Source of the DNA: Caulobacter segnis
Lineage (GTDB): Bacteria; Pseudomonadota; Alphaproteobacteria; Caulobacterales; Caulobacteraceae
DNA: 64,000 bases
Assembly (NCBI RefSeq): GCF_023935105.1
Contig: NZ_CP096040.1
Location: 1,550,001 to 1,614,000, forward strand
Direction: 5' to 3'
Below the pieces are notes generated by a model. It was not told the origin of the DNA. It ran no database searches and was given only the letters and a program-made list of their open reading frames with translations. The translations under genes and the position numbers were made by a program. Of this stretch, positions 1-64,000 are shown one piece after another (positions within the stretch are counted from its first letter, which is position 1; every line of letters begins with the position of its first letter).

Positions 1-769
1 GCGCGGCGTGGGTAGCCAGGATCATCGCGCCCTGGCGCGCCGGGCTCCAGTGTGCGCCCTCCTGGGTATTGGCCGCGCGCCAGTAGTCGGTATTGGGTTC
101 GTTGACCGGCGACAGGGTGCGGAAGACGACGCCGTGCCTGTGCTGGAGCTCGTCGACGACCCGCGCCAGATAGGCGGCGAACGGACCCTCCTGCCCGGGG
201 CGCAGATTGTCGTCCGCGCCGTTCTCGGCCCCGGACACCTTGCCGCTGACCGTCATGAACCAGGGTGGAGAGTTAGAGAACGCCTCGAGGATCGGGGCGC
301 GCACGCGGGCCTTGATGGCGTCCAGCCACCAGCGTTGATTGGCGTCGGCCGACCAGTCCCACATCGCCTCTTGGTCCGGCGTCCACCAGTCGGTCCCGGT
401 CGTTCCTCGCGGCTGGCGCCAGAAGCCGGGGATCGCCGCGCCAGGGCGCAGATAGGGCTCCACATCCGGACGGTCGCCGCCGCCGATGTTGTAGCGGGCG
501 ATGGTCCAGCCCAGGCCCCGCGGACCATAGAGCAGGTCGGCCAGGCGCTCGCGCTCGGCGTCGGGCCAGCCGCCGGTGACATGAGCGAACCAGGCCAGGG
601 CCGTGCCCCAGCCCTCGAACACCGTCGAGGCGCGCGAGAGGTCCGGACGCGGGGCGATCGACACGGCCGGTTCCTCGGCATGGACGAGGGCGGGAGCGGC
701 CGCCCAGCCCGCGATGGCGGCCAGCAGGGCGCGTCGGGACGGCGCGATAGCGAGGGCGGGTTTGGTCAC
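1..769 (-). CDS. GH30-like endo-beta-galactanase, exported (3' end missing)
   Basis: The reading frame runs off the left edge of the window. I start it at GTG 769 because the nearby upstream ATGs are in a frame that stops at once. The N-terminus has a twin-arginine-like signal (SRRALL, then an Ala-rich stretch ending in HAEE). The mature part begins FEGWGTALAWFAHVTGGWP, followed by YNIGGGD, SNSPPWFMTVSG and SPVNEPNTDYW. This order is typical of GH30 endo-beta-1,6-galactanase-like enzymes, with Glu224 of VNEP as the expected acid/base. The nucleophile would lie in the missing part. In the family these enzymes cut beta-1,6-galactan side chains of arabinogalactan, which fits the neighbouring receptor and beta-galactosidase. 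A palindromic operator lies 32 bases upstream. The family call is fairly secure; the linkage specificity is inferred. Confidence 0.8.
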   Translation of the reverse strand, partial: MTKPALAIAPSRRALLAAIAGWAAAPALVHAEEPAVSIAPRPDLSRASTVFEGWGTALAWFAHVTGGWPDAERERLADLLYGPRGLGWTIARYNIGGGDRPDVEPYLRPGAAIPGFWRQPRGTTGTDWWTPDQEAMWDWSADANQRWWLDAIKARVRAPILEAFSNSPPWFMTVSGKVSGAENGADDNLRPGQEGPFAAYLARVVDELQHRHGVVFRTLSPVNEPNTDYWRAANTQEGAHWSPARQGAMILATHAA

Positions 770-800
770 GCGGTCATGCTGCATCTCTTATCGCCCATAA

Positions 801-811
801 TTGTCTGACAA
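801..811. promoter_or_regulatory. FadR/GntR-like operator TTGTCTGACAA
   Basis: This is a perfect 11-base palindrome, TTGTC-T-GACAA. It sits 32 bases upstream of the GH30 start, in the 361-base gap shared with the divergent receptor. The TNGTC-N-GACNA pattern is typical of FadR-subfamily GntR repressors. Similar sequences occur at 1038, 4070, 26555 and 31675, mostly before galactan genes. No GntR gene is in the window, so the cognate regulator is unknown. Confidence 0.6.
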
Positions 812-1037
812 CGTGTCTCAGCGCCGAAGTAAATTTGGCTTGATTTACGGCCTCTGTCGTCGGTTCGCCGCCCTCCGGATCGCGTTGGGCTATTCGCCTA
901 AAGCGGGAATTTCACCGTTGGAAACGGCGATTTAGCCGATTTTCTCCACACCCTGGACTCACCTTTCTCCGGTCCTGAACCTGTGGTCGAGCTTGGCTCG
1001 CCCGCGACCAATCTCGTAGCGTCTCGAGAAATCATAC

Positions 1038-1048
1038 TTGTACGATAA
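1038..1048. promoter_or_regulatory. FadR/GntR-like operator TTGTACGATAA
   Basis: This near-palindrome (TTGT, three bases, AYAA) lies 83 bases before the receptor ATG. The same 11 bases recur exactly at 31675, before the GH53 galactanase gene, with similar flanks (GATAAATG). The rest of the 770-1130 gap shows no gene. Confidence 0.5.
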
Positions 1049-1130
1049 ATGGTAGCGTAATATGTCAGACATGAAATCGCGTTCCAAAGCAAAGCGTGTC
1101 CGAAAAAAGCATAACGCTAGGAGGAAGCTC

Positions 1131-3917
1131 ATGAGAGCCGTGCAGGTGGGATTGATGGTGGGCGCGTCGGTCTTGGCGCTGGGCTTGGCCGCGCCGGCCG
1201 GAGCCCAGACGGCGGGGGGCGCCCAGAACGACACGGCGGTTTCGGAAGTGGTGGTCACGGGCGTGCGCGAGAGCCTGCGCTCGGCCCAGGCGATCAAGCG
1301 CAGCGCCGACCAGATCGTCGACTCGGTCCAGGCCCAGGACATCGGCAAGCTGCCGGACGCCAACACCACCGAGGCTCTACAGCGCATCACCGGCGTGCAG
1401 ATCCAGCGCCGCTACGGCGAAGGCGCCACCGATTTCGATCACCGCACCCAGCCGGCCGTCACCGTGCGCGGCCTGACCCAGGTGCAGAACTTCCTCGACG
1501 GCCGCGCCGTCTATTCGGCCTCGGGCGGCCGGGCGTTCGACCTCGAGGGCGTGCCGCCGGAGCTGCTGTCGGGCATCGACGTCTACAAGAATGCGCCGGC
1601 CAACATCATCGAGGGCGGGGTCGGCGGCGCGGTGAACCTGCGGACGCGCAAGCCCTTCGACTCGGCCGGCCGCGTGCTCAGCGCCACCGTGCGCGGCAAC
1701 TACTACGATCGCGTCGGCAAGGACGGCGGCTCGATCTCGGGCCTCTACAGCAATCGCTGGGACACCTCGGCCGGCGAGATGGGCTTCCTGATCAACGCGG
1801 TGCTCAGCAAGAGCCACTATCGGCAGGACGGCCTGCTGGCGGGACCATTCGACACCGTGCCGGCCGGTTCGATCGCCAACGCGCCGGCGAACGCCCAGGT
1901 CCCCTACGGCTTCGAGATCTACGACGACACCGGCGATCGCAAGCGCCTGGGCATCGCCACGGCGTTCCAGTGGAAGCCCAGTGACGACCTGCTGCTGACA
2001 GCCCAGTACCAGCGCACCAAGTACTGGTTCAATCGCACCGGGGCCTACTACTACGACTACAACAACCGCTCGAACGTCCGGAACGCCGCCGGCGCGGTGA
2101 CCAGCTACGGCACCGATCCGCTACCGGGCGCGGCCTTCACCTTCAACGACGAGGGCTACGCCACCAAGGGCGCGCTGCGGAACCAGACCTTCGAGACCGG
2201 CCGCTATGATCAGCAGCTGTGGAGCCAGAGCCAGAACTTCACCCTGAACGCTGCCTGGCGGGTCAGCGACAGGCTGAAGGCCAATTTCGACGCCCAGTAC
2301 CTGAAGTCGTACTACAACGCCGATCGCAACGGTCACGTTCTGTCGCTGTACACCCAGTCGGGCCAGACGGGCCTGACCACGCCGCACAAGACGATCGTCG
2401 ACTTCGACCTGACCGGCAAATATCCCAGGTTCGAGGTGCGGGACCCGACCCTGCTGAGCGATCCGGCCAACTACACGACGCCCTATGTCGCCGACTCCTT
2501 GCAGCGGAACGACGCCGAGACCTACGCCCTGACCGGCGACTTCGAGTACGACTTCGAGGGCGGCTTCTTCGACAAGCTGCGCGGCGGGGCGCGCTATTCC
2601 GACAACAACATCGACCTGCGCGGCACCTGGCACGGCGTCTGCATCACGTCGCTGGGCGCGGATCCCAACTGCTCGGCCCCGGCCGGTACGCCGCTGGTGC
2701 CGCTGTCGGCCCACCCGCAGCTGGCCATGAAGGGCCCGTCCAAGGACTGGTTCGACGGCAACACCGTCAAGGGCGGCCTGCTGTATCCGGCCTTCCCGGC
2801 GGGCGACGGGGTCTGGGCCCAGACCAAGGCGCTCTACGCCCTGCTGGGCGCGACGACCAAGGACAGCTTCGCGCCAGGCGATCTGAACAGCCAGACCGAG
2901 AAGACCTATACCGGCTGGGCCGTCGCCGACTACGACACCGAGATCGGCGGCGTGGCCGTCGACGGCGGCATTGGCGTTCGGGTGATCAAGACCCAAGCCA
3001 CGTCGAAGGGCACCCAGTTCAACGCGGATGGCACCTCGAAGGCGATCGACGTCGACAACAGCTACACGCGGGTGCTGCCCAGCTTCAACCTGCGCGCCAA
3101 GCTGACCGACTCCCTGCAGGCGCGCCTGGCCTATTCGAAGGGCCTGGCCCGGCCGAATTTTGACCAGCTGTCGACCAACCTGACCCTGAACAACCCCAAC
3201 CAGGTGAACCCGGTCACCGGTCACCCCAGCGCCAGCTCGGGCAATCCGACCCTGCATCCCATCGAGTCGGACAACTACGACCTGACGGCCGAGTGGTACT
3301 TCTCCAGCACCGGCTCGCTGACGGCCGGCGCGTTCTACAAGAAGGTCGACGGCTTCCTGGCCGGCGGCACGGTGACGGGGTCCTACAACGGCGTCGTCTA
3401 CGATGTCGGCACGGTGGTCAATTCGGGCAAGGGCACGGTCAAGGGGATCGAGCTGGGCTACCAGCAGTTCTTTGACTTCCTGCCGGGCCTGCTCAGCGGC
3501 TTGGGCCTGCAGGCCAACTACACCTATGTCGACAGCAGCGTGAGCAACCCGTTCGCCACGGCGGGCTCGAGCATCCCCACCCAGGTGCCGCTCGAGAAGC
3601 TGTCCAAGAACAGCTACAATCTGGTGGGCCTCTACGAGAAGGGGCCGGTCAGCGCCCGCGTCGCCTACAACTGGCGCTCGGCCTATCTGGACCAGACGAC
3701 GGGCAGCGGCGCCAACGGCATCCCGCAATACGCCAAGCCCTACGCCTCGCTGGACGCCTCGATCAGCTACGACGTCAACGACCACGTCGCGGTGTCATTC
3801 GACGCGGTGAACATCAACAACCGCATGAACGTCCTCTACATCGGCACGCCCGCCGCGCCGCTGCAGTACCAGCTGAACGACCGCCGCTACGGCTTCGCCG
3901 TGCGCGTGACCTACTAG
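1131..3917 (+). CDS. TonB-dependent receptor, carbohydrate type (TBDR1)
   Basis: A 928-residue outer-membrane receptor. I chose ATG 1131 because AGGAGGA (1119-1125) lies five bases ahead of it and a good signal peptide follows (MRAVQVGLMVGASVLALGLAAPAGAQ). An upstream in-frame ATG at 1062 would add a basic extension that makes a poor signal. The plug begins with a TonB-box-like SEVVVTGVRESL, then IGKLPDANTTEALQRITGV and EGGVGGAVNLRTRKPF. This is the arrangement of the Xanthomonas/Caulobacter TBDR family (TIGR01782 type), usually used for oligosaccharide uptake. The barrel ends in an aromatic residue (VRVTY). Position between GH30 and GH2 genes suggests galacto-oligosaccharide import. A strong terminator follows directly. 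Confidence 0.9.
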   Translation: MRAVQVGLMVGASVLALGLAAPAGAQTAGGAQNDTAVSEVVVTGVRESLRSAQAIKRSADQIVDSVQAQDIGKLPDANTTEALQRITGVQIQRRYGEGATDFDHRTQPAVTVRGLTQVQNFLDGRAVYSASGGRAFDLEGVPPELLSGIDVYKNAPANIIEGGVGGAVNLRTRKPFDSAGRVLSATVRGNYYDRVGKDGGSISGLYSNRWDTSAGEMGFLINAVLSKSHYRQDGLLAGPFDTVPAGSIANAPANAQVPYGFEIYDDTGDRKRLGIATAFQWKPSDDLLLTAQYQRTKYWFNRTGAYYYDYNNRSNVRNAAGAVTSYGTDPLPGAAFTFNDEGYATKGALRNQTFETGRYDQQLWSQSQNFTLNAAWRVSDRLKANFDAQYLKSYYNADRNGHVLSLYTQSGQTGLTTPHKTIVDFDLTGKYPRFEVRDPTLLSDPANYTTPYVADSLQRNDAETYALTGDFEYDFEGGFFDKLRGGARYSDNNIDLRGTWHGVCITSLGADPNCSAPAGTPLVPLSAHPQLAMKGPSKDWFDGNTVKGGLLYPAFPAGDGVWAQTKALYALLGATTKDSFAPGDLNSQTEKTYTGWAVADYDTEIGGVAVDGGIGVRVIKTQATSKGTQFNADGTSKAIDVDNSYTRVLPSFNLRAKLTDSLQARLAYSKGLARPNFDQLSTNLTLNNPNQVNPVTGHPSASSGNPTLHPIESDNYDLTAEWYFSSTGSLTAGAFYKKVDGFLAGGTVTGSYNGVVYDVGTVVNSGKGTVKGIELGYQQFFDFLPGLLSGLGLQANYTYVDSSVSNPFATAGSSIPTQVPLEKLSKNSYNLVGLYEKGPVSARVAYNWRSAYLDQTTGSGANGIPQYAKPYASLDASISYDVNDHVAVSFDAVNINNRMNVLYIGTPAAPLQYQLNDRRYGFAVRVTY

Positions 3918-3929
3918 CCTCCCCTGCTA

Positions 3930-3966
3930 GCCGGCGTGGCGCCTCCCGCCACGCCGGCGTCTTTTT
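3930..3966 (+). terminator. Intrinsic terminator after TBDR1
   Basis: A perfect 12-base-pair stem (GCCGGCGTGGCG at 3930-3941, complement at 3947-3958) with a five-base loop, followed by TCTTTTT. It begins 13 bases after the receptor stop and separates it from the GH2 gene, which has its own operator. Confidence 0.9.
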
Positions 3967-4069
3967 GTCGGGTTCCGCATGATGCAGGCTTTCGAGATAT
4001 CGGTCACATCGCCCGCCTGGCCCGGTGCGCCGCCCGTCAACGAAGACGTTGACGCTGGCCTCGTTCCAA

Positions 4070-4080
4070 TTGTCTGATAA
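4070..4080. promoter_or_regulatory. FadR/GntR-like operator TTGTCTGATAA
   Basis: It differs by one base from the perfect palindrome at 801 and lies 33 bases upstream of the GH2 start, about the same distance as at the GH30 gene. Confidence 0.55.
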
Positions 4081-7317
<3,237 letters not shown>

Positions 7318-7330
7318 CCAGGAGGCGGCT

Positions 7331-8830
7331 CTAGCGGCGACCGCTGAGCTCGGCGCCGGCGTCCTTGTCGAAGCGGCGGTTCCAGATCGTCGCCGAGGCC
7401 GAGATCGCCGTGACGATCAGGAAGGCGACCGTGAAGTCCCCCAGCCGGGGCGCGGCGCGGTCGCCGGCTAGCATGCCGACGTGCAGCGCCAGCGCGCCGG
7501 TGCAGACGCCCAAGGACAGCATCAGCTGCTGGAAGGTGGCGTAGAAGCTGGTCGCCGCGCTCATCCGCTCGGGCGGGATCTCGTCATAGGCGATGGTGTT
7601 GTAGGCGGTGAACTGGAACGACATGCAGAAGCCGCTGGCCATCAGGGTCAGGAAGATCAGCGGCGTCGGCCAGCTGGGCCTGAAGAAGCCGCAGATGGCG
7701 TAGCCCGCCGTCGCCGCCAGGCCGCCGACGATCAGGCTGTCGCGGAAACCGAAGCGCCGCAGCAGGCGCGGGGCCAGGCTCTTCATCGCCAGGGAGCCGA
7801 TGGCCCCGGCGATGGTGATCGTGCCGCTGACCGCCGCGCTCATGCCAAAACCCAGCTGCAGCATCAGCGGCAGCAGGAACGGCTGGGCGCCCTGGGTGAT
7901 GCGGGTCAGCGAACCGCCGATCACCGACAGCCGGAACGATGGAACCTTCATCAGGCTCAGGTCCAGGATCGGCGCTTCACGCCGCCGAGCGTGGCGGATG
8001 TAGAGGGCGCCCGAGGCCAGGCCGATGGCGATCAGCATCAGGGCGTTGACTAGTTCGCCGCTACGGCTGGTCATCTCGAAGCCGAACAGCAGACAGCCCA
8101 GCGACACGCCCGACAGCAGGAAGCCGGTGATGTCGGTCCGCGCCGGCTTCTCGCCGCGTACCTCGTCGATGAACAGGGTGACCAGGACCAGGCCCAACAC
8201 GCCGATCGGGATGTTCAGATAAAAGATCCACCGCCAGTCCAGATAGGTGACGATGAAGCCGCCGATCGGCGGACCGATGATCGGGCCGATCAGGGCCGGC
8301 ATGATCAGCCACGACGTGGCCGAGACCATGTCCTGCTTGGCCACCGAGCGCAGCAGGACGAGGCGTCCGATCGGGATCATCATCGCGCCGCCCATGCCCT
8401 GCAGGAAGCGGGCGAGGATCAGGAACGGCAGGTTGGTCGCTTGGCCGCACAGCGCCGAGCCGGCGACGAAGATGACGATGGCTAGACGGAATACGGACTT
8501 GGCCCCGAAGCGGTCGGCGATGCGTCCGCTGGCCGGGATGAAGATCGCTAGCGCCAGCAGATAGGCGGTCAGGGCCGAGCTGAGGCTGGGGGCGGGGACG
8601 CCGAAGTCGCGGGCCATGGTCGGCAGGGCCGTCGCCAGCACCGTGGCGTCCATCTGCTCCATGAAGAGCGCACAGGCGATGATCATCGCCACGATGCGGT
8701 AGTCGCGGGCCTTGGGCGCTGCGCTGACCGGGGCTTCGGGGGTGACGGTCACGCCGCTGGCGGCGGGGACGATGCCGTCGCGGATCTCGGAATTGATCGA
8801 CGCCAGGCCGCGCCGGCGCAACCTCACCAT
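7331..8830 (-). CDS. MFS multidrug-type transporter, DHA2 family
   Basis: A 499-residue polytopic membrane protein. MEQMDATVLATALPTMARDF is the family signature at the first transmembrane helix. It is followed by GRIADRFGAK (loop 2-3), ARFLQGMGGAMMIPIGR and the motif C-like IGPIIGPPIGGFIVTYLDWR. The length and motifs fit 14-helix EmrB/QacA-type proton antiporters. No EmrA partner is adjacent and the substrate cannot be told. AAGGAGG lies about ten bases before the start. It converges on the GH2 gene with a 13-base gap, so it is probably not part of the sugar locus. Confidence 0.85.
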   Translation of the reverse strand: MVRLRRRGLASINSEIRDGIVPAASGVTVTPEAPVSAAPKARDYRIVAMIIACALFMEQMDATVLATALPTMARDFGVPAPSLSSALTAYLLALAIFIPASGRIADRFGAKSVFRLAIVIFVAGSALCGQATNLPFLILARFLQGMGGAMMIPIGRLVLLRSVAKQDMVSATSWLIMPALIGPIIGPPIGGFIVTYLDWRWIFYLNIPIGVLGLVLVTLFIDEVRGEKPARTDITGFLLSGVSLGCLLFGFEMTSRSGELVNALMLIAIGLASGALYIRHARRREAPILDLSLMKVPSFRLSVIGGSLTRITQGAQPFLLPLMLQLGFGMSAAVSGTITIAGAIGSLAMKSLAPRLLRRFGFRDSLIVGGLAATAGYAICGFFRPSWPTPLIFLTLMASGFCMSFQFTAYNTIAYDEIPPERMSAATSFYATFQQLMLSLGVCTGALALHVGMLAGDRAAPRLGDFTVAFLIVTAISASATIWNRRFDKDAGAELSGRR

Positions 8831-9001
8831 CTCCGCGCGGCCTCCTTGCGGATCACGATCGGCGGGGCGGCGGAAGGCGGGCGATCAGGCACGGACTTTG
8901 ACTCGACGAGCGACGGCGTTCCTTCCCAGGCCCCCACATAGGCCCTTGCCGGCCGCGGGGGTAGGGGAGGAACGCGCTTTCGATTGCTCCGTCGTCGGAT
9001 C

Positions 9002-10522
9002 TCAGGCTTCGGCGCGACGGAAGGTCTTCAGCGTCGAGGCGGCCAGGATCATGGCCGTCGCCAGCAGGGCGGCGTCGACGATCCAGCCGATCGGGTCGGC
9101 CATCTGGCCGGCGTGGAAGCCTGCGTGGGTCACGGCGACGAGGGCGATCAAGCCGGCGCTGATCCGACGCAGGGCCAGGGAGATTCCGGCCGGCGTTCCC
9201 ACGACGGCCGAGGCGCAGGCCGCCAGGGTGGCCAGGCCCCAGACCGCGACGACGGGCGGGGTGGGCGAGAGCAGGGACACCAGGGCCGAGAAGGCGTAGG
9301 CCACGGGCTGGCTCCAGACGAAGGCGATCCACACCCGCTCCCAGCGCGGGGCCGGCCGGCCCTTGTCGCGGCGACGGGCCAGCCAGATGGCGACGCCGCT
9401 GGACGTCACCGCCGTCAGCCCCAAGCCCAGCAGCAGATAGGCGACCTTGACGGGCCAGCCGCCGAACCAGCCGAAGTGCAAGGGGGTCATGGTCGACAGG
9501 ACGCGCATGCCGACCGAACCGCTTTCATAGCCGACCTCGCCCAGGATCTTGCCGGCGCCGTCGACCACCACTGTCTCGCCGCGCGACAGGCGGCCCTGGG
9601 TGACCAGATTGACGCTGGCGTGCTGGCCGGTTTCACCGGGGTGCTCGATGAAGAGATAGTTCGGGCGCGCGTTCGGATAGCGGGCTTGTAGCGTGGTTAG
9701 GATCGCGGCAACGTCGACGACCTTGGCGGCCGGGCGCGGGTCGTCCTTGACGGTCGGGCCTCGGAACAGGGCGTAGGCCTTGCTGGTGTCGCCTTTGAAG
9801 GTGGCGACGGCCAGAACGCCGACGATGATCACCGTCAGGCCCAGGAAGGCGCCCGTCAGCGAGACCACCAGGTGAAAGGGCAGCCCCCAGACCGAGATGC
9901 GGTTGTGCAGGTCGGCCTCCTGCAGGCGCTTGGAGCCACCCCAGCGGAACGCGAAGGCGTCCTTGAAGACGCGCGGGTGTGACAGCACGCCGGAGACCAG
10001 CGAGGACAGCAGGGCCACGCCCGTCAGGCCGACGATGAAGCCGCCCCAGGCGCGGGGCAGGTGCAGGACGGTGTGCAGCTCGGCCTGGAACTCGGTCCAG
10101 GGCTGTTTCTCGTCGGCCACGAGCTTGCCGGAGGCGTCGGCGATCCAGGTGTGCTCGCCGCCCTTGGCGTCGTCGCCGTGCACGGTCAGGCGGGGATGGG
10201 ACGGCTCGGGCAGGCGGACGAAGAGGTCGTGGGCCTTGGGATTCTTGGCCAGCACCGCGCGGAAGGCGGTGTCGGCGGCTTGGGGCGTGACCTCGTGCAG
10301 CACTGGGCCGGACGGCTGCTCCCAGCGGCCGTACTCGTAGGTGAAGACGGCGATCGAACCCGAGAAGCAGACCAGGTAGATCAGCGCCGCGAAGGCCAGG
10401 CCCAGGGCCGAGTGGCCGGCCAGCATGGCGCGGACGAATTCGGCGGGAACCTTGGGCCAGATCGGCTTGCCGGCGGTCCCGGGCCTGGTCGGTTTCGCGG
10501 GCGCGGTGGTCGAGCCGTCCAT
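9002..10522 (-). CDS. PepSY-domain membrane protein (siderophore/iron operon)
   Basis: A 506-residue protein with PepSY-associated transmembrane helices: an N-terminal helix (HSALGLAFAALIYLVCFSGS), a periplasmic part, HTVLHLPRAWGGFIVGLTG, and several C-terminal helices. I start at ATG 10522, whose first base is the last base of the upstream gene's TGA. A longer open frame to 10639 overlaps that gene and looks spurious. PepSY membrane proteins are common next to siderophore receptors, and some act as reductases of imported ferric chelates; that role here is inferred. It is the last gene of a three-gene overlapping operon (TBDR, small membrane protein, PepSY). Confidence 0.8.
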   Translation of the reverse strand: MDGSTTAPAKPTRPGTAGKPIWPKVPAEFVRAMLAGHSALGLAFAALIYLVCFSGSIAVFTYEYGRWEQPSGPVLHEVTPQAADTAFRAVLAKNPKAHDLFVRLPEPSHPRLTVHGDDAKGGEHTWIADASGKLVADEKQPWTEFQAELHTVLHLPRAWGGFIVGLTGVALLSSLVSGVLSHPRVFKDAFAFRWGGSKRLQEADLHNRISVWGLPFHLVVSLTGAFLGLTVIIVGVLAVATFKGDTSKAYALFRGPTVKDDPRPAAKVVDVAAILTTLQARYPNARPNYLFIEHPGETGQHASVNLVTQGRLSRGETVVVDGAGKILGEVGYESGSVGMRVLSTMTPLHFGWFGGWPVKVAYLLLGLGLTAVTSSGVAIWLARRRDKGRPAPRWERVWIAFVWSQPVAYAFSALVSLLSPTPPVVAVWGLATLAACASAVVGTPAGISLALRRISAGLIALVAVTHAGFHAGQMADPIGWIVDAALLATAMILAASTLKTFRRAEA

Positions 10523-11100
10523 CACAGGGCTCCCTTCAGGAAGGCCGCGCCCAGGGTGACGACCGACACGCCGGCCAGCACGGCGAAGGCGCGCAGGATC
10601 TTGTCGTCCGACAGCGTCCAGGCCATGCCGCCCGCCCACAGGAACGGCACCATCAGTCCGCCGATGACCATCCGGCTCTGGATCTGGCCGGGGGCGCAGA
10701 TGGCCACGGCCAGGCCGCAGCCCAGGGCGGCGATGCCGGCCAGCGGTCCGGCCAGGAAGCCGCGCAGCCAGCCGCGCCAGACCACGCGGCGGCGGTCGGA
10801 CGGCTCCGGCGCCAGTTCGCGCTGGGCCTTCTTCCTGGCGTTGCGGCGCTCGACGCCGGCGGCCACCAGGGCCAGGGCGACGGCCGAGCCGAGGGCCAGC
10901 ATGGCGAAGGGACCGCGCCCTGGGCCCATCAGCGGGACCGACGCGGCGATGGCCAGGACCAGCAGACTCCAGCCGGCCAGGATGAACTTGGGCCGCTCAG
11001 GGCCCGCAGTGTCCCAGGCGCGCTTCAGCAGGTATGTCCCCGCCAGTGGCAAGGGCGCCAGGGCCAGACCCCAGAGCGCGCTGTCGAGAGAGGCGCTCAC
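10522..11100 (-). CDS. Small membrane protein of the iron-receptor operon
   Basis: 192 residues with about five or six hydrophobic segments and a basic, hydrophilic middle part (ERRNARKKAQRELAPEPSDRRR). The GTG start overlaps the receptor stop by four bases (GTGA), and its stop overlaps the PepSY start by one base, so translation is probably coupled. I cannot assign a family with certainty. Uncharacterised proteins of this size commonly sit between siderophore TBDRs and PepSY proteins. Confidence 0.75.
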   Translation of the reverse strand: MSASLDSALWGLALAPLPLAGTYLLKRAWDTAGPERPKFILAGWSLLVLAIAASVPLMGPGRGPFAMLALGSAVALALVAAGVERRNARKKAQRELAPEPSDRRRVVWRGWLRGFLAGPLAGIAALGCGLAVAICAPGQIQSRMVIGGLMVPFLWAGGMAWTLSDDKILRAFAVLAGVSVVTLGAAFLKGAL

Positions 11101-13421
11101 CAGCGGGTCTCCAGCGTCAGACCAACGATGCGCGGCTCGCTCAGCAGGGCCACGCCGGCGTCGGCGCGGTCGTACTGGCTGTACGTCGCGTTCAGCAGGT
11201 TCTTGCCATAGACGTACGCGCCCCAGTGCTCGCGCTCATAGCCGAAGCGTCCGTTGAACAGCAGGCGCGACTTGACCACGCCGTCCTGGCTCTGGACCAT
11301 CCCGGCCTCCGAATAGGCCTTGGCGCGGTAGTTGCCGTCCAGGTGGGCGATGAAGCCGTTGTCCCAGCGATAGTCGGCGCCCGCCGCCAGGGTCCAATGC
11401 GGCGCGTAGGGGAATTCCGAGCCCGACAGGTCGCGGGTGTCCGAGCCGCTGCTGACGGTGAATGCGTCGAACTTGGTCCGGGTGTAGCCCAGCGAGGCGT
11501 ACCAGGAGAGTTGCGGCGTCACCCGCTGGGCGATCTCGGCCTCGAAGCCGTAGAGGTGCGACTTGCCGGCGTTCTCGACCTGGAAGTCGTAGCTGTTCAA
11601 GCCCAGGTTCACCGTCACCTGCTGGTCGGTCCAGTCGACATAGAAGGCGTTGGCGTTGACCGTCAGGCTGCCGTCCAGCCAGGCGGTGCGCAGCGAGGCC
11701 TCGTAGTTCCAGGTGTATTCCGGATCGTAGGCGACGACGGTCGAGCGCGCCTGGTTCACCGTCGAGCCGCCCGAGCGATAGCCCCGCTGTGCCGTCAGGC
11801 TCGTGCTGATGTCCTGCGTCCAGGCGTACTTCAGCCCGACCTTGGGCAAGAAGGCGTTGAAGGTGCGGGTGTCGGCGGGGGCGTTGGAGCCGGCCTGGGC
11901 GACCATGTTGGCCACGAAGGCGTTCACCTGGGTCACGTAGGGCGCATAGGCGCCGAAGGCCGCCGGACTGGGATAGGTCCCCGTGAAGGTCGCCTTCTGA
12001 GTCGTGGCGATGGTGTTCTTCTCGTGGTCGTAGCGGAAGCCGCCCAGCAGGGTCAGCCTGTCGGTCAGGGCGAAGCTGGCGTCGGCGAAGATGGCGCTGG
12101 TCTCGACCTGGTTGGGCTGGTCGCCAGCGTAGCTGACCGGCACCACCGGCAGGGCGGCGATGTAGAGGTTCGCGAAGGCGTTGGCCTGGGCCGCGGCGGC
12201 GGCCTGCTGGGCGGCGGTGGGCGACGGCGCGCCGGCCAGTAGGGTCGAGGTCAGCACGCTGACCAGGGTGGCGCGCGGGAAGGCGACATTGACCTGGCTG
12301 GCCAGGAAGTCCTGGGTGTCGCGCTGGGAATGCCACAGGCCGATCAGGCCCTTCAGCCGCTCGCCCTCATAGTTCAGCCGCAGCTCCTGCGACGTGGTGT
12401 CGGTGTCCTGGTTGTGCTGGCCGTACGAGGTCCGCGCCGGCAGGAAGTCGATGTCGTAGGTGGCGTCGGTCTTGACCGTGTTGAACGAGGCGATGGCGTT
12501 CAGGGTCAGCTTGTCGGTGAGCGCGTACGAGATGTCGGCGGTCAGGATGTCGGTCTTGGCCTTGGTGCGGCTTGGGTCGCCCGACAGGTCGATGCGGTGC
12601 TTGTAGTAGTCGGGCCGGTCGACGCGCGAATAGGTGAACTGGTAGCCCGCGTCGCGATCGTTGTGGGCCACGGTCAGCATCGCCCGCAGGCCCGGCAGGG
12701 CGGTGGGCGTGAACAGCAGCTTGCCGCGGATGTACAGATTGTCGACCGCGTCGATGTCGCGCTTCAGGGTCGGGTTGTAGATGAAGCCGTCGCTGTCCTT
12801 CTTCTCGGCCGCGACGCGGAAGGCCAGCTGGTCCTGGACGATCGGACCGCTGACGGCCAGGGCGAAGGTGCGCTCGTCGCCGCTGGCGATGTTCACGCGG
12901 GCGCGGCCCTGGAAGGTCTGGGTCGGGTTGGCCGAGGTGATGATCACCGCGCCGGCCAGCGAATTGCGGCCCTGCAGGGTCGACTGCGGTCCGCGCAGCA
13001 CCTCGACCTGGCCGATGTCCCACATCTCCAGCGGGCCGCTGTAGGTGGCCTCCATCGGCAGAGCCGCGCCGTCGACATAGATGGTCGCCAGGCCGCCGGT
13101 GCCGCCGCCCGAGACGTTCATGTTGCTGACGCCGCGAATCGTGAAGCCGGTCTTGCCGTAGGTCTCGCTCATGTTCGCTGTGCGGGCGACCACGTCGTAG
13201 AAGGTCTGGATGTTCTCGCGCTCGATCCGGGCGGCGGTGGTCACCGCGACGCTGGTGACTGTCTGCTGCAGGCTGCGATTCGACTTCTCGCCGGTGACGA
13301 CCACGGCCTCGACGGCGGTCGCCTGATCGTCGGCCGTCGCCATCGGGGCGGTCTCGGCCGCCCAGGCGCCGTGCGCCGCAAAGAGACCGAGCGCACTGGC
13401 CGCCAGCAACATCCGCTTCAT
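11097..13421 (-). CDS. TonB-dependent receptor, siderophore/iron type
   Basis: 774 residues. ATG 13421 is preceded at seven bases by GGGGA and gives a clean signal peptide (MKRMLLAASALGLFAAHGAWA). The TonB-box region is VEAVVVTGEKSN; the plug contains GFTIRGVSNMN, IYVDGAALP and IGQVEVLRGPQSTLQGRNSL, the signature of ferric-siderophore receptors such as FecA/FepA relatives. The barrel ends in Trp (LTLETRW). It is shorter than the sugar TBDRs here and differs in plug sequence. A Fur-like box lies 52-70 bases upstream, and two membrane-protein genes follow with overlapping ends. The specific ligand is not readable from sequence. Confidence 0.88.
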   Translation of the reverse strand: MKRMLLAASALGLFAAHGAWAAETAPMATADDQATAVEAVVVTGEKSNRSLQQTVTSVAVTTAARIERENIQTFYDVVARTANMSETYGKTGFTIRGVSNMNVSGGGTGGLATIYVDGAALPMEATYSGPLEMWDIGQVEVLRGPQSTLQGRNSLAGAVIITSANPTQTFQGRARVNIASGDERTFALAVSGPIVQDQLAFRVAAEKKDSDGFIYNPTLKRDIDAVDNLYIRGKLLFTPTALPGLRAMLTVAHNDRDAGYQFTYSRVDRPDYYKHRIDLSGDPSRTKAKTDILTADISYALTDKLTLNAIASFNTVKTDATYDIDFLPARTSYGQHNQDTDTTSQELRLNYEGERLKGLIGLWHSQRDTQDFLASQVNVAFPRATLVSVLTSTLLAGAPSPTAAQQAAAAAQANAFANLYIAALPVVPVSYAGDQPNQVETSAIFADASFALTDRLTLLGGFRYDHEKNTIATTQKATFTGTYPSPAAFGAYAPYVTQVNAFVANMVAQAGSNAPADTRTFNAFLPKVGLKYAWTQDISTSLTAQRGYRSGGSTVNQARSTVVAYDPEYTWNYEASLRTAWLDGSLTVNANAFYVDWTDQQVTVNLGLNSYDFQVENAGKSHLYGFEAEIAQRVTPQLSWYASLGYTRTKFDAFTVSSGSDTRDLSGSEFPYAPHWTLAAGADYRWDNGFIAHLDGNYRAKAYSEAGMVQSQDGVVKSRLLFNGRFGYEREHWGAYVYGKNLLNATYSQYDRADAGVALLSEPRIVGLTLETRW

Positions 13422-13468
13422 CAAACTATCCCCGCCACAAAACCCGTGGGAGGGCGCTTACTTTGGCT

Positions 13469-13501
13469 TGATTATGCGAGTCAATCTCATTCGCATAATC
13501 A
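13469..13501 (-). promoter_or_regulatory. Fur-like box inside an 11-base inverted repeat
   Basis: Arms TGATTATGCGA (13469-13479) and TCGCATAATCA (13491-13501) are perfect complements around an 11-base spacer. Read on the minus strand, 13491-13473 is AATGAGATTGACTCGCATA, which I count as matching a classical Fur 19-mer (AATGAGAATGATTCTCATT) at 15 positions. It lies upstream of the iron-type receptor. Confidence 0.7.
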
Positions 13502-13515
13502 TGGGGCGTGACGAT

Positions 13516-14691
13516 CTACAAATAGCGCATCCACGGCCAGGGACTGGCGCGCTTGACGGGGCCGAACCAGCGGCAGGCGAACCAGCAAGGGATCGCGACC
13601 AGCACCGCCAGCAGCCAGATCGCGCCGACGCCGGGCAGCGCCCAGGTCTCGCCCTGGTTGGGACCGAACGCCAGCCGCGCCGCCAGCTGCAGCAGGTGCA
13701 GGGCGTAGAGGTGGATCAGGTAGAAGAACAGCGGGGCGGCGCCCAGCACCGCCAGCGCGCCGACCAGACGGGCGGGCGCCTTCTCCAAAGCCGCCAGCAT
13801 CAGGGCGCCGACGCCCAGGGTCAGCAGCAGGAAGTCGGCCGATGGCGGGTACTTGGTGAAGTTCAGCCAACTCATGACCGTCCTTCCGGGGCTGGACCCG
13901 ACGCTCCAGGCCAGCGGCTCGCCGTACAGGTTCGTCGCGCGCAGGATCGACAGCAGGACCAGCATGGCCAAGCCGGCCAGGACCAGGCGGTCGCGACGTT
14001 CCGACCAGGCGCGAACGAACCAGGGCCCGATGGCGTAGCCCAGCGCCGCCACGCCGATCCAGGGCAGCAGCGGATACGAGGTCCGAGCCCGCGCGCCCCA
14101 GGGCAGCTCGATGAAGTCGCGATCGTGCAGCACCGCCCAGAGCGCGTGGTCGGGCTGTTCGGGCGCGACGGTGATCGGATCCAGCAGGTTGTGACCCAGC
14201 ACGATCACCAGGCCGACCGCGATCAGCCAGAGACGGGGCAGGCGGACCAGCGCCGAGAGGGCGATCATCGACAGGCCGATCGCCCAGATGACCTGCAGAT
14301 AGATCGTCTTGGGCGTAAGCGAGAAGCTCCAGGCGAAGCTGACCAGGGTCAGCTCCAGCGCCACCAGGAACAGACCGCGCTTCAACAGGAAGCCCGAGGC
14401 CGCCCCATGGCCCCGTTCCGCGCCGCCCTGCTTCTGGCCATACAACCACGCGCCCAGGCCTGTCAGGGCCACGAACACTGGCGCGCAGAAGTGAGCGGCC
14501 AGGCGCGTGAAGAACAGGGCGGGCTCGGTCTTCTCCACGTCCATCGGGTCGGAGACCTGGGCGTGGATGAAGAAGAACTCCCGCACGTGGTCGACCATCA
14601 TCAGCAGCATCACCAGGCCGCGCAGGGCGTCGATCGAGCGGATACGGCCGGCGGCCGAAGCGCCCAGCGAGGAGGTGGTTGACAGCGTCAT
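13516..14691 (-). CDS. DUF1624/HGSNAT-like membrane acyltransferase
   Basis: A 391-residue polytopic membrane protein. RIRSIDALRGLVMLLMMVDH at the first helix is the hallmark of DUF1624 (heparan-alpha-glucosaminide N-acetyltransferase-like), and the conserved His of VDH is present. About ten helices follow, with FFYLIHLYALHL near the C-terminus. Family members transfer acyl groups across the membrane; the substrate here is unknown. It is divergent from a TBDR gene with only 48 bases between the starts, in which a Zur-like palindrome sits, so the pair may share metal control. Its stop lies 15 bases from the Fur-like repeat of the next gene. Confidence 0.8.
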   Translation of the reverse strand: MTLSTTSSLGASAAGRIRSIDALRGLVMLLMMVDHVREFFFIHAQVSDPMDVEKTEPALFFTRLAAHFCAPVFVALTGLGAWLYGQKQGGAERGHGAASGFLLKRGLFLVALELTLVSFAWSFSLTPKTIYLQVIWAIGLSMIALSALVRLPRLWLIAVGLVIVLGHNLLDPITVAPEQPDHALWAVLHDRDFIELPWGARARTSYPLLPWIGVAALGYAIGPWFVRAWSERRDRLVLAGLAMLVLLSILRATNLYGEPLAWSVGSSPGRTVMSWLNFTKYPPSADFLLLTLGVGALMLAALEKAPARLVGALAVLGAAPLFFYLIHLYALHLLQLAARLAFGPNQGETWALPGVGAIWLLAVLVAIPCWFACRWFGPVKRASPWPWMRYL

Positions 14692-14706
14692 GGTCCATTG
14701 CGTAGC

Positions 14707-14721
14707 TGTTATGAAATAACA
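14707..14721. promoter_or_regulatory. Zur-like palindrome TGTTATgaaATAACA
   Basis: A perfect six-base inverted repeat around GAA, followed by TTAC so that the right half reads ATAACATTAC. This resembles the Zur operator core known from E. coli (TGTTATA-N-TATAACATTTC). It occupies most of the 48-base divergent gap between the DUF1624 and receptor genes, where it could control both. Confidence 0.6.
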
Positions 14722-14739
14722 TTACAACGGAGTTTCTCC

Positions 14740-16806
14740 TTGCCCCTGTCGTGGAGCTGCGCGAGCGCGTGCCTGCTGGCCCTGGCCGCCCCGGATTCGG
14801 CCGATACGGCCGTCGCCGTCGAGCCCGAGGCCCATGCGGTGGGGAAGATCGTCATCCTGGGCCGACGCGGCGCGCCACGCGACCTGACCCTGGGGGCGGG
14901 CGAGGTCACCCAGGCGACCTCGCCGTCCAGCCGCTCGGTCGAGCGCGATCTGCTGGACGCGGTCGGCGCGGGTCGCCTGGCCGACGCCCTGGAGCTGACC
15001 AGCGGCGTCAGCCAGCAGAACAACCGCGGCGGCTTCATGGACAACTTCGCGATCCGGGGCTTCCTGGGCACGCCGGACGGCGGGGCCGAGTACTATGTCG
15101 ACGGCTTCCTGGCCAACCGGGGCCTGGCCCCGCCCCGTGACCCGGCCACGGCCGAGCGGATCGAGATTCTGAAGGGGCCGGCCGGCGCGCTGTTCGGCGA
15201 CATCGATCCGGCCGGCCGCGTCAACATCGTCTCCAAGACGCCCCGGTTCGACCGCGCCGCCAGCGTCGCGGCCACGGTCGGCTCGTTCGGCCTGCGCCGG
15301 GGCGAGGTCGATGTCACCGGATCGCTGGGCGAGACCGTCGCGGGCCGCCTTGTCGTCGCCGACGAGAAGAGCGACGGCTGGCGCGATCATGTCGACCTGC
15401 ATCGCCGGGCCGTGGCGCCGTCCCTGACCTGGAAGCCGAGCGACGCCCTGAGGGTGATCTATGTCGGCGAATTCACCACCTTCGACGCGCCGTTCGATCG
15501 CGGCGTGCCGGCGGTGAACGGTGACGCGCTGGCCCTGCCGCGCTCGCGCTTCTACGGCGAGCCAGGCGATGGGACGACACGCTTCCGCAATGAGCGTCAG
15601 CAGCTGACGAGCGAGGCCCGCCTGTCATCCGACTGGACCCTGACCGCCGGCGCGGCCTGGCGCGAGGGCTCCATGCACGGCTTCTCCAGCGACCAGTCGC
15701 GGCTGGTGGGCCGTACGCTGTGGCGTCAGCGGCGCGAGCGCGACTACACGGTCGAGGACCTGTCGGGCCGGATCGAGCTGAACGGCCGCGTCGGCGCGCA
15801 CCGACTGGGCGTCGGGCTCAAGGGCTATACGATGGACTATCGCGAGAAGCTGCTGCGCCGGAACCCCAGCGCTACGGCGCCCCACGCGATCGACATCGAC
15901 AATCCCGTCTACGGCGGCCAGGCCCTGTCGCTGCTGCCGTTCACCGACAACCGCGAGACCCGGAAGGTGGCGACGCTCTACGTCCAGGACCTGTGGCAGG
16001 TCTCGGAGAAGCTCAGCCTGGTCGCCGGTCTGCGGGCCGACGCGTACCGCCAGAAGATCCGCAACAACCGCACCGGCGCGGTCGGCGAGACCAAGGACCA
16101 GCCCGTCGACTACCGCCTGGCGGCGCGCTATCGGCTGGGCGACGCCTGGACCGCCCACGCCAGCTACGGCCGCTCGTTCCTGCTGAACTCGGGCACCGGC
16201 CGGAACGGCCAGGACTTCGCGCCGGAAGAAGGCAAGGGCTGGGAGCTGGGCCTCGCCGGGGCCTGGCCGGGCGTCGACCTGGCCGTCACCGCCTTCGACA
16301 TCGACAAGCGCAACATCCTGGCCAACGACCCGGTGGACGCCAGCTTCCTGGCTCCGGTCGGCAGGCTGACCAGCAAGGGCGTCGAGCTCGACGGCGCGTT
16401 CGAGGTCACGGCCGCCTGGAAGGTGGTGGTCAACTACGCCTGGACCCGCGCGCGGGCCGACGACGTCGCCTTCGCCACGCCCGACGTGCTGGACGTGCCC
16501 GAGCACCAGGGTGGCGCCTTCGCGGTCGGGCGGTTCGACACCGGACGCGGGACCACCTGGTCGCTGACGCTCGGCGCGGCCTATGTCGGCGATCGGGCCG
16601 GGGCGCTGGACGGTAGCGGGCTGCGGCTGCCAGCCTACTGGAAGGCCAAGGCGGCGCTCGCGTACGGCCTGACCCCCGGCCTCGACCTGAGGCTGGACGT
16701 CGACAACCTGTTCGACGCGCACTACGCCCAGAGCAGCTACAGCCCGGTCTGGGTGTTCCCGGGCGCGCCGCGCACGGTGCGGGCGACGCTGCGGGCTCGG
16801 CTCTAG
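14740..16806 (+). CDS. TonB-dependent receptor, FhuA/siderophore-like, possibly zinc-linked
   Basis: 688 residues. TTG 14740 is the likely start: CGGAG lies seven bases ahead, and a start further upstream would run through the palindromic operator. A short signal-like segment (WSCASACLLALAAPDSA) follows. The plug has LELTSGVSQQNNRGGFMDNF, IRGF, YYVDGFL and IEILKGPAGALFGDIDPAGR, matching FhuA/FoxA-type receptors. The barrel ends VRATLRARL, without the usual terminal aromatic residue. The operator at 14707 suggests zinc control, hence uptake of a zinc chelate, but iron or another siderophore is possible. The stop codon overlaps the stop of the convergent LacI gene. Confidence 0.82.
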   Translation: MPLSWSCASACLLALAAPDSADTAVAVEPEAHAVGKIVILGRRGAPRDLTLGAGEVTQATSPSSRSVERDLLDAVGAGRLADALELTSGVSQQNNRGGFMDNFAIRGFLGTPDGGAEYYVDGFLANRGLAPPRDPATAERIEILKGPAGALFGDIDPAGRVNIVSKTPRFDRAASVAATVGSFGLRRGEVDVTGSLGETVAGRLVVADEKSDGWRDHVDLHRRAVAPSLTWKPSDALRVIYVGEFTTFDAPFDRGVPAVNGDALALPRSRFYGEPGDGTTRFRNERQQLTSEARLSSDWTLTAGAAWREGSMHGFSSDQSRLVGRTLWRQRRERDYTVEDLSGRIELNGRVGAHRLGVGLKGYTMDYREKLLRRNPSATAPHAIDIDNPVYGGQALSLLPFTDNRETRKVATLYVQDLWQVSEKLSLVAGLRADAYRQKIRNNRTGAVGETKDQPVDYRLAARYRLGDAWTAHASYGRSFLLNSGTGRNGQDFAPEEGKGWELGLAGAWPGVDLAVTAFDIDKRNILANDPVDASFLAPVGRLTSKGVELDGAFEVTAAWKVVVNYAWTRARADDVAFATPDVLDVPEHQGGAFAVGRFDTGRGTTWSLTLGAAYVGDRAGALDGSGLRLPAYWKAKAALAYGLTPGLDLRLDVDNLFDAHYAQSSYSPVWVFPGAPRTVRATLRARL

Positions 16807-17831
16807 GCTTTCGGGGCGGCGGTCGAGGCGCGCGGGACCAGGGTCAGCTCGGCGTTGACGTGGCGCGAGGTCTCGTCGTCGCCATCGTGCCGGGCGAGGT
16901 TGGCGGCCATCGACACGGCGGTGGCGGCCATGTCGGCGATCGGCTGGCGGATGGTTGTCAGCTCGGGCCACACCGTGGAGGCCACGGGCGTATCGTCGAA
17001 GCCGCCGATGCTGAGCTCGCTGGGCACGTCCAGGCCCAGGCCGTGAGCCACCGCGCTGACGGCGGCGGCCATGTCGTCGTTGGCGGCGAAGATCGCCGTG
17101 GGGCGCTTGCCCGCGCCCAGCAGCTGGCGCGCGGCGTCCAGCCCCGAGCGGTAGGTGAAGTCGCCCTCGGCCACGAAGGCGTCGGGAACCTTCAGGTCCG
17201 CCTCGGCCATGGTCGCGCGGAAACCGTCCTCGCGGCGGCGGGCGGTGGAGTGCCGGGCGTCGCCACGGATGAACGCGATGTCGACATGGCCCAGGTCGAT
17301 CAGGTGCCGGGTCATCATCCGCGCGCCTTCGTAGTCGTCGACGAAGACCGAGGCCTTGTCGGGACGCGGGGCGGCGGTGGCGAAGCTGACCGAGGGCACG
17401 CCCTCGCTCTCGAGATAGGCGAAGACCTCCGGATCGTCGCACAGCGGCGGCGGCAGGACGATGGCCCGCACCCCCGCCTCGACCAGCTTGCGCACGGCGG
17501 CCAGTGGGGTCGGGTGGGCCGGGGTCGGCTCGATCAGCAGCTGGCTGCCGCTGGCGCTGGCTTCCTTGAACGCGCCCATGAGGAAGTTGCTGAGGTTCGA
17601 CGAGTTCGGGTTCGAATAGAGCAGGCCGATCTGGGCGATGCCGGTGCGGGTGGCGCGGGCCAGGGCGTTGGGGCGATAGCCCAGGGTCTGGATCGCCGCG
17701 TTGACCCGCTCGCGGACCTGGGCGCTGACATGCGGATAGTCGTTGACCACCCGCGAGGCCGTCATCGACGAGACCCCCGCGTGGCGCGCCACGTCATGGA
17801 TGGTGGGCGTGTGCCGCCGCTGTCCGCTCAA
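16803..17831 (-). CDS. LacI-family transcriptional regulator (paralogue A)
   Basis: 342 residues from TTG 17831. The open frame extends to 18254, but that extension is low-complexity and unlike the family. The leader GCGAGGGCG before this TTG matches the one before the paralogue at 21805. The helix-turn-helix is TIHDVARHAGVSSMTASRVV, followed by a hinge helix (RPNALARATRT) and a periplasmic-binding-protein-like sugar domain (FIRGDARHS, FTYRSGLDAARQLL, PTAIFAANDDMAAA, GFDDTPVASTVWPELTTI). It is divergent from the GH97-GH43 operon, and a palindromic LacI-type operator lies between them. It probably represses that operon and is released by a sugar; the inducer is unknown. Confidence 0.88.
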   Translation of the reverse strand: MSGQRRHTPTIHDVARHAGVSSMTASRVVNDYPHVSAQVRERVNAAIQTLGYRPNALARATRTGIAQIGLLYSNPNSSNLSNFLMGAFKEASASGSQLLIEPTPAHPTPLAAVRKLVEAGVRAIVLPPPLCDDPEVFAYLESEGVPSVSFATAAPRPDKASVFVDDYEGARMMTRHLIDLGHVDIAFIRGDARHSTARRREDGFRATMAEADLKVPDAFVAEGDFTYRSGLDAARQLLGAGKRPTAIFAANDDMAAAVSAVAHGLGLDVPSELSIGGFDDTPVASTVWPELTTIRQPIADMAATAVSMAANLARHDGDDETSRHVNAELTLVPRASTAAPKA

Positions 17832-17975
17832 GATCGCCCTCGCAATTGGCGCGACTCTCTCATGGGCGCGCCTGGTCGGCACTCTATCGAAGTCGGCGCC
17901 TCCCTGTCCAAGCGCTCGCGCGCGGATCGCCGCCGCCTGTCGACGATGGCTTGCCAAGGTCGTCGTAGTCGGTTC

Positions 17976-17989
17976 TGATATCGTTATCA
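17976..17989. promoter_or_regulatory. LacI-type operator TGATATCGTTATCA
   Basis: A 14-base near-perfect palindrome with a central CG, the usual LacI-family layout. It lies 54 bases before the GH97 start and 145 bases before the divergent LacI start. Related sites are at 21778, 26283, 26348, 26530 and 26587. Confidence 0.8.
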
Positions 17990-18042
17990 CAAATCGCCGC
18001 CGCGAGCCGTCGGCGTGAACGAAAAGCCGTTGGGGAAGAAGC

Positions 18043-20019
18043 GTGTCGGGAACAGATCCTGCGAAATCCGGAAAAGCGAATGGCCGTGGTCCCGCGCGGC
18101 GCGGGGTGCTGGCCGGAGCCGGCGCGGCGCTGCTGGCCGGCCCGGCCTGGGCCAAGGGCGACGGACACGAGATCGTCTCGCCGGACGGCCGCCTTCGCCT
18201 GCGACTGGGCCTGGGCGCGAAGGGGCCGGTCTGGAGCGTGACGCGCGCTAGCAAGCCGATCTTGGCCGCCAGCCCGATGGGCCTGGTGACGGCCGACGGC
18301 CAACGCCTGGGTCATGGCGCGCGTGTCGCGGGGAGCAGCCGCCGGCGCGAGGGTGGTGACTGGGTTCCGCCCTATGGGATCCGCCGACGCTACGACCAGA
18401 CCTGCTCGGAGCTGACGGTCGAGTTCGTCCAGCCCGACACCGGCGTGCGCTTCGCGGTGGTGGCGCGGGCCTATGACCGCGGCTGCGCGGTCCGCTACGT
18501 GCTGCGTCACGCGCCTGGCGGGGCCTTGAAGCTGAAAGGCGAGGCGACCGGCTTCGTCCTGCCACCTCGGACCGTCGTCTACGCCAGCCGCGACGAGGGT
18601 GAGTACTATCGGACCGCCTCGGCGGACGTCGGCCCCGCGCCGCATCCGGCCCTGACCGCCAGCTCGGACAAGGAGACGATGGCCGACCTGCCGGTGACCG
18701 CCTTGGTCCCCGGCGCGGCGGTGCTGATCGCCGAGTCCGACCGCCTGGACTATCCCCGCGCCATGCTGAGGGCCCAGGGTGGGACCCTGGTGACGCACAT
18801 GATGCGCTATCCGGCCCGGGCCGACGGCTATTCGGGACCCGGCGACACGCCGCCCGAGGACAGCTTCGACTTCGCGGTCGGCCAGGCCAGCCCCTGGCGC
18901 GTGCTGGTGGTCGCCGACAACGAGGCGGGCCTGGTCGAGCGCGCCGACCTGATCACCACCCTGGCCAGTCCCAATCGCCTGGGCGACGTCTCGTGGATCA
19001 AGCCAGGCCGCGCGGTGCGGGTGCGCAAGCCCTACGGCATGGCCGGGACGATGGACGTCATCGCCTTCGCCGCCGCACGCAAGCTCGACTACATCGAGTT
19101 CGACGCCCACTGGTACGGCGACGGCACCGACCCCAGTGACGCCACCCAGGCCATTCCGGCCCTGGACATGCCGGCCATCGTCGCCGCGGCGCGCGCGAAG
19201 GGGCTGGGCGTCATCCTCTATGTCGACCGCGTGCCGGTCATGCGCCAGCGCGACGCCATCCTGGCCACCTACAAGGCCTGGGGCGTGGCGGGGATCAAGT
19301 TCGGCTTCGTCTGGGAAGGGCGGCAGTCGGACAACCGGTTCATCGCCGACCTGGTCCGCGCGTGCGGCGAGCACAAGCTGCTGGTGAACCTGCACGACAA
19401 CCTGCGTCCGGCCGGGCTGGAGCGGACCTATCCCAACTACGTCGCCCTGGAGGGCGTGCGCGGCAACGAGCAGTTCCCGACCGCGCGCCACAACGTCACC
19501 CTGCCGTTCACCCGGGCCGTGGCGGGGCCGATCGACTACACCATCTGCTACGCCCACGCGCGCAACCAGACGACCAACGCCCACCAGCTGGCGATGGCGG
19601 CCGTCTACTATAACCCGCTGACCTTCCTCTATTGGTACGACGCGCCCGAGAAATACGCGGGCAAGCCATGGCCGGAGCTGGCCTGGTTCGACGAATGCCC
19701 GACGACCTGGGACGAGACCCGGGCCCTGGCCGGCAAGATCGGCGAGTACGTCGTGGTGGCCCGCCGCAGCGGCGATCGCTGGTTCCTGGGCGCGATGACC
19801 AACGAGACGCCGCGCGTGCTGAAGATCCCGCTGGATTTCCTGGGCAAGGGAACGCGCCGGGCGCGGGTGTTCGCCGACGGCGAGGCCGGCGCCCCGGCGA
19901 ACCAGACGCCGGTGATGGTCTCCGAAAGCCGCGTGGATGGGACCGGTATCCTGACCCTTGACCTCAAGCCCAGCGGCGGCCAAGCCGTGCTCTTCGAAGC
20001 GGCTGAGACCGGGGCATGA
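18043..20019 (+). CDS. GH97 glycoside hydrolase (alpha-glucosidase/alpha-galactosidase family)
   Basis: 658 residues from GTG 18043, preceded by GGGGAAGAAG. The N-terminus has a twin-arginine-like signal (ARRGVLAGAGAALLAGPAWA). The N-terminal beta-sandwich starts at SPDGRLRLRL. The barrel contains YIEFDAHWYG, GVAGIKFGFV, VNLHDNLRPAGLERTYPNY and ALEGVRGNE, all typical of GH97. At the position where retaining alpha-galactosidases carry the nucleophile Asp (IKxDF), this enzyme has Gly421, as in the inverting SusB type; Glu470 of ALEGVRG is a probable general base. That favours inverting hydrolysis, but the sugar is uncertain. It is the first gene of an operon with GH43 (four-base overlap). Confidence 0.88.
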   Translation: MSGTDPAKSGKANGRGPARRGVLAGAGAALLAGPAWAKGDGHEIVSPDGRLRLRLGLGAKGPVWSVTRASKPILAASPMGLVTADGQRLGHGARVAGSSRRREGGDWVPPYGIRRRYDQTCSELTVEFVQPDTGVRFAVVARAYDRGCAVRYVLRHAPGGALKLKGEATGFVLPPRTVVYASRDEGEYYRTASADVGPAPHPALTASSDKETMADLPVTALVPGAAVLIAESDRLDYPRAMLRAQGGTLVTHMMRYPARADGYSGPGDTPPEDSFDFAVGQASPWRVLVVADNEAGLVERADLITTLASPNRLGDVSWIKPGRAVRVRKPYGMAGTMDVIAFAAARKLDYIEFDAHWYGDGTDPSDATQAIPALDMPAIVAAARAKGLGVILYVDRVPVMRQRDAILATYKAWGVAGIKFGFVWEGRQSDNRFIADLVRACGEHKLLVNLHDNLRPAGLERTYPNYVALEGVRGNEQFPTARHNVTLPFTRAVAGPIDYTICYAHARNQTTNAHQLAMAAVYYNPLTFLYWYDAPEKYAGKPWPELAWFDECPTTWDETRALAGKIGEYVVVARRSGDRWFLGAMTNETPRVLKIPLDFLGKGTRRARVFADGEAGAPANQTPVMVSESRVDGTGILTLDLKPSGGQAVLFEAAETGA

Positions 20020-21725
20020 AGAAGCGATCGATCCTGTTGGCCCTGGTCCTGCTGAGCGCATCGCCGGCCCTGGCGGCCGAACAAAAGGCTTGGCTGCCCG
20101 ACCAGGGCGACGGGACCTATCGCAACCCGGTGCTGGCCGGAGACTATTCCGACCCCGACGTGGTGCGGGTGGGCCCGTATTACTACCTGACCGCCTCGTC
20201 GTTCACGAACACCCCGGGCCTGCCGATCCTGCGTTCGACCGACCTGGTCAACTGGACGCTGATCGGTCACGCCCTGACCGACATCCCGCCCGTCGCCCAC
20301 CACAGGACGCCCCGGCGCGGTGGCGGGGTCTGGGCCCCGGCCATCCGGCATCACGGCGGCAAGTTCATGATCTACTACCCCGATCCGGACTTCGGGGTGT
20401 TTCTGGTCACGGCCAAGGACCCGGCCGGGCCGTGGTCCGAGCCGGTGCTGGTCGACGACGCCAAGGGCATGATCGATCCCGCGCCGTTCTGGGACGACGA
20501 CGGCCAGGGCTGGATGGTCCATGGCTGGGCCCGCTCGCGCGCCGGCTTCGCCAACGTCATCAGCCTGCGCCGTCTGAACGCCGCCGGCGACAAGGCGGTG
20601 GGCGAGCGACTCAAGATCATCGAGGCCGACACCCTGCCGCCGGTGAAGACCTCGCGCGGACCGTTCCCGTGGATGACCACCGAGGGGCCCAAGCTCTACA
20701 AGCGCGACGGCTGGTACTACGTCTTCGCCCCTTCGGGCAGCGTGAAGGGCGGCTGGCAGGGCGTGTTCCGGTCGCGCAAGCTGACCGGTCCCTGGGAGGG
20801 CCGCGACGTGCTGGACCAGGGCAAGACCGAGGTCAACGGCCCGCACCAGGGCGCCTGGGTCACCACCCCGACCGGCGAGGATTGGTTCCTGCATTTCCAG
20901 GACTACGACTCCTACGGCCGTCGCGTCTGGCTGGAGCCGATGGTCTGGAAGGGCGGCTGGCCGGTGATCGGCGCGGATGCGGACGGCGACGGCATCGGCG
21001 AGCCGGTGCTGGTCCACAAGAAGCCCAAGAGCGCCGCCGCCCCGGCGATCACCGCCCCCGTCGACAGCGATGCGTTCGACGGCAAGCTGAACCTGGGCTG
21101 GCAGTGGAATTCGAACGCGCAGGCCGACTGGGCCGACTTCAAGGCCGCGCCGGGCAAGCTGCGCCTGAAGTCGATCTCGGGCTCGGAGAACCTGTGGGAG
21201 GCCGGCGCCGTCCTGACCCAGAAGCTGCCGGCCGAGCGCTTCACCGCCACCACCAGGCTGACCCTGACGCCGCGCGCCGTGGGCGAGCAGGCGGGCCTGG
21301 TCATGTTCGGCGCCGACTACGCCTGGATTGGCCTGCGCAACGGCAAGGATGGGCTGTCGCTAGTCCGCGTCGATCGCCCGGGGGCTGACGCCTCCAAGCC
21401 GCAGCGCGAGACGACGGTGCTGGAGAAGGCGCCTGACACGGTGTGGCTGCGCCTGTCGGCCGAGCCGACGACGGTGGCCGAGCCGCCGCCGGGCTTCACG
21501 CCGTTCTGGCCCTCGATGCTGCGTTCGGTCCACGCCAAGGTGAGCTTCAGCTACAGCCTGGACGGCGTGACCTACCAGCCGGTGGGCGAGCCATTCGTCA
21601 GCAAGCCCGGCCGCTGGGTCGGCGCGCAGATGGGCGTGTTCGCCCAGGCGCCGGCCGGAACGCCGTCGAACACCTCCACCCGGATCGGCTGGGCGGACGT
21701 CGAGAACTTCCAGGTCGGTCCCTAG
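20016..21725 (+). CDS. Exported GH43 beta-xylosidase/alpha-arabinofuranosidase-like enzyme
   Basis: 569 residues with a Sec signal (MKKRSILLALVLLSASPALA). The five-bladed propeller starts at YRNPVLAGDYSDPDVVRVG, with the expected catalytic base Asp in DYSDPD. Asp in MIDPAPFWDDDG is the likely pKa modulator and Glu in TTEGPKLY the acid. From about residue 345 a concanavalin-like C-terminal domain follows (FDGKLNLGWQWN to IGWADVENFQVG), as in GH43 subfamily 12-like proteins. It probably removes arabinofuranose or xylose side groups. The ATG overlaps the GH97 stop (ATGA), so the two are translationally coupled. A 7-base inverted repeat without a T-tract follows the stop. Confidence 0.87.
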   Translation: MKKRSILLALVLLSASPALAAEQKAWLPDQGDGTYRNPVLAGDYSDPDVVRVGPYYYLTASSFTNTPGLPILRSTDLVNWTLIGHALTDIPPVAHHRTPRRGGGVWAPAIRHHGGKFMIYYPDPDFGVFLVTAKDPAGPWSEPVLVDDAKGMIDPAPFWDDDGQGWMVHGWARSRAGFANVISLRRLNAAGDKAVGERLKIIEADTLPPVKTSRGPFPWMTTEGPKLYKRDGWYYVFAPSGSVKGGWQGVFRSRKLTGPWEGRDVLDQGKTEVNGPHQGAWVTTPTGEDWFLHFQDYDSYGRRVWLEPMVWKGGWPVIGADADGDGIGEPVLVHKKPKSAAAPAITAPVDSDAFDGKLNLGWQWNSNAQADWADFKAAPGKLRLKSISGSENLWEAGAVLTQKLPAERFTATTRLTLTPRAVGEQAGLVMFGADYAWIGLRNGKDGLSLVRVDRPGADASKPQRETTVLEKAPDTVWLRLSAEPTTVAEPPPGFTPFWPSMLRSVHAKVSFSYSLDGVTYQPVGEPFVSKPGRWVGAQMGVFAQAPAGTPSNTSTRIGWADVENFQVGP

Positions 21726-21777
21726 ACGGCGACGCCGGCGATTTGATCCCGCGCCGGCGCCTGCTATGGACTGTCTT

Positions 21778-21791
21778 TGTTATCGTCATCA
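21778..21791. promoter_or_regulatory. LacI-type operator TGTTATCGTCATCA
   Basis: It matches the operator at 17976 at 12 of 14 positions and lies 13 bases before the TTG start of the second LacI gene, consistent with autoregulation. Confidence 0.65.
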
Positions 21792-21804
21792 ATCGCGAGG
21801 GCGC

Positions 21805-22896
21805 TTGACCGGAACACGCGAGACCAAGGCCCCGAAGCGGCATGCGACGCCCAAGGCGGACAAGCCGGCGCGGCCCATCACCATCCACGACGTGGCGCGC
21901 CATGCCGGGGTCGGCTCGATGACGGTCTCCCGGGTGATCCGGGGCGCGGCCAATGTCAGCCCGGCGATGCGCGAGAAGGTCGAGGCGGCGGTCAGCGTGC
22001 TGAACTACCAGGTCAATGTCGCGGCCCGGGCCACGCGCTCGCAGTCGACGGCGGCGCGGATCGGCATCCTCTATTCGAACCCCTCGGCCTCGTACCTGTC
22101 CGAGATCATGGTCGGTGGGCTGGAGCAGAGCTCCAAGATGGCCGGGCACCTGCTGCTGGAGCGCTGCGAGGGTCTGGCGGGGCAGCAGGCCGCGGTCGAG
22201 CGGCTGCTGGCCTCGGGCGTGGACGGGGTGATCCTGCCGCCGCCGCTGTGCGACTCCCGACCGACCATCAACCGGCTGCTGGCGGAGGGCGTCACGGTGT
22301 TGGCCCTGGCCACGGCGCGGCCGATGGACGACGTCTCGTGCGTTCGGATCGACGACTACGCGGGCGCCTTGGCCATGACGCGGCGGCTGGTCGCCCTAGG
22401 CCACCGCGACATCGCCTTCATCAAGGGCGACCCGCTGCACACCCCGACCGAGGTCCGCTTCGAGGGCTTCTTGGCCGGCATGGCCGAGGCCGGGATCGCC
22501 ATCCGCGACGACTGGGTGGCCGAGGGCCTCTTTACCTATCGCTCGGGCCTGGCGGCGGCCGAGACACTGCTGGACGGCGCGGCGCGGCCGACGGCGATCT
22601 TCGCCAGCAACGACGACATGGCCGCCGCCGCCTTGGCCGTGGCCCACGGTCGCCAGATCGCCGTGCCACGCGACCTGACCGTCTGCGGCTTCGACGACAC
22701 GGCGGTGGCGACCACGGTCTGGCCCGAGCTGACCACCATCCACCAGCCGATCGCCGCCATGGGGCGCACGGCGGTGGCGCTGATCGCCGAGGAGATCCGG
22801 GCCCGCAAGGCCGGCGACGCGCCGGCCCCCAACCATCATCTGATGAAGTTCACCCTGATCGAGCGTGGCTCGTCGGGGCCTGTTCCAGAGCGCTGA
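21805..22896 (+). CDS. LacI-family transcriptional regulator (paralogue B)
   Basis: 363 residues from TTG 21805, preceded by GCGAGGGCG. An upstream in-frame ATG at 21766 would place the operator inside the coding region. The helix-turn-helix is TIHDVARHAGVGSMTVSRVI, then the hinge AARATRSQST and a sugar-binding core with FIKGDPLHTP, LFTYRSGLAAAETLL, PTAIFASNDDMAAA and GFDDTAVATTVWPELTTI. These are near-identical to segments of the LacI at 16803, so the two are recent paralogues flanking the GH97-GH43 operon. An operator overlaps its own promoter region. Its 3' end overlaps the convergent ROK kinase gene by 47 bases. Confidence 0.88.
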   Translation: MTGTRETKAPKRHATPKADKPARPITIHDVARHAGVGSMTVSRVIRGAANVSPAMREKVEAAVSVLNYQVNVAARATRSQSTAARIGILYSNPSASYLSEIMVGGLEQSSKMAGHLLLERCEGLAGQQAAVERLLASGVDGVILPPPLCDSRPTINRLLAEGVTVLALATARPMDDVSCVRIDDYAGALAMTRRLVALGHRDIAFIKGDPLHTPTEVRFEGFLAGMAEAGIAIRDDWVAEGLFTYRSGLAAAETLLDGAARPTAIFASNDDMAAAALAVAHGRQIAVPRDLTVCGFDDTAVATTVWPELTTIHQPIAAMGRTAVALIAEEIRARKAGDAPAPNHHLMKFTLIERGSSGPVPER

Positions 22897-23797
22897 GCTC
22901 TTCCAGCGACCACAGCCGCGCGGCCCCGCGCACACCCGAAGCGTCGCCCCAGACGGCCGGCGCTATCTTGGCGCGCCACTGGTCGGAGAAGACGCGCGGC
23001 GCGATCAGGGCCGGCAGACGGTCGTAGATCTCGGCGACGTTCGAGAGGCCACCGCCCAGCACGATCACATCCGGGTCGACGATGTTGCACAGCACGGCCA
23101 CGGCGCGGCCCAGCCGGTCCAGAAACCGCTCGAAGGCGGCGGTCCCCTGCGGCTCACCGGCCCTGAAGCGCTCGATGATCGCCTCGCCGGGCAGGTCCTG
23201 ACCGGCGGCCTGGCGGAAGTCGTGGCGCAGGCCCGTGCCCGAGATCCACATCTCCAGGCAGCCGCGCTGACCGCACCAGCAGGCCGGGCCCTCGCGTTCG
23301 TCGGCGGTGGGCCAGGGCAGGGGGATGTGGCCCCATTCGCCGGCGATGCCGTTCAGGCCCTCGATCAGCTTGCCGTCCACCGTCAGACCGCCGCCGCAGC
23401 CGGTGCCCAGGATGATGGCGAACGCGACCTTGGCGCCGGCGGCCGCACCGTCGACGGCCTCGGACAAGGCCAGGCAGTTGGCGTCGTTGGCCAGGCGCAC
23501 GGACCGGCCCAGGGCCTCGGACAGGTCCTCGCGGAAGCGCCGGCCGTTCAGGTACAGCGAGTTGGCGTTGCGCATCATGCCGGTCGAGGGCGAGATCGAG
23601 CCCGGCGCGCCGATCCCCAAGGAGCCACGCTGGCCGACTTCGCGCTCCATCCGGGCCACGAGGTCGCCGACCAGGGCGATCGCCATGTCATAGGCGCCGG
23701 GGTTGGGCGCGCGGGCGCGGGCCAGCACTTGCCCCGAAGCGTCCAGGGCGGCGGCCTCGACCTTGGTGCCGCCGAAATCCACGCCGATCTGGATCAC
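22850..23797 (-). CDS. ROK-family sugar kinase (fructokinase/Mak-like)
   Basis: 315 residues from GTG 23797. The phosphate-binding motif is IGVDFGGTKVEAAAL at the N-terminus. The catalytic Asp lies in RLANDANCLALSEA, and the ROK zinc site is GEWGHIPL followed by CWCGQRGCLEMW. It lacks an N-terminal DNA-binding domain, so it is a kinase rather than a repressor. It is the last gene of the symporter-GH88-ROK operon, overlapping the GH88 stop by four bases, and should phosphorylate a sugar released in the cytoplasm. The substrate (fructose, mannose, glucose or galactose) cannot be read from sequence. Confidence 0.87.
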   Translation of the reverse strand: MIQIGVDFGGTKVEAAALDASGQVLARARAPNPGAYDMAIALVGDLVARMEREVGQRGSLGIGAPGSISPSTGMMRNANSLYLNGRRFREDLSEALGRSVRLANDANCLALSEAVDGAAAGAKVAFAIILGTGCGGGLTVDGKLIEGLNGIAGEWGHIPLPWPTADEREGPACWCGQRGCLEMWISGTGLRHDFRQAAGQDLPGEAIIERFRAGEPQGTAAFERFLDRLGRAVAVLCNIVDPDVIVLGGGLSNVAEIYDRLPALIAPRVFSDQWRAKIAPAVWGDASGVRGAARLWSLEELSALEQAPTSHARSG

Positions 23798-24981
23798 CAG
23801 TAGGGCTCCCAGACGCGGGTCAGGCGCACCAGCGCCTCGAGGAAGAAGTAGTCGCCCCAGAGGCAGGCCTCGTCGACGCCGACGCCCTTGGGCATGTGAT
23901 AGACCGCGTGGGCCAGGACGCCGGTCCCGGGCGGGCCCTCGGGCAGCAGGTAGTGCTGGCCCAGCGTCTCGACCATGGCCAGGGCGGCGGCCTCGTAGGT
24001 CGCGCGGTCGGGATCGCCCAGCGGCAGGGCGCGGGCCAGCTCCAGCAGGCCGCAGGCGGCGATGGCGGCGGCGGAGCTGTCGCGCGGCTGGCTGTCGTCG
24101 GTGAAGACCAGGTCCCAGCAGCAGATCAGGTCATCCGGCAAGCGGTTGAGGAAGTAGTTGGCCAGCCGCGCGGCCGTGTCGATCAGCGCCGGATCGGCGT
24201 TGTAGCGATGGACCAGCGGGAAGCCCGAGACCCCCCAGGCCTGGCCCCGCGCCCAGCACGAGCTGTCGCTGAAGCCCTGGTGGGTCGTGCCGCGCAGCGG
24301 CGCGCCGGTGGCCGGGTCCATGAAGAAGGTGTGGAAGGTCGAGGCGTCGGGCCGGACGATGTGGCGCGCGGCCTGGTCGATGTGGCGGTTGGCGGCCTTG
24401 GCGTATTCGCGGTCGCCGGTCACCTCGGCCGCCCAGTAGAGCAGGGGGAGATTGAGGTTGCAGTCGATGATCATCCGGCCCGCCTCGGCCGGGTTGGAGA
24501 GGTCGCCCCAGGCCTGGATGATCCCTGCGGTCGGCAGGAAGCGGTCCAGCAGGGCGTCGGCGGCCTGGATGGCCGCATCGCGGGCGCAAGCGTCCCCGGT
24601 CACCTTCCAGGCCGCCACGCAAGATAGTGAATACAGGAAGCCCAGGTCGTGGTGGTCGACATTGATCCGGTGATCGATGCGATGCTTGAAGCTGCGCACC
24701 TGGCGTTCGGCCGCCGCGCGATAGCGCGCCTCGCCGCTGGCCTCGAAGGCTAGCCACAGCATCCCGGTCCAGAAGCCGTTGGTCCATTCGATGTTGTCGA
24801 TGGCCGGATAGACGCCGCCCTCGCTGGAGGGGGCGGGGAAGGCGTCGGTGAAGACCGCCAGGTTGTCGTCGATCCGCGCCAGCACGGCGGCCAGGATGGC
24901 GTCCAGCCGAGCCCGGTCGAGGCGGGGACTGCGCAGGATCTCGGGGGCGCGAGCGATCGGCTCGCGAAGGGAAGCGGACAT
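23794..24981 (-). CDS. GH88 unsaturated glucuronyl hydrolase, cytoplasmic
   Basis: 395 residues with no signal peptide. The (alpha/alpha)6-barrel motifs are NGFWTGMLWLAFE, DHHDLGFLYSLS, MIIDCNLNLPLLYWA and SSCWARGQAWGVSGF. The Asp residues in DHHD and IIDCN fit the catalytic pair of unsaturated glucuronyl hydrolases (GH88). Such enzymes hydrate and remove the 4,5-unsaturated uronic acid left by a polysaccharide lyase. No lyase is in the window, so one must act elsewhere or the substrate arrives pre-cut. I start at ATG 24981, two bases after the symporter stop. A much longer open frame through the symporter is out of frame with it and spurious. Confidence 0.87.
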   Translation of the reverse strand: MSASLREPIARAPEILRSPRLDRARLDAILAAVLARIDDNLAVFTDAFPAPSSEGGVYPAIDNIEWTNGFWTGMLWLAFEASGEARYRAAAERQVRSFKHRIDHRINVDHHDLGFLYSLSCVAAWKVTGDACARDAAIQAADALLDRFLPTAGIIQAWGDLSNPAEAGRMIIDCNLNLPLLYWAAEVTGDREYAKAANRHIDQAARHIVRPDASTFHTFFMDPATGAPLRGTTHQGFSDSSCWARGQAWGVSGFPLVHRYNADPALIDTAARLANYFLNRLPDDLICCWDLVFTDDSQPRDSSAAAIAACGLLELARALPLGDPDRATYEAAALAMVETLGQHYLLPEGPPGTGVLAHAVYHMPKGVGVDEACLWGDYFFLEALVRLTRVWEPYW

Positions 24982-24983
24982 GC

Positions 24984-26198
24984 TCAGGAGACCTTGGCGC
25001 CAGCGGCGCGCGGCGTGGGAGACAGGCTGAACAGCGAGGCCAGCCAGAAGGCCGCCGCGCCCAGGGCGATCAGCAGGTAGGTGTGCGGGAAGCCGATCAG
25101 GTCGTAGCTCTTGCCGACGATCGGCGACAGGATGGTCAGGCCCAGCGAGTGGCCGAAGCTGACGCCCACCAGATAGAGGGTCGAGGCCAGGCGGGCCTCG
25201 AAGTGGAAGGCGATGTAGCGGAAGATCGACACGGCCAGGATCGGCAGCTCGATCGCGTGCAGCATCTTCATCGCCGAGATCGCCCATGGCCCGGTGACCA
25301 GGCCCGATCCGGTGATGCGTATGATCATGATCGCCGCCGCCAGCAGCAGGCCGCGCTTGGCCCCGATCCGGTTGACGATGAACGGGGCCACGAACAGCAT
25401 CCCCGCCTCGACGAAGATCTGCGCCGAATTGAGGTAGCCGAACATCGCCGCGCCCTGTTTCGGATCGGCGAATTGCGCGGCGTAGTAGGCGGGGAACTGC
25501 TGGTCGTAGACCAAATAGAGGTTGGTCACCCCAAGGATGAGCACCATGAAGCCCCAGAACTTGGGCAGCTTCAGGATGGCCAGGGCGTCCGCGAGCCTGA
25601 GGTTGTCGGAGCTGCGGCGCTCGTCGTCGCTGGCCTCGATCTTGGTGATCGCCAGCAGCGGCAGCAGCAGCAGGCCCGCGACCGAGGCCAGGGCGAAGTT
25701 GATCATCGGGTCGATGTTGAACAGCCGGCCCGAGAAGAACGCCGCGAAGGCGAAGCCCAGCGAGCCCCACAGGCGGGCGCGGCTGTATTCGAAGCCGTAC
25801 TTGCGGCCCACGCGGTCGACATACGACTCGATCGCGAAGCTGCCGGCCGAGAAGGTGACGCCCAGATAGACCCCGCCGACGATCGCGCCGAGCAGCAGGT
25901 TTACCTTGAGCAGCGGGCCGTAGACGAAGGCGAAGAAGGCGCCCGACATCAGGACCAGCACACCGACCGTCCAGAGGATGGTCTTGCGCAGGCCCACCTT
26001 GTCCGAGACGAAGCCGTAGATCGGCTGCGAGGCCATGGCGAAGAACGAGTTGGCCGCGAACACGACGCCCGTCTGGGCGCCGGTCAGATTCAGGGTGGTC
26101 TTGAGCCACAGGGCCAGCAGCGAGATGCTCATGGCCTGGGCGAAAAAGTACAGGAACAGGAAGGCGCTGAGCAGCGCGTAGTTCTTTTTCAAACCCAT
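24984..26198 (-). CDS. LacY/CscB-type oligosaccharide:proton symporter (MFS)
   Basis: 404 residues, 12 helices. I prefer ATG 26198 (MGLKKNYALLSAFLFLYFFAQ) with GGGGAGA upstream. The in-frame ATG at 26273 lies ten bases from an operator and has no ribosome site. Similarity to the LacY family runs throughout: GLRKTILW, GAIVGGVYLG, FEYSRARLWGS (LacY Arg144 position), DQQF (Asp240) and KMLHAIELP, where Lys311, His314 and Glu317 keep the spacing of LacY Lys319, His322 and Glu325. FGYLNSAQIFVEA and LASTLYLVG resemble sucrose/raffinose permeases (CscB/RafB) more than LacY. It would bring an oligosaccharide into the cytoplasm for GH88 and the kinase. It is the first gene of that operon. Confidence 0.87.
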   Translation of the reverse strand: MGLKKNYALLSAFLFLYFFAQAMSISLLALWLKTTLNLTGAQTGVVFAANSFFAMASQPIYGFVSDKVGLRKTILWTVGVLVLMSGAFFAFVYGPLLKVNLLLGAIVGGVYLGVTFSAGSFAIESYVDRVGRKYGFEYSRARLWGSLGFAFAAFFSGRLFNIDPMINFALASVAGLLLLPLLAITKIEASDDERRSSDNLRLADALAILKLPKFWGFMVLILGVTNLYLVYDQQFPAYYAAQFADPKQGAAMFGYLNSAQIFVEAGMLFVAPFIVNRIGAKRGLLLAAAIMIIRITGSGLVTGPWAISAMKMLHAIELPILAVSIFRYIAFHFEARLASTLYLVGVSFGHSLGLTILSPIVGKSYDLIGFPHTYLLIALGAAAFWLASLFSLSPTPRAAGAKVS

Positions 26199-26282
26199 GG
26201 CCTGGCGTCTCCCCTCGTCCGGGAATGGGCCGCTGCTTTGGCGGCCGGATTCCAGATCGAACCCTTCGCTCATAGATCAACC

Positions 26283-26296
26283 TGATAACGATACCA
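26283..26296. promoter_or_regulatory. LacI-type operator TGATAACGATACCA
   Basis: One base differs from the perfect site at 26530. It lies 84 bases upstream of the preferred symporter start and should control that operon. The 517-base gap (26274-26790) between the divergent symporter and TBDR2 genes holds three more such sites, one GntR-like site and an orphan terminator. Confidence 0.75.
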
Positions 26297-26347
26297 ACAA
26301 AAATCGCCTGTCGGATGGCGCTTTTCAGAAGGCTTGCAAGGAAAATA

Positions 26348-26361
26348 TGATATCGATATCA
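26348..26361. promoter_or_regulatory. LacI-type operator TGATATCGATATCA
   Basis: A perfect 14-base palindrome in the divergent gap. It lies 52 bases from 26283 (start to start), close to five helical turns, which would suit looping. Confidence 0.8.
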
Positions 26362-26411
26362 AGCTATCGTCCTCCGGGACACCCTCCCTGCATGAGGCTG
26401 AGTAAGCCGAC

Positions 26412-26443
26412 GGGGCGTCGGCCGGTCCGACGCCCCTTCTTTT
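26412..26443 (+). terminator. Orphan intrinsic terminator in a divergent gap
   Basis: A perfect ten-base-pair stem (GGGGCGTCGG, loop CCGGT, complement) followed by TTCTTTT. No gene on the plus strand ends here: the left neighbour runs the other way and the next plus-strand gene starts at 26791. It must end a short transcript starting between about 26297 and 26411, attenuate the TBDR2 leader, or be a relic of a lost gene. Confidence 0.75.
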
Positions 26444-26529
26444 GTGGACTGGTGTCGTGGAGGCGGCCGGCCATCAACCTCGGGTGAGGCGGTGTCGACC
26501 GCTCGCTTGGGTCGCGCCTCACAAGTTTG

Positions 26530-26543
26530 TGATAACGATATCA
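26530..26543. promoter_or_regulatory. LacI-type operator TGATAACGATATCA
   Basis: A near-perfect palindrome, identical to the site at 26587, upstream of TBDR2. Confidence 0.8.
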
Positions 26544-26554
26544 GTTCGGCTCAT

Positions 26555-26565
26555 TTGTCTGACTA
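26555..26565. promoter_or_regulatory. FadR/GntR-like site TTGTCTGACTA
   Basis: It matches the perfect palindrome at 801 at 10 of 11 positions and lies between the two identical LacI-type sites, so TBDR2 may answer to both regulators. It could instead be part of a -35 element. Confidence 0.4.
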
Positions 26566-26586
26566 ATGGGCTTGCCAAGGTGGGAT

Positions 26587-26600
26587 TGATAACGATATCA
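26587..26600. promoter_or_regulatory. LacI-type operator TGATAACGATATCA
   Basis: A second identical copy, 57 bases after the one at 26530 (start to start). The leader from here to the TBDR2 start is about 190 bases and shows no other clear element. Confidence 0.8.
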
Positions 26601-26790
26601 AAACGGCGCGGCCAGTAGAGCCGAGCGTATCGAACGGGTCCGGCGCGGCGCGCCCAAGGCTCGTCAGGGAGTGAAACCGGCGCGGATCCGCGCCCAGACT
26701 TTTCAACGGAAACACGCCGCGAGGCGAAACGCATTTGGAAGACTCGACGCCGGCCACAGAGTCGGCGCGTGTCTCACGGGAGGGGAGACC

Positions 26791-29703
26791 ATGAAGACGC
26801 AAAACCAATATCGCCTCTGGCTGACGGCGTCCGCCGTCGCCCTGCTGGCCGCCAGCGCCACCCAGGCGCAAGCTCAAACTCCGGCCACGGCCGCCCCCAG
26901 CGACGCCGCCGTCGAGGAGGTGGTGGTCACCGGCATCCGCCAGAGCCTGCAGTCGGCCGTGCAGATGAAGAAGAACACCATGGAGGTGGTCGACTCCATC
27001 CGCGCCGAGGACATCGGCAAGCTGCCCGACCCCAACGTGGCCGAGACCCTGACCCGGATCCCGGGCGTGCAGGGCTATCGCTACGGCGGCGAGGGCGCCT
27101 CGCCGGTGGGCGTGGGCTCGGGCCTGACGATCCGGGGCCTGTCGGGCCAGACGGCCTCGCAGGTCGACGGCCGCTCGTATTTCACCGCCGGCGGCAGCGA
27201 GTTCAACATCGAGGGCGCCATCCCCGGCATGATCGCCGGCTTGGACGTCTACAAGAACCCCTCGGCCGAGCACATCGAGGGCGGCATCGGCGGCCTGATC
27301 GACATCAAGACCCGCAAGCCGCTGGACCTGCCCGATTTCTCGGGCAGCGCGGCGATCTCGGGCCGCTACAACGACATGGTCAAGTCGTGGCAGCCGGAAT
27401 ACTTCGCCCTGCTGTCGCAACGCTGGAACACCGGCGCCGGCGAGATGGGCCTGCTGCTGGCGGCCAACTACCAGAAGAGCTGGAACCGCTCGGACAACGC
27501 CCCGGGCCCTGGCGGCGCCAACCTGCGCCGGGTGATCCGCGCCGACAGCGCCGAGTACATCGGCAACGCCGCCTACAACCAGGCCTATGCCGGCCGCAGC
27601 GACGTCTCGTTCCTGGCCGATGTCGCCGATCCGCTGGCCCTCACGGCCGCCCAGCGCGCGGGCCTGGTCAACATGGCCGGCGTGCAGATCAACGTAAACG
27701 AGGAAGACATCCAGCGCACCCGCAAGGGCGTGTCGGGCGCCTTCCAGTGGAAGCCGCGCGCGGGCCTCGAGATCTATGTCGACGGCAACTACAACTCCTA
27801 CCTCTACCACCAGGGCTATCGGTTCCTGAACGGCGCCGACAGCCGCTATGTCCAGGGTCTGCAGACCAGCGCCTTCAGCACCACCGAGGGCCTGACCAGC
27901 CGCAACCGCAACGGCGGCGAGGATGTCTCCCTGGCCGGCCAGCGCTTCGCCAGCGGCACGTTCCTGGGCTCCAGCTTCACCTCGACCGGCGGTGACGAAC
28001 ACCGCCTCTATGAAACCTACATCCTGGCCGGCGGGGCCAAGTGGGCGCCGACCGACGACCTGGATCTGAAGCTGGACGTCTCGTACGTGAAGGCCGACCA
28101 GGAGCAGGACAACCGTTCGGTGGCCATGGTCCCGCGCGCGGGTCTGACCTGGGACGTGACCCGCACCGTGGGCCTGCCGCAGAAGGTCGCGATCAGCGGT
28201 CCGTCGCTGTCGAACCCGGCCAACTGGGTGTTGGGGACCTACGCCAACGGCACCGAGAACATCTATGACGACGTGGGCTACGCCGCCCAATTCGACGGCA
28301 AGCTGCGGATCCACGACAGCGTCTTCGAGGCCGTGAAGTTCGGGGCGCGCTACTACCGGAAAAAGTCGCGCTTCTACAACTACTCCTACAGCGGCAAGAA
28401 CCTGACGACCGACGGGCTGGGCCTGACGGCCAACCAGTCGAACGGCATCCTGGCCAGCAGCGTCCAGGATCTGGTCGCCGGCTCGCACACCAACTGGTTC
28501 GACGGCGAGGCCGGCTATTCCGGCGGCTTCCTGACCTTCAATCCCGACAGCCTGCTGGGCGACAATGTCCGCAACCGCTTCCCGCTGGCGGGCATACCGG
28601 CCGAGGACTCGATCCCCGAGGTGCTGCTGTCGCGCCGCAAGGCCGTCGAACAGACCTATGCCGGCTACGGCGTCGTCGACTTCGCGTTCCTGAACGACCG
28701 CATCCGCGGCAATGCCGGCGTTCGTGTCGTGCGCACCGAGCTGGACGCCCAGGCCCAGGTCACCGACTCCAGCAGCGGCGTGGCCGTGATCGTCCCGAAC
28801 AACAAGACCAACAGCTATACCGACGTCCTGCCGACCCTGAACATCACCGGCTATATCCAGGACGACCTGCTACTGCGCTTCGGCTTCGGCAAGGGCATGA
28901 CCCGTCCCAGCGTCGGCGACATCAACCCGACCGTCGTGGCCAACGTCACCAACGGCACGGGCTCGCAAGGCAACGCCAATCTGGCTCCGCTGCGCGCCAC
29001 CAGCTACGACCTGTCGCTAGAGAAATACTTCAGCAAGTCGGCCTACGCCTCGGCGGCGGTGTTCTACAAGGACGTGGCGGGCTTCGCCCTGGGCGTCGAG
29101 AACTGTCAGACCGTGGCGACGGCGCCGGCCTATACCGGCGCCACGCCCAACAACTGCGCGACCGGCCAGTACCGGATCACCACCTCGGTCAACGCCGATC
29201 CCGGCTACGCCAAGGGCGTCGAACTCGCGGCCCAGACCTTCTTCGACTACGACTTTGTCCCGGACTTCCTGCACAATTTCGGGGTCCAGGGGTCGTACAC
29301 CTGGGTCAAGACCGAGCTGCCGGTGCTGCTGTCGGGCGTGAAGGTCAATGTCCGCCAGCCGTTCCAGTCGGACCGCAACTGGAGCCTGGCCGGCCTCTAC
29401 GAGAACAAGCGCGTCTCGGCCCGCCTCGTCTACACCTATCGCTCCGACTATGTGCTGTTCGGCGTCTCGGCCAACCCGATCGATGGCCGCTACCTGAAGG
29501 GCTACGGCCTGCTGGACGCCTCGGTGAACATCAACCTGCGTGACGACCTCTCGCTGTCGGTCACGGCCTCGAACCTGACCAACAAGGCGCCCATCCGCTA
29601 CGTCGGCGAGCCGGGTAACGGCTACGACACCGACATCCTGCGCCAGTACTTCATGAACGGCCGGATCTACGGCCTGAGCCTTCGTTACAAGTTCGGCGGC
29701 TGA
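26791..29703 (+). CDS. TonB-dependent receptor, carbohydrate type (TBDR2)
   Basis: 970 residues. ATG 26791 follows GGGAGGGGA and gives a signal peptide (MKTQNQYRLWLTASAVALLAASATQAQA). An earlier open-frame start at 26671 lies in the leader. The TonB-box region is VEEVVVTGIRQSL; the plug has IGKLPDPNVAETLTRIPGVQ, GLTIRGLSGQTASQVDGR and EGGIGGLIDIKTRKPL, the sugar-receptor pattern shared with TBDR1. The barrel ends LRYKFGG, two glycines beyond the usual terminal aromatic. Divergence from the symporter-GH88-ROK operon and shared LacI-type operators make it the likely outer-membrane port for the same oligosaccharide. A strong terminator follows. Confidence 0.9.
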   Translation: MKTQNQYRLWLTASAVALLAASATQAQAQTPATAAPSDAAVEEVVVTGIRQSLQSAVQMKKNTMEVVDSIRAEDIGKLPDPNVAETLTRIPGVQGYRYGGEGASPVGVGSGLTIRGLSGQTASQVDGRSYFTAGGSEFNIEGAIPGMIAGLDVYKNPSAEHIEGGIGGLIDIKTRKPLDLPDFSGSAAISGRYNDMVKSWQPEYFALLSQRWNTGAGEMGLLLAANYQKSWNRSDNAPGPGGANLRRVIRADSAEYIGNAAYNQAYAGRSDVSFLADVADPLALTAAQRAGLVNMAGVQINVNEEDIQRTRKGVSGAFQWKPRAGLEIYVDGNYNSYLYHQGYRFLNGADSRYVQGLQTSAFSTTEGLTSRNRNGGEDVSLAGQRFASGTFLGSSFTSTGGDEHRLYETYILAGGAKWAPTDDLDLKLDVSYVKADQEQDNRSVAMVPRAGLTWDVTRTVGLPQKVAISGPSLSNPANWVLGTYANGTENIYDDVGYAAQFDGKLRIHDSVFEAVKFGARYYRKKSRFYNYSYSGKNLTTDGLGLTANQSNGILASSVQDLVAGSHTNWFDGEAGYSGGFLTFNPDSLLGDNVRNRFPLAGIPAEDSIPEVLLSRRKAVEQTYAGYGVVDFAFLNDRIRGNAGVRVVRTELDAQAQVTDSSSGVAVIVPNNKTNSYTDVLPTLNITGYIQDDLLLRFGFGKGMTRPSVGDINPTVVANVTNGTGSQGNANLAPLRATSYDLSLEKYFSKSAYASAAVFYKDVAGFALGVENCQTVATAPAYTGATPNNCATGQYRITTSVNADPGYAKGVELAAQTFFDYDFVPDFLHNFGVQGSYTWVKTELPVLLSGVKVNVRQPFQSDRNWSLAGLYENKRVSARLVYTYRSDYVLFGVSANPIDGRYLKGYGLLDASVNINLRDDLSLSVTASNLTNKAPIRYVGEPGNGYDTDILRQYFMNGRIYGLSLRYKFGG

Positions 29704-29731
29704 TCCTTTCGGCGCCACACCTCCCCCCTGC

Positions 29732-29764
29732 GGGCGTCGTCTTCGGACGGCGCCCTTCTTTTTT
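29732..29764 (+). terminator. Intrinsic terminator after TBDR2
   Basis: A ten-base-pair stem with one G-U pair (GGGCGTCGTC / GACGGCGCCC) closed by a TTCG tetraloop and followed by TTCTTTTTT. Confidence 0.92.
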
Positions 29765-29812
29765 GGGTGTAACTCGGAAATGGGCGTCCGCACTCGCGCT
29801 TAAGGCGATCCT

Positions 29813-29828
29813 TACGATGCGAATCGTA
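29813..29828. repeat. Inverted repeat TACGAT-gcga-ATCGTA before the hybrid kinase
   Basis: Six-base perfect arms around four bases, ending five bases before ATG 29834. It could be a regulator site, or a hairpin hiding the ribosome site if transcription starts upstream. If it is an operator, the later start at 29879 becomes more likely. Confidence 0.5.
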
Positions 29829-29833
29829 GGCCT

Positions 29834-31657
29834 ATGGAAAAGCGCCTCCCCAGTGGAGGCAGGGTTGGCGGGACCCGCATGTTGAAGAGGCCGACGGACG
29901 TCACCCAGCTCGACGGGCTGGTGCGCTATTCGCGTGGCGTGGCCTTGTCACGCCTGGCGCTGGTCGCCTGTTTCGTCCTGCTGCTGCTGATGTTCACGCC
30001 CTGGCGGATGGCCGGCCTGGGGGTTCTGGAGTTCGGTCTCTACTTCGCGCTGTTCCTGGCCACCGAGCTGGCCCTGCGCGATCCGGATCCGGAACGGGCG
30101 CACCGACGCCTGGCCCTGCAGTCGGACGTCCTGATGTTCCTGTTGGTCACCAATGCCTGCTGGCTGGCCACGCAGATCCGGCTCTACGAGGGACCTCAGT
30201 TGCAGGTCGAGGCCGCGTTGCTGGCGATCTGCGTGCTGCTGTTCGCTGCCTTGCGGGTGCATCTGACCCGGGTCAGCTACCTGATCGGCGTGGTCCCGCC
30301 GTCCCTGACCCTGATCTGGATCGCCATCGACTGGAGCGATCCGTTCCGGCTCAGCCACTACACGCTGGCCATGGCGCTGTTCGTGGCGGCGGTGCTGGTG
30401 GTGACGGCGCGGCAGCAGGCGACGGACCGGGCCCTGACCAGAGCCCTGCGCGACCTGACCCGCAATCATGTAGCTCTGACCCAGGCGATGCATGAGAGCC
30501 GCGCGGCCAACCGCGCCAAGAGCGAGCTGCTGGCCGTGGCCAGCCACGAGATCCGCACGCCGCTGAACGCCATACTCGGCTTTGCCCGCGCCCTGAAGGG
30601 CGAGAGCCTGACCCCGCGCCAGGCGGATCTGGCCGAAAGCGTCGTGGAAAGCGGCGAGCAGCTGACCCGGCTGCTGAACGGTGTCCTCGACCAGGCCCGG
30701 GCGGACCCGCTGCGGGCCAAGCTGGACCTCGCGCCGCTGGACCTGCGGGCCCTGGCGCGGTCGGTGGTGCGGGTGTGGAACGGCCACGCCCGCGCGATCG
30801 GCGTCACCCTGACTCTGGAGGACGCGGACCCGACCCTGTCGTTCCTGGTGGTCGCCGACCTGGTGCGGGTGGAGCAGACGCTGGTCAACCTCGTCTCCAA
30901 CGCCCTGGGCGCGGTGTCGGCGGGCGGACGCGTCACCCTGCGTCTGGCGGGCGTCGTCGAGGGCGAGGCCTTGCGCGTGCTGGTCGAGGTCGCCGACACC
31001 GGCCCACCGATTCCGGCGGAGGATCGCGCGCGGGTGTTCGAGGCCTGGGACCAGACCGAGCGCGGCCGCGTTCAGGGCGGCACCGGCGCGGGTCTGCGGG
31101 TTTGCGCCCAGAACCTGGCGTTGATGGGGGGCGAAATCGCGGTCGATCCGCCCAACGCGACCCTGGCCGTCGCCCAGGGCGGGCGGGGCGGGGCGGTGTT
31201 CTGGTTCGCCTTCGCCGCGCCGATCCATCGTCCCCGGCCCGCGCCTGTCCCGTTAGACAGAACCGGCCGTGACGAGATCCGGGTGCTGGCGGCGGAGGAC
31301 AACGCCGCCAATCGCAAGGTGCTGGCGCTGGCGCTGGAGAACGCGCCCGTGGCCCTGACCTTCGCCGAGGACGGGGCGTTGGCCCTGGACCTGTGGCGCG
31401 GGGGCGTCTTCGACCTGATCCTGATGGATGTGAACATGCCGGTGCTGGGCGGGCGCGAGGCGGTGCGCGAGATCCGTCGCGTCGAGCCGGCCGGGACCCG
31501 GATCCCGATCTGGATGCTGACCGCCAACGTCTTTCCCGAGGATGTCGTCCGCTATCGCGAGGACGGCGCCGACGGCGTGCTGCGCAAGCCGCTGGACGTG
31601 GCGGCGCTGTACGCTCTGTTGGCCGAGATCGCCCAGAAGCGGATGGCCGACGCCTGA
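29834..31657 (+). CDS. Hybrid sensor histidine kinase with receiver domain
   Basis: 607 residues from ATG 29834; an in-frame ATG at 29879 (MLKRPTD) is an alternative. About six membrane helices fill residues 37-200 with only short loops, so there is no clear periplasmic sensor domain. A short linker leads to the phosphoacceptor motif VASHEIRTPLNAILGF (His238), the ATP-binding domain (NLVSNALGAV, VADTGPPI, GGTGAGLRV) and a receiver (VLAAEDNAANRK, LILMDVNMP with Asp532, MLTAN, KPLD). There is no DNA-binding output, so phosphate must pass to another protein. It sits between TBDR2 and the GH53 gene, which suggests a link to polysaccharide use, but the signal is unknown. Confidence 0.9.
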   Translation: MEKRLPSGGRVGGTRMLKRPTDVTQLDGLVRYSRGVALSRLALVACFVLLLLMFTPWRMAGLGVLEFGLYFALFLATELALRDPDPERAHRRLALQSDVLMFLLVTNACWLATQIRLYEGPQLQVEAALLAICVLLFAALRVHLTRVSYLIGVVPPSLTLIWIAIDWSDPFRLSHYTLAMALFVAAVLVVTARQQATDRALTRALRDLTRNHVALTQAMHESRAANRAKSELLAVASHEIRTPLNAILGFARALKGESLTPRQADLAESVVESGEQLTRLLNGVLDQARADPLRAKLDLAPLDLRALARSVVRVWNGHARAIGVTLTLEDADPTLSFLVVADLVRVEQTLVNLVSNALGAVSAGGRVTLRLAGVVEGEALRVLVEVADTGPPIPAEDRARVFEAWDQTERGRVQGGTGAGLRVCAQNLALMGGEIAVDPPNATLAVAQGGRGGAVFWFAFAAPIHRPRPAPVPLDRTGRDEIRVLAAEDNAANRKVLALALENAPVALTFAEDGALALDLWRGGVFDLILMDVNMPVLGGREAVREIRRVEPAGTRIPIWMLTANVFPEDVVRYREDGADGVLRKPLDVAALYALLAEIAQKRMADA

Positions 31658-31674
31658 AGCGGCGCTTGTCTTAA

Positions 31675-31685
31675 TTGTACGATAA
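31675..31685. promoter_or_regulatory. FadR/GntR-like operator TTGTACGATAA
   Basis: It is identical to the site at 1038 and lies 51 bases before the GH53 start. The preceding GCGCTTGTCTTA recurs upstream of TBDR3 near 33098. Confidence 0.55.
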
Positions 31686-31736
31686 ATGATAGTCCCCGCC
31701 TTGCGACGCCTTCGAAGCGATCGCGACGGAGGAAAC

Positions 31737-33095
31737 ATGACCCCCCAGCGCTCGAACGCCCGCGCCTCGCTGATCGCCCTCTCGCTGGCGGCTTTGCTGG
31801 CCTCGCCCGTGCATGCAGCGCCCCAAACCTACCTGGGCGTGGACATCTCCTACGCCAACGAGATGGAAGACTGCGGAGCGGTCTATCGCGCGGGTGGCAA
31901 GACGGTCGAGCCCTACGCCTTCTTCAAGTCGGCCGGAGCCAATGTCGCGCGGATCCGGATCTGGAACGACCCGGACTGGACGCCGTATTCGAACCTGAAG
32001 GACGTCAAGCGCAGCATCGCCAAGGCCCGCAAGGCCGGCCTGCAAGTGCTGCTGGACTTCCACTATTCCGACGACTGGGCCGACGGCGACAAGCAGATCG
32101 CGCCCAGGGCCTGGGCCAGGCTGTCGACGCCGGATCAGGCCAAGGCGCTGTACGCCTTCACCCGGAACACCCTGGCCGAGCTGGATCGCGAGGGGCTGAT
32201 GCCCGACCTTGTCCAGGTGGGCAACGAGACCAACGGTGAGATCGTCTCCAGCCTGGCCAAGGCCAAGGAGCCGATCAATTGGGACCGCAACGCCTTGCTG
32301 TTCAACGCCGGGATCAAGGCCGTGCGCGACGCCGGCGCGGCCTCGGCGATCAAGCCGCGGATCATGCTGCACATCGCCCAGCCCGAGAACGTCGAGCCCT
32401 GGTTCGCGGCGGCGGAAAAGGCCGGCGTCACCGACTTCGACCTGATCGGGATCAGCTACTACAGCAAGTGGTCCAAGCGCTCGATGGCGCAGCTGGGCCA
32501 GACCATCAACCGCCTGCGTCACCTGTACTCGGCCGACGTGCTGGTGGTCGAGACGGCCTATCCGTTCACCAATGACGGCGCCGACAGCTCGCCCAACCTG
32601 TTGGGCGCCGACTCGCTGATCGCCGGCTATCCGGCCACCCCGGCGGGCCAGAAGAAGTACCTGACCGACCTGACCCAGCTGGTCTACGCCAATGGCGGGG
32701 TCGGGGTGGTCTATTGGGAGCCGGCCTGGCTCTCGACCAAGTGCAAGACCCGCTGGGGCCAGGGCTCCAATTGGGAGAACGCGGCCCTGTTCGACTTCAA
32801 GGGCCAGGCCCTGGAAGGCGTCGACTGGCTGAAGGCGCCCTACGTCATGCCCATGGACGTCACCTTCCGCGTCGTCGCCCACGGCGAGGCCGCGCGCTTC
32901 ATCGACGGCGACTTCCTGGGCGGGGTCGGTCCGCGTCCGATGACGCTGGAGAACGGCGCCTGGACCTATCGCACCCGGCTGATGCCCGGCGCTTCGGTGA
33001 CGGCCGCCACGGCGACCGACCCGGCGACCGTCGGCGACGCCCAGGCCGAGGCGGCGATCGTGGGGAAGGGCGCGACGGTCATTCCACTGAAATGA
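31737..33095 (+). CDS. GH53 endo-beta-1,4-galactanase, exported
   Basis: 452 residues. ATG 31737 follows GGAGGAAA and starts a Sec signal ending SPVHA. The GH53 barrel opens TYLGVDISYANEMEDCGAVY and contains ARIRIWNDP, LLDFHYSDDWADG, VGNETNGE (acid/base Glu164), SYYSKW and VVETAYPF (nucleophile Glu272), a full catalytic set. The family cuts internal beta-1,4-galactan bonds of pectic arabinogalactan I. After about residue 365 a beta-rich tail of roughly 85 residues (MDVTFRVVAHGEAARF onward) is not part of the usual barrel. It sits between an operator at 31675 and TBDR3, which probably imports its products. Confidence 0.92.
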   Translation: MTPQRSNARASLIALSLAALLASPVHAAPQTYLGVDISYANEMEDCGAVYRAGGKTVEPYAFFKSAGANVARIRIWNDPDWTPYSNLKDVKRSIAKARKAGLQVLLDFHYSDDWADGDKQIAPRAWARLSTPDQAKALYAFTRNTLAELDREGLMPDLVQVGNETNGEIVSSLAKAKEPINWDRNALLFNAGIKAVRDAGAASAIKPRIMLHIAQPENVEPWFAAAEKAGVTDFDLIGISYYSKWSKRSMAQLGQTINRLRHLYSADVLVVETAYPFTNDGADSSPNLLGADSLIAGYPATPAGQKKYLTDLTQLVYANGGVGVVYWEPAWLSTKCKTRWGQGSNWENAALFDFKGQALEGVDWLKAPYVMPMDVTFRVVAHGEAARFIDGDFLGGVGPRPMTLENGAWTYRTRLMPGASVTAATATDPATVGDAQAEAAIVGKGATVIPLK

Positions 33096-33114
33096 CAGCG
33101 CTTGTCTTATGCGA

Positions 33115-33126
33115 TTGATATGATAA
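33115..33126. promoter_or_regulatory. Weak FadR/GntR-like site TTGATATGATAA
   Basis: It resembles the sites at 1038 and 31675 (TTG…GATAAATG) but has one extra base in the centre. GCGCTTGTCTTA just upstream is shared with 31663. It lies 107 bases before TBDR3. Confidence 0.3.
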
Positions 33127-33233
33127 ATGGAACCCGTGGCGCTCGCGGGAGCGCCTGACGCGATTCCGCGTCGCCACAAGGCAGTCGCGCCATCCACGAA
33201 GCGCGACGCCGTTCTCATTCAGGGGGAACTCAC

Positions 33234-35876
33234 ATGACTCGTCATGCCATTCTGCTCGCCGCTGTCAGCGGCATCGCTCTGACGTCGGCCGCAGGCGTCC
33301 ACGCCCAAACCACCGAAAGCTCGCAGGTCGAGGAAGTCGTCGTCACCGGCGTCCGCAAAAGCCTGCGCGACGCCTTGGCCGTAAAGCAGGGCTCCGACAA
33401 GGTCGTCGAAGCCATCTCGGCCAAGGACATCGGCGTCCTGCCCGACGTGACCATCGCCGAGTCCATCGCCCGCCTGCCGGGCGTCAACGCCACGCGCGAC
33501 CGCGGCAACGACAGCCAGGCGGTCGTCCGGGGCCTGGGCGCGCGCCTGGTGCTGGGCACCATCAACAACCGCGAGGTCGCCTCGTCGGAACCCGACCGCA
33601 ACGTCCGCTGGGAGATCTATCCTTCCGAAGTCGTCTCGGGCGTCGAGGTCTACAAGTCGCAGTCGGCCGACCTGATCGCCGGCGGCGTCGCCGCGACCAT
33701 CAACATCAACACCATCGCTCCGCTGGACTATCGCGGCCCCGAGTTCGTGCTGCGCGCCGGCCCGGTGTTCTATGACGGCGGCAAGGACATCCCGAACTAC
33801 AAGACGACCGGCTATCGCGGCTCGGGTTCGTGGGTCCACAAGCTGAACGACGACCTGGCCGTCGTCGTCGGCGTCACCGCCCAGCGCCAGAAGAACGGCT
33901 ATGGCTCGTTCACGGGCTGGGGCTACAACGACAGCAACGCGCGTCCGCCCGCCGGGGCCAGCGACTACAGCAGCGACGTCAATCATGACGGCAAGGTCGA
34001 CTACACGCCCTGGGGCGCGCAGATGTCGGCCAGCCGCATCGACCAGAAGCGCACCGGGATCTCCGGCGGCCTGCAGTACAAGCCGACCGACCATTTCGAG
34101 CTGAAGGCCGACGCCCTCTATTCGAAGATCAAGATCATCGAGGTCCAGGACCAGACCGTCTGGGGCGCCAACAACTGGGGCAACTGGAACACCGGCACGG
34201 GCAACATCGGCTGGAACGACGGCGTCTACAACGCGCCGGGCGCGTCCTACACGCTGATCAACAACGCCGTCGTGGCCGCCCGCCTGCCGTTCAGCTCGGT
34301 GCAGACCGTGCTGGCCAAGTACAGCGAGGACAAGGACCTGTTCGCCGGCGGCCTGAACGGCAAGTGGACCGGCGACCAATGGACCGTCACCGGCGACGTC
34401 TCGTACTCGAAGGCCAAGCGGACCAACACCTGGAAGGCCGTGCGCTTCGAAGCCTGGCCGGACTGGACGTCCTTCGACTGGCGGGCCGGCGTGACGCCGA
34501 CGATCACCACCAGCCAGGAGAGCATCAAGCTCAGCCAGACGGCGGACCTGGCCGGCTCGCATGACGGCCCCGAACACCTGAACGACGAACTGAAGGCCGC
34601 GGCCCTGGACTTCACCCGCGACTTCGGCGGTGACGGCTTCTTCAAGAGCGTGCAGTTCGGCGTCCGGGCTTCGGACCGCACCAAGGACCATGTCAGCTTC
34701 AGCTTCGCCCCGTCGGCCACCGGCGCGACGATCCCGACCAACCTGCTGACCGCCTACACGCTCAGCGGCGGCGCCAACGTCCCGGCGCTGCTGACCGGCG
34801 ACATCGACAAGATCGCCGTGGTCGCCTACGGCGCCAACGCCTTCGACGTCTCCAAGGCGACCGAAGAACTGGCCGAGCGCTGGTCGGTCAACGAGAAGGT
34901 CTACGAAGGCTACGCCAAGCTGAACTTCGCGGGCGACAGCGTCGGCGGTTCGTGGGTTTCCGGCAATGTCGGCGCGCGCGTGGTGCACACCGAGACCAGC
35001 AGCGACGGCATGCAGCAGGACACCGCAAGCGCCTTCAAGGCCGTGACGGTCGACAACGACTACACCGACATCCTGCCCTCGGCGAACGCCAAGTTCGACT
35101 TCGGCGATGGCAAGATCGTCCGCCTGGGCCTGGCCAAGGTGATCGCGCGTCCGCCGCTGGACGAACTGCGCGCCAGCCGCACCCTGGCCAATTGGTCGCC
35201 GTGGACCGGCAGCGCCGGCAATCCCAAGCTGAAGCCGTTCGAGGCCATCCAGTTCGACGCCTCGGCCGAATATTACTTCCGTCCCGAAGCCCTGGTGGCG
35301 CTGTCCTACTACTACAAGGACGTCGACAGCTATATCGGCTGGAAGCAGACGCCGGCTACCTTCGGCGGCCAGACCTATACGGTCGCCAGCCCGGCCAACG
35401 GCGGCAGCGGCTACATCCAGGGCGTCGAGCTGACGTTCCAGACGCCGTTCTTCTTCCTGCCGGGCCCGCTCAGCAAGTTCGGCATCTATTCGAACTACGC
35501 CTTCGTGGACTCGGACCTGAAGGAGTTCTCGCCGGCCAACAATCCGCTGCGGATGACGGGCCTGGCCAAGAACACCGCCACGGTCGACCTGTGGTACGCC
35601 AACGGCCCGATCGAGGCGCGCCTGGGCTGGAAGTACCACTCGCCGATGACGGTCATCTACGGCTGGAACGGCTCGGACCTGCAGACCCTGGAGAGCGAGA
35701 AGACCCTCGACTTCAGCTCCTCGTACAAGATCAACGAGGCCTTCAGCGTCCGCTTCCAGGTCAACAACCTGACCAATGAAGCGCTGCGGATGTACCGCGA
35801 CAACGATCCCAACCGGATCGGCCGCTACGACAGCTACGGCCGTCGCTACCTGGTCGACTTCACGGTCAAGTTCTAG
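33234..35876 (+). CDS. TonB-dependent receptor, carbohydrate type (TBDR3)
   Basis: 880 residues from ATG 33234, with AGGGGGAA upstream and a signal peptide (MTRHAILLAAVSGIALTSAAGVHA). The TonB-box region is VEEVVVTGVRKSLRDALAVK; the plug has IGVLPDVTIAESIARLPGV and AGGVAATININTIAPLDYRG, again the sugar-receptor type. The barrel ends VDFTVKF. It lies directly after the GH53 gene and before a GH2 gene, so import of beta-1,4-galacto-oligosaccharides is the likely role. A hairpin and a strong intrinsic terminator follow within 125 bases. Confidence 0.9.
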   Translation: MTRHAILLAAVSGIALTSAAGVHAQTTESSQVEEVVVTGVRKSLRDALAVKQGSDKVVEAISAKDIGVLPDVTIAESIARLPGVNATRDRGNDSQAVVRGLGARLVLGTINNREVASSEPDRNVRWEIYPSEVVSGVEVYKSQSADLIAGGVAATININTIAPLDYRGPEFVLRAGPVFYDGGKDIPNYKTTGYRGSGSWVHKLNDDLAVVVGVTAQRQKNGYGSFTGWGYNDSNARPPAGASDYSSDVNHDGKVDYTPWGAQMSASRIDQKRTGISGGLQYKPTDHFELKADALYSKIKIIEVQDQTVWGANNWGNWNTGTGNIGWNDGVYNAPGASYTLINNAVVAARLPFSSVQTVLAKYSEDKDLFAGGLNGKWTGDQWTVTGDVSYSKAKRTNTWKAVRFEAWPDWTSFDWRAGVTPTITTSQESIKLSQTADLAGSHDGPEHLNDELKAAALDFTRDFGGDGFFKSVQFGVRASDRTKDHVSFSFAPSATGATIPTNLLTAYTLSGGANVPALLTGDIDKIAVVAYGANAFDVSKATEELAERWSVNEKVYEGYAKLNFAGDSVGGSWVSGNVGARVVHTETSSDGMQQDTASAFKAVTVDNDYTDILPSANAKFDFGDGKIVRLGLAKVIARPPLDELRASRTLANWSPWTGSAGNPKLKPFEAIQFDASAEYYFRPEALVALSYYYKDVDSYIGWKQTPATFGGQTYTVASPANGGSGYIQGVELTFQTPFFFLPGPLSKFGIYSNYAFVDSDLKEFSPANNPLRMTGLAKNTATVDLWYANGPIEARLGWKYHSPMTVIYGWNGSDLQTLESEKTLDFSSSYKINEAFSVRFQVNNLTNEALRMYRDNDPNRIGRYDSYGRRYLVDFTVKF

Positions 35877-35882
35877 CCCGAC

Positions 35883-35917
35883 GCCCGATCCCGCCGGCAT
35901 TCGCCGGAGGATCGGGC
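35883..35917 (+). repeat. Inverted repeat without T-tract after TBDR3
   Basis: GCCCGATCC (35883-35891) pairs with GGATCGGGC (35909-35917), with a smaller CCGG/CCGG pairing inside. No T-run follows, so it may stabilise the 3' end rather than terminate. A true terminator lies 50 bases on. Confidence 0.6.
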
Positions 35918-35965
35918 AAGGCAAAACTCTAGGGCGTCACTTCCTCCCCGACGTTCCTTGCGCTG

Positions 35966-35999
35966 GGGGAGGGGGCCTTTGCCTCCTCCCCTTCTTTTT
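35966..35999 (+). terminator. Intrinsic terminator between TBDR3 and GH2
   Basis: An 11-base-pair stem with one G-U pair (GGGGAGGGGGC / GCCTCCTCCCC), loop CTTT, then TTCTTTTT. The T-run ends 22 bases before the GH2 ATG, so no separate promoter fits after it. Confidence 0.9.
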
Positions 36000-36021
36000 G
36001 AGTTCGTGAGAGGCTTTCCCG

Positions 36022-38508
36022 ATGCAGATCAATCGACGTCAGGCCCTGGCCGCCACGGCCGGCGCGGCGATGCTGGCCCGCTCGGGCGCCGCCGCCTCTC
36101 AAATCGCTCCAGTCGCCGCCATCGACCTAGGCCCGCGCGAACGGATCTCCCTGGACTTCGACTGGCGCTTCGCCCTGGGCCATGCCTCGGATCCCGACAA
36201 GGACTTCGGCTTCGGGGCCAACCAGCGCACCTACGCCAAGCAAGGGGCCAGCGCCCCCAGCTGGTGGGTGGCCGCCGCCGCCCAGAAGGACTTCGACGAC
36301 AGCACTTGGAAGCCGGTGACGCTGCCGCACGACTGGGCCGTCGAGCTGCCGTTCGCCAACAACCCCGACTACAAGCCCTCGGGCAAGCCCGACGACGAGG
36401 ATCTGCGGGCAGCCCATGGCTACAAGGCGCTGGGTCGCGAATTCCCTGAAAACAGCGTCGGCTGGTATCGCAAGGCCTTCACCCTGCCGGCCAGCGACGC
36501 CGGCAAGAGGGTGTCGATCGAGTTCGACGGCGCGTTCCGCGACGCCCTGGTGATCGTCAACGGCTACATCCTGGAGCGCGAGGACAGCGGCTATTCGCCG
36601 TTCCGCGTCGACATCACCGACATCGCCAATGTCGGCGGCGACAACTGGCTGACCGTCCGCGTCGACGCCAGCCTGGGCGAGGGCTGGTTCTACGAAGGGG
36701 CGGGCCTCTATCGCCACGTCTGGCTGGTGAAGACCGCGCCGGTCCACGTGCCGCAGTGGGGCGTCTTCGTCCGCGCCAAGGTCGACGGCACGGTCCAGAT
36801 CGACACCGACCTGGTCAACGAGTCCGATGCCAGCCAGGCGTTCGAGGTCTCGCACGCGGTGCTGGACGCCGCCGGCAAGCCCGTCCTGGCCGTCGCCCCC
36901 GCCGCCGACCGCATCCCCGCCTGGGAGCGCGTGAGCCTGTCGCAGACCGTGACCCTGTCCAACCCGATCCTGTGGTCGCTGGAAAACCCGCACCTGTACA
37001 CGCTGGTCACAGAGACCAAGGTCGGCGGCGCGGTGGTTGACCGGTTCGTCACCCGCTTTGGCGTCCGCGCGATCCGGTTCGACGCCCAGAAAGGCTTCTT
37101 CCTCAACGACAAGCCGGTGAAGCTGAAGGGCAGCTGCAACCATCAGGACCACGCGGGCGTCGGCGCGGCGATCCCGGACGCGCTGCAGGTCTGGCGGCTG
37201 GAGCAACTGAAGTCGATGGGCAACAACGCCTATCGCGCCTCGCACAATCCGCCGACGCCCGAGCTGCTGGACGCCTGCGACCGCCTGGGCATCCTGGTCA
37301 TCGACGAGACCCGCCGGATGTCCAGCGATCCCACCTCGATGGACGAGCTGGAGCGCCTGGTCCGCCGCGACCGCAACCACCCGTCCGTCATCCTGTGGTC
37401 GATCGGCAACGAGGAGCCGCAACAGGGCACGGCCCGCGGCGCCAAGGTCGCCACCACCATGAAGCGGTTGGTCAATCGCCTGGACCCGACGCGCCTAGTC
37501 ACCGCGGCCATGGACAACGGCTTCGGCGAGGGCATCAGCACCGTCATCGACGTGCAGGGTTTCAACTATCGCCACGAGAAGATGGACGACTTCCACGCCC
37601 GTTTCCCGAACACGCCGATCATCGGCACCGAGAGCGCCAGCGTGGTGACTACGCGCGGCGAGTACGCCCGCGACGAGGCCAAGAGCTACGTGCCCGCCTA
37701 CGACACCGACCATCCGTGGTGGGCGACGACGGCCGAGAAATGGTGGAGCCACGCCGCCGACCGACCGTGGATGGCGGGCGGCTTCATCTGGACCGGCTTC
37801 GACTATCGCGGCGAACCGACGCCGTTCAACCGCTGGCCCAGCATCAGCTCGCACTTCGGGGCCTTCGACACCTGCGGTTTTCCGAAGGACAACTATTACT
37901 ACTACCGCGCCTGGTGGCGGCCGGAGCCGCTGCTGCACCTGTTGCCGCACTGGAACTGGGAGGGCCGCGAGGGTCAGCCGATCGCGGTCTGGGCGCACAG
38001 CAACTGCGACAAGGTCGAGCTCTTCCTGAACGGCAAGAGCCAGGGCGTGCGCGCGGTTCAGCCCAACCAGCACGTCGAATGGTCAGTGCCTTACGCGCCC
38101 GGCGTGATCGAGGCGCACGGCTACAAGGGCGGCAAGGTGATCCTGCGCGAACGTCGCGAGACGGCCGGCGCGCCCGCCGCCCTGCGCCTGACCGCCGACC
38201 GTCCGAAGCTGAAGGCCGACGGCCAGGACGTGGCGATCCTCAAGGTCGAGGTGCTGGACGCCAAGGGCCGCCCGGTCCCGCGCGCCGACACCCTGGTGCG
38301 CTTCGAGATCTCGGGCGCGGCCGACCTGATCGGCGTCGGCAACGGCAATCCGACCAGCCACGAGCCCGACGTGGCGTCCCAGAGGAAGGCTTTCAACGGT
38401 CTGCTCCAGGCCATTGTCCGCACCCGACGGAATCAGGCCGGGCGGGCGAGGGTGGTCGCGGTGGCCGACGGCCTGAAGAGCGCCGGCTTGGATCTCACAT
38501 TCGGTTGA
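36022..38508 (+). CDS. Exported GH2 beta-galactosidase with C-terminal Ig-like domains
   Basis: 828 residues with a twin-arginine-like signal (NRRQALAATAGAAMLARSGAAA). The ribosome site GAGAGG lies just ahead of the ATG. The GH2 N-domain begins ERISLDFDWRFALG; the barrel contains LKGSCNHQDHAGVG, SIGNEEPQQG (acid/base Glu464) and IGTESASVVTT (nucleophile Glu537). From about residue 650 it has a DUF4982-like domain and a bacterial Ig-like domain (ALRLTADRPKLKADGQDVAI). This architecture differs from the LacZ-type enzyme at 4114, so the two beta-galactosidases probably act on different ends or linkages. It follows TBDR3 across a terminator and is probably expressed by read-through. Confidence 0.9.
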   Translation: MQINRRQALAATAGAAMLARSGAAASQIAPVAAIDLGPRERISLDFDWRFALGHASDPDKDFGFGANQRTYAKQGASAPSWWVAAAAQKDFDDSTWKPVTLPHDWAVELPFANNPDYKPSGKPDDEDLRAAHGYKALGREFPENSVGWYRKAFTLPASDAGKRVSIEFDGAFRDALVIVNGYILEREDSGYSPFRVDITDIANVGGDNWLTVRVDASLGEGWFYEGAGLYRHVWLVKTAPVHVPQWGVFVRAKVDGTVQIDTDLVNESDASQAFEVSHAVLDAAGKPVLAVAPAADRIPAWERVSLSQTVTLSNPILWSLENPHLYTLVTETKVGGAVVDRFVTRFGVRAIRFDAQKGFFLNDKPVKLKGSCNHQDHAGVGAAIPDALQVWRLEQLKSMGNNAYRASHNPPTPELLDACDRLGILVIDETRRMSSDPTSMDELERLVRRDRNHPSVILWSIGNEEPQQGTARGAKVATTMKRLVNRLDPTRLVTAAMDNGFGEGISTVIDVQGFNYRHEKMDDFHARFPNTPIIGTESASVVTTRGEYARDEAKSYVPAYDTDHPWWATTAEKWWSHAADRPWMAGGFIWTGFDYRGEPTPFNRWPSISSHFGAFDTCGFPKDNYYYYRAWWRPEPLLHLLPHWNWEGREGQPIAVWAHSNCDKVELFLNGKSQGVRAVQPNQHVEWSVPYAPGVIEAHGYKGGKVILRERRETAGAPAALRLTADRPKLKADGQDVAILKVEVLDAKGRPVPRADTLVRFEISGAADLIGVGNGNPTSHEPDVASQRKAFNGLLQAIVRTRRNQAGRARVVAVADGLKSAGLDLTFG

Positions 38509-38564
38509 TCCGGTTCTGACGCGCCGCACGCGTCATCGATGAAAATCCCGCGCGCGGGAGGGGC

Positions 38565-38600
38565 GGCGGCCAGCGTCAAGCTGGCCGCCGTCGTGCTTTT
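38565..38600 (+). terminator. Probable intrinsic terminator after GH2
   Basis: GGCGGCCAGC (38565-38574), loop GTCAA, perfect complement (38580-38589), then GTCGTGCTTTT. The T-run is short and a little distant. Confidence 0.65.
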
Positions 38601-38608
38601 CCGTGCGC

Positions 38609-38622
38609 GGAAACCGGTTTCC
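38609..38622. promoter_or_regulatory. Perfect palindrome GGAAACCGGTTTCC
   Basis: 14 bases, self-complementary, central CG: the general form of a LacI-family operator, but of a different sequence class from the TGATA sites. It lies in the 414-base gap (38509-38922) before TBDR4, 300 bases from its start. No gene was found in that gap. Confidence 0.45.
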
Positions 38623-38747
38623 GTAGCGATTTATAACGCAACCTTGAGCTGCTTAGGGGAATACGGCGCCTTTGCGGCGCTGCAAAATCGACCCCGAGAG
38701 ACCCTCATTTGTCATAAAAATCATCCCAAAATGGCCTTGAAAAATAA

Positions 38748-38763
38748 TTGCTAGCGCTGTCAA
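38748..38763. promoter_or_regulatory. LacI-type palindrome TTGCTAGCGCTGTCAA
   Basis: TTG-N2-AGCGCT-N2-CAA is fully symmetric outside the N positions. The TAGCGCTA-type core resembles the known Caulobacter XylR operator class. It lies 160 bases before TBDR4. Confidence 0.55.
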
Positions 38764-38790
38764 TTGGTCATTGCGGCGGTCGGCGACCGA

Positions 38791-38804
38791 TGTTACCGCT
38801 AACT
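38791..38804. promoter_or_regulatory. LacI-type site TGTTACCGCTAACT
   Basis: GTTA and TAAC arms flank CCGC. It is an imperfect relative of TGTTAGCGCTAACA, 119 bases before TBDR4, and could pair with the site at 38748 for one LacI-type regulator. Confidence 0.45.
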
Positions 38805-38922
38805 GGTCTCTCGTGCATTGGTTGTTCGCCAGTCGCGGGAACGGGAAGAGCGGCCGGGAAATGCTTCCGGCTCGTAACAATAAACATCGCCCCAGAGAGG
38901 GCCAATTTTAGGGGGAACGGCT

Positions 38923-41900
38923 ATGAAGCGGCTTCGTCGCTTGCACGCGTCTGCCTCTTGCGTCGCCATCACGGCGGCCATGTTCGCCAGCTCAGCGCTG
39001 GCCCAGCAGACTCAAGAGAATACCGCCGTCGACGAGGTCGTCGTCACCGGCATCCGCGCATCGCTCGAACGGTCGATCGAGATCAAGCGCAACAACAGCG
39101 GCGTGGTCGATGCGATCTCCGCCGAAGACATGGGCAAGTTCCCGGACACCAACCTCGCCGAATCCCTGCAGCGGATCACCGGCGTGTCGATCGACCGGAC
39201 GAACGGCGAAGGCTCGCAGGTCACGGTGCGGGGCTTTGGTCCCAGCTTCAACCTGGTGACCCTGAACGGCCGCACCATGCCCACCGCGCGGGTCGCCACG
39301 GTCGGCGGCGACCAGTCCTCGGACACCGCGGCCGGCACGAGCCGGTCGTTCGACTTCTCCAACCTCGCCTCGGAAGGCGTGTCCACGCTGGAGGTCTACA
39401 AGACCGGCCGCGCGGCTATCCCGACGGGCGGCATCGGCGCCACGATCAACGTCAAGACCCGCCGCCCGCTGGACGGCAAGCCGGGCCTGACGGGCAGCAT
39501 CGGGGTCAAGGGCGTCTACGACACCAGCATGGACAAGAAGGTCGATGATTTCGGCCACAAGTACACGCCGGAAGCTTCGGGCCTGATCAACTGGGTCGAC
39601 GACAGCGAGAAGTTCGGCGTCGCCCTGTTCGGCAGCTATCAAAAGCGCGACTACACCACGCGCGCGGCCACGGTGAACGACTGGAACATCAAGTCGTACG
39701 CCGACTTCATCGATCCGGCCAACGGCTTCGTCCGCAACGGCGGCGCCACCCAGATCACCAACGCCCCGTCGAACCCGAAGACCTGGGTCGCGATCCCCAA
39801 TGACACCCGCTATCACTTCGCTCAAGGCGAACGTGAGCGCGTCAACGCTCAGCTGACGGCGCAATTCCGCCCGATCGAGACCATGACGATCACGGCCGAC
39901 GCCCTGTACGCCCGCAACAAGGCGTTCGAGCGCCGCAACGACAGCACGAACTGGTTCAATCGCCCGTTCGACAAGGTGACCTTCGACAACAATCCGACGG
40001 TCGCCACGGCCGTCCTGCTGTCGGAGAACCTGAGCGGCACCAAGGATACGGGCTTCGAGCAGCAGTACCGCGGCAACGAGGATACGCTGAAGTCGTTCGG
40101 CCTGAACGGAACCTGGGATGTCTCGGACCGCTTCCACGTCACCGTGGACGGCCATATCTCGAAGGCGGACGCCAAGCCGAATTCGCCGAACGGGGCCAGC
40201 TCCACGGCGGTCTCGATCGCCGCTCCGATCTTGACGTCCCAGACCGTCAGCTACCAGGGCGCGGCCCCGGTCCCGAGCGTCACGTTCAACGACGCTCTGC
40301 GCGGCAACGGCAACGGCGTTCTAGACGTCGGCGACCTGGCCAGCCAGGTGGCTCGCACCTGGGCGCAACGCCAGCAGCAAAAGGTCAAGGAAATCCGGGC
40401 CGACTTCCGTTGGGACCTGGACGACAACGGCAGCAACATCCAGTTCGGTGGCGACTATCGCGACTCGAACATGCTGCAGACCAGCAAGTCGACCCAGCAA
40501 GACCTGGGCAGCTGGGGCATGTCCAGCCCGCAGGACGTCTCCAAGAACGCCGCCAACTTGGTGAAGGCGTTCTGCCTGGCCTGCCAGTTCAACGACTTCA
40601 ACCTGAACCAGTCGGGCGCGGGCCTGGTCTCGTTCCGCGCCAACGCCATCGACCTCTACAACGCCCTGTCGCCGGTCTATGTGGCCAAGGGCAACGCGGT
40701 CGGCGTCACGGGCCAGGAAAACAACCGCATCAAGGAAAAGATCGCTTCGGTCTATGGCCAGCTGGTCTGGAAGTCGGAGCTGGTCGGTCTGCCGACCGAA
40801 CTGGTCGCCGGCGTCCGTTACGAGACCACCAAGACCGACGCGACGTCGCTGGTCCTGGTGCCCAGCGCGATCATCTGGACGGCGGACAACGACTTCTCCC
40901 TGCAAACCAACGGCGTTTACCAACCGCTGACGGGCAAGGGTAAGTACAACAATCTGCTGCCGTCGATGGACTTCAAGGTCGAGTTCCGCGACGACCTGAC
41001 GGGGCGCTTCTCGTTCAGCCGGACGATCGCGCGCCCGGACTACAACAACCTGTTCGCCGCCCAGAGCGTCGGGACGCCGAACCGTCCGGTCGCCAACGGG
41101 GCCATCCCGCTGGGCGCCATCGGCAACACCGACCTGGATCCGCTGGTCTCCGACAACTTCGACGTCTCGCTGGAGTGGTACTACAAGCCCAGCAGCTACA
41201 TCTCGATCGGCTTCTTCGACAAGCGGGTGAGCAACTTCGTCGGCACCGGCACCAAGAGGTCGAGCATGTTCGACCTGCGTGACCCCAGCTCCGGCGCGCC
41301 GGGCACCCTGTCCGGCGACGCCAAGACCGCTCTGGCGGCCATCGGCGCGGGCGTCGGCGACGTGAACCTGTTCACGATGGCGGCCCTGATCAAGACGACC
41401 GGTTCGGTGTCGGCCGCCACGGCTCAGTTCCAGGCCAACCGCCTTCCCAGCGGTGACCTGAACCAAGCCTTCGTCGACCAAATCCTGGCGGCCGTGGACA
41501 TCGCGCCCACCAGCACCGATCCGCTGTTCAGCTTCCAGGTCTCGCAGCCGATCAACAAGACCGGCAACATCCACGGCTTCGAAATCGCCGGTCAGCACTT
41601 CTTCGGCGATACGGGCTTTGGTGTCGCTGGGGCCTATACGCTGGTGCGCGGCGACGTCGGCTTCGACAACGCCGCCGACCCGGGCCAGGACCAGTTCGCT
41701 CTGCTGGGCCTGTCGGACACGGCCAACGCCACGCTGATCTACGAGAAGTACGGCTTCTCGGCCCGCGTGGCCTACAACTGGCGGGACAAGTTCCTGCAAG
41801 CCACCAACCGCGGCGGCTCGCGCAACCCCGTCAACGTCGCGCCGTTCGGCCAGCTGGACATCAACATCAGCTACGATGTCACCCCGAAGCTGGCCCTCTC

Positions 41901-42021
41901 CTTCGAAGGCATCAACCTGACCAAGGAGCATCTGCGCACCTATGCCCGCGACGAGAAGCAGGTCTGGTTCGCGCAAGAACTGGACCGGCGCTTCCTGCTC
42001 GGCGCCCGCTACCGCTTCTAG
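38923..42021 (+). CDS. TonB-dependent receptor of a SapC/cupin/halogenase cluster (TBDR4)
   Basis: 1032 residues, the largest receptor here, from ATG 38923 with AGGGGGAA upstream. The signal peptide ends SSALAQQ. The TonB-box region is VDEVVVTGIRASLERSIEIK; the plug has MGKFPDTNLAESLQRITGVSIDR, GSQVTVRGFGPSFNLVTLNG and TGGIGATINVKTRRPL, the Xanthomonas/Caulobacter family form. The barrel ends LGARYRF. Receptors of this subtype commonly precede SapC, cupin and tryptophan-halogenase-like genes. The substrate is unknown; LacI-type operator candidates upstream point to a sugar. A terminator lies between it and the SapC gene. Confidence 0.9.
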   Translation: MKRLRRLHASASCVAITAAMFASSALAQQTQENTAVDEVVVTGIRASLERSIEIKRNNSGVVDAISAEDMGKFPDTNLAESLQRITGVSIDRTNGEGSQVTVRGFGPSFNLVTLNGRTMPTARVATVGGDQSSDTAAGTSRSFDFSNLASEGVSTLEVYKTGRAAIPTGGIGATINVKTRRPLDGKPGLTGSIGVKGVYDTSMDKKVDDFGHKYTPEASGLINWVDDSEKFGVALFGSYQKRDYTTRAATVNDWNIKSYADFIDPANGFVRNGGATQITNAPSNPKTWVAIPNDTRYHFAQGERERVNAQLTAQFRPIETMTITADALYARNKAFERRNDSTNWFNRPFDKVTFDNNPTVATAVLLSENLSGTKDTGFEQQYRGNEDTLKSFGLNGTWDVSDRFHVTVDGHISKADAKPNSPNGASSTAVSIAAPILTSQTVSYQGAAPVPSVTFNDALRGNGNGVLDVGDLASQVARTWAQRQQQKVKEIRADFRWDLDDNGSNIQFGGDYRDSNMLQTSKSTQQDLGSWGMSSPQDVSKNAANLVKAFCLACQFNDFNLNQSGAGLVSFRANAIDLYNALSPVYVAKGNAVGVTGQENNRIKEKIASVYGQLVWKSELVGLPTELVAGVRYETTKTDATSLVLVPSAIIWTADNDFSLQTNGVYQPLTGKGKYNNLLPSMDFKVEFRDDLTGRFSFSRTIARPDYNNLFAAQSVGTPNRPVANGAIPLGAIGNTDLDPLVSDNFDVSLEWYYKPSSYISIGFFDKRVSNFVGTGTKRSSMFDLRDPSSGAPGTLSGDAKTALAAIGAGVGDVNLFTMAALIKTTGSVSAATAQFQANRLPSGDLNQAFVDQILAAVDIAPTSTDPLFSFQVSQPINKTGNIHGFEIAGQHFFGDTGFGVAGAYTLVRGDVGFDNAADPGQDQFALLGLSDTANATLIYEKYGFSARVAYNWRDKFLQATNRGGSRNPVNVAPFGQLDINISYDVTPKLALSFEGINLTKEHLRTYARDEKQVWFAQELDRRFLLGARYRF

Positions 42022-42048
42022 GACCGGAAGTCTCCTAGGATCGAAGGA

Positions 42049-42084
42049 GGGACCGTCGCGCTTGCGGCGGTCCCTTTCTTCCTT
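42049..42084 (+). terminator. Intrinsic terminator after TBDR4
   Basis: GGGACCGTCGC / GCGGCGGTCCC (one G-U pair, loop GCTT), followed by TTTCTTCCTT. The SapC ATG is only 33 bases beyond. Confidence 0.85.
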
Positions 42085-42117
42085 TGAAGTGCCCGTGCCC
42101 AGCGTGAGTAGGCCGAC

Positions 42118-42840
42118 ATGAACCGAGTGCTTCTGAACAACGTCGACCATGCCGACCTGCGCGTGATCGCCGGCCATGGCGTCGCCTATGGCGATGCGAT
42201 CAACCAGACCCTGGTGCTGCCCACCGAGTTCGAGGCGGTGCAGCGTGAATATCCGATCCTGATCCGCAAGGACGCCGCCGGCGCCTATCAGGCCGTGGCG
42301 CTGCTGGGCCTGGATCGCGACGAGAACCTGTTCCTGGACCAGAGCGGCTGGAACGCCCGCTACGTGCCCGCTGTCCAGCGCCGCGGCCCGTTCTCGATCG
42401 CCCTGCAGCGCGATGACCGGGGCGGCGAACCGCGGCCGATGATCCATGTCGACCTCGACCATCCGCGCATCAGCTGCGACCAGGGCGAGCGCCTGTTCCT
42501 GCCGGCGGGCGGCAACTCGCCGTACCTGCAGGGAATCAATCAGGCCCTCGGACAGATCCACGAGGGACTGGAAGTGGCGGGGCCGATGTTCGCCTTCTTC
42601 GAGGAATTGGGCCTGATCGAACCGGTCGACATCGAGATCAAGCTGGACGACCAGACTACCTACGACCTGCCCGACGTCTTCACCCTGGCGCCCGATCGCC
42701 TGGCGGCCGTGACGGGCGAGGACCTCGAGAAGCTGCACCAGTCGGGCCTGCTGCGCGCCGCGCACTGGATCATCTCGTCGATGGGCAACATCCAGGAGCT
42801 GATCGCCCGCAAGACCCGCAAGCAGGCGGCCCTGGCATGA
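42118..42840 (+). CDS. SapC-like protein
   Basis: 240 residues, no signal peptide or membrane helix. The sequence LNNVDHADLRV, LPTEFEAVQREYPILIRKD and ALLGLDRDENLFLD matches the SapC-like family, named after a Campylobacter S-layer gene product whose biochemical role remains unclear. It is followed by the cupin gene with a four-base overlap (ATGA) and is therefore translationally coupled to it. Across proteobacteria this gene travels with a large TBDR, a cupin_8 protein and a tryptophan-halogenase-like flavoprotein, as here. A direct link to the S-layer locus further right should not be assumed from the name. Confidence 0.82.
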   Translation: MNRVLLNNVDHADLRVIAGHGVAYGDAINQTLVLPTEFEAVQREYPILIRKDAAGAYQAVALLGLDRDENLFLDQSGWNARYVPAVQRRGPFSIALQRDDRGGEPRPMIHVDLDHPRISCDQGERLFLPAGGNSPYLQGINQALGQIHEGLEVAGPMFAFFEELGLIEPVDIEIKLDDQTTYDLPDVFTLAPDRLAAVTGEDLEKLHQSGLLRAAHWIISSMGNIQELIARKTRKQAALA

Positions 42841-43871
42841 CTGCCCTGGTCGCCCGCCGCACGCTGGAAACCACGGTGGCGTCGCCCGCCGAGATCCCGT
42901 TCGACGCGGTGCTGGCCGGCCAGACGCCGATGCTGTTCAAGGGCCTGGTCCGCGACTGGCCGCTGGTCCAGGCGGGGCTTCGCTCGGGCCAGGCGGCTCG
43001 CGACTACATCCGCGCCCACGACCAGGGCGGCCGGGTGGTGGGCTACACCGGCGACCCGGCTATCAAGGGCCGCTTCTTCTACGACGAGACCCGCACGGCC
43101 ATGAACTTCAAGGCCGAGCGCGCGCCGCTGGAAGCCTTCCTGCGCCGCCTCGAAGAGGTCGAGGGCGCCAACGACGCGCCGTCGGTCTATGTCGGCTCCG
43201 CGGATCTCGACGCCTATTTCCCCAGCCTGAAGGCGGCCAACGACCTGGGTGTCGGGGCCGAGGTGTTCGGTCCCGAGCCGCCGATGGCCGGGATCTGGAT
43301 CGGCAATCGCACCGTCGCGGCCGCCCACTGGGACATGTCCAACAACATCGCCGTCTGCGCCGTGGGCCGGCGGCGCTTCACCCTGTTCCCGCCGGACCAG
43401 GTGGCCAATCTCTATCCCGGTCCGCTGGAGCCGACGCCCGGCGGCCAGGTGGTCAGCCTGGTCGATTTCGAGACGCCCGACTTCGACGCTCACCCCGGTT
43501 TCCGCGAGGCGCTGAAGAACGCTCAAGTGGCCGAGATGGAGCCTGGCGACCTGCTGGTCTACCCGGCCCTGTGGTGGCATCAGGTCGAGGCGCTGGAGCC
43601 GTTCAACGTGCTGGTGAACTACTGGTGGAACGCCGCGCCGGCCCATGCCGACACGCCGATGAACACCCTGCTACACGGCCTGCTCAGCCTGCGCGACCGG
43701 CCCGACTTCGAGAAGCAGGGCTGGAAGGCGCTGTTCGACTACTACGTGTTCGGCCCGGCCGATCGCGCCGGAGCGCACATGCCCGAGGCGGCGCGTGGCG
43801 CGCTGGGACCGATGGACGAAATGAAAGCCAGGCGGCTGCGGGCCTATCTGCTCGACCGGCTGAATCGATAG
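42837..43871 (+). CDS. Cupin_8/JmjC-like putative 2-oxoglutarate Fe(II) dioxygenase
   Basis: 344 residues. The fold resembles factor-inhibiting-HIF-type hydroxylases: PMLFKGLVRDWPLVQ at the N-terminus, AHWDMSNNIAV (His164, Asp166), the typical GRRRFTLFPPDQVANLYPGP segment and LWWHQVEAL (His248). His-x-Asp plus a distal His is a full iron-binding triad, so activity is plausible. The target could be a protein side chain or a small molecule; nothing in the sequence decides this. The start overlaps the SapC stop and the halogenase-like gene starts 19 bases after its stop, so the three form one operon. Confidence 0.82.
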   Translation: MTALVARRTLETTVASPAEIPFDAVLAGQTPMLFKGLVRDWPLVQAGLRSGQAARDYIRAHDQGGRVVGYTGDPAIKGRFFYDETRTAMNFKAERAPLEAFLRRLEEVEGANDAPSVYVGSADLDAYFPSLKAANDLGVGAEVFGPEPPMAGIWIGNRTVAAAHWDMSNNIAVCAVGRRRFTLFPPDQVANLYPGPLEPTPGGQVVSLVDFETPDFDAHPGFREALKNAQVAEMEPGDLLVYPALWWHQVEALEPFNVLVNYWWNAAPAHADTPMNTLLHGLLSLRDRPDFEKQGWKALFDYYVFGPADRAGAHMPEAARGALGPMDEMKARRLRAYLLDRLNR

Positions 43872-43890
43872 GGAAAAGGGGAGGGACGCC

Positions 43891-45390
43891 ATGACCCAGC
43901 AGACGATCCGCAAGGTGGTGATCGCGGGCGGCGGCACCGCCGGCTGGATGGCCGCCGCGGCCCTGGCCCGTCAGCTGGGCCCGCTGCTGGACATCACCCT
44001 GGTCGAGTCCGAGGACATCGGCACGGTCGGGGTGGGCGAGTCGACCATCCCCACGGCGCGGACCTTCAACGCCCTGCTCGGCATCGACGAAGCCGCGTTC
44101 ATGCGCGCCACCCAGGCGACCTTCAAGCTGGGCATCTCGTTCGAGCATTGGGGCGAGGTCGGCGACCGCTACATCCACTCGTTCGGCCAGGTCGGAAAAT
44201 CCACCTGGATGGGCGGTTTCCATCACTTCTGGATGCAGGCCCGCGAGCAGGGCTTCGGCGGCGAGCTGGGCGACTACTGCCTCGAGCTGAAGGCGGCCGA
44301 GCAGAACCGGTTCTACACCGGCGAGAACGGTCCGCTGAACTATGCCTATCACCTGGACGCCGGCCTCTACGGCCGCTTCCTGCGCGGCATGGCCGAGGCC
44401 GACGGCGTGCGCCGCGTCGAGGGCAAGATCGCCAGCGTGCGCCAGCGCGGCGAGGACGGCTTTGTCGAGGCCTTGGTCATGGAGAACGGCGACGTTGTCG
44501 AGGGCGACCTCTTCGTCGACTGCACCGGCTTCCGGGGTCTGCTGATCGAACAGACCTTGAAGGCGGGATTCGAGGATTGGGGCCATTGGCTGCCGACCAA
44601 CAGCGCGTTGGCCGTCCAGACCCGCTCGACCGAGCCGGCCGCGCCCTACACGCGGGCGATCGCCCACCAGGCTGGCTGGCGCTGGAAGATCCCGCTGCAG
44701 CATCGCGTCGGCAACGGCTTGGTCTATTGCAGCGAATGCCTGTCGGACGACGAGGCCCACGCCCAGCTACAGGGCGAGATCGAGGGCGAGACCCTGATCC
44801 CGCCACGTCTGATCCGCTATCGCACCGGCCGCCGCCGCAAGACCTGGGACAAGAACGTCGTCGCCCTGGGCCTGGCCAGTGGCTTCGTCGAGCCGCTGGA
44901 ATCGACCTCGATCCACCTGATCATGATCGGGGTGACGCGACTGATGCAGCTGTTCCCGTTCGCCGGCGTCAGCCAGGCCGTTGTCGACCGCTATAACCGT
45001 CAGGCCGATGACGAGTTGGAGAAGATCCGCGACTTCATCATCCTGCACTACAAGGCGACCGAGCGGGCCGACAGCCCGTTCTGGGACCGCGTGCGGACGA
45101 TGGAGATCCCCGACAGCCTGGCCCAGCGCATCGCGCTGTTCCGCCAGGGCGCCCAGGTCTACCAGGCGCCCGGAGAGCTGTTCCAGGTCGACTCCTGGCT
45201 GCAGGTGCTACTGGGCCAGCGCGTGACGCCCCAAGCCTATCACCACATGGGCCGGCTGATGCCGCCGCAGCAGCTGAAGCAGGCGCTGGACGACCTGAAG
45301 CGCAACATCGCCGGGGCGGTCGCGCGGCTGCCGCAGCATCAGGCTTTCCTGGACGGCTACTGCGCGCCGCCGGTCAGCAAGAGCGCCTAG
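43891..45390 (+). CDS. Flavin-dependent tryptophan halogenase-like protein
   Basis: 499 residues from ATG 43891 with GGGGAGGGA upstream. The FAD-binding motif is IAGGGTAGWMAAAALAR, and GVGESTIPT follows. The lysine essential in PrnA/RebH has an exact counterpart, Lys79 in TFKLGI. The halogenase signature WxWxIP is present (GWRWKIPL, residues 262-269). The catalytic parts are therefore intact, but members that accompany TBDR, SapC and cupin genes have no known product and may not use free tryptophan. No partner flavin reductase is adjacent. The stop overlaps that of the convergent glycosyltransferase. Confidence 0.87.
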   Translation: MTQQTIRKVVIAGGGTAGWMAAAALARQLGPLLDITLVESEDIGTVGVGESTIPTARTFNALLGIDEAAFMRATQATFKLGISFEHWGEVGDRYIHSFGQVGKSTWMGGFHHFWMQAREQGFGGELGDYCLELKAAEQNRFYTGENGPLNYAYHLDAGLYGRFLRGMAEADGVRRVEGKIASVRQRGEDGFVEALVMENGDVVEGDLFVDCTGFRGLLIEQTLKAGFEDWGHWLPTNSALAVQTRSTEPAAPYTRAIAHQAGWRWKIPLQHRVGNGLVYCSECLSDDEAHAQLQGEIEGETLIPPRLIRYRTGRRRKTWDKNVVALGLASGFVEPLESTSIHLIMIGVTRLMQLFPFAGVSQAVVDRYNRQADDELEKIRDFIILHYKATERADSPFWDRVRTMEIPDSLAQRIALFRQGAQVYQAPGELFQVDSWLQVLLGQRVTPQAYHHMGRLMPPQQLKQALDDLKRNIAGAVARLPQHQAFLDGYCAPPVSKSA

Positions 45391-46691
45391 GGCTCGATCG
45401 GCGCGAACAGCGTCTGCAGCGTCGCGCCGATCCGCGCCGTGGCCGGATCGGTGTCGGCCAGCCCCATGCCCCTGAGCTCATGACCAAGGCGGACGCCGAC
45501 GGCCAGCAGCGGGCGGCTGGTGACCTGCGCCTGGGCCAGGGTATCGACGGCCTCGGCGTAGCGCGCGGCGTTCAGGGTCTCGAGCGCCCAGGCGCGGGCG
45601 GCCTGGCCCGTCCGGCGACGCAGGGTCTCGTCGGCGACCAGGCGCTCCAGGACTTCGCGCAGTTCCTCGATCACGATCTCGCCGTCGATCTTGAACACCA
45701 GATCGTCGGGCAACTCGCCATAGAAGCCGGCGCGCGCCACCACGGTCGGCCGGCCGCTGAGCATGCCCTCGCAGGCCGAGCCCGAGGCGCCTTCCAGCAC
45801 CGGCTTGCGCAGGGCGACCATGATGTCGGCCTCGTCCAGGCGACGATCCAGGGTCTCGTCGTCAACCGCGCCGTCGATGACGAGGTTGGCGAACCCCACC
45901 TCGGCGGCGACGCCTTCCAGCGCGGCGCGCTCATCGTCCGAGATCGGACCGACCAGGCGATAGGCGCAGGCCTTCAGCGCATCCGAACCGCCGATGGCGC
46001 GGATCACGTCGGCGACGCGCTTGTTAGGGTTCATCACCCCGACCGTGGTCAGGGTCAGCGGGGTCTTGGCCTTGGGCGGTCCCGGCGGCGTCGCGCGATC
46101 GGGACAGCACAGCGGCGTCACGGCCACGGGGCCTGGGACCACGGCTTCCAGCTTCGGGGCATAGAACTGGGCGTGCGCCAGGGCCGCCTCGCAGCGCCCG
46201 GCCAGCCATTCGGTCATCGGCAGATGCTGGGCGATCTCGCCCATGTCCAGCATCTGGCCCGAACGGACGGCGACGGCATGCGGCTCCGCCTGGGGACCAT
46301 AGGTCGCGACGATCTCGGCGTCGTGCCGGCGATAGTCCAGCCCATTGTGGTGCAGCCAGCCCGAGAACAGGTTGTAGATGTAGAAGTCGTGGAAGATCCC
46401 CAGGCACGGGGCGGCGTCCAGGACCGCGAACACGCCGGCGTGGAAGGGATAGTTGTCGCCGATATTGACGACGACCACGTCGAACGCGGTCCGCAGCCCT
46501 GAAAGATCGTAGCGTCGCCAGTGGTGGACGGGCAGAGCGGTTGGATGCAGCGGCTCGGCCGGATCGTCCTGATCCTCGCAGCGCAGGATCTCGACCTGAT
46601 GACCGCGCGCGGCCAGCTGTTCCGTGACGGCGGCGCTGACCCGGCCGATCGACGAGCGCAGGGCGAAGGGCGTGACCCAGCAGATCTTCAT
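45387..46691 (-). CDS. Glycosyltransferase family 4 protein
   Basis: 434 residues with no signal peptide. The N-terminal Rossmann domain starts MKICWVTPFALRSSIGRVS. The donor-binding domain has LTTVGVMNPNKRVADVIRAIG and ADIMVALRKPVLEGASGSACEGMLSGRP, with the Glu pair of the GT4 E-x7-E motif in this region. It is the last gene of a minus-strand group with FkbM, starting eight bases after the FkbM stop. Location next to the S-layer and O-antigen genes suggests surface-polysaccharide assembly. Donor and acceptor are unknown. Confidence 0.85.
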   Translation of the reverse strand: MKICWVTPFALRSSIGRVSAAVTEQLAARGHQVEILRCEDQDDPAEPLHPTALPVHHWRRYDLSGLRTAFDVVVVNIGDNYPFHAGVFAVLDAAPCLGIFHDFYIYNLFSGWLHHNGLDYRRHDAEIVATYGPQAEPHAVAVRSGQMLDMGEIAQHLPMTEWLAGRCEAALAHAQFYAPKLEAVVPGPVAVTPLCCPDRATPPGPPKAKTPLTLTTVGVMNPNKRVADVIRAIGGSDALKACAYRLVGPISDDERAALEGVAAEVGFANLVIDGAVDDETLDRRLDEADIMVALRKPVLEGASGSACEGMLSGRPTVVARAGFYGELPDDLVFKIDGEIVIEELREVLERLVADETLRRRTGQAARAWALETLNAARYAEAVDTLAQAQVTSRPLLAVGVRLGHELRGMGLADTDPATARIGATLQTLFAPIEP

Positions 46692-46699
46692 CGCGGGTC

Positions 46700-47881
46700 C
46701 TAGCGGCTCAGCAGGCGGCGCTCGGCGTCGCCGCCGGCGCGCACGAAGGCGATGTTGGCCGAGACCAGCTTGGCGGCGGCCTTGGCGTTGGTCGGTTCGG
46801 CCGCGCTGGTCGCCTCATCGATGAGATAGGCCTCGAAGCCGGCGTCGGCGAAGGCCTTGAACCACTGGGCCGGGGTCTGGCCGACTCGCTTGAGGTGCTC
46901 GGGGCCGAACTCGGCGACGATGGCCAGGTCGGGGTTCTTGGCGATCAGGCCCTTCATGCCGGCCAGCACGTCCAGCTCGGCGCCTTCGACGTCGATCTTG
47001 ACGACATCCATCCGCTTGGCCGGGGCGACGTCGTCCAGGCGCACCACCTCTACCTCGACCGTGCGGGCCTCCTCGGCCTCGGGCAGGGCGTATAGCGAGC
47101 TGTGGCCGATGATGTCGCTGACGTGGAAGGTCAGGCGGCCGGGCTTCTCGCCCACGGCCTGATCGCGCACCTCGACCCAGGACAGGCCGTTGAGATGCTT
47201 CATCTTCTCCAGGTTCGCACGGGGCGTGGCCTCGGGCTCGAAGGCGATGACCTTGCCCGATGGGCCAGCGGCCCACGCCATCAGCAAGGTGAGCAGGCCG
47301 ATATTGGCGCCGACGTCGGCGACCACCATGCCCGGCTGGACCAGGCGGCGCAGCGCGTCACCGGTGCCGGGCTCCAGGCCCCGGCTGGTGGCGTTGGCCA
47401 GCATGGTGACGAAGGTCGGCAGGGCGGTCGGGGCCAGGATGTAGCCGTCGCGCATGCGGATGGCCGTCGACTCGCTGTCGTAGTGGATCAGCGGCCGGGC
47501 CTTGATCTCCAGCTCGTCGAAGCGGGGACCGAACAGGCCGGGCAGGCGGGCCAGGGCGACGCCGTCACGTTCAACCCGCGCGTCCAGCTGTCCCAGCGCC
47601 GCGCCGAGGCGGGCGTTCTGGCTCAGCAGCAGGTCCAACCGGTGCTCCAGGTCGCCCAGGTGGGCCGACAGGGCGTGCAGATCCGCCGACACGGCGTGGA
47701 GGTGATTTCGGGTCTCGCGCAGTTCATGCTCGACGCTGGCCTGCAAGTAGCGGCGGGCGTAGTTGGCCACGGGCGACAGCAGGGGGCTGAGCAGACGGCG
47801 GACGAAGCTGAACCGCCGTTGCGGCGGCGGCGACGGTGGGGACGCCTGGGCGGGCGTCTCGCGAGGTGACGGAGCGCGCAT
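46700..47881 (-). CDS. FkbM-family methyltransferase with N-terminal coiled coil
   Basis: 393 residues from ATG 47881. A longer open frame to 48070 would overlap the upstream gene and has no family-like sequence. A Pro-rich start leads into a predicted coiled coil at about residues 50-110 (ETRNHLHAVSADLHALSAHL and following heptads). The methyltransferase domain has the SAM motif VVADVGANIGLLTLLMAWAAG, then VIAFEPEA and VVKIDVEGAELDVLAGM, diagnostic of FkbM enzymes. These often O-methylate sugars in surface glycans. The coiled coil could mediate oligomerisation or docking to a glycosyltransferase. Adjacent to a GT4 gene, it may make a methyl cap on a glycan. Confidence 0.86.
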   Translation of the reverse strand: MRAPSPRETPAQASPPSPPPQRRFSFVRRLLSPLLSPVANYARRYLQASVEHELRETRNHLHAVSADLHALSAHLGDLEHRLDLLLSQNARLGAALGQLDARVERDGVALARLPGLFGPRFDELEIKARPLIHYDSESTAIRMRDGYILAPTALPTFVTMLANATSRGLEPGTGDALRRLVQPGMVVADVGANIGLLTLLMAWAAGPSGKVIAFEPEATPRANLEKMKHLNGLSWVEVRDQAVGEKPGRLTFHVSDIIGHSSLYALPEAEEARTVEVEVVRLDDVAPAKRMDVVKIDVEGAELDVLAGMKGLIAKNPDLAIVAEFGPEHLKRVGQTPAQWFKAFADAGFEAYLIDEATSAAEPTNAKAAAKLVSANIAFVRAGGDAERRLLSR

Positions 47882-48005
47882 GGCGGAACGGATCGTCAAA
47901 TCCAGGCGTGCGGGCCTCAAATCAATCCTTCCCGAACGCGGCGCGAGGCGCAGACGCTCTTCCGATCTCGCGACATCCGAAGCGCCAAGCCTCGAAACGT
48001 TTCGT

Positions 48006-49490
48006 CTAGACCAGAATCCCGTCGTGCAGGAAGGCCGAATGATTGCCCACCAGGCTGATCGAGCCGCCATCGGCGAAGTCGAAGGTCATGGACATCAGGT
48101 GGGTCGCCGCGCTCCCATCACGCAGGATGCTCGCATCGAACATGATGATGTCCTGGCCGTGCTGCACCACTTCGACGCCATTCGTATGCGCGATGAAGAA
48201 CTTGATGAAATCCTCGACCAGCGCCGTCGGGACGTGGCCGGTCGTCGGGTCGGGCGTGGTCGGCTTGTCGTGCGGCGTCGCGGGCGGGGTCGCGCCCGTA
48301 TCCCCGCCGGTCGGCGTGGTGTCCGGCGTGCTCGGCGTGGTGTCGGGGTTCAGCACCTGCGGCGGCGTGGCCGGCGAAACGCTGTAGTGCTCGCCCTTGG
48401 CGATCAGGTCGGCCAGTACGTCGGGCAGCTTGGCGACCTCGATCACCAGGATCTTCTGCGCGCCAGCGTCGCCCAGAGCGCCGCGGATCAGTTGCACCGC
48501 CTGGACCGACGGCAGGCCGTCGAGGCCAAGCCCCAGCCGCACGTCGAGGGTCCAGTTCGCCGCGTCGTTGGCGGCGGGCAGGTCGTTCGCCGCCAGGTCG
48601 CGATGCGCGTCGCCATCCGTGAAGGACGACAGGCCGGCGGTCGGCGTGTCGCCGTGGTCGGGTAGGGACGACAGCAGAGCCACCAGCGACAGCACGCTCG
48701 ACACCGTCTGGGCCGGCGAGGTCTCGGTCGTGACGGTGTGCGTCGGGGCAGGCAGGATCGCGACGGCGTCCAGGCCGGACGCCGAGCCGCCGATGGGGCC
48801 GAAATCCAGCGACGCGGCCGCCGCGGCGATCGCGGACTGGGCGGTCGGTTGCAGGCTGGCCGTGTCAACGCCGTAGTCCGAGGCGAGCAGGGCGGCGGCC
48901 AGCACCAGAACCGCCTGGTTCACCGGCAGCTGGACGGTGTCGTAAGCGGAGGACTGCTGAACGGCGACCGGCGCCACGCCGCCCGACAGGCTGGCGGTCG
49001 AGCTGGACGAGAGCAGCACGGGGCGCGCATGTCCGGACTGGGCGTTGGTCGCGCCGGTCTCGGCCGCCCGCGCCTCGCCGGTCTTGAAGAAAGCGGTGCC
49101 GACCACGGCGATCAGCAGGGCCGCCGGGTGGATCGACAGGTTGCTGTTGTTCTCGGGCCGGCGGATCAGCGGGTGGCGCGCCACCATGTTGCGGACCAGG
49201 GCCGTGAAATCGAAGCCGCGGGCGATCTCTTCATAGGCGGGGCCGGCGATCAGGTATTCACCGTCGATACGCGCGAAGTGAATGACCACCTCGCCGTCAT
49301 CGGCGCGATAGAAGATGAACCAGGGTTCGTTCTCGTCGCTGAGGCCACGGTCGGTGCCGACGCGGATGCCCGCGCGAATCAGGGCGCTCTCGACGCGGTA
49401 GAACTCGGCCAGCTCCTGCTGGGTCCAGTCCGCGGGTTGAGGCGCGTGGCGCGGCGAACGCTGGAAGAACGAAAGGACCTGAGCGGCCAT
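48006..49490 (-). CDS. Unrecognised protein with one membrane span, next to S-layer locus
   Basis: 494 residues, no family I can name. Residues 1-115 form a folded, charged domain (QQELAEFYRVESALIRAG, EPWFIFYRADDGEVVIHFAR, YEEIARGFDFTALVRNMVAR). A single hydrophobic stretch follows at about 121-135 (HPAALLIAVVGTAFF). Then comes a long low-complexity Ala/Ser/Thr part, a Pro/Thr/Asp linker near residues 375-410 and a compact C-terminal domain (ALVEDFIKFFIAHTNGVEVV to FLHDGILV). The layout suggests a cytoplasmic head, one membrane span and an exported tail, or the reverse. It lies 70 bases after an XRE regulator gene on the same strand and may be co-transcribed. A role in sensing or controlling S-layer output is only a guess. 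Confidence 0.8.
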   Translation of the reverse strand: MAAQVLSFFQRSPRHAPQPADWTQQELAEFYRVESALIRAGIRVGTDRGLSDENEPWFIFYRADDGEVVIHFARIDGEYLIAGPAYEEIARGFDFTALVRNMVARHPLIRRPENNSNLSIHPAALLIAVVGTAFFKTGEARAAETGATNAQSGHARPVLLSSSSTASLSGGVAPVAVQQSSAYDTVQLPVNQAVLVLAAALLASDYGVDTASLQPTAQSAIAAAAASLDFGPIGGSASGLDAVAILPAPTHTVTTETSPAQTVSSVLSLVALLSSLPDHGDTPTAGLSSFTDGDAHRDLAANDLPAANDAANWTLDVRLGLGLDGLPSVQAVQLIRGALGDAGAQKILVIEVAKLPDVLADLIAKGEHYSVSPATPPQVLNPDTTPSTPDTTPTGGDTGATPPATPHDKPTTPDPTTGHVPTALVEDFIKFFIAHTNGVEVVQHGQDIIMFDASILRDGSAATHLMSMTFDFADGGSISLVGNHSAFLHDGILV

Positions 49491-49560
49491 GCGGTGGAAG
49501 CTTCCCCACGCCTAAGAACGAACCGCCGGACCCCCCTCCGGCGGCGACAGGATAGACGAC

Positions 49561-49914
49561 TTAGTCGCCGCTGAACAGGATTTCGTAGGTGATCGGATCG
49601 TAGAAGCGGAGCAGTTCGCGGACGAAAGTCTTTTCCGAGACCTCAAGGGCCTGGGCCCAGTCACGGTAACGATCAGGCGGAATGCGGCCCCGACCCGTCT
49701 CCAGCTGGGAGATGAAGGTATAGTAGTCGGCGCCGACCTTGGCGGCCAGTTGGCGCTGCGACAGCCCGACGGCCTCGCGTTGCTCTTTCAGCCAGCGCCC
49801 ACCCTCACGGCGGAGGTCCTGGACGTCGGAAGCGCTGCGGCGTTGTGGATTGCCATACATAACAAAGACCTCGCGCTCCGTCGGCGGGAGGGGCGCGGGC
49901 GCGCGCTCACTCAT
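49561..49914 (-). CDS. XRE-family helix-turn-helix regulator, divergent from rsaA
   Basis: 117 residues; an in-frame ATG at 49860 is an alternative start. The HTH_3 domain spans about residues 39-80 (GRWLKEQREAVGLSQRQLAAKVGADYY in two parts, then ISQLETGRGRIPP). The C-terminal tail ends RFYDPITYEILFSGD, a pattern I associate with alphaproteobacterial XRE regulators. There is no inducer-binding domain. The gene is divergent from rsaA with 208 bases between the starts, where two direct repeats lie upstream of the rsaA promoter, so it is a candidate regulator of rsaA. The downstream minus-strand genes may be in its transcript. Confidence 0.85.
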   Translation of the reverse strand: MSERAPAPLPPTEREVFVMYGNPQRRSASDVQDLRREGGRWLKEQREAVGLSQRQLAAKVGADYYTFISQLETGRGRIPPDRYRDWAQALEVSEKTFVRELLRFYDPITYEILFSGD

Positions 49915-49983
49915 CCACCCGACGAAATCGCCTTATACATAGCGGGTTTTTCGGGGGGGTTCAAGGAACGCTATATAGGAATT

Positions 49984-50011
49984 TGCTGTACCGGTTAGAA
50001 AAATGCTGTAC
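49984..50011. repeat. Direct repeat TGCTGTAC, 20-base period, upstream of rsaA
   Basis: TGCTGTAC at 49984-49991 and again at 50004-50011, both followed by CGG or GGC. The spacing is about two helical turns, so both copies face the same side. They end 16 bases before the rsaA -35 element, a natural place for an activator or for the divergent XRE protein. Confidence 0.5.
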
Positions 50012-50027
50012 GGCGCGATTTCAGCTA

Positions 50028-50054
50028 TTGTCGACGTATGACGTTTGCTCTATA
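50028..50054 (+). promoter_or_regulatory. rsaA promoter (-35 TTGTCGA, -10 GCTCTATA)
   Basis: TTGTCGA (50028-50034) and GCTCTATA (50047-50054) are 12 bases apart, matching the Caulobacter housekeeping form TTGaCgS-N11-14-GCTANAWC. The leader to the ATG is about 60 bases and includes GGGAGA just before the start. Confidence 0.8.
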
Positions 50055-50122
50055 GCCGTCGCTGCTCCCATGCGCACCACTCGGTCGCAGGGGGTGTGGG
50101 ATTTTTTTGGGAGACTATCCTC

Positions 50123-53017
50123 ATGGCCTATACTACGGCCCAACTGGTTGCCGCGTACACCAACGCCAACCTCGGCAAGGCGCCTGATGCCGCCACCACC
50201 CTGACGCTTGACGCGTACGCGACGCAGTCGCAGACCGGCGGTATCTCGGACACCACCGCTCTGACCAACACCCTGAAGCTGCTCAACAGCACGACCGCCG
50301 TCGCTGTCGAGACCTATCAGTTCTTCACCGGTCGCGCTCCGTCGGCCGCTGGTCTTTCCTTCCTGGTCAACTCGACCACGAACACCAGCGACCTGAACGA
50401 CGCCTACTATTCGAAGTTCTCGGCGGAAAACCGCTTCATCAATTTCTCGATCAACCTGGCCACCGGTCAGGGTGAAGGCGCCGCCGCTTTCGCCGCCGCC
50501 TATGGTTCGGTGTCGGTCGCGCAGACCGTCGCGACCGCCTATGACAAGATCATCGGCAATGCGACCGCCGCCGCCGCCGGCGTCGACGTCGCCGCCGCCG
50601 TGGCCTTCCTGAGCCGCGCCGACAACATCACCTACCTGACCAACTTCGTGAAGGCGAACACCGGTCTGACCGCCGCCGCCGACATCGATCTGGCCGTCAA
50701 GGCCGCTCTGATCGGCGAAATCCTGAACGTCGCTACGGTTTCGGGCCTCGGCGCCTACGCCGGCGCGACCACCGCCCTGATCACCGACCTGTCGGACGGC
50801 ACGCTGTCGACCGACTCGGCCGCCGGCGTGAACATCCTGACGGCCTATCCGGCCGCGGGCGCCACGGGCACCACCTACACGCTGAAGGCCGGTCCGGACA
50901 CGATCGTCGGCACCAGCGCCAACGATACCTTCAACGCCCTGAACATCGACGCCAACGGCGCTGCCGCCACCACCTTCTCGGACTTCGATTCGATCGACGG
51001 CGGCAACGGCGTCGACACGCTGAACGTCTACACCAAGGCTGGCAGCAACGGTGTGACGCTTCCTGCCAACCTGACGGTCAAGAACGTTGAAAAGGTGTTC
51101 CTGTTCAACGCGACCGCTACCTCGGGCAGCAACCTGGCTGATGCTTCGATCTATCAAGGCGTGCAGCAGCTGTGGCAAGTCGGCGCTGCGACGGAGACCA
51201 AGGGTGTGGCGAACGGCGTTGTCGCTGGCTTCAAGGATCTGACCACCGGCGCCACGGTGACGACGAACTCTACCGCTACGTCGGCCGCGATCGCTTTCGA
51301 CAACCAAAAGGAAAGCCAAACCTTCATCGTCGACGGTTCGGCCAACAAAGCGCTGGCTGGCGTTACGGTGACCGGCACCGTGGCCGACAATGACGGCGAT
51401 GGCGTGGTCAACACCAATGTCACGCTGAAGGTTGGTAAGGACGTTGCTGCGGTTTCGCTCAACTCGACCGCTGGCGTCACGCTGACGGTTGACGACAGCG
51501 CCAGCACGACCACCAAGGTCAGCAGCGTTGATCTCTCGGCCAGCACGGGCGCTATCACCTTCGTGGGCGACACCGATGTCCGCACCATCACGGGCGGCGC
51601 TGGCGCTGACACGCTGACGATCGCGACCACCACGGTGAAGGACAACACGGCTACCACCGTTGACGAAACCGTCACCGCCACCCTGAACTCGGGCGCGGGC
51701 GCCGACGATATCACGATCAGCACCACCGGCACGGGCGTGACCACTGTCACCACCGGCGCGGGCGATGATACCGTGAACGTCACGTCGCGCAGCGACGTCC
51801 TGAAGGTCGACCTGGGCGATGGTTCGGACACCTTCACCTCGGGCGTGGCGATCACCGCCGCCGACACCATCGACGCGGGCGCTGGCAGCGATACGCTGTC
51901 CCTGCAACTGGTTGGTTCGGCGAACGTCATCGCGTTCAAGAACTTTGACGTGTTCGACGTGAACGGTCTCGACCACAACCTTGATCTCGATATCCTGGCC
52001 ACCAACAACACGGTCTCGGAAATCGTGGGTTCGGGTACCCTGGGCGCCGCCGCTGCGACGCTGTCGAACCTGGGCGCTGGCGTGAGCTTCCGCGCTACGG
52101 CCGATATGGGCACGACCGACGTTCTGTCGCTGACCCAGAAGACCGGCGGCGCGCTGACGGTCACCCTGGACGCCGACCAGACCGGCACCGACACCGCTGC
52201 CGACGATACGGCTGGCGTGGCCGTGACGGCGACCAACGCCACCTCGGTGACCGCCGTGTTCGATACCTCGTATCTGAACAAGGCTGGCGCTGTGACGGGT
52301 GAAACCGCCGCTACGGACAACGTTTCGACGATCGCTCTGACGACCGCCGCTGCGACCGCCGTGACCGTGGTTTCGGGTGGCGCGAACGCCCAGAACTTCA
52401 TCACCATCGCTGACGGCGCGACGGCGGCTAACGACAAGCTGGCGACGATCACCGTCACCGGCGCGAGCCACCTGGACCTGACGGCCAGTGCTCTGACCAA
52501 GCTGGCCACGATCGATGCTTCGGCTTCGACCGGCGGTCTGTCGACCTCGCTGGCCGGCGTGGCGAGCGGCGGCACGATCAAGCTCGGCTCGGGCGCTGAC
52601 CTGATTACGGTCACCAGCGCTTCGACCACGGGCGACATCGAGTCGATCCAGAACTTCGAAAAGGCGATCGCCGCCGCGGTTGGCACCAATGCCGCCGCCA
52701 AGGCCGCCGCCATCCTGGATACCGACCTGCTGTCGTTCACGGGCGCGGTCAATGCTGATGGCGCCATCACCGGCGGCACCATCGCCAAGGGCGTTCTGAC
52801 GTTCACCGGCGCTGGTCCGGCCACGCTGACGGACGCTATCGGCCTTGCCGACGCGGGCGTCACCACCGCCGGCAACACGGTGGTGTTCCAGTACCTGACC
52901 GACACCTACGTGTTCGTCCAAGGCGGCGCTACCGACACCGTCGTGAAGCTGACGGGCGTCACCGGCGTGACCAACTACGTCGAAGACGGTACGACGAACC
53001 ACTTCTTCGTCGTCTAA
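50123..53017 (+). CDS. rsaA: S-layer protein RsaA
   Basis: 964 residues from ATG 50123 ([20 protein letters not shown]) after GGGAGA. There is no cleaved signal peptide. The first roughly 230 residues closely follow, from memory, C. crescentus RsaA, including the part that binds LPS O-antigen. Beyond that the sequence differs greatly and is shorter than the 1026-residue C. crescentus protein. RTX-type calcium-binding repeats (GGxGxDxLx-like) appear near residues 293, 491, 522, 545, 566, 586 and 822. The C-terminal part should hold the uncleaved type I secretion signal. It assembles into the two-dimensional crystalline surface layer, exported by RsaD, RsaE and RsaF. Codon use favours GCT/GCC and ACC, as expected for a very highly expressed gene. 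Confidence 0.96.
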
Positions 53018-53064
53018 TAACGACGAGCGACCGCTTCGGCGGTTGCAACGAAGACTGACTAAGG

Positions 53065-53097
53065 CCGCCCCGGAGGAATACTCCGGGGCGGTTTCTT
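53065..53097 (+). terminator. Intrinsic terminator after rsaA
   Basis: A perfect 11-base-pair stem (CCGCCCCGGAG, loop GAATA, complement) followed by TTTCTT. A smaller CCGC-TTCG-GCGG hairpin precedes it. From here to rsaD there is no clear promoter, so rsaD/rsaE may depend on read-through. Confidence 0.92.
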
Positions 53098-53224
53098 ATG
53101 TGCACGGCGTGGATTGGGGGCGTGCTTGCGGTGAACCCAGTCCTGTGATTTAGCGCCAGAGGCTGGCTGCTTCCTTTCCGCCACAATTTCGTGGTCGAGA
53201 CGCAACCTAAGTTGTTACTGTATA

Positions 53225-53246
53225 CGTCTCGCCATATGGCGAGACG
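53225..53246. repeat. 22-base perfect palindrome before rsaD
   Basis: CGTCTCGCCAT followed immediately by its exact complement ATGGCGAGACG, ending 15 bases before the rsaD ATG. It may be a dimeric-regulator site or, in RNA, a stable hairpin next to the rsaD ribosome site. It has no T-run, so it is not a terminator. Confidence 0.75.
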
Positions 53247-53261
53247 CTTCGAAGGCTCCCG

Positions 53262-54989
53262 ATGATCTTCAACCGCTCCGGCGCGAAGCCCACCATTCTC
53301 GATCGCGCGGTCGAGATCATGAAGCCGGCGGTGATCACCGCCATGGTCTTCAGCTTCTTCATCAACGTTCTGGCCCTGGTCAGTCCGATGTACATGCTGC
53401 AGGTCTATGACCGCGTGCTCTCCAGCCGGAACGTCTCGACGCTGGTCGTGCTGACCCTGATCTGCGTCTTCCTGTTCATCATCTACGGCCTACTGGAGGC
53501 GCTTAGGACCCAGGTTCTGGTGCGCGGCGGCCTGAAGTTCGACGGGGTGGCGCGCGACCCGATCTTCAGGGCGGTGCTGGAATCGACTCTGACCCGCAAG
53601 GGCCAGGGCGGCCAGGCGTTCCGTGACATGGACCAGGTGCGCGAGTTTCTGGCCGGCGGGCTGATCGCGTTCTGTGACGCGCCATGGACGCCGGTATTCA
53701 TCCTGGTCTCCTGGATGTTGCACCCCTATTTCGGCATCCTGGCCATCGTCAGCTGCTTCATCATCTTCGGCCTAGCGGTAATGAACGATCGCGCGACCAA
53801 GAACCCGATTCAGATGGCCACCGCGGCCTCGATCGCGGCCCAGAACGACGCCAGTTCCACCCTGCGCAACGCCGAGGTCATGAAGGCCATGGGCATGTGG
53901 GGCGGCCTGCAGCAGCGCTGGCGCGTGCGTCGGGATGAGCAGGTGGCCTGGCAGGCCGGCGCCAGCGACGCCGGCGGCGCGGTGATGTCGGGCATCAAGG
54001 TGTTCCGCCAGGTCGTCCAGACCCTGATCCTCGGTGGCGGCGCCTATCTGGCCATCCAGGGCAAGATCTCGGCCGGCTCGATGATTGCCGGCTCGATCCT
54101 GGTCGGCCGCGCCCTGGCGCCGATCGAGGGCGCCGTGGGCCAGTGGAAGAACTATCTCGGCGCCCGCGGGGCGTGGGATCGCTTGCAAGGCATGCTGCGC
54201 GAACAGAAGAACGCCGATGACCACATGCCGCTGCCCGAGCCGCGGGGCGTGCTGTCGGCGGAGGCCGCCTCGATCCTGCCGCCCGGCGCCCAGGTTCCGA
54301 CCATGCGCCAGGCCAGCTTCCGCATCGACGCCGGCACCGCCGTGGCCCTGGTCGGTCCCAGCGCCGCCGGCAAGTCCTCGCTGCTGCGCGGTATCGTCGG
54401 CGTTTGGCCGTGCTCGGCGGGGGTGATCCGCCTGGACGGTTACGACATCAAGCAGTGGGACCCCGAAAAGCTGGGCCGCCACATCGGCTATCTGCCGCAG
54501 GACATCGAGCTGTTCCAAGGCACCGTCGCCCAGAATATCGCCCGCTTCACCGAGTACGAGTCGCAGGAAGTCATCGAAGCCGCCACGCTGGCAGGTGTCC
54601 ACGAGATGATCCAGGGCCTGCCCATGGGCTATGACACCCCGATCGGCGAGGGTGGGGCTTCATTGTCCGGCGGCCAGCGCCAGCGTCTGGCTCTCGCCCG
54701 GTCGGTGTTCCGCATGCCGGCTCTGTTGGTGCTGGACGAGCCGAACGCCAGCCTGGACCAGACGGGCGAGGTCGCTCTGATGGAAGCCATGAGCCGCCTG
54801 AAGGCGGCCAAGCGTACTGTGGTCTTCGCTACCCACAAGGTGAACCTGCTGACCCAGGCCGACTACATCATGGTCATCAACCAGGGGGTCATCGCCGATT
54901 TCGGCGAGCGTGACGCCATGCTGGCGAAGCTCACAGGCGCCGCGCCGCCGGCCGCGCCGACTCCGCCGCCGGTCCAGCGCGTTCAGTAG
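53262..54989 (+). CDS. rsaD: S-layer type I secretion ABC transporter RsaD
   Basis: 575 residues. The N-terminal half carries about six membrane helices (VITAMVFSFFINVLALVSPM, VVLTLICVFLFIIYGLLEAL, HPYFGILAIVSCFIIFGLAV). The nucleotide-binding domain has Walker A GPSAAGKSS (Lys371), YLPQDIELF, the signature LSGGQRQR and Walker B LLVLDEPNAS. It belongs to the PrtD/AprD family of protein exporters, which lack an N-terminal peptidase domain. It energises export of RsaA through RsaE and RsaF. It is followed by rsaE after 63 bases. The C-terminus ends in a Pro/Ala-rich tail. Confidence 0.95.
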   Translation: MIFNRSGAKPTILDRAVEIMKPAVITAMVFSFFINVLALVSPMYMLQVYDRVLSSRNVSTLVVLTLICVFLFIIYGLLEALRTQVLVRGGLKFDGVARDPIFRAVLESTLTRKGQGGQAFRDMDQVREFLAGGLIAFCDAPWTPVFILVSWMLHPYFGILAIVSCFIIFGLAVMNDRATKNPIQMATAASIAAQNDASSTLRNAEVMKAMGMWGGLQQRWRVRRDEQVAWQAGASDAGGAVMSGIKVFRQVVQTLILGGGAYLAIQGKISAGSMIAGSILVGRALAPIEGAVGQWKNYLGARGAWDRLQGMLREQKNADDHMPLPEPRGVLSAEAASILPPGAQVPTMRQASFRIDAGTAVALVGPSAAGKSSLLRGIVGVWPCSAGVIRLDGYDIKQWDPEKLGRHIGYLPQDIELFQGTVAQNIARFTEYESQEVIEAATLAGVHEMIQGLPMGYDTPIGEGGASLSGGQRQRLALARSVFRMPALLVLDEPNASLDQTGEVALMEAMSRLKAAKRTVVFATHKVNLLTQADYIMVINQGVIADFGERDAMLAKLTGAAPPAAPTPPPVQRVQ

Positions 54990-55052
54990 ACGCCCGCTCC
55001 GCCCACCGTTTCCAAGGCCGTCTTCGCGACGCGCCCATCAGGCTGAAAACAG

Positions 55053-56360
55053 ATGAAGCCCCCCAAGATCCAGCGTCCGACGGACAACTACAAGGGCGTC
55101 GCCCGTATCGGCTACGCCATCATCGCCCTGATGTTGGTGGGCCTGATCATCGCGTCGTTCGCGCCCCTGGCGGCCTCGGTGAGCGCTACCGGGGTCGTCT
55201 CGGCCGAGGGCAACCGCAAGACCATCCAGCATCTGGAGGGCGGCATGTTGCGCAAGATCCTGGTGCGGGAAGGCGAGAGGGTGAAGGCCGGGCAGGTGCT
55301 GTTCGAGCTGGATCCGACCCAGGCCAACGCCGCCGCCGGCATCACCAAGAACCAGTACGTGGCCCTGAAGGCCATGGAGGCCCGCCTGCTGGCCGAGCGT
55401 GACCAGCGTTCGTCGATCAATTTCCCCGCCGACCTGAGCAGCCAGAGCTCTGATCCGATGGTGGCTCGCGCGATTGCTGACGAGCGGTCGCAGTTCATGG
55501 AGCGTCGCCAGACCCTGCAGGGCCAGGTCGACCTGATGAACGCCCAGCGCGATCAGTATCAGAGCGAGATCGAAGGCATCGACCGCCAGACGCAAGGCCT
55601 GAAGGACCAGCTGGGTTACATCCAGGACGAGCTCAACGACCTGCGCAAGATTTATGACAAGGGCCTGGTGCCGCGCCCGCGCCTGCTGGCGCTGGAGCGC
55701 GAGCAGGCCTCGCTGTCGGGCTCGATTGGCCGCCTGACCGCCGACCGCGCCAAGGCCATCCAGGGCATGGGCGAGACGCAGCTGAAGATCCGCCAGATCA
55801 AGCAGCAGTTCTTCGAGGAGGTCAGCCAGAGCATCACCGAGACCCGTGTGAAGCTGGCCGAGGTGACCGAGAAGGAAGTGGTGGCCTCGGACGCCCAGCG
55901 CCGGATCAACATCGTCTCGCCGGTCAACGGCACGGCCCAGAACCTGCGCTTCTTCACCGAAGGCGCCGTGGTTCGTCCCGCCGAGCCGATGGTCGACATC
56001 GCGCCCGACGACGAGGCTTTTGTTATCCAGGCGCATTTCCAGCCCACCGACGTCGACAACGTCTATCCGGGCATGGTCACCGAGGTCCGACTGCCGGCGT
56101 TCCACTCGCGCGAAATCCCGATCTTGAATGGCAAGATCGAATCCATCTCGCGCGACCGCCTGACCGATCCCGAGGGCAAGATCTCGTATTTCCTCGGCAT
56201 CGTTAAGGTCGACGTCAAGCAACTGCCCAAGCCGCTGCGGGCCAAGGTGACGGCGGGCATGCCCGCCCAGGTGATTGTGCCGACCCGGGAGCGGACCGTG
56301 CTGGACTACCTGTTCTCACCCCTGCGCGACGCCATGCGCACCACCATGCGCGAAGAGTAG
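55053..56360 (+). CDS. rsaE: S-layer type I secretion membrane-fusion protein RsaE
   Basis: 435 residues of the HlyD/PrtE family. A short cytoplasmic N-terminus precedes one membrane helix (YAIIALMLVGLIIASFAPL). A lipoyl-like half follows (VVSAEGNRKTIQHLEGGMLR), then a long coiled coil at about residues 100-280 and the second half with the beta-barrel (VNGTAQNLRFFTEGAVVRPAE in two parts). The C-terminal region has the HlyD signature (GMPAQVIVPTRERTVLDYL). It links RsaD in the inner membrane to RsaF. O-antigen genes follow after a 138-base gap containing a long-loop inverted repeat. Confidence 0.95.
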   Translation: MKPPKIQRPTDNYKGVARIGYAIIALMLVGLIIASFAPLAASVSATGVVSAEGNRKTIQHLEGGMLRKILVREGERVKAGQVLFELDPTQANAAAGITKNQYVALKAMEARLLAERDQRSSINFPADLSSQSSDPMVARAIADERSQFMERRQTLQGQVDLMNAQRDQYQSEIEGIDRQTQGLKDQLGYIQDELNDLRKIYDKGLVPRPRLLALEREQASLSGSIGRLTADRAKAIQGMGETQLKIRQIKQQFFEEVSQSITETRVKLAEVTEKEVVASDAQRRINIVSPVNGTAQNLRFFTEGAVVRPAEPMVDIAPDDEAFVIQAHFQPTDVDNVYPGMVTEVRLPAFHSREIPILNGKIESISRDRLTDPEGKISYFLGIVKVDVKQLPKPLRAKVTAGMPAQVIVPTRERTVLDYLFSPLRDAMRTTMREE

Positions 56361-56397
56361 AGCGCCGGGTTCAACGGTCTGATTTGCAAGGCTTTTC

Positions 56398-56442
56398 GGA
56401 AAGCGGTCGCCGGGGATGGAAATGTCGCCGCCGCCGCTTTCC
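56398..56442 (+). repeat. Inverted repeat after rsaE
   Basis: GGAAAGCGG (56398-56406) and CCGCTTTCC (56434-56442) are exact complements separated by 27 bases that include TCGCCG near both ends. No T-run follows. It could mark the 3' end of the rsaDE message. Confidence 0.45.
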
Positions 56443-56462
56443 AATCGGCCCCAATAGTGTAG

Positions 56463-57475
<1,013 letters not shown>

Positions 57476-57476
<1 letters not shown>

Positions 57477-58123
57477 TGGACACCACCCTCGCCATCGGGG
57501 GCGTCGTCATCATCGGCGGCGGCGGCCACGCCAAGGTGGTCATCGAAAGCCTGCGGGCCTCGGGCCACGCGGTGGCGGCGATCGTCGACGCGGACCCGAC
57601 GCCGCGCGTGGTGCTGGGCGTGCCCGTGCTCGGCGACGACCTCAAGCTGCCCGAACTGAGAGGGCAGGGACTTTCCGCGCTGTTCGTGGCGGTCGGCGAC
57701 AACCGGCTGCGGGAGATGCTGGGGCGCAAGGCGCGAGGGCTAGGTTTCTCTCTGGTCAACGCCATCCACCCCTCCGCAACCATCTCGCCGACCGCGCGGA
57801 TCGGAGAAGGTGTGGCCGTGATGGCGGGCGCGGCGATCAATGCTGAAAGCGAGATCGGCGACCTGGCCATCGTCAACACGGGCGCGGTCGTTGATCATGA
57901 TTGCCGCCTGGGCGCGGCCTGCCATCTGGGGCCAGCCTCGGCCCTGGCCGGCGGCGTGACCATCGGCGACCGCGCCTTCCTGGGCGTTGGCGCGCGAGTC
58001 ATTCCGGGCGTCAGCATCGGCGCGGACACGATCGTCGGGGCTGGCGGCGTCGTCGTGCGCGACCTCCCGGAGGCCGTCCTGGCGGTCGGTGTTCCGGCCC
58101 TCGTCAAAGGAGAGCGTTCTTGA
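57476..58123 (+). CDS. perB: GDP-perosamine N-acetyltransferase
   Basis: 215 residues. The N-terminal Rossmann-like part is VVIIGGGGHAKVVIESLRA, followed by a left-handed beta-helix of hexapeptide repeats from about residue 90 (NAIHPSATISPTARIGEGVA, AAINAESEIG, VNTGAVVDHDCRLG). The His of VDHDC is the likely catalytic base, as in the sialic-acid/PglD-type NeuD family. The C. crescentus equivalent acetylates GDP-perosamine. Its stop overlaps the TTG start of the perosamine synthase by four bases. Confidence 0.92.
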
Positions 58124-59235
58124 CCGCTTCGCCGCGTATTTCCGTCGCCGCCCCCCGTTTGGACGGCAACGAGCGCGACTATGTGCTGGAGTGCCTGGAC
58201 ACGACCTGGATCTCGTCGGTCGGCCATTTCATCACCGACTTCGAGAAGGCCTTCGCCGCCTATTGCGGGGTCAAGCACGCCATCGCCTGCAACAACGGCA
58301 CGACGGCGCTGCACCTGGCGTTGGTGGCCTTGGACATCGGGCCGGGCGACGAGGTGATCGTGCCCAGCCTGACATACATCGCCTCGGTCAACGCCGTGAC
58401 CTATTGCGGCGCCACGCCGGTGCTGATCGACAACGACCCGCGCACCTTCAACCTGGACCCCGCCAAGCTGGAAGCGCTGATCACGCCGCGCACCAAGGCG
58501 ATCATGCCCGTGCACTTGTACGGCCAGATCTGCGACATGGATCCGATCCTGGATGTCGCCAGGAAGCACGGCCTCAAGGTCGTCGAGGACGCCGCCGAGG
58601 CGGTCGGGGCGACGTACAAGGGCAAGATGTCCGGCGCTCTTGGAACGTGCGCGACCTTCAGCTTCTTCGGCAACAAGATCATCACCACCGGCGAAGGCGG
58701 GATGATCACGACCGACGACGATGAGCTGGCCGCCCGGATGCGGCTGCTGCGTGGCCAGGGCATGGACCTGAACCGCCGCTATTGGTTCCCGGTCGTCGGC
58801 TACAACTACCGCATGACCAACATCCAGGCGGCGATCGGCCTGGCCCAACTGGAGCGGGTCGACGCGCACCTGGACGCTCGCCAGCAGGTGGTGGCCTGGT
58901 ACGACGAGAAGCTCTCGCGCCTGGGCAACCGGGTGATCAAGCCGCATGTCGAGCCGACCGGCCGCCATGTGTTCTGGATGTATACGGTGCGCCTGGGCGA
59001 GGGCCTGTCGACGTCGCGCGACGAGGTGATCAAGGGACTCGACGCTTTGGGCATCGAGAGCCGGCCGGTGTTCTATCCGATGCATGTGATGCCCCCGTAC
59101 GCCCATCTGGCGACCGGTGATCTGGGCAACGCCGAGGCCTGTGGCGCCGACGGCTTGAATCTGCCGACCCATGCGGGCCTGTCGGAAGCCGACATCGACC
59201 GCGTCGTCGCGGCGCTCGACCAGGTGTTGGTCTAG
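58120..59235 (+). CDS. per: GDP-perosamine synthase (PLP aminotransferase)
   Basis: 371 residues from TTG 58120, with AAAGGAGAG upstream and overlap with the perB stop. This is the length I recall for the C. crescentus enzyme. It is a DegT/DnrJ/EryC1-type aminotransferase: IACNNGTTALHLALVAL near the N-terminus, VIVPSLTYIASVNAV, KVVEDAAEAVGATYKGK and the PLP-binding Lys186 in FFGNKIITTGEGG. It transaminates GDP-4-keto-6-deoxymannose to GDP-perosamine. Its product is the main sugar of the smooth LPS to which RsaA attaches. Confidence 0.94.
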   Translation: MTASPRISVAAPRLDGNERDYVLECLDTTWISSVGHFITDFEKAFAAYCGVKHAIACNNGTTALHLALVALDIGPGDEVIVPSLTYIASVNAVTYCGATPVLIDNDPRTFNLDPAKLEALITPRTKAIMPVHLYGQICDMDPILDVARKHGLKVVEDAAEAVGATYKGKMSGALGTCATFSFFGNKIITTGEGGMITTDDDELAARMRLLRGQGMDLNRRYWFPVVGYNYRMTNIQAAIGLAQLERVDAHLDARQQVVAWYDEKLSRLGNRVIKPHVEPTGRHVFWMYTVRLGEGLSTSRDEVIKGLDALGIESRPVFYPMHVMPPYAHLATGDLGNAEACGADGLNLPTHAGLSEADIDRVVAALDQVLV

Positions 59236-59238
59236 CCG

Positions 59239-60276
59239 ATGCGCGTCGTCCTGCTGTCCTCGATCGTGCCGTTCATCAACGGCGGGGCGCGCTTCATCGT
59301 CGAGTGGCTTGAGGAGAAGCTCGTCGAGGCGGGGCACCAGGTCGAACGCTTCTACCTGCCGTTCGTTGACGATCCGAACGAGCTGCTGCATCAGATCGCC
59401 GCCTGGCGGATGATGGACCTGACCCAGTGGTGCGACCGGGTCATCTGCTTCCGGCCGCCAGCCTATGTGGTGGATCACCCCAACAAGGTGCTGTGGTTCA
59501 TCCACCACATCCGCACCTTCTACGACCTGTGGGACACGCCCTATCGGGGCATGCCGGACGACGCCGAGCATCGGGCGATCCGCGACAACCTGCGGGCCCT
59601 CGACACCCGGGCCATCGCCGAGAGTCGAGCGGTCTTCACCAATTCCCAGGTGGTCGCCGACCGCCTGAAGCGGTTCAACGGTCTGGACGCCACGCCGCTG
59701 TACCCGCCGGTCTACAAGCCCGAGCGCTTCACCCACACCGGTTATGGCGACGAGATCGTCGCCATCTCGCGTCTCGAGCCGCACAAGCGCCAGGCGCTGA
59801 TGATCGAGGCCATGCAGCACGTGAAGACCGGCGTGAAGCTGCGCCTGGCCGGCACGGCTTCCAGTCCTGAGTACGGTCGCCAACTGGTCCAGATGACGAA
59901 GGACCTGGGTGTTCAGGACCGCGTCATCCTCGAGGATCGCTGGATCAGCGAGGACGAGAAGGCCGAGATGCTCAAGGCGGCCCTGGCCGTCGCCTACCTG
60001 CCCAAGGACGAGGACAGCTACGGCTATCCCTCGCTGGAAGGCGCCCATGCCCGCAAGGCGATCGTCACCACCACCGATAGCGGCGGCGTCCTGGAGCTGG
60101 TCGAGCACGGCCGCAACGGCCTGATCAGCGAACCTGATCCGCGGGCCCTGGCCGAACAGTTCGACCGCCTGCACGCCGACCGGCGAGGCGTCGAGGCCAT
60201 GGGGACGGCCTCGCTGAACCGCCTCTCGGAGATGAAGATCGACTGGAGCACCGTGGTGGAGCGCCTGACGGCATGA
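59239..60276 (+). CDS. O-antigen glycosyltransferase, GT4 family
   Basis: 345 residues, starting three bases after the per stop. MRVVLLSSIVPFINGGARFI opens the acceptor domain; the donor domain has VAISRLEPHKRQALMIEA, LRLAGTAS, VAYLPKDEDSYGYPSLEGAH and TTTDSGGVLELVEHG. DSYGYPSLEG carries the GT4 Glu motif. It is probably a perosaminyl- or mannosyl-transferase of O-antigen synthesis, equivalent to one of the C. crescentus lps genes in the same position. It is related to the next gene and to the one at 62968. Confidence 0.88.
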   Translation: MRVVLLSSIVPFINGGARFIVEWLEEKLVEAGHQVERFYLPFVDDPNELLHQIAAWRMMDLTQWCDRVICFRPPAYVVDHPNKVLWFIHHIRTFYDLWDTPYRGMPDDAEHRAIRDNLRALDTRAIAESRAVFTNSQVVADRLKRFNGLDATPLYPPVYKPERFTHTGYGDEIVAISRLEPHKRQALMIEAMQHVKTGVKLRLAGTASSPEYGRQLVQMTKDLGVQDRVILEDRWISEDEKAEMLKAALAVAYLPKDEDSYGYPSLEGAHARKAIVTTTDSGGVLELVEHGRNGLISEPDPRALAEQFDRLHADRRGVEAMGTASLNRLSEMKIDWSTVVERLTA

Positions 60277-60286
60277 AGATCTCCCG

Positions 60287-61324
60287 ATGAAAGTGCTGGT
60301 CGTCAACAACGCCGCCCCATTCCAGCGTGGCGGGGCCGAGGAACTGGCCGACCACCTGGTTCGCCGCCTGAACGCCACGCCCGGCGTCCAGTCCGAGCTG
60401 GTTCGCGTGCCGTTCACCTGGGAGCCCGCCGAGCGTCTCATCGAGGAGATGCTGATCGCCAAGGGGCTGCGGCTGCACAATGTCGATCGGGTGATCGGCT
60501 TGAAGTTCCCGGCCTATCTGATCCCGCACCAGGACAAGGTGCTGTGGCTGCTGCACCAGTTCCGTCAGGCCTACGACCTGTCCGAGGCCGGCCAGAGCCA
60601 TCTCGATTTCGACGAGACGGGGCGGACGGTGAAGGCGGCGATCAAGGCGGCCGACAACGCCTGTTTCGCCGAGTGCCGCCGGATCTATTGCAATTCGCCG
60701 GTCACCCAGAACCGGCTGATGAAGTTCAATGGCGTGGCCAGCGAAGTGCTGTATCCGCCGCTCAATGACGGCGAGCTGTTCACCGGCGGCGACTATGGCG
60801 ATTATGTCTTCGCCGGCGGCCGGGTGGCGGCGGGCAAGCGCCAGCACCTGCTGATCGAGGCCCTGGCCCTGCTGCCGAACGGCCCACGTCTGGTCATCGC
60901 CGGGCCGCCCGAGAACCAGGCCTATGCCGATCGCCTGACCAAGCTGGTCGAGGACCTGGACCTGAAAGATCGGGTTGATCTGCGTTTCGGCTTCCATCCG
61001 CGCGAGGACATCGCCCGCTGGGCCAACGACGCCCTGGTCTGCGCCTACCTGCCCTTCGACGAGGACAGCGTCGGCTATGTGACCATGGAAGCTTTCGCCG
61101 CCGGCAAGGCCGTGCTGACCGTCACCGACTCCGGCGGCCTGCTGGAGATCGTCAACGAGGACACGGGCGCCGTCGCCGAGCCGACGCCCGAGGCGCTGGC
61201 TCACGCGTTGGTTGGTTTAACGTCCGACAGGGCGCGGGCAATGTCGCGGGGGGCGGCGGCGCGTGACCTCTGGCGCAACAAGAATGTCACATGGGAGGCG
61301 ACAGTGCGTCGCCTTCTTGATTAA
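60287..61324 (+). CDS. O-antigen glycosyltransferase, GT4 family
   Basis: 345 residues, the same length and layout as the preceding gene, starting ten bases after it. MKVLVVNNAAPFQRGGAEEL is the N-terminus; YCNSPVTQNRLMKFNG, FAGGRVAAGKRQHLLIEALA and YLPFDEDSVGYVTMEAFAAG mark the acceptor and donor domains. The pair probably arose by duplication and takes part in polymerising N-acetyl-perosamine. A small CGCCGG-ttt-CCGGCG hairpin lies between it and rsaF. Confidence 0.88.
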   Translation: MKVLVVNNAAPFQRGGAEELADHLVRRLNATPGVQSELVRVPFTWEPAERLIEEMLIAKGLRLHNVDRVIGLKFPAYLIPHQDKVLWLLHQFRQAYDLSEAGQSHLDFDETGRTVKAAIKAADNACFAECRRIYCNSPVTQNRLMKFNGVASEVLYPPLNDGELFTGGDYGDYVFAGGRVAAGKRQHLLIEALALLPNGPRLVIAGPPENQAYADRLTKLVEDLDLKDRVDLRFGFHPREDIARWANDALVCAYLPFDEDSVGYVTMEAFAAGKAVLTVTDSGGLLEIVNEDTGAVAEPTPEALAHALVGLTSDRARAMSRGAAARDLWRNKNVTWEATVRRLLD

Positions 61325-61380
61325 GCCATAAACATTGGGTTGAACGCCGGTTTCCGGCGGAAGCCGTGGAAATCTGGAAA

Positions 61381-62964
61381 ATGCGAGTGTTGTCGAAAGT
61401 TCTGTCCGTCCGGTCTTCCGTGATCGCCATGGCCGTCGCCCTGTCCGTCTCGGGCGTGGCTGGCCGCGCGCACGCCGAGACCCTGGCCGACGCGATCACC
61501 GCCGCCTACCAGAGTAACCCCAACATCCAGGCCCAGCGCGCGGCCATGCGGGCCTTGGACGAGAACTACGCCCAGGCCCGGGCGGCCTATGGCCTGCAGG
61601 CCAGCGCGCAGGTGTCGGAGGGCTATTCCTACCAGAAGGGCGTGGAGAGCGGGAGGAGCGAGGACGCCACTCAGCCGACCAGCCAGCTGTCGGTGTCCCA
61701 GGCGCTGTACACCAACGGCCGCTACGCCGCCCGCCTGGCCTCCACCGAGGCGCAGATCAAGGCCGCACGCGAGAACCTGCGACGGATCGAGATGGATCTG
61801 CTGGTGCGGGTCACCAACGCCTATGTTTCGGTGCGCCGCGACCGCGAGGTGCTTCGCATCAGCGAGGGCGGCGAGGCCTTCCTGCGTAAACAGCTGCAGG
61901 ACACCCAGGACAAGTACTCGGTTCGCCAGGTCACCCTGACCGATGTCCAACAGTCCAAGGCGCGTCTAGCGGCGGCCAGCACCCAACTGGCCAACGCCCA
62001 AGCGCAGTTGAATGTCAGTGTGGCCTTCTATGCGTCGCTGGTGGGCCACCTGCCCGACACGCTGGATCCCGAGCCGGACATCGACGGCCTGCCCCCGACG
62101 CTCGACGAGGCGTTCGATCAGGCCGAACAGAACAATCCGTCCCTTCTGGCCGCCGCCTATACCGAGAAGTCATCGCGCGAGGGCGTCGCCGAAGCGCGGG
62201 CCCAGCGGCTTTTTTCTGTCAGCGCGCGCGCCGACTACCGAAACGGCCCTTACGTGTCCTACAATGGCAAGGCCGGCAATCGGGTCGACAACGTCACCGC
62301 CAGCGTCACGCTGAGCCAGCCGTTGTTCTCGTCCGGCCAGTTGAACTCGGCCGTCCGCCAGTCGATCGAGGAAAACAACCGCGACAAGCTGCTGATCGAC
62401 GACGCGCGCCGCAACATGGTGCTGGGGGTCTCGCAATACTGGGATCAACTCGTCGCCGCCCGAAAGGCTCTGGTGTCCACCGAAGAGGAAATGAAGGCCG
62501 ACACCATCGCCTTCTACGGCGTGCGCGAGGAAGAGCGTTTCGCCCTTCGCAGCACGATCGAGATCCTGAACGCTCAGGCCGAGCTGCAGAACGCCCAGAT
62601 CAGCTTCATGCGCGGACGGGCCAACGAATATATCGGTCGCGTGCAGCTGCTGGCTCAGGTCGGCACGCTGGAGGTCGGCAATCTCGCGCCTGGGATCCAG
62701 CCGTACGATCCAGAGCGGCACTTCAAGAAGGTCCGCTACAAGGGCGTGCTGCCGACGGACCTGATCGTCCAGAGCATCGACAAGATCGCCCTACCGATGG
62801 AGCCGAAAAAGCCCAAGGCCGGCGACACCACGCCGATCCGTCCGCCGTCCAGCGAGCTGCCCGCCAAGCCGGTTCCGGCCGACCAAGTCAAGCCGCCGCA
62901 GTCGATCAACGACTTGCCGACGTTGAACGACGACGCGCCGGTCAAGACGTCGCCGAGGAACTAG
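61381..62964 (+). CDS. rsaF: S-layer type I secretion outer-membrane protein RsaF
   Basis: 527 residues from ATG 61381; a GTG at 61366 in the same frame is an alternative. The signal peptide is MRVLSKVLSVRSSVIAMAVALSVSGVAGRAHA. The mature part is a TolC family channel with two internally repeated halves: TLADAITAAYQSNPNIQAQR and PPTLDEAFDQAEQNNPSLLA each start a helical repeat, and long coiled-coil helices follow. The last 80 residues are Pro/Lys-rich and lie outside the barrel. It forms the outer-membrane exit for RsaA. It lies 5 kb from rsaE, separated by the O-antigen genes, as in C. crescentus (RsaFa). Confidence 0.94.
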   Translation: MRVLSKVLSVRSSVIAMAVALSVSGVAGRAHAETLADAITAAYQSNPNIQAQRAAMRALDENYAQARAAYGLQASAQVSEGYSYQKGVESGRSEDATQPTSQLSVSQALYTNGRYAARLASTEAQIKAARENLRRIEMDLLVRVTNAYVSVRRDREVLRISEGGEAFLRKQLQDTQDKYSVRQVTLTDVQQSKARLAAASTQLANAQAQLNVSVAFYASLVGHLPDTLDPEPDIDGLPPTLDEAFDQAEQNNPSLLAAAYTEKSSREGVAEARAQRLFSVSARADYRNGPYVSYNGKAGNRVDNVTASVTLSQPLFSSGQLNSAVRQSIEENNRDKLLIDDARRNMVLGVSQYWDQLVAARKALVSTEEEMKADTIAFYGVREEERFALRSTIEILNAQAELQNAQISFMRGRANEYIGRVQLLAQVGTLEVGNLAPGIQPYDPERHFKKVRYKGVLPTDLIVQSIDKIALPMEPKKPKAGDTTPIRPPSSELPAKPVPADQVKPPQSINDLPTLNDDAPVKTSPRN

Positions 62965-62967
62965 GGT

Positions 62968-64000
62968 CTAGCCCAAGGCAAGCCGGGCGCGGGTCATGCG
63001 CAGCCAGGCTTCGCGGTCGAACGAGACGTGGTCGTTGCGCGCTGTCGCGGCGGCCATGTCCGCGCGCCAGGCGTCGTCGCTGATCATCTGCGCCAGCTTG
63101 GCGGCGGCGTCGTCGACGTCGGCGTCGGCCCAACGCCCGGCGCGATAGATGTGGCCGTCGCCCTCGACCGGGATCAGCTTGAAATCGACCAGTTGGCTCG
63201 ACGCCGGATCCATGAACTCCACGTTCGAGGACCAGCCCGTGGCCAAGGTAGGCTTGCCCAGCCAGATCGCCTCGGCCAGCAGCAGGCCATAGCCTTCCGA
63301 GCGATGCAGCGACAGCACGATGTCGCTGCTGGCGGTCAGGCGCGCCATGTCGTCGGCGGACAGGCTTTCCGTCATCAGGCGGATCGATGGATCGTCCGCG
63401 ACGCGCTCGCGCAGCGCCGCCAGGGTCTCCGGATAGAGTTCCGCCCCGACGATCTTGCAGACCAGCAGAGCCGGTCTGTCGGTCGAGGCTCGCGCCTTCT
63501 GGAACGCCAGCAGGGCGGCGTAGGGGTTCTTACGCTGGGCGGTCGAGCGCAGGTCGAACGCCATCAGCGTCACCACCACGCCATCGGGAAGGTCGAAGCG
63601 GGCGCGGTCGGGCGCGGGGCGCGGGTTCAGATACAGCGGGTATGGAGCCGGGGAGACCTTCACGCGGGCGGGCGCGATCTTGCGGATGGCGTCGGCGGCG
63701 AAGACGGACGGGGTCCAGACCTCGTCGACCAGGTCGAAGGCGGGCGCCCAGTCGGCGGGAACGTCCTCTAGCTCCCAGGCCCAGTAGCCGATGTGGCGGC
63801 GGCCCTCCAGTGGGCGGCCTTCGGTCGTCCGCGCCCAGCGCAGCAGTTCGGGCGGATTGATGTGCGAGATCACCGCGCCGCGCTCGTCGGCGGCGGGAGG
63901 CGGAAAGGCGACGGGCATGTCGATCGGGAAACCCACCTCGGCCGAGAGGTCCACCGCCCGCGTCGGAAGGCCCGCGTCGGCCAGACCGCGCGCCAGCATG
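62968..64000 (-). CDS. GT4 glycosyltransferase (5' end missing)
   Basis: At least 343 residues; the first ATG in view (63999) starts in the middle of a normal GT4 N-terminal helix (MLARGLADAGLPTRAVDL), so the gene probably continues beyond the window. HIGYWAWELEDVPADWAPAF and VDEVWTPSVFAADAIRK are typical of bacterial GT4 enzymes of O-antigen loci. The donor domain has FDLRSTAQRKNPYAALLAF and LHRSEGYGLLLAEAIWLGKP with the Glu motif. It converges on rsaF with a three-base gap and probably belongs to the same LPS region. Confidence 0.86.
   Translation of the reverse strand, partial: MLARGLADAGLPTRAVDLSAEVGFPIDMPVAFPPPAADERGAVISHINPPELLRWARTTEGRPLEGRRHIGYWAWELEDVPADWAPAFDLVDEVWTPSVFAADAIRKIAPARVKVSPAPYPLYLNPRPAPDRARFDLPDGVVVTLMAFDLRSTAQRKNPYAALLAFQKARASTDRPALLVCKIVGAELYPETLAALRERVADDPSIRLMTESLSADDMARLTASSDIVLSLHRSEGYGLLLAEAIWLGKPTLATGWSSNVEFMDPASSQLVDFKLIPVEGDGHIYRAGRWADADVDDAAAKLAQMISDDAWRADMAAATARNDHVSFDREAWLRMTRARLALG

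What the first reader, a model, noticed from the sequence alone, without database searches (positions are those of the whole stretch)
38923..45390. TBDR-SapC-cupin-halogenase cluster with intact catalytic residues
The cupin has a complete His164/Asp166/His248 triad. The halogenase has Lys79 and WxWxIP in place, but no flavin reductase or biosynthetic genes are nearby. An operon of a receptor, a coupled SapC, a putative hydroxylase and a putative halogenase has no established function. One idea is oxidative or halogen modification of the receptor or its cargo.
Basis: partly seen in the sequence, partly recalled or inferred. Interest (0 to 1): 0.7.

Follow-up and report, generated by a model that had tools for sequence, protein, structure and literature searches.

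The report
Conserved receptor–hydroxylase–halogenase gene cassette
An outer-membrane nutrient receptor is inherited, across two classes of bacteria, together with three interior proteins, two of which look like working oxygen- and halogen-adding enzymes; what they modify is unknown, and the receptor protein itself is a live candidate.

Summary
Window 38923-45390 encodes a TIGR01782 TonB-dependent receptor, SapC (PF07277), an FIH-like Cupin_8 protein and a halogenase of the Xcc4156/BrvH group, with the stated catalytic residues in place.

It is not a local oddity. Of 80 cupin loci from named genomes, 69 carry TBDR-SapC-cupin-halogenase in that order, from Caulobacterales to Xanthomonadales and Alteromonadales. 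Of 95 cupin-linked receptors, 94 fall in one clade. All 91 cupin-linked halogenases compared keep Lys79. Crystallised Xcc4156, of unknown native substrate, is most like this class.

Corrections: SapC is tightly coupled to the cupin, not the receptor; a terminator-like hairpin separates receptor and SapC (50 of 84 junctions). Flavin reductases are encoded elsewhere.

Outside the cassette, 14 of 49 called upstream neighbours of SapC are surface or export genes, and ShlB-type exporters are enriched nearby. I therefore favour, at 0.4, action on the receptor polypeptide over processing of its cargo (0.33). No test here shows modification, and several gave it no support. I found no description of the cassette in the held library.

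The parts
38923..42021 (+). TonB-dependent receptor, TIGR01782, 1032 aa; member of the cupin-linked receptor clade; clade-specific, nearly invariant W344, W531, W652 (and W953) placed on the extracellular side of the model by strand order
42046..42077 (+). terminator-like hairpin between receptor and SapC (14 pairs by the scan, then CTTCCTTT)
   Evidence: such a feature at 50 of 84 TBDR-SapC junctions against 1 of 840 in-gene windows and 3 of 420 shuffles
42118..42840 (+). SapC family protein (PF07277), 240 aa, no signal peptide apparent by eye; confident AlphaFold2 model (pLDDT 95.7) without a match in the PDB
42837..43871 (+). Cupin_8 / FIH-like Fe(II)/2-oxoglutarate oxygenase candidate, 344 aa; H164-D166-H248; R179 where FIH has Lys214 (FIH numbering recalled, alignment)
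43891..45390 (+). flavin-dependent halogenase, PF04820, Xcc4156/BrvH group, 499 aa; K79, WRWKIP 263-268, E337
36022..38508 (+). GH2 beta-galactosidase GalA upstream, separated from the receptor by 414 bp that hold a terminator-like hairpin (38562-38592); context, not part of the cassette

Best explanation
The four genes are a conserved receptor-plus-partners cassette. SHOWN from sequence: a dedicated clade of TIGR01782 receptors travels with three proteins that have no apparent signal peptide: SapC, an FIH-like Fe(II)/2-oxoglutarate oxygenase candidate and a flavin-dependent halogenase of the open-site Xcc4156/BrvH group, with conserved catalytic residues where these are known. INFERRED: the three work in the cytoplasm on the newly made receptor before it is exported. 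SapC recognises the surface-protein chain or holds it in an export-competent state; the cupin hydroxylates and the halogenase modifies side chains that end up in the receptor's extracellular vestibule, tuning ligand binding or protecting exposed aromatic residues. FADH2 would come from reductases encoded elsewhere. The hairpin after the receptor gene would keep the partners substoichiometric, as suits catalysts. The unit being real and functional: about 0.97. The receptor chain being the target: about 0.4.
For: (1) Order TBDR-SapC-cupin-halogenase in 69 of 80 cupin loci; among 109 regions labelled all 17 that hold the cupin also hold TBDR, SapC and halogenase. (2) 94 of 95 cupin-linked receptors in one clade with 4 others. 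(3) In this genome a TBDR gene lies in the same cluster at 7 of 8 halogenase loci, once divergently, although the receptors differ; that is easier to explain if the receptor itself is the partner than if seven different ligands all need halogenation. (4) Outside the cassette SapC genes can lie beside large surface or exported proteins of unrelated routes: 6 TBDRs of another (ZnuD/heme-like) type, 3 ShlB-type transporters, 2 RTX proteins, 2 two-partner-secretion exoproteins, 1 autotransporter, together 14 of 49 called upstream neighbours; 11 ShlB-type genes lie within 10 kb at 10 of 74 loci against 0.37 expected. (5) Xcc4156 and BrvH have open sites and a peptide substrate was proposed by the structural authors (PMC7336383, section 13 read). 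(6) Precedent: QhpG, a flavoprotein structurally like FAD-dependent halogenases, dihydroxylates a Trp of a co-encoded protein (PMC7876137, passages); the window protein has a weak match to its model. (7) W344 and W531 are kept in 95 of 95 and W652 in 94 of 95 cassette receptors, on extracellular loops or strand tops by model topology.
Against: No modification was observed. Trp content does not differ between other halogenase-linked and unlinked receptors (1.30% and 1.31%, p = 0.92). Four receptors whose cassettes lack the halogenase (L182, L185, L187, L193) keep W344, W531 and W652, neutral if the loss is recent. N656, the best Asn candidate, is Thr in four receptors whose cassettes keep the cupin (L129, L141, L144, L156). 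Clade-specific positions are not denser outside the membrane than in barrel or plug (0.034, 0.041, 0.069 per residue). Invariant extracellular Trp is also what a conserved glycan or aromatic ligand site would give. The SapC of the cassette and most solitary SapC are different subfamilies, and 35 of the 49 upstream neighbours called for solitary SapC are not surface-export genes; for 27 of 76 loci no upstream neighbour was called.
Confidence: 0.4

Rival explanations
1. Ligand processing: the receptor imports one class of aromatic or aryl-glycoside compound; glycosidases nearby remove sugar, and the cytosolic cupin and halogenase oxidise or halogenate the aglycone for detoxification, catabolism or conversion to a secreted halogenated product.
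For: One receptor clade with conserved vestibule Trps and plug positions suggests one ligand class. GH3 genes lie in the flanks of 20 of 81 loci, 13 of 34 in the genomes with a counted background against 0.75 expected; GH2 GalA in the window. BrvH, a relative, brominates indole at low rate (PMC5945002, passages), and Xcc4156 and BrvH are reported active on indole and its derivatives, not free Trp (PMC7336383).
Against: Glycosidases are usual near TBDRs of this family (CUT loci), so the enrichment need not be cassette-specific; I ran no control on other TBDR loci. The only recurrent neighbours found (in 5 or more loci) that I could name were GH3, DUF6445, an FGGY kinase and an isomerase-like protein. 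SapC genes also neighbour RTX, two-partner and autotransporter proteins, which are not importers. Halogenation as a catabolic step is not established (own knowledge).
Confidence: 0.33
2. The enzymes act on another cytosolic or envelope protein or small molecule (TonB-system component, regulator, LPS or S-layer precursor), and the receptor is linked only because it is expressed under the same condition.
For: In Caulobacter the cassette is followed by glycosyltransferase and FkbM genes (found in 4 loci) and, in the window and L159, by an RsaA-like S-layer gene; SapC is named after an S-layer locus (recalled).
Against: Matches to those neighbours were found in only 4 of the 82 loci compared (some loci are cut by contig ends), whereas the receptor is kept nearly throughout.
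Confidence: 0.17
3. One or both enzymes have lost their textbook activity and serve as chaperone, sensor or peroxide source.
For: Activity measured for BrvH is low and native substrates of BrvH and Xcc4156 are unknown. Lys79-less paralogues exist in tandem arrays elsewhere.
Against: K79 and E337 in 91 of 91 cupin-linked halogenases; H/D/H in 108 of 109 cupins.
Confidence: 0.07
4. No functional link: neighbouring genes without a common task.
For: The four parts belong to families found elsewhere alone.
Against: Order conserved in 69 of 80 loci over two classes.
Confidence: 0.03

Closest known systems
Xcc4156 (PDB 6y1w), flavin-dependent halogenase of Xanthomonas campestris
   Same: best PDB match of the window halogenase (603.6 bits, E 2.5e-180); its six best matches among the halogenases compared here are all cupin-linked, up to 68% identity
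   Different: its structure paper never uses the word receptor (term search) and treats the enzyme alone (section 13); I did not look at its own locus
BrvH (PDB 6frl)
   Same: same open-site group; nearest here to this genome's own TBDR-linked tandem halogenase L019_24, 65%; its paper reports a second halogenase gene beside it (passages)
   Different: its nearest match belongs with halogenases that have a TBDR but no cupin or SapC beside them
FIH (factor inhibiting HIF) and JMJD5, protein hydroxylases
   Same: best solved relatives of the cupin, profile E 8e-29 over positions 21-263; HxD...H and the equivalent of FIH Asn205 kept
   Different: Arg179 where FIH has Lys214 (108 of 109; FIH numbering recalled); bacterial, operon-bound to a receptor; substrate unknown
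QhpG / LodB / GoxB flavoproteins needed for Trp-derived cofactors of a partner protein
   Same: FAD-dependent proteins required to modify a peptidyl Trp of a partner, shown for QhpG (PMC7876137, passages)
   Different: window protein scores 34.6 against the QhpG cut-off of 240 and 19.6 against the GoxB cut-off of 400: not a member
CUT loci (TBDR-centred carbohydrate utilisation loci) of Xanthomonas and Caulobacter
   Same: TonB-dependent receptor beside glycoside hydrolase genes
   Different: halogenase, SapC, cupin and hydroxylase do not occur in that paper's main text (PMC1790865, term search); no carbohydrate gene lies inside the cassette

Membership tests
Flavin-dependent halogenase, PF04820, Xcc4156/BrvH group | PF04820 profile above cut-off | tested here: met
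   655 bits against 21
Flavin-dependent halogenase, PF04820, Xcc4156/BrvH group | GxGxxG, catalytic Lys, WxWxIP | tested here: met
   GGGTAG at 13, K79, WRWKIP at 263; K79 in 91 of 91 cupin-linked members, the Pro of the motif in 80 of 91
Flavin-dependent halogenase, PF04820, Xcc4156/BrvH group | Gly at second position of the halide site (proposed motif Fx.Px.Sx.G); a proposal, not a defining feature: BrvH has Ser and Xcc4156 Asn there | tested here: not met
   Ser340 in the window, Ser in 85 of 91 cupin-linked members
Flavin-dependent halogenase, PF04820, Xcc4156/BrvH group | halogenating activity | not testable with these tools
   reported by others for Xcc4156 and BrvH
Tryptophan (free amino acid) halogenase | long substrate-binding loop closing over free Trp | not tested
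   relatives Xcc4156 and BrvH lack it; not filed as a free-Trp halogenase
Fe(II)/2-oxoglutarate oxygenase of the FIH/Cupin_8 type | metal triad HxD...H | tested here: met
   H164, D166, H248; 108 of 109
Fe(II)/2-oxoglutarate oxygenase of the FIH/Cupin_8 type | basic residue for the 2-oxoglutarate carboxylate | tested here: inconclusive
   Arg179 where FIH has Lys214; activity not testable
SapC, PF07277 | profile match over full length | tested here: met
   216 bits against 28.9, positions 1-220 of 220
TIGR01782 TonB-dependent receptor | profile score above 310 with plug and barrel domains | tested here: met
   698.9 bits; PF07715 and PF00593
QhpG/GoxB protein-Trp maturase | NCBIfam curated cut-offs | tested here: not met
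   34.6 of 240; 19.6 of 400
Carbohydrate utilisation (CUT) locus | TBDR with co-located carbohydrate genes induced by the sugar | tested here: inconclusive
   GalA lies upstream, GH3 enriched in flanks; induction not testable

The most novel reading that the evidence does not exclude
A dedicated protein-maturation system for an outer-membrane receptor: SapC presents the receptor precursor in the cytoplasm to an FIH-type hydroxylase and to a protein halogenase, which place hydroxyl and bromo/chloro groups on clade-specific vestibule residues (W344, W531, W652 and others). It would give the orphan Xcc4156/BrvH halogenases their native substrate: the TonB-dependent receptor that their class is encoded beside.
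Probability: 0.2. Interest if true: 0.92.

Novelty: new variant of a known kind. Interest (0 to 1): 0.6.

Why it matters
Biochemists have crystallised BrvH and Xcc4156 without knowing what they act on. The gene neighbourhoods give a concrete, testable partner: in this genome 7 of 8 halogenase loci include a TBDR gene, and the Xcc4156-like class comes with one receptor clade plus an FIH-like hydroxylase and SapC. If the receptor is the target, this would be operon-encoded halogenation or hydroxylation of a bacterial surface protein. If the cargo is the target, the cassette marks a ligand class shared by bacteria as different as Caulobacter, Sphingomonas, Xanthomonas and Microbulbifer. Either result would also help to give a role to SapC, whose model matched no solved fold.

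Tried and rejected
Chance neighbourhood: rejected by conserved order and one receptor clade.

Loss of candidate Trp when the halogenase is lost: looked for, not found. Bulk Trp enrichment in halogenase-linked receptors: none; in the same call Asp (7.6% against 6.5%) and Phe are higher and Tyr lower in linked receptors, which I cannot interpret because the receptors are related. N656 as an obligatory cupin target: contradicted by four receptors. Trp at the four positions in other halogenase-linked against unlinked receptors: W344 6 of 33 against 1 of 34 (p = 0.054), W531 14 against 5 (p = 0.015), W652 1 against 0 (p = 0.49), W953 17 against 9 (p = 0.046); four tests on related sequences, so little weight. 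Concentration of clade-specific positions outside the membrane: 17 of 39 conserved positions against 24 of 100 elsewhere, p = 0.037; p = 0.26 against barrel alone; no higher density per residue.

Rows dropped before counts: receptors under 700 aa and duplicates (166 kept); two unlabelled receptors of the cassette clade (L229_1, L237_24) were left out of the unlinked group, and L240_20 out of the linked group in the residue test. Sequences are related, so counts such as 91 of 91 are not independent; 90 of these 91 differ. 'Solitary' SapC means no halogenase found in the fetched region. Start codons in my scripts are the first possible ones, so overlaps between genes are upper bounds. The GH3 counts rest on one sequence cluster whose representative was checked by Pfam. 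ShlB distances were counted by eye; one search used 76 loci, but the genomes of two (L137, L138) were not, so repeats the figure for 74.

Literature: searches found no paper that joins SapC or a cupin with a halogenase and TonB receptors; they were seen as listings, with term searches in some hits. The library holds open-licence papers alone, so a subscription paper may describe the cassette.

Full report
What is there. The window holds, on the + strand, a TIGR01782 TonB-dependent receptor (38923-42021), a SapC family protein (42118-42840), a Cupin_8 protein (42837-43871) and a PF04820 halogenase (43891-45390). The three downstream proteins begin without an apparent signal peptide (read from sequence by eye), so they are taken as cytoplasmic. 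SapC and cupin overlap by 4 bp and the cupin ends 19 bp before the halogenase, but the receptor is separated from SapC by 96 bp with a strong terminator-like hairpin.

How general it is. PF07277 occurs in 56 of 289 sampled Alphaproteobacteria and 138 of 398 genomes of the phylum sample. Annotating 100 regions around SapC genes plus 8 regions of the own genome and the window showed two settings: 76 solitary SapC genes with no halogenase in the region and a smaller set linked to TBDR and halogenase; all 17 regions that hold the cupin also hold TBDR, SapC and halogenase. A search of named genomes with an alignment of 17 cupins kept the best 80 loci, from Caulobacter, Phenylobacterium, Asticcacaulis, Hyphomonas, Maricaulis and many Sphingomonas to Xanthomonas, Stenotrophomonas, Luteimonas, Rheinheimera, Microbulbifer and Teredinibacter. 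In 69 of 80 the order on one strand is TBDR-SapC-cupin-halogenase, in a few with an extra TBDR or halogenase or with a gene split between frames; the other 11 are 5 without a halogenase in the cassette, 2 without an adjacent SapC, 1 with the halogenase between receptor and SapC only, and 3 at or near contig ends. This sample was chosen by the cupin, so it says what the cupin travels with, not how often receptors have a cupin.

Receptor. A FastTree tree of 166 receptors puts 94 of 95 cupin-linked receptors in one clade with 4 others (support 97); of these four, L222 is near a contig start with a rearranged cassette, L237 is a split gene, L240 has SapC and halogenase without the cupin, and L229_1 lies at the edge of its region. 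The clade has its own invariant residues: W344 and W531 in 95 of 95, W652 and W953 in 94 of 95, N656 in 90 of 95. This is what a conserved ligand site gives, and also where a modification could tune binding.

Halogenase. Its best solved relatives are Xcc4156 (6y1w), 9luq and BrvH (6frl). Among the halogenases compared here Xcc4156 is nearest to cupin-linked ones (six best matches, up to 68% identity), 9luq to TBDR-linked ones without a cupin (58%), and BrvH to this genome's own TBDR-halogenase-halogenase locus (65%). The structural paper on Xcc4156 (section 13 read) reports an open substrate site, no action on free tryptophan and a proposed peptide substrate; native substrates are unknown. All 91 cupin-linked halogenases keep K79, both Trp of WxWxIP and E337. 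The second halide-site position, Gly in most of these enzymes, is Ser here, as in BrvH. In this genome halogenase genes lie at 8 loci and a TBDR gene belongs to 7 of the clusters, once divergently; the genome has about 41 TIGR01782 receptors (39 single matches above the cut-off and two more in two pieces). A flavin reductase need not be adjacent: three PF01613 genes are encoded elsewhere.

Cupin. Best solved relatives are FIH and JMJD5, both protein hydroxylases. The metal triad and the equivalent of FIH Asn205 are kept in 108 of 109, and Arg stands where FIH has Lys214 (FIH numbers recalled).

SapC. No solved relative by sequence at E below 0.01 (best 0.022). The model is confident (pLDDT 95.7) and matches nothing in the PDB by Foldseek or VIA-align 2, which does not prove a new fold. 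Its settings outside the cassette are the most useful clue. Of 76 solitary loci 49 had a called gene directly upstream on the same strand; 14 of these 49 are surface or export genes: 6 TBDRs, one of them beside a SapC gene of this genome, 3 ShlB-type transporters, 2 two-partner exoproteins, 2 RTX proteins and 1 autotransporter; 35 are not. The three of the six TBDRs tested against NCBIfam match ZnuD (zinc piracy) and heme receptors best, all below the curated cut-offs, so they are of another type than the cassette receptor. ShlB-type genes number about 67 in 70 genomes (278 Mb), yet 11 lie within 10 kb of a solitary SapC at 10 of 74 loci, 0.37 expected. RTX, two-partner and autotransporter proteins are not importers; what they share with TBDRs is being large surface proteins that pass from the cytoplasm to the outside. 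That moves me from cargo towards receptor as the target, without settling it.

Expression. At 50 of 84 TBDR-SapC junctions a hairpin followed by a T-rich run fits my terminator rule, against 1 of 840 windows inside the same receptor genes and 3 of 420 shuffles. A partial terminator would make receptor in excess over its partners, as expected if these are catalysts; it could also mean separate transcription.

Context. GH3 genes lie in the flanks of 20 of 81 loci (representative checked); in 34 genomes with counted background, 13 against 0.75 expected. The window has GH2 GalA upstream. This suits a receptor for a glycoside, and the cargo hypothesis, but glycosidases are usual near such receptors and I ran no control on other TBDR loci.

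Tests that did not support receptor modification: no excess of Trp in halogenase-linked receptors; candidate Trps kept where the halogenase is gone; N656 replaced by Thr in four receptors whose cupin is kept. Thus the mechanism remains inference. I put receptor-chain modification or assistance at 0.4, cargo processing at 0.33, another target at 0.17, non-catalytic roles at 0.07 and no link at 0.03.

Known or new. The parts are known families. I found no paper in the held library that describes the cassette, and three halogenase papers that I searched by term do not use the word receptor. I call it a new variant of a known kind: a receptor-centred gene cluster with an unexplained pair of tailoring enzymes.

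Noticed in passing
window 42046-42077 and 50 of 84 TBDR-SapC junctions: Recurrent terminator-like hairpin between receptor gene and its partner genes (50 of 84 against 1 of 840 control windows), suggesting built-in stoichiometry control.
   Followed up: partly
L024 (own genome, about C1:4334600-4340560) and L219, L248, L249, L250, L256: Tandem arrays of halogenases that include a diverged paralogue without Lys79 (Arg in L248, L250, L256; Asn in L219; Ser in L249; that part does not align in L024); in the own genome one further halogenase of the array is split between two frames.
   Followed up: partly
This looks like an unusual export locus with its own SecA-like protein.
   Followed up: no
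window 50045-56360: RsaA-like S-layer gene with ABC and HlyD export genes lies about 4.7 kb downstream of the cassette; an RsaA-like gene also follows it in Caulobacter sp. 602-1 (L159), and a partial match lies at the region edge in L120.
   Followed up: partly
L217, L218, L219, L222, L223, L226, L228, L229, L230, L196: DUF6445 (PF20043) genes recur within the fetched flanks of the cassette, mostly directly after the halogenase and mostly in Gammaproteobacteria; a further accessory of unknown function (one representative checked by Pfam).
   Followed up: no
window 31671-33218: 515 aa ORF on the minus strand without a Pfam or NCBIfam match at 0.001, opposite an overlapping plus-strand ORF; may not be a gene.
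   Followed up: no
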